Shown piece after piece: positions 1-29,940 of a stretch of DNA of 29,940 nucleotides. Made by a program: the position numbers and the translations under genes. The notes below the pieces were generated by a model. That model was given only the letters and a program-made list of their open reading frames with translations, searched no databases and had not been told where the DNA came from. The stretch is from a virus. The first letter of the stretch is position 1. Every line of letters starts with the position of its first letter. The stretch lies in the IMG/VR virus record IMGVR_UViG_3300027985_000870, positions 1-29,940 of that record. One strand, written 5' to 3'.

Positions 1-327
1 GTGTGGGGGTTCAGTTAAAAAGTGAATTGGGTCTGTTTCGCTGAGATTGCCTTTTTATGGGAGTTTGAGCGGTATGGATGGTCTCATATAGGCGCAAATC
101 AAGTTCATGTTTCGTGAAATAATATGAATCAGTTCATTTTATCGAGTATTTTTCGGTGTACTGGTGGTTTGTGTGGTGTGCATGGTATAACAAGCCATGT
201 TTCGCATAAGAATAGACAAAAGCGCCAAGAACCACGATGAGAGCGTGCTTTGCGGCGAATCACCATTCAAAACAGAGCAAAACAGGGGCAGGCGCAGAGG
301 CAATTCAGATTTTCACCTATATGCGAA
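1..327. other. Non-coding left region, probable phage left-end zone
   Basis: No convincing gene lies here; short open frames have no ribosome binding site and no recognisable product. The stretch carries three same-orientation copies of TGTTTCG (34, 108 and 198) and a short inverted repeat CATGG/CCATG (181-199). Its place outside the repressor gene, with the transposase genes beyond, matches the left end of Mu-like phages. The exact phage-host junction cannot be seen; the window may start inside the phage or just outside it. Confidence 0.5.
34..218 (+). promoter_or_regulatory. Cluster of three candidate transposase end-binding sites
   Basis: TGTTTCGCT at 34-42, TGTTTCGTG at 108-116 and TGTTTCGCA at 198-206 lie in the same orientation, 74 and 90 bp apart; the second and third are followed by A-rich tracts. 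Mu L1-L3 sites have a comparable arrangement and, from memory, a consensus beginning YGTTTCA and ending with CGAAA. The sequence shows the repeats and their clustering; transposase binding is inferred from position and resemblance. Confidence 0.45.
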
Positions 328-963
328 CTATCTTTGCACTGTAAGCACCTTCCTTCCGATGATAGTGAGCGATAGCTGGGAGTCGGACGGGTCGTATATC
401 TCAGTTTCGTACTGAGGGTTGTCCGAGATGATCTTTATGCGGCCGTCCATCATGAACTGAAGCCGTTTGATGAGCAGCTGCCCGTCGAGATGGATGGCAT
501 AGATACCGTTGACGCGATCGGTCTTGGTCTCGTCGATGACTACATACGCGCCATCATGCAGCAATGGCTCCATACTGTCTCCATCCACTTCTATGATCTT
601 GACCTTCGATAGATTGGGCGTAGCCTTGAAGAAAGCCTTGTCCATGACGATATGATCTACTACTTCGATGCTATAGTTGTAGACACCGGTCCCAGCTCCT
701 GCACGCACATCAAGCACATCTATGGAGTACCCGCCACCAGGCACTATGGCTTCTTTCTGACCAACATCTCCAGAGATAAGCCAATTCATGTCAATTTTGC
801 CCAATTTGGCAATTTTGATAAGTACGCTGGATGGGATATCCCTGTCTCCCCCCTCATATCGCACATATGTCCTTGGCGCAACATCTATTTTTTCTGCCAT
901 TTCTGCCTGCGTATAGCCGAAATCTTTCCTTATTTTTAAAATTCTTTCGTTTATTGTGACCAT
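328..963 (-). CDS. CI/LexA-type phage repressor with S24 peptidase domain
   Basis: Predicted lysogeny repressor of about 211 residues. Residues 1-65 form an XRE-type helix-turn-helix (TQAEMAEKIDVAPRTYVRYE). The C-terminal half is an S24/LexA autoprotease: catalytic Ser in GDSMEP (about Ser130), catalytic Lys in LLIKRL (about Lys166), and an Ala-Gly pair near residues 88-91 (RAGAG) as the likely cleavage site. Such repressors dimerise on operators and are inactivated by self-cleavage after DNA damage or by antirepressors. The ATG at 963 is chosen because AGAGG lies 11 bases upstream; the frame extends to a TTG at 996 with no ribosome binding site. It is transcribed away from the early genes, as expected for the immunity repressor. 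Its operators are probably in 964-1317. Confidence 0.9.
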   Translation of the reverse strand: MVTINERILKIRKDFGYTQAEMAEKIDVAPRTYVRYEGGDRDIPSSVLIKIAKLGKIDMNWLISGDVGQKEAIVPGGGYSIDVLDVRAGAGTGVYNYSIEVVDHIVMDKAFFKATPNLSKVKIIEVDGDSMEPLLHDGAYVVIDETKTDRVNGIYAIHLDGQLLIKRLQFMMDGRIKIISDNPQYETEIYDPSDSQLSLTIIGRKVLTVQR

Positions 964-1026
964 TTTGACATTTTCCTCTTGACTTTTAGTGACCAATTTG
1001 GCATAATTCTTTTATCGGTTGATTAA

Positions 1027-1032
1027 ATTATA
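1027..1032 (-). promoter_or_regulatory. Candidate -10 box for the repressor gene
   Basis: Read on the minus strand this is a perfect TATAAT, followed by an AT-rich leader of roughly 55 bases before the repressor ATG at 963. The position 17 bp upstream shows no good -35 match. Campylobacterota sigma70 promoters often lack a clear -35, so this does not exclude it. Confidence 0.4.
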
Positions 1033-1169
1033 TCGAACCGAGTTCAGATTTTCGCTAAAAACGAGAATCATGTTTTTTTACATTTTTCTGTAGTGCGTCC
1101 GCTATAGACACCGCATGGTGAGTAAGAGGCTGAATAAGTAACCAATCCTATGGAGAGCAATAGGTGAGG

Positions 1170-1209
1170 CATCACACAAGAGCGTCATTCGTGGCGCTGT
1201 TCTGTGATG
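1170..1209. repeat. 15-bp imperfect inverted repeat (hairpin)
   Basis: Arms 1170-1184 and 1195-1209 pair at 13 of 15 positions around a 10-base loop; the outer seven pairs (CATCACA/TGTGATG) and inner four (AGCG/CGCT) are perfect. No U-rich tail follows, so a simple terminator is unlikely. It could be an operator, or a structured leader for the gene at 1318. Confidence 0.55.
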
Positions 1210-1212
1210 TGC

Positions 1213-1286
1213 GTTTCGCGTGTTTCGCGTGTTTCATTGCTGTGTAGTTCCGATATTTTCGGCATTTGCGGCGAAACACACGAAAC
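1213..1286. repeat. Inverted GTTTCGC array upstream of first early gene
   Basis: Arm 1213-1228 (GTTTCGCGTGTTTCGC) matches the reverse complement of 1271-1286 at 15 of 16 positions. Each arm contains two GTTTCG units, and a further TGTTTCA follows at 1230. The unit is the same as in the left-end sites at 34, 108 and 198. It ends about 30 bp before the ATG at 1318, a suitable place for an operator or transpositional enhancer. Confidence 0.6.
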
Positions 1287-1317
1287 TGTTTTTTTGTTTT
1301 ACACGAAAGGAATATGT

Positions 1318-1581
1318 ATGAAGACAATAAGAGACAGACTGGATGATATAGGAGGATCTGCTCCTTTTGGAGAAGAGATAGAGCACCTTTGGAATATGCA
1401 ACAGAAACTGATGAGATACAGGCTCGTAAATACAGTTGAATACAGGCTTATCGAGGAGCTGGCACTCAGGCTAAAGGCTGCCGATATGACTACCAGTAAA
1501 TATGATGTTGATGAGCAAGCATACAATGAAAAAACAAGGCGTATTGCAGAGCGGCTTGCGCAATTTCGCAACGAGTGCTAA
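1318..1581 (+). CDS. Small early protein of unknown function
   Basis: Encodes 87 residues beginning MKTIRDRLDD, charged and probably helical; no family recognised. The open frame continues upstream to 1204, but that extension would translate the GTTTCGC inverted repeat into low-quality sequence. The ATG at 1318 has GAAAGGA about 7 bases upstream and is preferred. It is the first gene after the control region, reading away from the repressor, so it may be early or lysogenic. Its stop overlaps by four bases the stop of the convergent gene 1578-1775. Composition is more AT-rich than the phage core, which suggests separate acquisition. Confidence 0.6.
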   Translation: MKTIRDRLDDIGGSAPFGEEIEHLWNMQQKLMRYRLVNTVEYRLIEELALRLKAADMTTSKYDVDEQAYNEKTRRIAERLAQFRNEC

Positions 1582-1775
1582 AGAGTATTTTTTAGCATGC
1601 TCGGCATAAGATCATCTAACTTGTCATGGTCTTCAGGCATTTTGATTGTTTTGAGCTGATGTGACAACTCTTGTATAAATGCGTCCTTAGTTTCTTTTGA
1701 TGCATTTTTAAGAGTGTTTTTTACTGCCTCTTTATAGGCGGCTGCAACCAACGAATATGCGTATTTTTCATCCAT
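1578..1775 (-). CDS. Small protein of unknown function
   Basis: Encodes 65 residues (MDEKYAYSLVAAAYKEAVKN...), probably all helical; no family recognised. The start at 1775 has AAAGGAGAC at a good distance upstream. An upstream extension to 1874 is rejected because it has no ribosome binding site and crosses the divergent control region. It runs against the main early direction and converges on 1318-1581 with a four-base overlap. Its translation start region is mirrored on the other side of the intergenic region (1827-1847). It could be a lysogenic or moron gene; the function is unknown. Confidence 0.6.
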   Translation of the reverse strand: MDEKYAYSLVAAAYKEAVKNTLKNASKETKDAFIQELSHQLKTIKMPEDHDKLDDLMPSMLKNTL

Positions 1776-1847
1776 AGTGATGTCTCCTTTTATATGTTTG
1801 TGTTTGGTGCACACAAAATGATACACAAAGGAGACTTCAGTATGGAT
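1770..1847. promoter_or_regulatory. Mirror-symmetric divergent control region
   Basis: Arms 1770-1790 and 1827-1847 are inverted copies, 19 of 21 bases matching. Each carries AAAGGAGAC plus a start codon in TATGGAT. Between them lie TTTGTGT (1797-1803) and ACACAAA (1811-1817), a 7-bp inverted repeat around a GTGCAC palindrome, with a third half-site ACACAAA at 1823-1829. The layout looks like an operator for the Ner-like protein controlling both 1578-1775 and the transposition operon; the regulator is inferred. Confidence 0.6.
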
Positions 1848-1871
1848 ACTCAAATCTATACAAGGAGGTGA
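1842..1871 (+). CDS. Possible nine-residue leader peptide
   Basis: ATG at 1842, preceded by AAAGGAG, encodes MDTQIYTRR and stops at a TGA lying inside the consensus Shine-Dalgarno AAGGAGGTGA of the next gene. Ribosomes ending here would sit on the next initiation site, suggesting translational coupling. It may instead be a relic of the inverted duplication that produced the mirrored start regions. Confidence 0.35.
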   Translation: MDTQIYTRR

Positions 1872-1873
1872 CA

Positions 1874-2110
1874 ATGGGAATAGTGAAAAAAACAGAGCTT
1901 CGCACCAGGTTCGAGTCGAAAGGCTTTGGTGTAAAGAACTATGCGCAAGCCAAGAAGCTGAGCCAGCCTATCCTCAGTAGGATACTCGCCGGTGATCCAG
2001 AACTCACAGGAAGAAACAGGACTGGAGGTGGCGCGGTGCGAAGAGTGATATCGCAGCTCCATGAGGACGGGGTCTGGACAGACTCGCTTCCATGGGAGAT
2101 GAGTGCATGA
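1874..2110 (+). CDS. Ner-like small DNA-binding protein
   Basis: Encodes 78 residues (MGIVKKTELRTRFESKGFGV...). The segment from about residue 20 to 65 can be read as a helix-turn-helix (NYAQAKKLSQPILSRILAG). Size and position, directly before the transposase, match the Ner/Nlp regulators that turn down early transcription in Mu-like phages. The ATG at 1874 is chosen over a GTG at 1868 because AAGGAGGTGA, a perfect Shine-Dalgarno, overlaps that GTG and lies five bases from the ATG. The stop overlaps the transposase start as ATGA. The family call rests on position and weak motif resemblance. Confidence 0.6.
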   Translation: MGIVKKTELRTRFESKGFGVKNYAQAKKLSQPILSRILAGDPELTGRNRTGGGAVRRVISQLHEDGVWTDSLPWEMSA

Positions 2111-4116
2111 ATGGAGATGCAATATCGATGTTGTGCAACATTCCAGCAAGGACCGTTCGCAGCAAGACACAAAAAGCAAAGGATGATGGACTGAGCACTA
2201 TCAGACTCGGCGACAGAGTATTCCTGTTCTCCATAGAAAGCGGCCATTACCGCTACGAAGAGGTGCTTCCAGAGGTGATAGACACAAGCGATAGTGACCT
2301 GTCTGCCGCGTGGAGGCTGGCAAGCGATGATAAGCGTGCCGATGCGGCAGACCGTGTACGACTGATCAACGAATACCGCAACCGCAAGGCCGGTATGGGC
2401 TGGAAGGAGTTCCTCAAGCGCGTATCACATCGGTACGAATCGATCAAGCCTACCAAGTCCAAGCTCTTCCGCTGGCTCCAGACCATGGAGGAGTGCGAGA
2501 TAAACGGAGGCACGGCTATGGAGCACCTCCTCGATACCAGGGGGAAGAGCAGCAAGAACAGGAGCTACACTGATGAGATGTACGACTACATGACACAGCT
2601 CTTCCTGGAGAATCCTGACATACGCAAGACGAAGCTCTCGATATATATGGAGCAGAGGTATGGAGAGCGTACACCGAGCTACGCAACGATCAACAGGATG
2701 CTGGAGCGGTACAAGAGGGAGAATGTCCTGATAGCCACACTTGCAGCGAACCCAGGCGACGCTAACAACAAACTGCGACCTGCCCCGGGGAGCGCAAGCG
2801 AGAAAGCACCATATATCAATGCACTGTGGGAAATGGACGGTACTCCTGCCGATGTGATCTGTAGCGACGGCGTGAGATATGCCCTGTCCGCTGCTATAGA
2901 TGTATACAGCAGGATGGTCGTGGTGGTGGTGACGCCGAGAGCGAACAGCAGCGCCCTGTCCCAGGTCTTCAAAAGAGGGATACAAAAGCTTGGAGTACCC
3001 GAGGCGGTGAAGCTCGATAACGGAAAAGAGTACAAGAGCAGACATTTCGAATATGTCTGTGCGAGGCTCAAGATCGAACAGCAGTTCTCTATGCCATACA
3101 GCGGTTGGCAGAAGCCGCATATCGAGAGGTTTTTCCGTACTCTGTCGACCGATCTGTTCGAGGAGCTGCCCGGATACATAGGACACAATGTATCCGAGCG
3201 CGAGCGCATATCGAACAGGCAGACGCATGAGCAGAAGCTACAGGCGATAGACAGGTGGAAGATCGAGCAAAAGAACGGCAGCGAGTTTGCCAAAAAGTTC
3301 TCTCTGAAAAAAGAGAACCTCGGCATAGATGTCAATATACCGGTGAGCAGGGAAGAGCTCGAAGGGTATATCGAACAGTGGATAGAGAAATACGAAAGGA
3401 GGAATCATAGGGGAATCGGCGGAGAGAGACCGATAGATAGATGGCAGCATAGCGGCGCGATCCCGAGAACGATATCTGACGAGAGGGTACTCGATGTCCT
3501 GGTCGGGCTGAGCGAGAAAAAACAAATCACAAAGAAGGGGGTGACCTGGAAGAAACTCAGCTACTGGAACGATATATTATATGACAGGGTAGGAGAAAGT
3601 GTGTGGATGCTGAGCGATGATGAGCTCGGCTATATCTATCTATATGATCTGAATATGCAGTATCTATGCAAGGCTGAGAATGCTGAGCTGATCGGAAAAA
3701 GCCGAAGCGAGTACATGGCCAGCAGATGGTACGACGCGAAGAGCAAGCGACTGATCAAAGAACTCCAGGAGCTCAGACGGCAGATGCCGCAGAGATTCAA
3801 GTCGCTCCTGGTAAATGAGGAGCAGACACAGATAGATGAGATCGCAGTGGAGTTCAAGAGCGCTGCGGTGAACGCGGTGCGTGAGGCAGTAGCAGATCAG
3901 AGCGGATATGATGCATACGAGCAGCGGGAACTCGCAGATCAGACTGTCGAGACGATAGTAGTGAACGGCCGCCCGACATTCACCAAGCGGTACGACAGAT
4001 TCCTCTGGGATCTGGAGAACGGGATGGTAGAAGAGAGTACGCATAAGCTGGCAGACAAGTATCCTGACATCTGGGATATGGCAGTAGCTGAGTACGAAAG
4101 GAGGAAGGCAAGCTGA
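2107..4116 (+). CDS. MuA-type DDE transposase
   Basis: Catalyses strand transfer of phage DNA into new sites, for integration and replicative transposition. The protein has 669 residues, close to the 663 of MuA. The N-terminus looks like a DNA-binding domain (CNIPARTV). The core is an RNase H-like DDE integrase: Asp in WEMDGTPAD (about 244), Asp in KLDNGKEY (about 304), Glu in KPHIERFFR (about 340). A Mu-transposase C-terminal region follows, with a basic helical tail (KRLIKELQELRRQMPQRFKS) likely to contact MuB. ATG 2107 is chosen because it has GGGAG upstream and forms an ATGA overlap; an in-frame ATG at 2092 lacks a ribosome binding site. MuB follows after 82 bases. Confidence 0.95.
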   Translation: MNGDAISMLCNIPARTVRSKTQKAKDDGLSTIRLGDRVFLFSIESGHYRYEEVLPEVIDTSDSDLSAAWRLASDDKRADAADRVRLINEYRNRKAGMGWKEFLKRVSHRYESIKPTKSKLFRWLQTMEECEINGGTAMEHLLDTRGKSSKNRSYTDEMYDYMTQLFLENPDIRKTKLSIYMEQRYGERTPSYATINRMLERYKRENVLIATLAANPGDANNKLRPAPGSASEKAPYINALWEMDGTPADVICSDGVRYALSAAIDVYSRMVVVVVTPRANSSALSQVFKRGIQKLGVPEAVKLDNGKEYKSRHFEYVCARLKIEQQFSMPYSGWQKPHIERFFRTLSTDLFEELPGYIGHNVSERERISNRQTHEQKLQAIDRWKIEQKNGSEFAKKFSLKKENLGIDVNIPVSREELEGYIEQWIEKYERRNHRGIGGERPIDRWQHSGAIPRTISDERVLDVLVGLSEKKQITKKGVTWKKLSYWNDILYDRVGESVWMLSDDELGYIYLYDLNMQYLCKAENAELIGKSRSEYMASRWYDAKSKRLIKELQELRRQMPQRFKSLLVNEEQTQIDEIAVEFKSAAVNAVREAVADQSGYDAYEQRELADQTVETIVVNGRPTFTKRYDRFLWDLENGMVEESTHKLADKYPDIWDMAVAEYERRKAS

Positions 4117-4198
4117 TCTGATAGGTGGAGGCGCTACGGCTGGCAGGCCGCAGCAGGTGTAAGAAAACATGAAAGTATAGCATAAGAAAGGAAAAGAT

Positions 4199-4900
4199 AT
4201 GCAGGAGAGATTTGTGGAGACAACAAACTACATAGCGATGTATGACCTCGTGTCTACATTAGTAGGACTCGATGGAAATGCAGAGCGCATGGGACTGGCA
4301 TATGGACACTTCGGACTGGGTAAGACATTCAGCCTGGAGCGGATAGCGGCTGAGTTCGACGCGATCCTACTTAGAACGGACCAAACATGGACGGTAGCGA
4401 GCACGCTGCGAAAGCTCGCAGAAGAGCTGGCTATCGACACCAAGGGAAAAGCCTCAGATGTGATGGATCGTATCGTGGCCGAGATGCTCAGGCGCCCGAG
4501 AGTAGTGATCGTCGATGAGATCGATACTCTGCTTCCGGCTGGGAAGTTCTCAGTATTGGAGCTGTTCCGTGATATCCATGACCAGACGAAGAACGTATTC
4601 CTGATGGTAGGCATGGAGAGCTGCGACGCGCGGCTCAAGGCGCACCAGCATTTCTACAGCCGTATCGTAGGCAAGGCAAAGTTCCAGAAGATACCAAAGA
4701 GCGATATCGAGAAGTTCGTAGAGCAGTGTGATGTGAAGATCGATAGCGATCTGGTGGACTACTTCCACTCCAGATTCCCGAACCTTCGACAGATCAAAGT
4801 CTTCCTGTTACGGATCGAGAGCTGGGCAGAGATGAACGAGAGAGACTCGATAGACCTAAAGACATTCAAACAGGCAGGAGTAGAAAATGCAGACCGGTAA
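4199..4900 (+). CDS. MuB-type AAA ATPase, transposition target selector
   Basis: MuB family proteins form ATP-dependent filaments on target DNA, deliver it to the transposase and protect phage DNA from self-insertion. This protein has 233 residues, shorter than Mu MuB (312). Walker A is GHFGLGKT (36-43) and Walker B VVIVDEID (102-109). The N-terminal DNA-binding extension of MuB is essentially missing; such short forms occur in many Mu-like phages. GAAAGGAAAAG precedes the ATG. It overlaps the next gene by 14 bases, indicating a transposition operon. Confidence 0.92.
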   Translation: MQERFVETTNYIAMYDLVSTLVGLDGNAERMGLAYGHFGLGKTFSLERIAAEFDAILLRTDQTWTVASTLRKLAEELAIDTKGKASDVMDRIVAEMLRRPRVVIVDEIDTLLPAGKFSVLELFRDIHDQTKNVFLMVGMESCDARLKAHQHFYSRIVGKAKFQKIPKSDIEKFVEQCDVKIDSDLVDYFHSRFPNLRQIKVFLLRIESWAEMNERDSIDLKTFKQAGVENADR

Positions 4901-5192
4901 AACCAGAAAACGAGCCAAAAAAACAACGAGCGCACAGAACAAAGCATGGCAATTCATGCGCCGAAACCGTGTATTTCGCTTCGGAGATATCGTCATGGTG
5001 ACAGGTATCTCCGTCAGCGGGCTCCAGTACTTCCTCAAACACCTGCACAAAGAGGGGTATGTGAAGAGGATGAACAATGTACGCGGCTGGACAGACCGGA
5101 CATACTCTCTCCTGCGGGACACCGGGGTCAACTCCCCGACGATCACAAAGCACAGGTTCTACGATATGAATCTTGAGGAAGGCAGCGCATGA
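4887..5192 (+). CDS. Probable winged-helix protein
   Basis: Encodes 101 residues with a very basic N-terminus (KTRKRAKK) followed by a likely winged helix: FGDIVMVTGISVSGLQYFLK as recognition part and KEGYVKRMNN as wing. It starts inside the MuB gene and ends in an ATGA overlap with the next gene, so it is translated with the transposition operon. A DNA-binding role in early regulation or in the transpososome is plausible, but no specific family is recognised. Confidence 0.7.
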   Translation: MQTGKTRKRAKKTTSAQNKAWQFMRRNRVFRFGDIVMVTGISVSGLQYFLKHLHKEGYVKRMNNVRGWTDRTYSLLRDTGVNSPTITKHRFYDMNLEEGSA

Positions 5193-5581
5193 AGCCAGGC
5201 ATAGTGATGAGCGATGCACTGCGCGCCTTCCTGTCCATGCCGCCACCGTCTCCACGGAGAGAGATGCGATATGTATACATCGTCCATCCTCCTATTACAA
5301 GAGACAAGAAGGCAAAGCAGAGAGTACGGCGGATCGACTACCTCGATCGCTTCGAGATACATACATTCCAGGGAGAGAAGATGACAAAAGATGAAGAAAA
5401 AGTACAAGAGATGGAGAGGTATCTCCAGCGAAGGTACCCGGCAGGGAGGATACTGACCCGTACCGAGGCAGTACGAGAGCTGGGACTGGAGAATGGGCAG
5501 GAGCTCGATGATCTCCTGGGGAGCGGCGAGCTGACAGGGCTCCATATCGCAGGTATCGCAAGGTACCTTGTATCTATGTAG
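5189..5581 (+). CDS. Hypothetical early protein
   Basis: Encodes 130 residues. The first half (MKPGIVMSDALRAFLSMPPP...) is proline- and arginine-rich; the second half is helical (KDEEKVQEMERYLQRRYPAG and TRTEAVRELGLENGQELDDL), the latter resembling a small helix-turn-helix. Coupled to the previous gene by ATGA. An internal in-frame ATG near 5381 preceded by GGGAGAGAAG could produce the C-terminal part alone. Not recognised. Confidence 0.65.
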   Translation: MKPGIVMSDALRAFLSMPPPSPRREMRYVYIVHPPITRDKKAKQRVRRIDYLDRFEIHTFQGEKMTKDEEKVQEMERYLQRRYPAGRILTRTEAVRELGLENGQELDDLLGSGELTGLHIAGIARYLVSM

Positions 5582-5617
5582 GAGATGTGATGAAGATAGA
5601 GAGAAGAAAGGAACAAA

Positions 5618-5848
5618 ATGACAGCGACAGGACATAGAGACGGCACAAAGAGCGTGCTGATCACGGACGACGAGAAGATGCTGAAAGTATTCGCAGCGGT
5701 GATGGACTGTGTCGAGTACGAGAAGGAGCCGCAGACAGCAGATGTGCTCTACAGCGGTGTAGAGCGGGTAGATGACGAGACTATGGGAGAACCTCGGTAT
5801 CGTAGTTCATTCCAACTACTGCACGAAGGTAGGGGTACGGGATCATGA
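5618..5848 (+). CDS. Hypothetical early protein
   Basis: Encodes 76 residues (MTATGHRDGTKSVLITDDEK...), with AGAAAGGAAC upstream of the ATG. The ATGA overlap with the Lar-like gene supports it. No domain recognised. Confidence 0.6.
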   Translation: MTATGHRDGTKSVLITDDEKMLKVFAAVMDCVEYEKEPQTADVLYSGVERVDDETMGEPRYRSSFQLLHEGRGTGS

Positions 5849-6060
5849 GGGCCTGCCCGTTCTGCCGATCTGATCGCGTCGGCGTGACAGAGAAGAGAGT
5901 GAAGGCAGCGCGCGGCGAGCGCACCCACTGGTATGTGCGGTGCAATGCCTGCCATGCGCGCGGCCCGATCCGGGACTACGAGGGTCTGGATATCCGCGCC
6001 TGGGACGGTGAGGATGCTGATGCATCGAGAGAAAAGAGCCTGTTCGACGAAGGAGAATAG
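5845..6060 (+). CDS. Lar-like restriction alleviation protein
   Basis: Encodes 71 residues with two CxxC knuckles, ACPFCRSD (Cys4, Cys7) and VRCNACHARGP (Cys33, Cys36), separated by a short region with HWYVRC. This arrangement matches the small Lar family of phages and prophages; the Rac prophage Lar reduces cleavage by EcoKI by modulating methylation. The family call rests on motif order and the conserved ARGP end of the second knuckle. An antirestriction role here is inferred; many Lar-family members are untested. Translationally coupled to the preceding gene. Confidence 0.7.
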   Translation: MRACPFCRSDRVGVTEKRVKAARGERTHWYVRCNACHARGPIRDYEGLDIRAWDGEDADASREKSLFDEGE

Positions 6061-6062
6061 CA

Positions 6063-6275
6063 ATGGTGAAGAGACGCAAAAAAAGCAACATCAAGATCGT
6101 GACAAAAAAAGAGTTCGGACTCGGATGCGACGAGTGTCCGTTCCACAAACAGAAGAGTTCTATCGTGCTGCCGAGAGCACAGGCGAACAGCGGACGGTGT
6201 GTACTGCTGCATAGCAGTACCGACGCAGTACGACAATGTCCGATACCGAAGACGAAGAGGAAAAGATATGTGTAG
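6063..6275 (+). CDS. Small cysteine-containing basic protein
   Basis: Encodes 70 residues, basic at both ends (VKRRKKSN, KTKRKRYV). Four cysteines (CDEC at 22-25, Cys46, Cys59) could bind zinc. AAGGAGAATAG precedes the ATG. No family recognised. Confidence 0.6.
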   Translation: MVKRRKKSNIKIVTKKEFGLGCDECPFHKQKSSIVLPRAQANSGRCVLLHSSTDAVRQCPIPKTKRKRYV

Positions 6276-6390
6276 ACGATCAGCTCGGATGAAGAGATGG
6301 GACCGCGCGCTTGAGTGGCTGGCATACGGAGCCACCGCTGCCGTGTGTGTGATAGTGCTGGTGATGGCATACATCGGACTGAACAACTAG
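6268..6390 (+). CDS. Short single-span membrane protein
   Basis: Encodes 40 residues: a positively charged N-terminus (MCRRSARMKRWDR) then one strongly hydrophobic segment (WLAYGATAAVCVIVLVMAYI). GAGGAAAAG precedes the ATG at 6268, and the start overlaps the previous stop. An upstream in-frame ATG at 6199 is rejected because it lacks a ribosome binding site. Small early membrane proteins sometimes act in superinfection exclusion, but nothing here shows this. Confidence 0.6.
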   Translation: MCRRSARMKRWDRALEWLAYGATAAVCVIVLVMAYIGLNN

Positions 6391-6402
6391 AAAGGAGAAA
6401 AA

Positions 6403-6660
6403 ATGGTGCTAAATGGCAAGGAGTGGACAAGTGTGTCCAAGGCTGCACAGCAGCTGGGAAAAACAGAGAAAGAGGTGCGCGAGCTCGCGAAAGAGAAGGA
6501 CGCTGAGCTCAAAAAAGTCGAGGGAAAAGAGTATGTACCCACCAGCTTCGTATACGCGGAAAGCGGTCTACGGCAGATGGGGAGACAGGTACAGGGGACA
6601 AAAGTACGCGGGAGACCGAAGAAGGTAGAAGATGAGAAAAAAGACACGGACAAGGGGTAA
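6403..6660 (+). CDS. Small helical protein with AT-hook-like motif
   Basis: Encodes 85 residues. The start (EWTSVSKAAQQLGKTEKEVR) resembles a MerR/excisionase-type helix-turn-helix; the C-terminus has RGRPKK, the core of an AT-hook. A DNA-binding role is therefore likely. GAAAGGAG precedes the ATG. The frame stays open for another 103 codons after its TAA, see the entry at 6775. Confidence 0.6.
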   Translation: MVLNGKEWTSVSKAAQQLGKTEKEVRELAKEKDAELKKVEGKEYVPTSFVYAESGLRQMGRQVQGTKVRGRPKKVEDEKKDTDKG

Positions 6661-6859
6661 GCCGCTGAGCAAGGCGTACAAGAAGCTGGCACTGGAAAGG
6701 TTGCGACTGATTATGCACAGGAGCATCTACAGGACCAGGCACCCGAAGATAATAAGCATGAAGATGACGAGGAGGTGCAAGTTTACGGCGAGGAGAGAAA
6801 GAGTGAAGAGCAGCACATCGAAGAGCTGCGCAAGCTACTCGATGAACCCGGCAAGCTGA
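6632..6859 (+). CDS. Very basic small protein
   Basis: Encodes 75 residues, about a third Lys or Arg (MRKKTRTRGKPLSKAYKKLA...). It overlaps the end of 6403-6660 and the start of 6775-6972. Codon use in its first half resembles the surrounding phage genes, and GAAGGTAG precedes the ATG. The overlap at both ends makes it less certain; the C-terminal half may be out-of-frame reading of the next gene. Function unknown. Confidence 0.45.
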   Translation: MRKKTRTRGKPLSKAYKKLALERLRLIMHRSIYRTRHPKIISMKMTRRCKFTARRERVKSSTSKSCASYSMNPAS

Positions 6860-6972
6860 TGCCGATGACATATACGGCGGAAGAGGTAAATCTAGCGGCA
6901 GAGTATGCATACGCAAGAGGCAGACTGTCGATATACGATAGTCTGCAGTCATTTGAAAGGAGAAAAATATGA
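6775..6972 (+). CDS. Small acidic hypothetical protein
   Basis: Encodes about 65 residues (EEQHIEELRKLLDEPGKLMP... YAYARGRLSIYDSLQ), with typical codon use, so the frame is real. The start is uncertain: GTG 6775 sits directly on GAGGAG, and the frame is open without a stop back to the TAA at 6658, with no better start. It could be the second half of a gene beginning at 6403. ATGA overlap with the next gene. Confidence 0.55.
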   Translation: MQVYGEERKSEEQHIEELRKLLDEPGKLMPMTYTAEEVNLAAEYAYARGRLSIYDSLQSFERRKI

Positions 6973-7181
6973 ATCACGGAATGCTCGCAAGAATAGCAGG
7001 AATGTTAGGGATGGCTTCTGCGTTCGGACATGATATAGGGACTATCCAACTCCCTCCGGCACCGCAACCAAATCGTATCGGGCACAGAAGGCACCATCAG
7101 GGACAAGTTACAAGAGGCAAGCGGTACAGATCGCAGATGGCGAGAGCCAACAGACGCAAAGCACAAAGGAGAGCAGCATGA
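6969..7181 (+). CDS. Small protein with hydrophobic N-terminus and basic tail
   Basis: Encodes 70 residues: a mildly hydrophobic start (MLARIAGMLGMASAFG), a proline-rich middle and a tail full of Arg and Lys (RGKRYRSQMARANRRKAQRR). GAAAGGAG precedes the ATG and both ends overlap neighbours as ATGA. It might bind nucleic acid through the tail. Not recognised. Confidence 0.6.
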   Translation: MNHGMLARIAGMLGMASAFGHDIGTIQLPPAPQPNRIGHRRHHQGQVTRGKRYRSQMARANRRKAQRRAA

Positions 7182-8002
7182 ATAAGACAACACTATTTTG
7201 GAAACAGTTTGATGAATTTTGCAAAGGGGTGAAGCCGTATGAGTGCGCTATGGCGCAGAAGGCGGCATTTATCGAGGGTGTGTTCGCCGCCGCCGCCGCG
7301 CTCGATGAGCTTAAATCCGTGGAGAACATGAAGCCATATTTATTCGATGCGGCGGCAGCTAAAGAGTCATACTCGGAAGTGCCGACAGATCGAGAAAAGA
7401 AGAAAGAAGAATTCTGGATCAATACACAGGGGCAGCAGGTACACACAGACAATATCCCGGCATCAGAATACTACAAGACCATCATGATCGGTGACCTGAT
7501 CGCCGCCGCGAAAGTACGACGCGACGACTTGCAGGCATTCAAGCAGTTCGCATATGATGAAGCAGAAGAGTATATGCGACTACAGCGTGAGAAGTACAAG
7601 ATAGCAGACGATCGAAGCACAGAGAAAAATCTGACGCTCACAAGCTTCGACGGAAAAATGCAGGTGCAGTTCAACCTACAGCACTCTATCCGGTTCGATG
7701 AAAAACTGACGCTTGCAAAAGCGAAGATAGACGAGTACCTCAAGGAGAAGACGGAGCACGCTGACAGCGACATTCGCACTCTGATCACAAATGTGTTCGA
7801 GGTAGACAAGCAGGGCGCAGTAGACGCAAAAAAAATATTGTCACTCAAGCGTTATGAGATATCCCATCCGCTATGGGTCGAGGCAATGGCGATCATCGAT
7901 GATGCGGTAGAGATAGCAAGCTCGAAGAGCTATGTGAACTTCAAAGAGCGCGGTGACGATGGCAAGTATAAGTCGATCACTCTTGACATAGCGAAGGTGT
8001 AG
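7178..8002 (+). CDS. DUF3164 family protein with extra N-terminal domain
   Basis: Encodes 274 residues. From about residue 85 to the end the pattern is that of DUF3164, a family common in early regions of Mu- and B3-like phages: LTLTSFDGKMQVQ, RFDEKLTLAKAKIDEYL, FEVDKQGAVDAKKILSLKRY and the end YKSITLDIAKV. The family has no established biochemical role. The first 75 or so residues (FWKQFDEFCKGVKPYECAMA) are an added helical domain absent from the typical protein as I know it. ATGA overlap with the preceding gene. Confidence 0.8.
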   Translation: MNKTTLFWKQFDEFCKGVKPYECAMAQKAAFIEGVFAAAAALDELKSVENMKPYLFDAAAAKESYSEVPTDREKKKEEFWINTQGQQVHTDNIPASEYYKTIMIGDLIAAAKVRRDDLQAFKQFAYDEAEEYMRLQREKYKIADDRSTEKNLTLTSFDGKMQVQFNLQHSIRFDEKLTLAKAKIDEYLKEKTEHADSDIRTLITNVFEVDKQGAVDAKKILSLKRYEISHPLWVEAMAIIDDAVEIASSKSYVNFKERGDDGKYKSITLDIAKV

Positions 8003-8004
8003 AA

Positions 8005-8427
8005 ATGGGCGAGCACAAATTATCAAAACGCTCTCTTCGCAACCTCGACGGCGTCCATCCGTTCCTCGGATTCGCCGTCATGAAGGCGATCGAGATCACT
8101 AAGCAGGACTTCACCGTCCTCGCAGGGGTGCGCACAGCAGAAGAACAGGCGAAGCTGGTAGCAAGCGGCGCGAGCAAGACGAGAAACTCATACCACCTCT
8201 ACGGACTGGCGGTCGACCTGGTCGCATGGGTAGACGGCAAGCCATCGTGGGAAGAGCGGCGATACGCGGCCATATCAGCGGCGATGAAGGAGGTGATAGC
8301 TGAGCACAACCTCCCGATCGAATGGGGATACGCGAAGTGGGGTTGGGATATGCCCCACTGGCAGATCACCGAGCTCGACGGCATGGACGCCAGAAATGTA
8401 TACGACATTAGAAAGATCATGGGGTAG
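8005..8427 (+). CDS. M15-family endolysin (VanY-like L-Ala-D-Glu peptidase)
   Basis: Predicted zinc peptidase that cuts peptidoglycan stem peptides for lysis. The 140 residues carry the M15 signature SYHLYGLAVD (Ser62, His64, Gly67, Ala69, Asp71) and the third metal ligand in MPHWQ (His118). The size matches small phage endolysins of the T5/Peptidase_M15_4 type. No signal peptide is visible, so release should need a holin such as that at 19934. Unusually it lies among replication genes, about 12 kb from the holin and spanins. Confidence 0.85.
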   Translation: MGEHKLSKRSLRNLDGVHPFLGFAVMKAIEITKQDFTVLAGVRTAEEQAKLVASGASKTRNSYHLYGLAVDLVAWVDGKPSWEERRYAAISAAMKEVIAEHNLPIEWGYAKWGWDMPHWQITELDGMDARNVYDIRKIMG

Positions 8428-8430
8428 GGC

Positions 8431-9003
8431 ATGGAAGCACTTCTCGACACATACAGTGGACAGCGTATATGGTTTGACAAGCACATCGACAGCAGCCAGA
8501 TAGACATCGAGGACATTATCCATTCGCTCAGCTCAATGGGTAGGTTCAATGGGCACACGCCGAGGTTGTACACCGTGGCTGAGCACAGTATGATGGTTGC
8601 GCGTATCGTAGCCCCGGAGCACAGGCTCGGCGCCTTGCTGCATGATGCAGCAGAGGCGTATATCGGAGATATAATCTCTCCTGTAAAGCGGAAAATGGGA
8701 GTGAATATGCAGCGTCTTGAAGAGCGTATCGAGCGCGCTGTAGAGCAGCGATTCGGTGTACTGATAAACACGCAGGAGATCAAGAGGGCCGACATGATCG
8801 CGCTCTACATCGAGGCAGCGACATTCTACGGTGCGGATCGGATCAAGGACTGGGGATGGGAACCATGGGTAGAGGACGCCGCGCTCGATGCGCTGCCGTC
8901 GCTTCCGACCATCTCGATGGCTGCACAGACCATGCAGTCTACTAAGCTACGCTTTCGCGCGGAGCTGATCCGGGCTGGGATGAATATCATGGAGGTGGCG
9001 TAG
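8431..9003 (+). CDS. YfdR-like HD-domain phosphohydrolase
   Basis: Encodes 190 residues with an HD metal-binding signature: VAEHSMMVARIV (His52), LLHDAAEAYIGDI (His71-Asp72) and a later Asp in KRADMIALYIEA. The pattern RFNGHTPRLYTVAEHS resembles prophage YfdR and related 5'-nucleotidase-like proteins. Such enzymes hydrolyse deoxynucleoside monophosphates, which may adjust nucleotide pools. It starts four bases after the endolysin stop. Substrate is not shown by sequence. Confidence 0.82.
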   Translation: MEALLDTYSGQRIWFDKHIDSSQIDIEDIIHSLSSMGRFNGHTPRLYTVAEHSMMVARIVAPEHRLGALLHDAAEAYIGDIISPVKRKMGVNMQRLEERIERAVEQRFGVLINTQEIKRADMIALYIEAATFYGADRIKDWGWEPWVEDAALDALPSLPTISMAAQTMQSTKLRFRAELIRAGMNIMEVA

Positions 9004-9126
9004 ATGATAGAATTTGTTGTGCAGTTCGAAATATATCAGCCAGGCCACATCGGATACAAGTCCAAAGAAAAAATATTCGCAACCGATGAAGATGATGCAA
9101 GACGAAGAATCAGAGAATACCTATAG
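9004..9126 (+). CDS. Short hypothetical protein, possibly truncated
   Basis: ATG directly follows the previous stop and has GGAGGTG seven bases upstream. It encodes 40 residues (MIEFVVQFEIYQPGHIGYKS... DEDDARRRIREYL), a beta-strand/helix pattern typical of small phage proteins. After the TAG at 9124 the same frame continues for 15 codons to a TGA at 9172, giving SQYMQMQVEKCVEGL. This suggests a nonsense mutation that shortened a 56-residue protein, or simply a chance open stretch. Confidence 0.5.
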   Translation: MIEFVVQFEIYQPGHIGYKSKEKIFATDEDDARRRIREYL

Positions 9127-9216
9127 TCTCAGTACATGCAAATGCAAGTAGAAAAGTGCGTCGAAGGGCTATGAGAAAGGCTATGAAGGGAAAACTGAAG
9201 ATCAAATAGCCTCATA

Positions 9217-9236
9217 GAGCTCACCACGGTGGGCTC
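9217..9236. repeat. Short hairpin in the 9127-9263 gap
   Basis: GAGCTCAC (9217-9224) pairs with GTGGGCTC (9229-9236), with one G-T pair, around a four-base loop. No T-tract follows, so an efficient terminator is unlikely. It could be an RNA processing or stability element between two early gene groups. The rest of the gap holds only very short open frames. Confidence 0.4.
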
Positions 9237-9263
9237 GAATGAGTCTATATGAAAGGAGAAACA

Positions 9264-9722
9264 ATGATCCCAAGCGCAGTATGCAAGAGGATAGACGAGC
9301 AGATCGGGAGCGGTACGGCGCTATCCTCTCCGAAACTCGCCGAAGCTGAGCTGATCCGCAAGCTATCCGGCGCGCTCGACGAGCGGCAGCAGAAGTTTTT
9401 CAACTACGGGTTCGTCCACGGCGGCGTGCTCGTGCTGCACTTCGACCACCCTGGGATAGTACAGGAGTTCGCGCGGACGAAGGACGAGGTGCTGCGGCGG
9501 ATGCGAAAGATTTTCGTCGACGAGCAGATGCACGGGAAGATATGGTTCCGCGACATCTCGGCCAGGCTACGACCCAAGCAGAGAGAGCCAGGCGCAGCAG
9601 AGCCGGAGACGGCAGAGCGCGCCAGCGGAGACTTCGAGATACGGACAGAGGACGAGCAGCTGCGCGGCAGCTTCGAGAGGATACGGCAGATGATACGACA
9701 GAGCAAGGAAAGGACGGAGTAG
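9264..9722 (+). CDS. DUF721/DciA-like protein
   Basis: Encodes 152 residues. The segment HGGVLVLHFDHPGIVQEF followed by charged helices and WFRDISARLRPK resembles DUF721 (DciA) proteins of Campylobacterota, where the strand ends in HPG or HPA followed by xxEF. DciA is the ancestral loader of the DnaB helicase. A variable, charged C-terminus follows (about residue 105 on). ATG 9264 is preferred over 9249 because AAAGGAG lies between them, five bases upstream of 9264. It directly precedes a RecA-like ATPase gene. The family call comes from remembered pattern only and needs profile searching. Confidence 0.45.
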   Translation: MIPSAVCKRIDEQIGSGTALSSPKLAEAELIRKLSGALDERQQKFFNYGFVHGGVLVLHFDHPGIVQEFARTKDEVLRRMRKIFVDEQMHGKIWFRDISARLRPKQREPGAAEPETAERASGDFEIRTEDEQLRGSFERIRQMIRQSKERTE

Positions 9723-10655
9723 ATGGGGAGCAGGTTCGAGTGGTCGAAGGGGCGCGTGCTGACACAGGCCGACTTCGAGATAGATGACAAGATCGCATAC
9801 ATATACGGGCTGATCCTGTCACAGAGCGTGACGCTCATATATTCTCCTCCCAAGCAGGGGAAGACATGGTTGGGATATGCGCTCGCCAGGAGGATAGCGA
9901 GGAGCGACGATGTCGATGAGATACACTATCTCGACATGGACAACTCTATTTCCACGCTCAAAGATCGCGGTGTAGATCAGAAGATCGTAGCGAACGAAGC
10001 GAAGATATTCTACTACACCAGATCGACGATAGGATGCGATCCGCTTGAGTATCTACAGCAGATAGCACATGGCGCCACAAGGGGAGCGTATACCGGGATC
10101 ACATTCTTCCTCGATACGACCAAGGACTTCGTCGATACGGACAACAAGTCACAGTCTACCGAGTTCATGCGCTGTGTGGTTCGGATCAGGGACGCCGGAG
10201 GTACGGTGATCATCCTGCACCATGCCACGAAGAACCAAAAAACAATATCAGGAAACCAGGTATTTATAAATACTCCGGACAATGTATTCGGCATGAAGCA
10301 GACAGGCAAGAGCGGTACGCTCATCAACTATCAGCTGATCGTGACGCACGCCAGGGGACTGGTAGAGGACTGCAAATACAGCGTCGACACAGAGACGCTG
10401 GACCTGCTCGAATATGACGCTATCAGCACGGCTTTCACAGATGATGAGAAAAAGCAGATCAAGAACGCGATCTTCGCCCTCAAAAACACACCTGAGGGGA
10501 TGAGCAGGTCGAAGCTGATCACGCAGGGGCTCGGCTTCGAGCTCACTTCTGACCGTCGAGGGAAAAGGATAGTAGAGGAGCTCACGGGCAAGTACTGGCG
10601 CGTCGAAGAGATAGCAAACAACAAGCACATATACCACTACATCAAGGAGGCATAG
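9723..10655 (+). CDS. RepA/RecA-like ATPase (AAA_25 type)
   Basis: Encodes 310 residues. Walker A is SPPKQGKTW (41-49); Walker B ends in FFLDTTKDF (Asp131); sensor-like ILHHATKN follows at 165-171. This is the pattern of RepA-like hexameric helicases or ATPases with a RecA fold. The C-terminal 80 residues (KQIKNAIFALKNTPEGMSRS... RGKRIVEELTGKYW) form a likely winged helix. It starts immediately after the previous stop (TAG-ATG). Mu uses host helicase instead, so a RecA-fold ATPase in this place is unusual. DNA unwinding activity is inferred, not shown. Confidence 0.78.
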   Translation: MGSRFEWSKGRVLTQADFEIDDKIAYIYGLILSQSVTLIYSPPKQGKTWLGYALARRIARSDDVDEIHYLDMDNSISTLKDRGVDQKIVANEAKIFYYTRSTIGCDPLEYLQQIAHGATRGAYTGITFFLDTTKDFVDTDNKSQSTEFMRCVVRIRDAGGTVIILHHATKNQKTISGNQVFINTPDNVFGMKQTGKSGTLINYQLIVTHARGLVEDCKYSVDTETLDLLEYDAISTAFTDDEKKQIKNAIFALKNTPEGMSRSKLITQGLGFELTSDRRGKRIVEELTGKYWRVEEIANNKHIYHYIKEA

Positions 10656-11105
10656 ATGGCGAAGAAACTGACAGACAAGCAGGTGGCATACAGGAAGCAG
10701 CTGATCAAGAGGGTACATATATCGCAGCGGTATACGAACTACTACCGTGAAGACCAGGAAGCCTATCGATCCATGCTCCTGGATCACTTCGGCGTAGACA
10801 GCTCTGCGAAGATGAATATCACGCAGCTGACCGCGCTGGCCAAGTGGTGCGACTACGATCTGCCGGAACTGCCGATCATCCGCGACAGATCGAAAGATGC
10901 TACCGAGAAGCAGCTGGAACTGATGCGAAGCCTCTGGAGATCGTATGCACATACACCGACAGACGACGCGCTGCGCCTCTTCGTTAAGCGCGTCACGAAG
11001 AAACTATACATCCATGTAGACAAGCTAACGAAGGAGGATGCGACGAAGTGCATCATCGCGCTCAAGGCCACGCTGAGGGGAAAAGATGCTCTGCCCGAAG
11101 TGTGA
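10656..11105 (+). CDS. gemA: GemA-like regulatory protein (DUF1018)
   Basis: Encodes 149 residues matching the Mu gp16/GemA pattern: KQLIKRVHISQRY near the start, YRSMLLDHFGVDSSAKMNIT in the middle, and ATEKQLELMRSLWRSYA. In Mu, GemA alters host gene expression and DNA supercoiling; family members are a hallmark of Mu-like early/middle regions. AAGGAGG lies upstream of the ATG. The 3' end overlaps the next gene by 20 bases. Confidence 0.8.
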   Translation: MAKKLTDKQVAYRKQLIKRVHISQRYTNYYREDQEAYRSMLLDHFGVDSSAKMNITQLTALAKWCDYDLPELPIIRDRSKDATEKQLELMRSLWRSYAHTPTDDALRLFVKRVTKKLYIHVDKLTKEDATKCIIALKATLRGKDALPEV

Positions 11106-11298
11106 CGCACAGAAAACGAAGACGCTCAAAACGGAGCAGATCGGCGGCAAGACAAAGAGGGTACGGTTCTGCATGAAGTGCAGTTTCTCGTTCGTATCGG
11201 AAGAGAAGCCGGTACTGATCACATTCACAGAGGAGGAGAAAGAGGAGTATGAAGAATATCTTGCTGAAATCGCTACTCAAAGCGAAAAAGACAGATGA
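11086..11298 (+). CDS. Zinc-ribbon protein, Ogr/NrdR-like, candidate late activator
   Basis: Encodes 70 residues. An N-terminal zinc ribbon has CPKC (Cys3, Cys6) and FCMKCSFSF (Cys29, Cys32), with 22 residues between the pairs, followed by an acidic helix (EEEKEEYEEYLAEI). P2 Ogr, the activator of P2 late promoters, has the same start and the same 22-residue spacing but CX4C in the second pair; the NrdR zinc ribbon is also similar. Position at the end of the early/middle genes, just before head genes, suits an activator. GAGGGGAAAAG precedes the ATG. Confidence 0.55.
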   Translation: MLCPKCDAQKTKTLKTEQIGGKTKRVRFCMKCSFSFVSEEKPVLITFTEEEKEEYEEYLAEIATQSEKDR

Positions 11299-12478
11299 AG
11301 CAGAGCTGGAAGATGCTATAGAAGCATATCTTCGTGATGTCAAAACACTCAACAAGCAGCAGACAGAAGAGTTCGTATCCGACCTGCTCGTCTACATCAT
11401 GCAGAATTTCGAGAAGCTCGATAGCGAGCAGCTTCTCGCTATAGTAATGCAGAAGATCGATGCGCTCGGCTACACGCTCAAGACCGATGCTATAGAAGCG
11501 ATCTACGAGAAGAGCGCAGTGCTGGCAGCCGCGGAGGTGTCCGCTGCGTTCGTGTTCGACAAGGAGGATGCCAGAGTCATCGAGTCGACATATAGAGCCC
11601 TCGCATGGCTCAAGAACGACGGAACGGCAAACACGCAGGAGAAGATCAAGCAGATCATCGTCTCCGCAATGGAAGGCGATGTAAATATGGCCGATCTCGG
11701 CGAGACGCTTAGGAGTGCATTCGAGGGTGTAGTAGACGAGAGCGCCAGATACTTCGAGGGGGTGAGCGATCACATCATCAGGCAGTCGCAATCACTCACA
11801 CGAGTACAGCAGTTCGCCAAAGCCGGTGTCGACTATGTCAAGGTCGTAGCGGTGATAGACAGCGTGACATCAGCTACATGCAGATCGCTTCACGGAAAGG
11901 TTATCAAGGTGTCCGATCTGCTGGGCCAGGCAGACGCGATCACGGCAGCGACTACTATCGAGGAGAAAAAGAAAGCCTCCAGGTGGCAGTCTGCCCCGAT
12001 CTTCTCGGTCAAGCTGCCCGATGGTGTCGGGATGCCGCCGTATCACTTCCGATGCAGGACGATTGTGGTAGCATACTTCCCACAAAATACAGACATTGAC
12101 GGCAAAAAAGCGAACGGTTCGTATATCCCATGGGACAAGTACAACGGCAAAGAGGTTCTCTTCAGCCAGCAGGACCCGTTCGGATATGAGCGGGTGGTGA
12201 CGGCCAAGACCTTCGATCACGGCGGCACCTATCACGGCATCTCAAAAAAAACAGTCCTCGCAGGTCTCAAGACACTCAAGGAGCTGGCGCAGCATCGGAC
12301 AGAACCGGGCAAAGAGGTGGGATGGAGTGAAGACCATAAACTCTTCTTTGTGTTCAAGGATGGTGAGGTATGGACGGTATACAACACGAGCAACAAGAAC
12401 TACTTCAAGGACAATGCAGAGCCCAAGACGATAGCTAGCTCGTCTATGAAAAAAGGAGCAGACAATGAGAACATTTAG
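11249..12478 (+). CDS. MuF-type head morphogenesis protein with C-terminal extension
   Basis: Minor head protein, probably bound to the portal inside the procapsid. The 409 residues include a helical N-terminal half, then the Mu F/SPP1 gp7 core: VDYVKVVAVIDSVTSATCRS LHGKV (around 193-217) and PPYHFRCRT (about 263-271), with its conserved cysteines and histidine. About 85 further residues follow, with histidines and a strand-rich stretch (HKLFFVFKDGEVWTVYNT). MuF proteins often carry C-terminal toxin or nuclease domains; this one could be such, but no catalytic signature is certain. GAGGAG precedes the ATG, which overlaps the zinc-ribbon gene. Confidence 0.85.
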   Translation: MKNILLKSLLKAKKTDEAELEDAIEAYLRDVKTLNKQQTEEFVSDLLVYIMQNFEKLDSEQLLAIVMQKIDALGYTLKTDAIEAIYEKSAVLAAAEVSAAFVFDKEDARVIESTYRALAWLKNDGTANTQEKIKQIIVSAMEGDVNMADLGETLRSAFEGVVDESARYFEGVSDHIIRQSQSLTRVQQFAKAGVDYVKVVAVIDSVTSATCRSLHGKVIKVSDLLGQADAITAATTIEEKKKASRWQSAPIFSVKLPDGVGMPPYHFRCRTIVVAYFPQNTDIDGKKANGSYIPWDKYNGKEVLFSQQDPFGYERVVTAKTFDHGGTYHGISKKTVLAGLKTLKELAQHRTEPGKEVGWSEDHKLFFVFKDGEVWTVYNTSNKNYFKDNAEPKTIASSSMKKGADNENI

Positions 12479-12788
12479 ATTGCGCCTCGGCAGGTCCGTA
12501 GTGCTGGAGACGGATGAGGAGACCGTATCGGCTCTCGATCTCGACGAGAAGAGGTATAGACCACTAGCTTTCGGTGAGCTGACGGCAGACGGAAGGATAC
12601 GGATGATCGCCTTCCAGCCATGCCATACCGAGCAGCTTGCCAAATCACTCAAGGATGATGAGCTATTCAGCGAAGAGGTGAAGATCGAGGTGTGGAAGTA
12701 CAATGATGAACAGCTGCGCACGGTAGACGGCATCCTGCTCGATGCGCTCCTGATCGCAGCGAACGATGGAGGTGAATACGATGTATGA
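12465..12788 (+). CDS. Hypothetical protein in head cluster
   Basis: Encodes 107 residues (MRTFRLRLGRSVVLETDEET...), strand-rich at the start and helical later. AAAAGGAG precedes the ATG, and it overlaps both neighbours by a few bases, so it is coexpressed with the MuF-type gene. Position suggests a minor head or head-tail protein, or an immunity partner for the MuF C-terminal domain; neither is shown by the sequence. Confidence 0.6.
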   Translation: MRTFRLRLGRSVVLETDEETVSALDLDEKRYRPLAFGELTADGRIRMIAFQPCHTEQLAKSLKDDELFSEEVKIEVWKYNDEQLRTVDGILLDALLIAANDGGEYDV

Positions 12789-13218
12789 TGAAGTGATCGC
12801 ACGGTTCCTCCAGCAGGGCGCGCACATGCTCCAGAGCACTGCATCGGAGCAGTATGCTCCGGTGGTGCATGGCAGGCTGCGGGGAGACATCACCGTGTTT
12901 CCACAGACTACACCCACGGAGATCAGGGTGGGAAACACCTCGCTCATAGACTACGCCGTATTTGTCTACTACGGTACCGGTATCTATGGACCGGAGAAAA
13001 AGAAGATCGTTCCAAAAACAAAAAAAGCGCTCAAGACTCCATACGGCCCAAGGAAGTCCATCAAAGGGCAGAAACCAAATCCATATCTGGAGCTGGCACT
13101 CGAAGACCTTGGCAGATCGGGCAAGCTGCTCAAGCTGCTCGATGGCTTCGGTGAGGAGATGAGCGAGGAGATGTTCAAGAACATCACAAAAGGATTAAAG
13201 AACATCAAGGTAAAATAA
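12781..13218 (+). CDS. HK97 gp10-like head-tail/tail completion protein
   Basis: Encodes 145 residues. The pattern SLIDYAVFVYYGTGIYGP followed by a basic stretch (KKIVPKTKKALKTP) and GQKPNPYLELALEDL fits the HK97 gp10/Mu gpG-type superfamily, whose members finish the head-tail junction. ATG 12781 is preferred over 12766 because GGAGGTGA lies eight bases upstream of 12781 and the start overlaps the previous stop. It ends the first head-gene block; the terminase and portal genes are on the other strand further on. Confidence 0.75.
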   Translation: MYDEVIARFLQQGAHMLQSTASEQYAPVVHGRLRGDITVFPQTTPTEIRVGNTSLIDYAVFVYYGTGIYGPEKKKIVPKTKKALKTPYGPRKSIKGQKPNPYLELALEDLGRSGKLLKLLDGFGEEMSEEMFKNITKGLKNIKVK

Positions 13219-13237
13219 ACGGAAAAAATGAGAACAA

Positions 13238-13393
13238 ATGTGGAAGTATCCGTTTAATAGATATCCATTCACACTGTACCACGAGATGTGGCGCGGCATC
13301 GTGTGGCTATACAGAAAAGCAAAGGAAAAGTATGAGCAATATCGTAAAGGAAACAGCCAAAGAACTGGGGATGACTCAGAAGGAATTGGCTGA
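13238..13393 (+). CDS. Possible small protein
   Basis: Encodes 51 residues (MWKYPFNRYPFTLYHEMWRG IVWLYRKAKEKYEQYRK...), rich in Trp and Tyr, with a helix that is amphipathic and basic. Composition looks protein-like up to about residue 38; the end is read out of frame over the XRE gene. The ribosome binding site is weak (GAGAAC). It might be a small membrane-associated peptide. No homologue recognised. Confidence 0.4.
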   Translation: MWKYPFNRYPFTLYHEMWRGIVWLYRKAKEKYEQYRKGNSQRTGDDSEGIG

Positions 13394-13544
13394 GAGAATA
13401 GGAGTACACGAAGAGACTGTAAGCAAATGGTCGAGAGGCGCAGTTGGGACTCCAGAGTGGGCAATCAGAATGTTTTCGCTTCTAAAAACAGAGCGAAAGT
13501 TCAACGCCATAAAACAGCTTATTGCTGACGAAATAGAAAAATAA
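13332..13544 (+). CDS. XRE-family helix-turn-helix regulator
   Basis: Encodes 70 residues with a clear helix-turn-helix (TQKELAERIGVHEETVSKWS) and a short C-terminal helix, a Cro-sized protein. AAAGGAAAAG precedes the ATG. It lies just upstream of the antirepressor gene, whose promoter region (13545-13598) has inverted repeats that it may bind. It probably controls the antirepressor or its own transcription. Confidence 0.85.
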   Translation: MSNIVKETAKELGMTQKELAERIGVHEETVSKWSRGAVGTPEWAIRMFSLLKTERKFNAIKQLIADEIEK

Positions 13545-13598
13545 AACAACTATATTACGATTTAACATCTTGACAAAACAGTAAAAAGTTGTTAAACT
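13545..13598 (+). promoter_or_regulatory. Promoter/operator of antirepressor gene
   Basis: TTGACA at 13570-13575 is a perfect -35; 17 bases later is TAAACT (13593-13598), four of six matches to TATAAT. Two inverted repeats overlap it: AACAACT/AGTTGTT (13545-13551, 13587-13593) and TTTAAC/GTTAAA (13561-13566, 13591-13596). Transcription would start near 13605. The adjacent XRE regulator is the obvious candidate binder. Confidence 0.6.
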
Positions 13599-13642
13599 TC
13601 CTTTTGAAATCAAACATTGCTTGATAATCCACTCAAAAGGAA
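13598..13642 (+). promoter_or_regulatory. Hairpin enclosing the antirepressor Shine-Dalgarno
   Basis: TTCCTTTTGA (13598-13607) is perfectly complementary to TCAAAAGGAA (13633-13642), which contains the ribosome binding site AAAAGGAA of the gene starting at 13647. A second stem (ATCAA with TTGAT) can form inside the loop. A transcript reading through from upstream would hide the site; one starting near 13605 would lack most of the left arm and be translated freely. Confidence 0.6.
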
Positions 13643-13646
13643 CTCC

Positions 13647-14291
13647 ATGAATTTCTCCATTCAAATCTCCCCCAAACAAATCGGAAACCAATCAATAAAC
13701 TCGATCGATGCGAGAGAACTACATAAGGCGCTTGAGATCAAGAAGGATTTTTCGGACTGGATCAAAGCACAGATCAACCGTGCAGGTCTTGAAAAACAAG
13801 TAGACTACATAGTTTTCCCCAAAAAAGGGGAAAACCTAACGGGCGGTAGACCAACGCATGACTACATCCTCACCACCGACGCTGCCAAGCATATCGCCAT
13901 GATGAGCCAGAGCCGCAGGGGCAAGGAGGTGCGCGACTACTTCATCGAGGCAGAGAAGCAGCTCCATGATCCGACCATCTCATCACCGGTGATGACACAG
14001 ATCATGGACGGGATGGCACGGATGGTACAGGGCATGAGCGCGATACTCCAGACGCAGGAGAGGATGCTCGACCGCCTCGATGCACTGGAGCACAAAGATA
14101 CACCGCTCAAGCTCCTACCAGATGTCCGCACCAACTTCAACCAGCAGCTCTATACACGAGCAGAAGAGACCGCCATAGTCTCCCTCAAAGCTCTTGGCTA
14201 CAGCTCTGATGAGATAGGTGCGATCATCGACAGATCGGGGCAAGCTGTGAGATGCAAACTGCATAGAATGAGACACGGTAAACAAAGATAA
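13647..14291 (+). CDS. AntA/AntB-type antirepressor
   Basis: Encodes 214 residues. The first 110 match the AntA/AntB domain: NSIDARELHKALEIKKDFSD WIKAQI, then DYIVFPKKG, DYILTTDAAKHIAMMSQSRR and GKEVRDYFIEAEKQL. Such proteins bind and inactivate repressors, favouring lytic growth. The middle is helical and probably oligomerises; the C-terminus (AIVSLKALGYSSDEIGAIID) looks like a helix-turn-helix. ATG 13647 is chosen because of AAAAGGAA upstream; a TTG extension to 13617 would run through the hairpin. Expression seems controlled by the promoter and hairpin directly upstream. Confidence 0.85.
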   Translation: MNFSIQISPKQIGNQSINSIDARELHKALEIKKDFSDWIKAQINRAGLEKQVDYIVFPKKGENLTGGRPTHDYILTTDAAKHIAMMSQSRRGKEVRDYFIEAEKQLHDPTISSPVMTQIMDGMARMVQGMSAILQTQERMLDRLDALEHKDTPLKLLPDVRTNFNQQLYTRAEETAIVSLKALGYSSDEIGAIIDRSGQAVRCKLHRMRHGKQR

Positions 14292-14312
14292 ACATCAGCA
14301 AAGGAAAAAACG

Positions 14313-14483
14313 ATGACAGAGCAACAAAAAAGCAAGATCGGCAGAGTAGTAAAGCAGCTTGAGTTTATGAGCGGTATGTTCATGGCATGGGACGACGATG
14401 TAGCTATCAATAGCGACGACAAAGAGTCGATAGCATTTTTCATCGACTGCATCAAGGAGGAGCTCTATTCGATACGAGGATAG
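14313..14483 (+). CDS. Small acidic protein after the antirepressor
   Basis: Encodes 56 residues (MTEQQKSKIGRVVKQLEFMS... IAFFIDCIKEELYSIRG), helical and acidic. AAAGGAAAAAACG precedes the ATG. It lies 21 bases after the antirepressor and before a hairpin terminator, so the two are probably cotranscribed. Function unknown; no family recognised. Confidence 0.6.
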   Translation: MTEQQKSKIGRVVKQLEFMSGMFMAWDDDVAINSDDKESIAFFIDCIKEELYSIRG

Positions 14484-14503
14484 ACTTTTGTTCTACGCTT
14501 CGT

Positions 14504-14527
14504 CAAAGTCCTGTTTTCAGGGCTTTG
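14504..14527. terminator. Hairpin between convergent operons
   Basis: CAAAGTCCTG (14504-14513) pairs with CAGGGCTTTG (14518-14527), ten pairs with one G-T, around TTTT. It lies between the antirepressor operon and the convergent terminase gene, so it may stop transcription from both sides. The T-tracts on either side are weak. Confidence 0.55.
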
Positions 14528-14544
14528 TTGGCGAAACGCACAAT

Positions 14545-16149
14545 CTACCCCGAGCGTATCACAAGCCCCCTTCCCTTCTTCCCCTCCTTCCTTTCTATAG
14601 CCTCGACATGACTGGCTGCAAGAGCCAGAGCCCAGAACCTGTCCGCGTGCCCGTATTCATTCTGCTTCGAATCATATAGAAATCCTCTCGCACCGGCTTT
14701 CCTCTTGATAGAGTGAATATCTGCTATGAGTATCGGGTCGTTCGGTATCCTGATGTTCCTGTTCTCGAAGAGCTGCTTGAGATTCAGCGCCATCGACTCT
14801 TTGGTCGACGCAGAGAAGTTCACACCGACAGCTCTGCGTTTGTACTTCTTGTGCATCCCCTCTGCCAGGTCAGCGCCTATACCTGTCTTGTCGATCCGCA
14901 GCTGTGCGAGCTGATATGCGTCGAGGAAAGTACGCAGATGGAGACGCTGCTCATCGAACGGAGCTTTTGCCAGGACATCGAGGACGGCAAGCTCATAGCG
15001 GTTCTCCTCCAGAGCCAGTGCGGCGAGTGCTGATCGGTGCGCACTCCTACCGATGTCATACCCGGCAAAGAGCACAGAGCTCTTCGTGGGAGAATAGTAG
15101 TGAAGCATAGGATCGACGCAGCTCTTGATAAGTCCGATCGAGAAGAGTGAGCTCTCATCATCGACGAACTGACACTCATACGCACTCGCCCAGGTGTCTT
15201 CATCGAAGAGCGCACGCATAGTCTCCAGATCGAACACCAGTCCGTCCTCGATAGCCCGATAGATATCGACACGGAAACGGGTGAACATGTAGTACTTCTC
15301 CTCATCAGTGACGAGCTGATGAAAGAGCGACGGCTCTTCGAACGGCGTAGACATGATCGTAAATCTACCCTGTACCGCACCGATGGACGGAACGAACGCG
15401 TGCCAGATCTTCTTGGGGTTCTGATACCAGGCGAACTCATCCATCCAGATGTCGCCGGTGAAGCCTTGGACGGTACGGAAGTTGTTCGCCATTGCTTTGA
15501 TGATGGCGCCGTTTGGCAGCTGCTTCTCGTGATCCTTGTCTTTCGTGAAGAGGATACCCATCTTTCCTGCCCAGTACTCGACATAGCGCATGAGGATCAG
15601 CGCCTGTTCTTCGGATGCAGAGAGGAAGAGCTGGTTGCGTCCGGCTACCGCGGCTATCAGTGCATCGGCAGCTGCTACGAACGAGAAACCGATCTGCCTG
15701 GACTTGAGTACCAGACGGTACTGATCGTCCGACATGATGAACTCTCGCTGATAGAAGAACAGATTCCCGAACTCTCCCATAAGCAACCGTACTTTGAGCG
15801 AAGCTGCTTCCTCATGGTTGGCTATATTGGTGATGACCGGCTTTGTGTGCTCTTTTTCGACCTTCCTGATCCGCTTATCCTCGCTCCTCTCCAGTCTCGC
15901 CAGCGATGCGGTGAGCATAGCGATCTTTCTCGACACGGCCTCTGTCTGCTTGCGCTTCGACAGGATGCCAAGCTGCTTCCTGATACTGTCTACCGTATCC
16001 TCTATATCTTCCCCATCATCCTTTCGCTTCCTGATCCAGGCATATATCGCTCCTTTGGATACGCCCTGGTCTGCCGCCACTTCCTCTACTGGTATGCCTG
16101 AGTCTACGAGCGCAAGGATGATCGCCTTTTTCTCCTTCTTGACAGCCAT
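14545..16149 (-). CDS. Terminase large subunit, P2 gpP family
   Basis: Packaging motor and nuclease of 534 residues. An N-terminal helix-turn-helix (GIPVEEVAADQGVSKGAIYA) replaces part of a separate DNA-recognition subunit, as in P2 gpP. The ATPase has a Walker A variant LKSRQIGFSF, the QLFLSASEEQA segment, and Walker B DIWMDEFAW. The strand AYECQFVDDESSLFSIGLIK corresponds to CEFVDDKASVFPFEDL in P2 gpP. The nuclease half has Asp in GYDIG and in YGHADRFW. ATG 16149 is preferred over GTG 16161, which would overlap the portal gene more. It is cotranscribed after the portal gene, two bases apart. Confidence 0.92.
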   Translation of the reverse strand: MAVKKEKKAIILALVDSGIPVEEVAADQGVSKGAIYAWIRKRKDDGEDIEDTVDSIRKQLGILSKRKQTEAVSRKIAMLTASLARLERSEDKRIRKVEKEHTKPVITNIANHEEAASLKVRLLMGEFGNLFFYQREFIMSDDQYRLVLKSRQIGFSFVAAADALIAAVAGRNQLFLSASEEQALILMRYVEYWAGKMGILFTKDKDHEKQLPNGAIIKAMANNFRTVQGFTGDIWMDEFAWYQNPKKIWHAFVPSIGAVQGRFTIMSTPFEEPSLFHQLVTDEEKYYMFTRFRVDIYRAIEDGLVFDLETMRALFDEDTWASAYECQFVDDESSLFSIGLIKSCVDPMLHYYSPTKSSVLFAGYDIGRSAHRSALAALALEENRYELAVLDVLAKAPFDEQRLHLRTFLDAYQLAQLRIDKTGIGADLAEGMHKKYKRRAVGVNFSASTKESMALNLKQLFENRNIRIPNDPILIADIHSIKRKAGARGFLYDSKQNEYGHADRFWALALAASHVEAIERKEGKKGRGLVIRSG

Positions 16150-16151
16150 AT

Positions 16152-17216
16152 CTATTTCCACCCCAAAATGTTCTTCGCTTCGGCAGAGGTGATGATACCT
16201 GTCTGTACCAGCCCGGTGACGAGATCGGCATCGTCTTTGAAACTTGTGGAGTCGAACGGTCGGAACTCTATCTCGATACCTTGCTCAGCGAAGAACGCAG
16301 TGATCATGTTCATGCGGGGCAGGACAGTGAGCTGATTGAACATCTCCAGCTGTGCTACCAGTTCACCGCTCCCGCCCAGAGCATTGGTATCTGTCACGCC
16401 GACGAGCCGTGGCGGTACTCCGTGCGATGCGATGATCTCGTTGCGGGCATTCTCCTTCAGATTGTTGAAGCTCATGTCGTCTATCTTCCCCATGTCCTCG
16501 ATCCTGATCTTCGGCTTGTTCTCACCACTGCTCTCCCCGGTGGTGAGGATCAGTGTCTTATGCGCGTTCCTGTATCCTCGTGTAGTGGTCTGCATGTATT
16601 CCTGTATGGCCTGTAGCTGCTCATCAGAAGGGTCACTGTCTTCGAATATGATAGCGTGGTCGAATCTGGCGCCATTTTCGAAGAACGCACCGTTGCGAGC
16701 ATCGGCACGGTAGGTGGATAGTATCTGCACCGCAGTCTCCAGGTAGTCAGGCTCACCGTAGTAGTCCGAGAGGATCGTATCGTAGAGGAAATATGCGCCG
16801 TCGAGAGGTATATACTTTGCCCCGAGGTCTGCCTTCTGGTATATCTGGTAGTCCTTGTCTATCCTCGCCCTATGAGTCCCGAGCGGATAGAGCAGGTAGT
16901 TGCTTTTCGTCCCGGCTCTCTCGAAGAACGCGGTGCCAAATGTCTCCAGGTTTAGCGCGAACTTGAACAGGAACCGTTCTATGGTCATGCCGGCAGGGAG
17001 GTGCTCACCAAGGTTGGTCTTCTCTACCTGGCTGAGCAAGTGCGCTTTGAGTCGCAGTGACCTCTTGTGGTATACATTCGCGCTATAGAGCGCACGCAGC
17101 GTATCAAAGCTCACATACGGTTCTATGATCTTCCCATCTACAGAAGATAGAAGATCCTCCTCGCTCGGCAGCTGAGCCGTATCGTTTTTTGCTTTTATTA
17201 CTAGATTTTTCTTCAT
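16152..17216 (-). CDS. Portal protein, P2 gpQ (PBSX) family
   Basis: Forms the dodecameric DNA channel at the head vertex. The 354 residues fit the family length (P2 gpQ 344). Supporting segments: YSANVYHKRSLRLKAHLLSQ near the start, FFENGARFDHAIIFEDSDPS, and NEIIASHGVPPRLVGVTDTN (compare AAHRVPPQMMGI in P2 gpQ), then GGSGELVAQLEMF. ATG 17216 follows a GGGGGGA ribosome binding site; a TTG extension to 17228 is not favoured. First gene of the leftward packaging operon, divergent from the scaffold gene. Confidence 0.92.
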   Translation of the reverse strand: MKKNLVIKAKNDTAQLPSEEDLLSSVDGKIIEPYVSFDTLRALYSANVYHKRSLRLKAHLLSQVEKTNLGEHLPAGMTIERFLFKFALNLETFGTAFFERAGTKSNYLLYPLGTHRARIDKDYQIYQKADLGAKYIPLDGAYFLYDTILSDYYGEPDYLETAVQILSTYRADARNGAFFENGARFDHAIIFEDSDPSDEQLQAIQEYMQTTTRGYRNAHKTLILTTGESSGENKPKIRIEDMGKIDDMSFNNLKENARNEIIASHGVPPRLVGVTDTNALGGSGELVAQLEMFNQLTVLPRMNMITAFFAEQGIEIEFRPFDSTSFKDDADLVTGLVQTGIITSAEAKNILGWK

Positions 17217-17386
17217 AATTCCCCCCAAAATATTGCGTCATGAAACTATATACAGGAAAAAACATGAAAGCAAGTCAATTTGAAGAATAACTTTTTTTGT
17301 GAAAAAATGAATATTTCTATTTGTCTTTTGATAATCAAAACAATATGTCAAAATGGCACTCTCAAAGCAAAAAAACGGAGGGATGA
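17217..17386. promoter_or_regulatory. Divergent late promoter region with palindrome
   Basis: This AT-rich 170-bp gap separates the leftward portal/terminase operon from the rightward capsid/tail operon, so it should hold both promoters. It contains a perfect palindrome TTTTGAT-A-ATCAAAA at 17326-17340. This is a good candidate operator for a late activator such as the zinc-ribbon protein; P2's TGT-N12-ACA pattern is not matched exactly (TGT-N15-ACA at 17322-17342). AT tracts make individual -10 boxes hard to choose. Confidence 0.55.
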
Positions 17387-18328
17387 ATGGGAAAAGCGGT
17401 CAAACTGTCAAACATTGCGATCACACATATTTCCCTGGTCAAGGATGGGGCAAACGGAAAGAGGACTATATTCAAGTCCGCCGACACCGAACCGACATTG
17501 ACCAGGGAGGTGAAGATCGCCAAGATGGATGAGGAACTGGGCGTCGTATACGGCATCGTATATTCCCCGGGCGAGGTGGATACACAGGGAGAGTTCGCCG
17601 ATGCTGCCGAGATCAGAAAGGCATCTTATGCTTTTGTCAAGCAGGGCTTTGCACAGAATGTGGACAAAGATCATACATTCAAGAACGAAGACGCATTCGT
17701 AGCAGAAAGCTGGATCACTAAAGAGAACGATCCGCTCTTCCCGTCCGATCCTGTCGGCAGCTGGGCGGTAGGGATCAAGCTCGAAAGCGAAGAGCTGCTG
17801 AAGGAAGCCAGGGACGGCAAGCTCAGCGCCCTTTCCATGGCAGGACTCGCGAACAGGGAAGAGGTAGAAAAGGCAGACGGTGTTGGTACGCAGACACCGG
17901 GAGGATGGATGGCATTCTTCTCTTCGCTTGCAGAAGTGATCGAAGAGGGATGGCTGACATTCGACACTAAAATCAAAAAAGGAGAAAAGAACATGCCGGA
18001 AGATTTCAAAGAACAGATCAAAAAGAAAATGCAGGAGGCCACTGCGCCTATCGCAAAGGTGCAGCAGGAGCAGGCGGACTCGATCGAAAAGATCAACAAG
18101 GAGATCGAGACGATCAAGAAAGAGAACGAGGGTCTCAAGTCAGAGAACGAGAGCCTCAAAAAAGAGAACGATGATCTCAAAAAAACCGTAGAGAAGCAGG
18201 TCGAAGAGATCGGCAAGCTATCTGATCGCACAGGAGAAGTCGAAGAGGCTCTACAGAAGAGTAAGCAATCGAATGATCCAAAACTGAAAGAGACACAAAA
18301 ACAAGATGACAAGAAGGGGACACTATGA
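17387..18328 (+). CDS. Capsid protease/scaffold fusion (XkdF/P2 gpO-like)
   Basis: Encodes 313 residues. Residues 1-200 resemble the XkdF-type prohead protease fold (ITHISLVKDGANGKRTIF, GIVYSPGEVDTQGEF, DKDHTF with His, ESWI, GSWAVGIKL, GKLSALSMAG). Residues 203-313 are charged coiled coil with heptad-like repeats (KKENEGLKSENESLKKENDD), typical of scaffold. An internal Met203 at 17993 has its own AGGAG eight bases upstream, so a free scaffold of 111 residues is likely. GGAGGG precedes the main start. It ends ATGA over the capsid gene. Confidence 0.8.
   Translation: MGKAVKLSNIAITHISLVKDGANGKRTIFKSADTEPTLTREVKIAKMDEELGVVYGIVYSPGEVDTQGEFADAAEIRKASYAFVKQGFAQNVDKDHTFKNEDAFVAESWITKENDPLFPSDPVGSWAVGIKLESEELLKEARDGKLSALSMAGLANREEVEKADGVGTQTPGGWMAFFSSLAEVIEEGWLTFDTKIKKGEKNMPEDFKEQIKKKMQEATAPIAKVQQEQADSIEKINKEIETIKKENEGLKSENESLKKENDDLKKTVEKQVEEIGKLSDRTGEVEEALQKSKQSNDPKLKETQKQDDKKGTL
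17993..18328 (+). CDS. Internal in-frame start: free scaffold protein
   Basis: In-frame ATG within the protease/scaffold gene, with AAAAAAGGAG upstream, the strongest ribosome binding site inside any gene of this window. The product of 111 residues is exactly the coiled-coil part. Lambda C/Nu3 uses the same arrangement. Production of the short form is inferred from this initiation signal. Confidence 0.6.
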   Translation: MPEDFKEQIKKKMQEATAPIAKVQQEQADSIEKINKEIETIKKENEGLKSENESLKKENDDLKKTVEKQVEEIGKLSDRTGEVEEALQKSKQSNDPKLKETQKQDDKKGTL

Positions 18329-19278
18329 ATGATGAACTACTCGCAACGCTATCACTTTCAAACATTACGAAGGGGGGCACCATCTCCCCTACAGATGTAG
18401 CTCTCAACGGCACACTGACCCCGGCGCAGGGGCGCGCGCTGATCTCGGCTATCGTAGACAACTCTGGCGTATTGAAGCGCATTGTAGTCGATGTGACTGG
18501 GAAGCTGACAAAAAAGAGAACCGCCCTGGATGCAGCGAAAGGTGTGCTTGTGCGCCACATCTCAGGTGTGGCCACGCCTGATACTGCCAAGGCAAAACTC
18601 GGCGTAGTAGGCGCAGAGCTGGACATGACCAAGTATGTAGTACTTGAGGCACAGATCAACAAAGATACGCTCGATGATAATCAGGACAATCCGAACTTCG
18701 AGACGGAGCAGTATAATGGCTTCTCTATGGTGTTCTCAAACGACCTGACATACCTTGGCTTCGTAGGTACTGCAGACAATGCCGCCGCCGATGCGCCATT
18801 CAACCAACTGGCAAAAGGGTGGCTGACCATAGCAGCAGAGAGTGACAACACTGCCAAGGCTACCTATACCATCGTCGCAGATGACGCTGGGGCTACAGTA
18901 GTGGCAGCGCTCAGGAAAGTTCGCGAGACTGCTCATTCAGACATCAGACAGACGATGTCGATCTTCATTTCTCCAGAAGACTACGAGAGCTATACCGACT
19001 ATATCGAGTCCAAACACCAGAACACCACAGCCCTGACCGCGTCCGGGCTCTATGGGTTTAAGGGCAACGAACTCATCATTGTCCCTGACATGCCGCAGGG
19101 AACATACCTCGGCACCCCGCTGCAGAATATGGTCATGGGCATCTCGAAGAACATCCAACGCGACAGGTGGTGGGACCCTGACAGGTCTGCGATGCGCTAC
19201 AGGTTCATCGTAAACCCTGACTATGAGTTCGATGTGCACAAGTATGTCACGCTCGTCACAGAAGCTCCTGCGGCGTAG
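18325..19278 (+). CDS. Major capsid protein, HK97 fold, P2 gpN-like
   Basis: Main shell subunit of 317 residues. It sits directly after the scaffold and is coupled by ATGA. Segments in the order expected of P2-family capsid proteins include SGVLKRIVVDVTGKLTKKRT (N-terminal), LTYLGFVGTADNAAADAPFN with QLAKGWL (compare GFNG and VGWL in P2 gpN), and NPDYEFDVHKYVTLVTEAP at the end. The first 40 or so residues could be a cleavable delta-like segment. The call rests on context plus these patterns. Confidence 0.82.
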   Translation: MNDELLATLSLSNITKGGTISPTDVALNGTLTPAQGRALISAIVDNSGVLKRIVVDVTGKLTKKRTALDAAKGVLVRHISGVATPDTAKAKLGVVGAELDMTKYVVLEAQINKDTLDDNQDNPNFETEQYNGFSMVFSNDLTYLGFVGTADNAAADAPFNQLAKGWLTIAAESDNTAKATYTIVADDAGATVVAALRKVRETAHSDIRQTMSIFISPEDYESYTDYIESKHQNTTALTASGLYGFKGNELIIVPDMPQGTYLGTPLQNMVMGISKNIQRDRWWDPDRSAMRYRFIVNPDYEFDVHKYVTLVTEAPAA

Positions 19279-19287
19279 GTGTAGCAG

Positions 19288-19647
19288 ATGATCACTACAG
19301 TAGCAGATGTGCGTGAGCGGCTGCCGCTGCAGGAGCTCACAGATGAGCAGATCATGCCGCATCTTCGCAGGGCGAATCGTGACTTCAGGGGTGCGATATT
19401 CGACGCAGATGATGAGAACTTCGACGAGATAGAGGCGGTAGCATCGAAAGCGATCTACTACCTAGCGCCTATGCTGTGGCAAAAGATACAGAACCGGGCA
19501 AACCAGTTTGAAGAGACGCTCCAGACATTCGGCGATCTGGAGGTCTACAGGGAGTACTGGCTCGATAGATCTAACTCGATCCCGTACCAGGTAGCGGACG
19601 ATGAAGCGCAGAAATTCAGAGGCGGCCCAAAATGTCTTGCTGTGTAG
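19288..19647 (+). CDS. Head-tail connector (gp6-like)
   Basis: Encodes 119 helical residues (TVADVRERLPLQELTDEQIM ... AVASKAIYYLAPMLW), a pattern and size typical of head-completion or gp6-like connector proteins found right after the capsid gene. No motif is decisive; the call comes mainly from position. The next gene starts 16 bases before its stop. Confidence 0.6.
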   Translation: MITTVADVRERLPLQELTDEQIMPHLRRANRDFRGAIFDADDENFDEIEAVASKAIYYLAPMLWQKIQNRANQFEETLQTFGDLEVYREYWLDRSNSIPYQVADDEAQKFRGGPKCLAV

Positions 19648-19937
19648 GCTTCGAAACCACGAAGGCTGCCATCGAGGCAGCGTTCGAAGCAGAGACGACG
19701 GACTGGAAAGCGTTCATAGTCTCCAGAGATGGTGATGAGGGGCTGAACTACAAGGTCAGAATAGGTGTGGTAGTCACTCATGATATAGACAGGAACACCA
19801 GGATATGGGAAGCTCTGCTGAAGATGCAATCAAACGCCTCATATTGCATTAAGCCTGTTTCGACTCAGGTGAATTTCAAGGATGACAGGCTGGTAGACCT
19901 ATTTCTGATAGATATAGAAACGGAGGTGAAAATATGA
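19632..19937 (+). CDS. Probable tail completion/head-tail protein
   Basis: Encodes 101 residues (MSCCVGFETTKAAIEAAFEA ETTDWKAFIV...), alpha/beta with a strand-rich second half. Size and place between connector and lysis genes suggest a tail terminator or head-closure role. It overlaps the holin gene by four bases. No clear family match. Confidence 0.5.
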   Translation: MSCCVGFETTKAAIEAAFEAETTDWKAFIVSRDGDEGLNYKVRIGVVVTHDIDRNTRIWEALLKMQSNASYCIKPVSTQVNFKDDRLVDLFLIDIETEVKI

Positions 19938-20377
19938 TGGAGATCGGAACAGCGATCAAGATGACACTCAATGCCATCTATATACCGTTTGCGCTGTTTT
20001 TTGCGTGGACAGGCGTGAATATGGAGGCTGTATATTCCCTGGCGGTACTGGTGCTTGCGGATATAGGCACAGGCGTATGGAGAGAGCTGGCCATGGAGCG
20101 AAAGCCACGCAGTAGGAGACTCGCAGGAGGGCTCCTGTCGAAGCTCCTTTTTGTGCTCATACCCGTTGTGCTTGCCGTGGCGGCCAAGGGGATACAGCTC
20201 GATATATCGCCGCTCGTGTATGCGTCCATAGGTGTCCTCATTCTGGGGGAAGTATACAGCATCATAGGAAATATAGCCACGATTACGACCGGGGAGGAGA
20301 TGCCTGAGTTCGATGCTCTGTCTCTAGTACTCAAGAAGATCAGGGCATATGTCGATAGGTTCCTGGATCATGAGTAG
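19934..20377 (+). CDS. Holin (phage holin 4 type)
   Basis: Membrane protein of 147 residues with three or four hydrophobic segments: IYIPFALFFAWTGV, VYSLAVLVLADIGTGVW, LLFVLIPVVLAVAAKG, VYASIGVLILGEVYSIIG. The ADIGTGVWRELAMERKPRSR motif after the second segment is typical of the holin_4 family (LDxxTG..a....... S). It should permeabilise the inner membrane so the cytoplasmic endolysin (8005) can reach the cell wall. Spanin genes follow directly. Confidence 0.8.
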   Translation: MMEIGTAIKMTLNAIYIPFALFFAWTGVNMEAVYSLAVLVLADIGTGVWRELAMERKPRSRRLAGGLLSKLLFVLIPVVLAVAAKGIQLDISPLVYASIGVLILGEVYSIIGNIATITTGEEMPEFDALSLVLKKIRAYVDRFLDHE

Positions 20378-20687
20378 CTGGTATCAGAGGATCATGCTCA
20401 TGGTGATCATATCAGGAGCAGCCTGGCACGCATACAGCACATACCATTTGGCTCCTCTCCGTGCCGCTCTTGCGGATGCTCAAGCATCCAGAAAGGAAAC
20501 GGCCGCAACGAAGAGCGACCTGGCATACATGATGGCAAAACTGCGCGAGTGTGAGCTGGAGCGCACACCTGCCACCTTCGAGGCGAGGTGGGGAGCTATA
20601 GAAGAAATCTACACGAAGGAGGAAGACGAAAATGAAACGAACGATACTTGCCGCGATAGCTGCGCTGTCGATCTCTCTCTCTTTTAG
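20370..20687 (+). CDS. Rz-like inner-membrane spanin
   Basis: Encodes 105 residues: one N-terminal membrane anchor (IMLMVIISGAAWHAYSTY) and a periplasmic helix suited to coiled coil (LRAALADAQASRKETAATKS). This is the topology of Rz. The o-spanin gene starts within its 3' end in another frame, the classic embedded arrangement. ATG 20370 overlaps the holin stop; ATG 20349 is an in-frame alternative adding seven residues. The pair would fuse inner and outer membranes at the end of lysis. Confidence 0.7.
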   Translation: MSSWYQRIMLMVIISGAAWHAYSTYHLAPLRAALADAQASRKETAATKSDLAYMMAKLRECELERTPATFEARWGAIEEIYTKEEDENETNDTCRDSCAVDLSLF

Positions 20688-20859
20688 CGGCTGCGCGAAA
20701 AAGCCGGAGCCGGAAGTGAAAAAGGAGATCGTATATGTGCAGCAGAGGTGCCCGTGCCTCAGCATGTTCCCAGGAGCAGATACGGACACGAGGGGAAAAC
20801 TGCTCTCTCTCCAGGCGAGAGAGTACAACACAATCTACTGCAAAAAGGAGAACGGATGA
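20632..20859 (+). CDS. Rz1-like outer-membrane spanin lipoprotein
   Basis: Encodes 75 residues beginning with a lipoprotein signal (MKRTILAAIAALSISLSFSG followed by Cys20). The FSGC lipobox gives a mature lipoprotein of about 55 residues, with two more cysteines (CPC) and proline near its start. AAGGAGG precedes the ATG. It overlaps the i-spanin by 56 bases. Confidence 0.75.
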   Translation: MKRTILAAIAALSISLSFSGCAKKPEPEVKKEIVYVQQRCPCLSMFPGADTDTRGKLLSLQAREYNTIYCKKENG

Positions 20860-20993
20860 CAGAAACAAAGATGATCAAGATCTACGCAAAGAACGGTAGC
20901 GAACTGGAGATCAAAGAGAGCCAGAAGGCCGTCTGGATCTCCATGGGCTGGACGACCAAAAAACCTACACCACAAAAAGAGAAGGAGGAGTAG
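20856..20993 (+). CDS. Small protein between lysis and tail genes
   Basis: Encodes 45 residues (MTETKMIKIYAKNGSELEIK ...) with AAAAAGGAG upstream and an ATGA overlap with the spanin gene. The pattern VWISMGWTTKKP with charged tail occurs in small phage proteins located before tail tube genes. Function unknown. Confidence 0.6.
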   Translation: MTETKMIKIYAKNGSELEIKESQKAVWISMGWTTKKPTPQKEKEE

Positions 20994-20996
20994 AAC

Positions 20997-21926
20997 ATGC
21001 CAGGATATACACGAGACGGAGTAGTCGTACTCATCGATACGGAAGCGATGCCGGGGACATACCAGGAGCCGCTGACTGTGCTCCCGATGGAGAAGGGCGG
21101 CGACCTGTGGGAACCCAAGGTGGATACAGACGAAAATGATCCTCTCTCAGCACATCATGGATCGAAAGAGACCGTCGTCATCGCCGACTTCGCAGGGGTA
21201 GAGACCGATATCACGATCAAAGTACCCACAGATCACACCCTCATCGCTCCGCTGCTCGCCATGTGCGGGCTTGTCGGTACCGCGTTCGCAGGCGGTACCT
21301 CTTTCGCGTACTCGTCCACATCGAAGAGTACCGCATCGCTCAAGCAGATCGGCCTGCGGGAGCACACGGCGGTCTACGGAGCTCGCGCTTCTCTCGATCT
21401 CACACTCGAGGTTGGGAAGGCTGCGGAAATGAGCATGAAGATGATGTCTCAGCTATATGAAGCGGTATCCGTAGACGCTGCCGATCCCGACACTGTACTC
21501 CCGTCAGTACCGAGCTTCGAGAAAGTGTACATGACCAAGAACTGTACCGCGTACCTGGTCAACGGGCAGGAAGCACACTTTACAAAAGTAGACTTCACCC
21601 TCGGCGCAGAAGTCAAGCAGCCAAAGGACACCTGCTCCGGCGCGTGCTACACGATGGATACAAAGCCTGAAATAACAGTCTCAATGGTCGCAGACCCGGA
21701 CAACGCAGGTGCCTTTGCTGACCTCAAGAGCGGTACCGAATTTAACTTCGTGATCCCGCTCTACAGTGTGGATGGTACTAAGCAGTGGGAGCTCATCGCT
21801 CCAAAGTGCGTTGTTATCAGCCAGAAAAAGCCCAAGAAAGACGGCCTGATCAATATCGAGCGCACCCTCGAGTGCAGGAAAGTAGACGGAGACGACAACT
21901 TCGAACTTCGCAAGTATCACGCGTAA
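20997..21926 (+). CDS. Tail tube (major tail) protein
   Basis: Encodes 309 residues, strand-rich, with patterns common in tail tube proteins of transposable siphophages: EAMPGTYQEPLTVLPMEKGG at the N-terminus and ASLDLTLEVGKAAEMSMKMM in the middle. Its place just before the frameshifting tail chaperone genes and tape measure supports the call. No separate sheath gene is seen, so the tail should be non-contractile. AAGGAGGAG precedes the ATG. Confidence 0.72.
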   Translation: MPGYTRDGVVVLIDTEAMPGTYQEPLTVLPMEKGGDLWEPKVDTDENDPLSAHHGSKETVVIADFAGVETDITIKVPTDHTLIAPLLAMCGLVGTAFAGGTSFAYSSTSKSTASLKQIGLREHTAVYGARASLDLTLEVGKAAEMSMKMMSQLYEAVSVDAADPDTVLPSVPSFEKVYMTKNCTAYLVNGQEAHFTKVDFTLGAEVKQPKDTCSGACYTMDTKPEITVSMVADPDNAGAFADLKSGTEFNFVIPLYSVDGTKQWELIAPKCVVISQKKPKKDGLINIERTLECRKVDGDDNFELRKYHA

Positions 21927-21935
21927 GGAGATGAG

Positions 21936-22070
21936 ATGAAAAAAACAGTCAAGAAAGAATTATTAAGAAGTATACAGTCCCTCGTCGAGTGCAGAGAAGA
22001 AGTGACCGGAAAAAAGAAGACAGAAATTGATCGAGCTATCTATCATCTGCTCGCCGCAACAAAAAAATAA
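21936..22070 (+). CDS. Small basic hypothetical protein
   Basis: Encodes 44 residues (MKKTVKKELLRSIQSLVECR ...), one or two helices. AAGGAG lies upstream and the spacing to both neighbours is tight. Too short to assign. Confidence 0.5.
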   Translation: MKKTVKKELLRSIQSLVECREEVTGKKKTEIDRAIYHLLAATKK

Positions 22071-22079
22071 GGAGATATC

Positions 22080-22625
22080 ATGATCCAAAACACAGCTAAA
22101 GTAGACTTCAAAATCAAGGCTGGCGATACGCTAGAGACCTTCCATATAGTAGCGAACCTCAACCAGGCAAAAGAGCAAATGGAGACTCCGGAGACGAAAA
22201 CGATCATGGAGCAGATCGACGCAGACTACGCGCCGTTCCTCGATGCCGCCAAAGAGAAAGAGACGGTATCCAAGAGACTCGACAGGGTGAACGAAGATAT
22301 CTCTGAGATGCTCCAGCTCATCGCACTCGAGGATGACAAGGGGCTCAAAAAAGAGCTCATAAGCTCCATGCGAGAGATGCGAGGAGAGAAGCGGGAGCTG
22401 GAGGACAAGCTGGAGAGCATTGGTGAGACGCATAGCAGATCCGCCGCAATCGAAGCATCGAACAAACGAGAAAATGCGATCGCGAAGCTGATGTTCTCTA
22501 TCGGGCTTCAGGACGGAACCGAGAAGGAGAAGCTGATCGCCAGACTCGAAGAGCTGAACTTCGCCTTCAGCGTTGCATACCAGGAGCTGATCCTCCTGGT
22601 AGCTGAGGCTCGCGCAAAAAAGTAG
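22080..22625 (+). CDS. Tail assembly chaperone, zero-frame product (gpG-like)
   Basis: Encodes 181 residues, mostly charged helix (EDISEMLQLIALEDDKGLKK ... MREMRGEKRELEDKLESIGE). In siphophages a chaperone made as a short form and a -1 frameshifted long form (lambda G and GT) binds the tape measure and recruits tube subunits. The position between tube and tape measure genes, plus the slippery sequence at its last codons, supports this. GGAG precedes the ATG. Confidence 0.8.
   Translation: MIQNTAKVDFKIKAGDTLETFHIVANLNQAKEQMETPETKTIMEQIDADYAPFLDAAKEKETVSKRLDRVNEDISEMLQLIALEDDKGLKKELISSMREMRGEKRELEDKLESIGETHSRSAAIEASNKRENAIAKLMFSIGLQDGTEKEKLIARLEELNFAFSVAYQELILLVAEARAKK
22616..22622 (+). promoter_or_regulatory. 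-1 ribosomal frameshift site
   Basis: A-AAA-AAG in zero frame, immediately before TAG. This is the dnaX-type slippery heptamer. GAGG lies seven bases upstream, comparable to the stimulatory Shine-Dalgarno of dnaX, and CGGCG/CGCCG (22660-22672) can form a stem downstream. The -1 frame is open through to 22939. Confidence 0.8.
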
Positions 22626-22939
22626 CGGATCTCGTCGCCTACGCGTCGCAGCTCGTAAACGGCGATACGCCGGACTGGAGCGACATGAGCGAAGAGGAGA
22701 TCGAGGTGAGGAAAGAGTGGTACAGAGAGGAACACGGACTGGTGTTCCTGGAGGATGAGTGGAGCCTGTGGCACATCCGTGTCTGGGCGAACAGCAGGAT
22801 CGGCAATGGATTCGCTATCTATATCGATCCGGCAACCGTGTTCGAGTATGCGAGAAAGTACGACATGGATACTGTTGACACGCTGGAATACGCAAAAACT
22901 ATAGAGAGAGGAGTACAAGCCAATGCAAAAGAATCTTGA
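22622..22939 (+). CDS. Frameshift extension of tail chaperone (T-like domain)
   Basis: After a -1 slip the frame continues VADLVAYASQLVNGDTPDWS DMSEEEIEV... for 105 residues, giving a fusion of about 286 residues. The frame has an ATG at 22685, but this lacks a ribosome binding site, so expression by frameshift is favoured. It overlaps the tape measure start by 17 bases, as lambda T does with H. Confidence 0.75.
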   Translation, partial: VADLVAYASQLVNGDTPDWSDMSEEEIEVRKEWYREEHGLVFLEDEWSLWHIRVWANSRIGNGFAIYIDPATVFEYARKYDMDTVDTLEYAKTIERGVQANAKES

Positions 22940-25900
22940 GATCGTCCTCTCTGTGGACGCGAAGACGGGGGCGGTATCTGGAGTGCTGAACGAGTTCGAG
23001 CAGCTTGATAGTTCGGCTCAGAAAGCGTCAGACTCGATTTCTGGTCTAGTCGGTTCGATCATAAAGCTCGCCGGAACTTATGTCGGTCTAAGCGCGGCGA
23101 GAGAATTTATCGATATGGCGGATGCGGTAAAGCTCGTCGACGGCAGACTGTCGCTCGTAACAAGCACTACGGACGAGCTGACGAAGGCACAAAACAGTCT
23201 TTTTTCTATTTCCCAAGATACAAGGCAAATATACGAGGATACAGCAGACCTCTATACCAGGATCGCACGATCTACGAAAGACCTTGGCAAATCGCAAGAA
23301 GACACACTATCTGTCACGCGGCTCATCAACGAGTCGTTCGTCATATCGGGGTCTGCCGCTGAATCGGCGAAAGCGGCGGTCATACAGCTCGGGCAGGGCT
23401 TCGCATCGGGGACACTGCGGGGCGAAGAACTAAACAGCGTGCTCGAGCAGGCTCCGAGGCTCGCGGAAGCCATCGCGAAGGGAATGGGCGTATCTGTCGG
23501 TCAGCTCAAGCAGCTCGGCGAGTCCGGAAGCCTGACAGCGAAGGCAGTATACGAAGCGATCCTCGCCCAGGGCTCTGCTATCGACGCGGAGTTCGGCAAG
23601 ATGCCGAAGACGGTAGAGCAGGCTTCGATCCAGGCGAAGAACTCGATACAGAAAATGGTGTCGGAATTCGACAAAGCGACAGGTGTTACGAAGGGTATCT
23701 CGGACGCGATCACGGGCATCGCAAAAAATATAGATACGAATAGCGCCGGGTATGTCTCTGCCGCGCAGCAGGTAGCGCAGCTGGCAAAAGTGCTGGCGGA
23801 AGCCGCCGCTGCGTACTACACAGTCACGGCTGCATCTAAAGCATATACCGCTTGGCAGGTGGGAGCCGGACTGACCGCTATGCTCACGACGACCAAGGCG
23901 GTCGAGGCATTGGCTATCGCGCAAAAAGCTCTCAACCTCGCCATGCTCGCCTCTCCGTGGGGAGTAGTAGCGGCCGGAGCCGTCGTGGCATACGAAGGGC
24001 TGTCGAAGCTGAACGAAGCGGAAAACGAGCGTCTCGACACTATAGAAAAAAGAATCAAAGCCCAAAATCAAGAGCCTCCCGCACCGAACTTCGAGAGCTT
24101 CACGAATCTCGGAACGCAGCTCAACCAGGCGCTCATCGCCATCGACACATTCAAGACCAAGCTGGCAGAGACAGAAGCGGGTACGCCGCAATTCGTCGCC
24201 CTGCAAGGCGCCATCAAAGGCATTGAAACGAATGTGGAAAATACGACGGCGAAGATCATCGAGCAGAATACAGTATATGGTTTTTCTGCGATCGCTGCCG
24301 ATGATGTCGCAATAACATCGTCAGGGATAACAACGGAAATGATCAGGGCGGCAGAGGCAGCCAGGTCACTAATGTCTGCGCTAAATGCTTCCGAGGCAGG
24401 TGTCGAAAAGGCGTTGATTAGAGCCCAGGTACTTGCCGGAACCATGACAAAGGCAGAAGGCGTAGTCGCCACAAAAAATGTGTCTATCCAGAACATAGAC
24501 AAAAATATAGACGCGCTCATCGCGGCAAATAAAAAAGGCGTCAAGGTCGGCGAAGAGTTCAACGCCGAAATGAACAAACTAGTCGGAGAGCGTCTAAATG
24601 TAGAGGCAGACGCAAAAGAAAAACTGAAAAGTATGGAAGAGAAAGCTGCGAGGGACAAGGAACACTCTGCAAAAAAAGGAGCCAGGGGCGCAGCGGCTGC
24701 AAGAAAAGCAGCGCTCAAAGAAGAGCAAAAAGATGCAAAAGCCGCCGCCGCCGCTTACGAGGAATATTTAAGGGCGACGATGTCCGAGGAGGACTACAAG
24801 TATCGAGAACTGGGCAACAAGCTAAACGACCTCGGGAAGTACCTCACCTCTGCGCAACTCGCCGAGATATACGAAGCGGAAGTCAAGAAGATGCACGGCA
24901 CGACGATGCAGTTCACCGACCAGTTCAAGACACTGCTCGAGGGCATCTTCAGCGGCGACTTTTCCGGCGCGTTCACGGGCTTCCTCCAGGGCTTTAGCTC
25001 TCAGCTCATGGAGCCGATGGTCAAGAGCCTGTCGGACGGGCTGTCGGCAGCGGTCAGCGAAGGGATAGGCTCGATAGGACTTTCCGGCGACATCTTCGGC
25101 ATCAGCGGACTGGGCGCCGGACTCATAGGCGTCGGGCTCGGACTCGTCTCATCTATGCTCTCCGACACGCTCAGTGAAGCAGAGATCGCAGCGGCGAAGG
25201 GGCGGACTGACTTCAGCGACGAGTCACTCGAAAATCTCAAGACGGTCTTCGAGAGCGCGCAAAACCCGCTGCTGCACTCGACCCGCCAGATGACGAAGTA
25301 TCTGGCAAGCATGGACAAAAATTTCGTGCTCATCGGCAAGGCGATGTCTGTAGCCGGATCGGCAGGTGTCGACCTCACAGGGGCTGACTACAAGCCGTCT
25401 CAATCAGGAGGTATCTGGAGCTCGACTTCACGGGAAATGCTCAGCACAGGTGTCATAATGGGGGAGATGAGCTACCAAAGTTTTAACGACGGGCTCATAC
25501 GGGGGTACACGACAGAGCTTGTAACAAAGAGCAAATATTTCGGGCTATCGACCAAGCAGTATACCAAAGAGACCGTCGTCGACCTCACCTCCGAGCAGCA
25601 GGGGTATTTCAGGGAAGCTCTCCAGGACGGATACGATATGATCTTCGAGGCTATCGGGACTCTGGGGCTCGGTGAGTACGAAGATGCGCTCAAGAAGGTT
25701 GAGGTAGAGATCGGCAAGATCGATCTCGAGGGTCTCAGCCCGGAAGAAGCATCGCAGCGGATCGAGGCAGCTTTCAGCGAATATTTTTCGCAGGTGCTCG
25801 GTGGCGTGGCAACCGTCGATTCGTACATCGATAGATACGCATACGCGGGCGAAGATCGTCTCGAGACGATAGGACGGATGGCAGAGACATACGAGCAAGC

Positions 25901-27716
25901 GTCTGATATGTTCAGCCAGATCGGGATGGACTTCGCTAACGAAGCGGCGAGCGGTGAGTGGGTGACAGAGCAGGTGACGAAAACAGTAGAACAGGTAGGA
26001 ATGTTCGGAAATACAGTCACGGAGGCGGTCACCGACACCGTGACGCAATGGGTCGATACGACATACACGGCCCAGCTGAAGGTGCTCGACATCGTAGAGG
26101 CAGCCGGTGGGCAGGATGCCTTCAACGCCGCAATGCAGAGCTATGTCGAGAACTTCTACTCCACAGAGGAGCAGATGCAGATGCAATACGACAGTCTCCT
26201 CGCATCTACACAGGAGCTTGGCGTATCTATGCCGAAAAACGCCGATGAGTTCAAGGCTCTATGGGAGTCTATAGATGTAAGTACGGAGGCTGGGGCGCAG
26301 CTCAAGGGAGAGCTGCTGGCCCTCAACCCGCAATTTGCGAACCTTTATGAGCAGCAGCAAGCACTGGCCGATGCTGAGCAAGCACTGGCCGACGCCAGAA
26401 CATCTGCTATGGACAACTTCATCGGCAGTTTCTACTCCACGGAGGAGCAGATCGGAGTGACTGCGGCAAGCCTGCAAAACAGTATGAATGAGCTTGGGTT
26501 GGCGATGCCGAAAAATGCTGATGAATTCAAGAATCTTGTGGATTCCATGGCATTTGTGGGCGAAACAGGTGAGACGACAAAGGATAAGCTTCTCGCTCTC
26601 GCCCCTGAGTTTAGCTCTCTGTACTCAATGCAAGACGAGTTGATAGCACAGGAGAAGCAGCTCGCTGACGAGAGGGCAGCAGCTATGCAGACCCTCATCG
26701 ACGCGCGCAATGCATATCTACCAGCTGCGGATATAACGCAAGAGAGCATAGGGCAGGCTATCGCGTCCGGCTCAGACAGCCAGGATGTGCTGTCTCAAAT
26801 AGACACCTGGGCGAACGCAGAAAAGGATAGGCTCAAAGAGCTGGAGCAGACTAGGATCGACGGGATCAACGCAGAGATCGAAGCATCGAACGCGCTCCGT
26901 GACTCTATACTATCTGCGAAAGAATCGGCTACAGAGACACTTCGATCATATACTATCGGAACGGTATCGCAGTCGCAGGCGCTTCTGTCGCAGGCGATCA
27001 ACAACGGCGACTACGCGGGTATCTCGGGGGCGTACCAGAACTTCGCAGAAAAGGCGCAAAGCACGGCTCGCAGCGAGTCCGAATTCATCTCCATGCTCGC
27101 CGCTGCAAATGCAGATATCCAGTCGATCTCAACACCGCCGGAGCAGATGCTCCTGGAAAATATAGACGACACGCTGCTGAAGATCGACGATAGCGTCAAC
27201 TCCGCCGCTGTGAAGATGATAGATGCGCTGATAGCAAGAGAAGATGTGACGACATCGGCAACATCGATGATAGACACACTCCTAGCTCGTAATACAGCAG
27301 ACACCGTGCAATCACAGACGGGGTCTAGCAGTACTTTGGCCTCGCAACTCGCGAGTATGGTCGCAATAGATGGCAAGACTTCTGCTGTATCTACTACTGC
27401 TAAGCTGGTTAATATGTCTATAGAGGGGGTGAAGAGCATACAGGGTTCTGCTATATCTACTGCCTCGCAGCTATATAGCGCAGCCGCAACTGGGACGGAT
27501 GACGTAAAATCTATGGTACCGCAACTGGCAGCTTATTCCGGTGGAGTACAGAATAGCATGTTCCAGGACATGCAGAAATCTTTAAGCTCTATGGTCTCGC
27601 AAAATACGGAGCTGCTTAAGACGATCAAGCGCATGAGCGACACAGCAGATGCGGCGCTGAAACAGACGAAAAAAACGGATACATATACTAAAGCAAAGGA
27701 TAAGTTAATTTCATGA
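22923..27716 (+). CDS. Tape measure protein
   Basis: The largest gene; 1597 residues, which predicts a tail of roughly 240 nm at about 1.5 angstrom per residue. The N-terminus is a typical tape measure domain (LRGEELNSVLEQAPRLAEAI, GMGVSVGQLKQLGESGSLTA). Hydrophobic segments occur near residue 340 (LAMLASPWGVVAAGAVVAY) and near 720 (GLGAGLIGVGLGLVSSML), suited to membrane insertion during DNA entry. Residues 1077-1260 are two imperfect 92-residue repeats. The rest is alanine-rich helix. GAGAGGAG precedes the ATG. Confidence 0.93.
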   Translation: MQKNLEIVLSVDAKTGAVSGVLNEFEQLDSSAQKASDSISGLVGSIIKLAGTYVGLSAAREFIDMADAVKLVDGRLSLVTSTTDELTKAQNSLFSISQDTRQIYEDTADLYTRIARSTKDLGKSQEDTLSVTRLINESFVISGSAAESAKAAVIQLGQGFASGTLRGEELNSVLEQAPRLAEAIAKGMGVSVGQLKQLGESGSLTAKAVYEAILAQGSAIDAEFGKMPKTVEQASIQAKNSIQKMVSEFDKATGVTKGISDAITGIAKNIDTNSAGYVSAAQQVAQLAKVLAEAAAAYYTVTAASKAYTAWQVGAGLTAMLTTTKAVEALAIAQKALNLAMLASPWGVVAAGAVVAYEGLSKLNEAENERLDTIEKRIKAQNQEPPAPNFESFTNLGTQLNQALIAIDTFKTKLAETEAGTPQFVALQGAIKGIETNVENTTAKIIEQNTVYGFSAIAADDVAITSSGITTEMIRAAEAARSLMSALNASEAGVEKALIRAQVLAGTMTKAEGVVATKNVSIQNIDKNIDALIAANKKGVKVGEEFNAEMNKLVGERLNVEADAKEKLKSMEEKAARDKEHSAKKGARGAAAARKAALKEEQKDAKAAAAAYEEYLRATMSEEDYKYRELGNKLNDLGKYLTSAQLAEIYEAEVKKMHGTTMQFTDQFKTLLEGIFSGDFSGAFTGFLQGFSSQLMEPMVKSLSDGLSAAVSEGIGSIGLSGDIFGISGLGAGLIGVGLGLVSSMLSDTLSEAEIAAAKGRTDFSDESLENLKTVFESAQNPLLHSTRQMTKYLASMDKNFVLIGKAMSVAGSAGVDLTGADYKPSQSGGIWSSTSREMLSTGVIMGEMSYQSFNDGLIRGYTTELVTKSKYFGLSTKQYTKETVVDLTSEQQGYFREALQDGYDMIFEAIGTLGLGEYEDALKKVEVEIGKIDLEGLSPEEASQRIEAAFSEYFSQVLGGVATVDSYIDRYAYAGEDRLETIGRMAETYEQASDMFSQIGMDFANEAASGEWVTEQVTKTVEQVGMFGNTVTEAVTDTVTQWVDTTYTAQLKVLDIVEAAGGQDAFNAAMQSYVENFYSTEEQMQMQYDSLLASTQELGVSMPKNADEFKALWESIDVSTEAGAQLKGELLALNPQFANLYEQQQALADAEQALADARTSAMDNFIGSFYSTEEQIGVTAASLQNSMNELGLAMPKNADEFKNLVDSMAFVGETGETTKDKLLALAPEFSSLYSMQDELIAQEKQLADERAAAMQTLIDARNAYLPAADITQESIGQAIASGSDSQDVLSQIDTWANAEKDRLKELEQTRIDGINAEIEASNALRDSILSAKESATETLRSYTIGTVSQSQALLSQAINNGDYAGISGAYQNFAEKAQSTARSESEFISMLAAANADIQSISTPPEQMLLENIDDTLLKIDDSVNSAAVKMIDALIAREDVTTSATSMIDTLLARNTADTVQSQTGSSSTLASQLASMVAIDGKTSAVSTTAKLVNMSIEGVKSIQGSAISTASQLYSAAATGTDDVKSMVPQLAAYSGGVQNSMFQDMQKSLSSMVSQNTELLKTIKRMSDTADAALKQTKKTDTYTKAKDKLIS
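26151..26702 (+). repeat. Two tandem 92-codon repeats in the tape measure gene
   Basis: Units 26151-26426 and 26427-26702 share FYSTEEQ, LGxxMPKNADEFKxL and LLALxPxFxxLY at the same spacing of 276 bases. They are similar in protein but clearly diverged, so this is an old duplication. Repeat copy number would set tail length. Confidence 0.75.
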
Positions 27717-28639
27717 ACACACAGGGATTCGGCATCATAGAGCCAAGGAAAATAACACTGGTGTCTACCAACGCGGTAGACGAGGATTACCCGCTATGCA
27801 GCGAGGGAGGGGCTGTTGCCGCCGGGGAGTACAGGATATACAACAACTATATCTATCTCGCAATAGAGGATATACCAGCTTCATGCGACATCCCTGCCGA
27901 CGAGAACCCGGCGTACTACCCGCAGCAGCCGGTGAACTCGTACGCTATGCTCACGGCGGCGAGCCAGCAGCAGAGCCAGCACGGGGAGACCACGGCAGTG
28001 TGCAGCAGGGATGGTGGCCTGGACATCACCCTGTCTATGCGCAAGTGCGACACGATCGCACTGTTCGGAGTAAAGGGCAAGAATATGACTATCTACGAGC
28101 TCGATGTGAATGACAATGTGCTCAAGGAGACGAGCTACAAGATCATCAAGTCAAAAGCTCGCACACACTACCAGTTCTGGACGCAAATAGTGCCGGAGTA
28201 TGCTTATCGCAAGGTAGTTCACCCGCTCGTATTCAGCTTCTCACAGAAGGTCAGGATCGTCATCGAGACGGCAGGTACCGCAGAGATAGCATTCATCGTC
28301 GCAGGAGTCGAGGAGACCATCGGATGTACACAGTTCGCGCCTACGTCATCTCAGATAAATGTGCGCGCCCCTGTAAAAAATGACTTCGGGAACGTGCAGC
28401 TCATCAAGGGGCCGCTGGCGAGATCGGTATCGTGCGAGATGCTGGTCGAGACGGATCAGCTCGACTGGGTCACGCAGCGCCTCGATGCGCTGGCCAACAC
28501 AGCGGCGGTGTTCCGAGCGATAGGCGACTCGGAGACGTTCTTGCAGTTCGGCTACATATCAGGCGACTCCGATTCGTACGAGAGTTCGGCATTTTCAAGA
28601 GTCTCTCTCGATATAGAGAGCTTCATCTACACCATATAA
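27713..28639 (+). CDS. Distal tail protein
   Basis: Encodes 308 residues, strand-rich (MNTQGFGIIEPRKITLVSTN ...). It directly follows the tape measure (ATGA overlap), the place of distal tail or baseplate proteins in siphophages. The first 70 residues and the segment NSYAMLTAASQQQSQHGETT look like a receptor-or-tube docking part; the C-terminus (VSLDIESFIYTI) is a typical beta end. No family is firmly recognised. Confidence 0.6.
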   Translation: MNTQGFGIIEPRKITLVSTNAVDEDYPLCSEGGAVAAGEYRIYNNYIYLAIEDIPASCDIPADENPAYYPQQPVNSYAMLTAASQQQSQHGETTAVCSRDGGLDITLSMRKCDTIALFGVKGKNMTIYELDVNDNVLKETSYKIIKSKARTHYQFWTQIVPEYAYRKVVHPLVFSFSQKVRIVIETAGTAEIAFIVAGVEETIGCTQFAPTSSQINVRAPVKNDFGNVQLIKGPLARSVSCEMLVETDQLDWVTQRLDALANTAAVFRAIGDSETFLQFGYISGDSDSYESSAFSRVSLDIESFIYTI

Positions 28640-28651
28640 AAAGGAAACATA

Positions 28652-29830
28652 ATGGCAATACAAATAGACGAAATCGACTACACACTCACACAGGCCCCGG
28701 CCATACCGCTTATCGAAGAGGGGGAAGAAACCTTCTCCGACAAAGAAGAGGCGTGGCTCTCATTCATAAAAGACGTGGAGATACCGGAACGCAACACGCT
28801 CAATCAGAAGCTCGACACCTTCGCGCAGCAGGTCAACGCGGCGGGGCAGGAGATCGAGGCGAATACGAACGAAGTGGCGGCAAACACAGAGATCGCCTTG
28901 GCTCTCGGGGGCGGTACATACATGCCAGGCTATACAGGCAGCGGCGCAGTGCCGGCAAACACAACAGTATCGTGGGACGGAGCGATCTGGTACACAGCGG
29001 ACGGGACAAGCGATGTTCCTAGCGAGGCAAGCCCTGGCTGGCTACTGGTAAACAGGATAGCTCCGAAAATGTTAGAAGCACGGTTTTACTCAGAGAATCA
29101 TTATGTTGAGTATGGCAGTAGTACTGTGGTCAACAGTACCGGAACAGGTGTGAAGCTGCATCATGTAGACATCTCGTTCATGAGACAGGGCGACAAGTGT
29201 CATGTGTCCGGCAGCCTTAATGTATCGCACACGGCAAGCCTTTCCGCAGGGACGACTTACAGAGTAGATATTAACCTGCTTAGGCTGGCCCATTCTGTGG
29301 GCGCATTCGGTCATATAAAGTACACAGACATAGCTTCTGGATGTGTCACGCAGACGTACGATGTGCTTCATCCCATATCTGTCCCGTCAGATATAGCTAA
29401 GCATCTTCGTACATTCACATTTGTAGATAATAGTGTCGTGTCGATGTGGTTCAAGATGATTTCAGCAAGCACAGATGTATCTCTCACATTCGACATCCTA
29501 CTAGATGTTGGCGACGAGTATATGCCCTATGAGGTGTACTTCCCGCAAACTGCTATCAGCGTTCCAGTCGGTACTGCGTCTGTGCAGGTGGACGCTGAGA
29601 TCGGTCGTGCGCCGTCTCTTGCAGGATTGCTTGTTGTGTACAGCGGAAGTGAATCCGGGTATGCTGACTTGCTTCAGGGGCATACGTCAGTATCCATCAC
29701 TGTGCCAACGCTTTCAATGACTGCTGGGCAGACAAAAACAATACATATAGATCAGGCCTTAGGCACTGAATATCAACCCTCGGCATCAGTCTCTACGACG
29801 GCGAATACATGTGTCATAACGGCGGTGTAG
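28652..29830 (+). CDS. Putative tail fibre or receptor-binding protein
   Basis: Encodes 392 residues. Residues 1-90 are helical and may form a trimer stalk (FAQQVNAAGQEIEANTNEVA). Residues about 90-131 (YTGSGAVPANTTVSWDGAIW then PGWLLV) resemble small carbohydrate-binding modules of the CBM5/12 kind. The remaining 260 residues are beta-rich and serine/threonine-rich, as in fibre tips. From about 29070 codon use shifts towards T-ending codons, suggesting the tip was exchanged. AAAAGGAAAC precedes the ATG. Last gene of the late operon. Confidence 0.6.
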   Translation: MAIQIDEIDYTLTQAPAIPLIEEGEETFSDKEEAWLSFIKDVEIPERNTLNQKLDTFAQQVNAAGQEIEANTNEVAANTEIALALGGGTYMPGYTGSGAVPANTTVSWDGAIWYTADGTSDVPSEASPGWLLVNRIAPKMLEARFYSENHYVEYGSSTVVNSTGTGVKLHHVDISFMRQGDKCHVSGSLNVSHTASLSAGTTYRVDINLLRLAHSVGAFGHIKYTDIASGCVTQTYDVLHPISVPSDIAKHLRTFTFVDNSVVSMWFKMISASTDVSLTFDILLDVGDEYMPYEVYFPQTAISVPVGTASVQVDAEIGRAPSLAGLLVVYSGSESGYADLLQGHTSVSITVPTLSMTAGQTKTIHIDQALGTEYQPSASVSTTANTCVITAV

Positions 29831-29853
29831 GATACGAATATCACTTTTGTCAT

Positions 29854-29886
29854 TAGCATGGTGGCGTATGTATACCTACCATGCTA
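29854..29886 (+). terminator. Hairpin terminator after the tail operon
   Basis: TAGCATGGT (29854-29862) pairs perfectly with ACCATGCTA (29878-29886), extended inward by two pairs, one G-T. A T-rich stretch (ATTTTTTCC) follows 14 bases later. It lies 24 bases after the last stop codon. No clear gene follows to the end of the window. Confidence 0.65.
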
Positions 29887-29940
29887 TATAGTTCTCATTT
29901 TTTCCGTTAAGGTTACTATTTTTTTTGTTGGTCTACAGAG

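Follow-up and report, generated by a model that had tools for sequence, protein, structure and literature searches.

A putative start-dependent translation lock at the antirepressor gene of a Mu-like phage

Antirepressors switch a prophage to lytic growth, and leaky read-through expression of their genes would thus be costly. In the arc-ant (immI) region of phage P22, the gene of a small DNA-binding regulator lies directly upstream of ant. Translation of ant is controlled by antisense RNA, sar in P22 and c4 in P1/P7 (PMC12197685). The antirepressor read-through mRNA of Gifsy-1 isrK-orf45-anrP is translationally inactive owing to a leader structure, which forms in RNA started at isrK's own promoter and which the IsrK sRNA, acting in trans, opens together with translational coupling (PMC4825925). 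In phage T4, longer early transcripts of gene e are translated about 100-fold less, and the hairpin's 5′ strand contains the late promoters; soc, 49, I-TevI and mobE also have leaders of the gene e type (PMC3014915).

The window analysed here is the whole of a 29.9-kb IMG/VR virus record (29,940 nucleotides), which domain and profile matches assign to a Mu-like transposable phage. The phage encodes an rve transposase with a Mu C-terminal domain, an AAA transposition protein, GemA and a Mu F-like head protein, the last with a Mu F-like Pfam match that falls under its curated cutoff and a PHROG minor head protein match of 7.5e-17. An S24-type repressor gene lies on the minus strand (328–996). 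Portal and terminase genes are also present, running on the minus strand at 14545–17228 opposite to most of the genome and convergent with the antirepressor operon. Nucleotide similarity searches against phage records returned chance-level pieces only, and the transposase as query against IMG/VR gave no match. The closest relative of the window phage is a syntenic prophage in a Sulfurovum MAG (hereafter L010), with protein identities of 59–60% for the transposase, 63% for the HTH protein, 45% for the antirepressor and 75% for the terminase.

The antirepressor gene of the window (13647–14291, plus strand) is of the AntA type (Pfam AntA, PF08346, 8.9e-24, above cutoff; phrog_5817 anti-repressor Ant, 5.4e-37), and a gene for a 70-aa HTH regulator of the Cro/CI type (13332–13544, plus strand; Pfam HTH_3, 3e-8) lies directly 5′ of it. 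The window phage thus resembles P22 arc-ant in having a small regulator gene immediately 5′ of the antirepressor gene, whereas an HTH protein stands in place of Arc and is only a candidate repressor of the antirepressor promoter. In a sister phage (L074), the interval between the neck gene and the antirepressor gene contains a truncated HTH gene followed by the gene of a small Arc-like protein, ribbon–helix–helix-like by eye and with no match in Pfam, which also resembles P22 arc-ant. The genes of the window from 2092 to 13544 are co-directional with the antirepressor gene, those upstream of it are mostly head genes along with the HTH gene, and no terminator-like site was found on the plus strand in the scanned interval 12500–15500.

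A consensus scan identified a sigma-70-type promoter ahead of the antirepressor gene, TTGACA-17-TAAACT, with a 10/12 match and a TG ahead of the −10 hexamer. Its −35 hexamer (13570–13575, plus strand) is kept in L010, and its −10 hexamer (13593–13598) is TAAAAT there. On the minus strand, a promoter-like TTGTCA-16-TATAGT (13549–13576) overlaps the −35 hexamer and reads leftward into the HTH gene; by eye, this site is not kept in L010. The preliminary description of this DNA, made from the letters alone, had claimed a perfect 10-bp stem over the ribosome binding site of the antirepressor gene. Direct reading of the sequence confirmed it: the left arm TTCCTTTTGA (13598–13607, plus strand) is perfectly complementary over 10 bp to the right arm TCAAAAGGAA (13633–13642, plus strand), which contains the Shine–Dalgarno (SD) sequence AAAAGGAA (13635–13642) 4 nt ahead of the ATG at 13647. 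Between the arms lie an inner dyad, ATCAA-N7-TTGAT (13609–13625, plus strand), and the linker ATCCAC (13627–13632, plus strand), which is identical in L010. The first base of the left arm is the last base of the −10 hexamer and the arm runs through the discriminator, so that it should be absent from locally started RNA. The preliminary description had also placed the start of the local promoter near 13605, inside the left arm; the overlap of promoter and arm holds, and the spacing from the −10 hexamer predicts a start zone 5–9 nt past it (13603–13607, plus strand).

The minimum free energy fold consists of the 10-bp stem and a 5-bp inner stem, though its stability is only moderate for its composition (z = −2.3; 7 of 200 shuffles folded equally well). 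In RNA entering from upstream, the SD has a predicted unpaired probability near 0. Transcripts entering from upstream are predicted to pay about 8.3 kcal/mol to open the SD, and those starting at 13602–13607 about 2.4 kcal/mol; the ranges were 7.9–8.4 kcal/mol with the 5′ end at 13598 or further upstream and 2.3–2.8 kcal/mol with the 5′ end at 13602–13607, which agrees with the earlier claim that a locally started transcript cannot form the full stem. The CC at 13600–13601, which pairs with the GG of the SD, sits 2–3 nt past the −10 hexamer, so no normally spaced start would include it, and the predicted opening of the SD is thus independent of the exact start at 13605. None of 100 promoter-segment shuffles reached this energy switch, in the window phage and in L010 alike, and neither 25 chromosomal promoter segments nor 25 shuffles included one that masked the window SD as well.

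Considering these results, we propose with moderate confidence that the antirepressor leader is a start-dependent translation lock, with read-through RNA masked and locally started RNA open, and that its mechanism is like that of gene e but not derived from it by descent. Polymerase entering from the co-directional head, neck and HTH genes would produce RNA with both arms, in which the 10-bp helix would bury the SD and the antirepressor would hardly be translated. The dedicated promoter would start RNA about 5–9 nt past the −10 hexamer, inside or just beyond the left arm, so that the CC would be missing and the SD open, and this local RNA would keep only the small inner hairpin at its 5′ end. 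The promoter is likely under a repressor, and the HTH protein encoded next to it is the obvious candidate for this role. The gene's own promoter would then be the sole productive source of antirepressor, and the masked start probably guards the lysogeny switch. Three other explanations of the arms were rejected. A divergent-gene SD pair would need a minus-strand start codon at SD distance past the left arm, and there is none; an attenuator or terminator does not fit a site with no U tract; and ribosome coupling from the HTH gene is not expected with 53 nt between its stop codon and the left arm.

The proposed lock resembles T4 gene e in that a hairpin would cover the SD in upstream-started RNA and a promoter in the 5′ strand would yield RNA without that strand, as predicted for the window. 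It differs in that the window promoter is sigma-70-like and of host type rather than T4 late, and in that the gene regulates lysogeny in a transposable phage. The two show no sequence homology, and the window lock is predicted from sequence and folding. Descent from the gene e family is not indicated, the locus combining TTGACA-TAAACT and an AntA gene rather than the late promoter TATAAATA and a lysozyme gene. The preliminary description had invoked the logic of gene e and soc, including a block on early read-through transcripts; the masking geometry agrees with the T4 case (PMC3014915), whereas any read-through into the window gene would not be simply 'early', since it would come mostly from head genes along with the small HTH gene. 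As with sar and c4, antirepressor translation would be blocked at the ribosome binding site despite transcription, though sar and c4 are separate antisense RNAs and the block in the window would act in cis and depend on the start. It would differ from Gifsy-1 in that the window phage loses one arm through an alternative start. Start-dependent loss of an arm is not used by sar, c4 or anrP, and it was not found at antirepressors in the open-licence full-text literature. If the proposal is true, the T4 lysozyme trick works at a lysogeny switch from an ordinary promoter of the sigma-70 type; a left arm over the −10 hexamer and discriminator, complementary to the gene's own SD, would be a searchable rule for any temperate phage; and RNA-seq coverage of such genes would be no proof of protein.

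The leader of the window aligned gap-free with that of L010 over 52 nt. The arm blocks are identical (TTCCTTTTGAAA, 12/12; ATCCACTCAAAAGGA, 15/15), as is the left arm itself (10/10), and the inner segment of 17 nt has mostly diverged. At the equivalent position, the inner dyad of L010 is AGCTGAA-N3-TTCAGCT; all five inner pairs of the window still pair in L010, three of them via two-sided base-pair changes, and about 1% of inner-segment shuffles paired at all five positions. The predicted cost of opening the L010 SD is 5.5–8.5 kcal/mol in read-through RNA versus 1.6–2.0 kcal/mol with a local start. The compensatory stem changes in relatives that the preliminary description had named as a check were thus found in the inner stem. 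In the comparison with L010, the single ortholog, the outer stem showed none and is invariant, and it is absent from a similar HTH–antirepressor pair (L178) that has an inner dyad. The evidence from sequence comparison for the outer stem is therefore conservation, not covariation, and the right arm is partly conserved in any case because it doubles as the SD.

The inverted repeats around the promoter and leader could instead be DNA operator sites, bound by the S24-type repressor or by the HTH protein, the SD complementarity being a by-product of dyad operators beside an SD. The inner dyad has changed in sequence but stayed symmetrical, as expected of an operator tracking a changing repressor, and more loci have the leader dyad than the outer stem. 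Spacer dyads in L010 and L072, and the repeated operator-like motifs that L135 and L144 carry in the −35/−10 spacer and the leader, also fit an operator; the window itself has a weak dyad, AACAGTAAAAAGTTGTT, in its −35/−10 spacer (13577–13593, plus strand), which is a possible operator and is replaced by ACTAAAATATTTAGT in L010. However, the inner dyad has no further copy in the window within four mismatches, the outer arms lie 35 bp apart from start to start with loops of about 16 to more than 80 nt across loci, which is unusual for a dimer site, and the exact match of the outer arm to the SD is poorly explained by a DNA-only reading. As the explanation of the stem, an operator thus appears unlikely to us. 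Its fit is better for the inner dyad than for the outer stem, and it can hold together with masking; the inner dyad may bind the HTH protein or the main repressor as an operator, form a 5′-terminal hairpin that protects the local mRNA, or do both.

The rarity of the outer stem bears on whether a conserved SD merely happens to pair with a T-rich, C-containing discriminator, with no function. Among 778 SD-bearing starts in related phages, two, the antirepressor included, had a perfect 10-bp complement of their SD in the preceding 70 nt, or about 1 in 400. The pattern CCTTTTGA-N18-28-CACTCAAAAGG had a single occurrence among 397 Campylobacterota genomes, at the orthologous antirepressor gene. These counts, along with the retention of the left arm at 10 of 10 positions in a phage with about 45–60% protein identity, make chance or SD-driven pairing distinctly improbable, even with the moderate stem stability and the patchy distribution and negative replicate set described below, which speak for it. 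Exact matches to the outer stem in 27 IMG/VR contigs were attributed to chance, since they lay mostly in coding-like sequence without the promoter and SD arrangement; a stricter outer-stem pattern gave no match in IMG/VR.

Antisense RNA control, with the stem as part of a small RNA or of its target, is a known theme for ant translation in P22 and P1/P7 (PMC12197685), and the antirepressor genes of sister phages are preceded by a long leader in which a hairpin is conserved. In the window, the leader is only about 42 nt, and no minus-strand promoter-like site is aimed at the SD from close by: in a consensus scan, the nearest such sites are either some 830 bp downstream or face away from the ribosome binding site, and a P22 sar-type antisense promoter was not found. 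Rfam at gathering score gave no match in the window and seven relatives, and permissive scans of window 13200–14000 and two sister leaders gave chance-level hits only, none of them to C4. Control of the sar or c4 kind is thus very improbable at this locus. The sister-phage leaders (L071, L072, L073, L074 and L122) share the hairpin GAATATT..AGAGCC..GGTTCT..AGAATATT rather than a short masked leader, are 138–177 nt long where a promoter was found, precede AntA, BRO-N or Rha genes, and have no Rfam match; the leader of L103 is similar by eye. This hairpin may be a c4-like antisense element.

The HTH gene is stable in the window (13332–14291) and its relatives, whereas the downstream antirepressor varies among AntA, BRO-N and Rha within one phage lineage, which suggests that the antirepressor position is a module exchange site. 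Since BRO-N or Rha proteins take the place of AntA at this position in sister phages, the HTH gene is a better guide to comparable loci than the antirepressor. Several HTH-linked loci that have a promoter close by carry, at the −10 hexamer and discriminator, a left arm that pairs with the locus's own SD region, the sequences being unrelated: AATGCTCC/GGAGCATT in L127, ATAATCCGTTC/GAGCGGATTAT in L144, TTCCTCT/AGAGGAA in L137 and TATAATTCCTAAA/TTTAGGAGATATA in L034. Swaps of promoter segments among 12 HTH-linked loci supported locus-specific masking (p = 5e-5), also after removal of the window and L010 (p = 2.5e-4). In AntA genes lacking the HTH gene, the masking excess was not significant (p = 0.12), and the first within-locus control comprised 11 promoters, the sole strong case among which, L034, turned out to be HTH-linked. 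A replicate set of 13 new HTH-linked IMG/VR loci showed no locus-specific masking (p = 0.52), so that extension to all HTH-linked genes as a general rule was not confirmed, though masking at these loci modestly exceeded that at chromosomal promoters (p = 0.016). A masking of 3.5 kcal/mol or more occurred at 8 of 13 exploratory loci, which include L034, put in post hoc, at 2 of 13 replicate loci and at 2 of 30 chromosomal promoter controls. The masking trait, as judged throughout with predicted promoters and predicted start sites, is thus enriched in part of the HTH-linked group and is not a rule. It is possible, and we suggest it only tentatively, that HTH-linked lysogeny-switch genes (AntA, Rha and others) in Campylobacterota mobile elements repeatedly evolved the −10 hexamer and discriminator as an anti-SD arm that tracks each gene's SD region, the promoter itself encoding a lock on read-through RNA.

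Elsewhere in the window, in the early control region, SD–SD complementarity was observed between 1782–1790 and 1827–1835 (GTCTCCTTT/AAAGGAGAC), with an inner dyad TTTGTGT/ACACAAA and divergent starts; it probably reflects just two divergent SDs.
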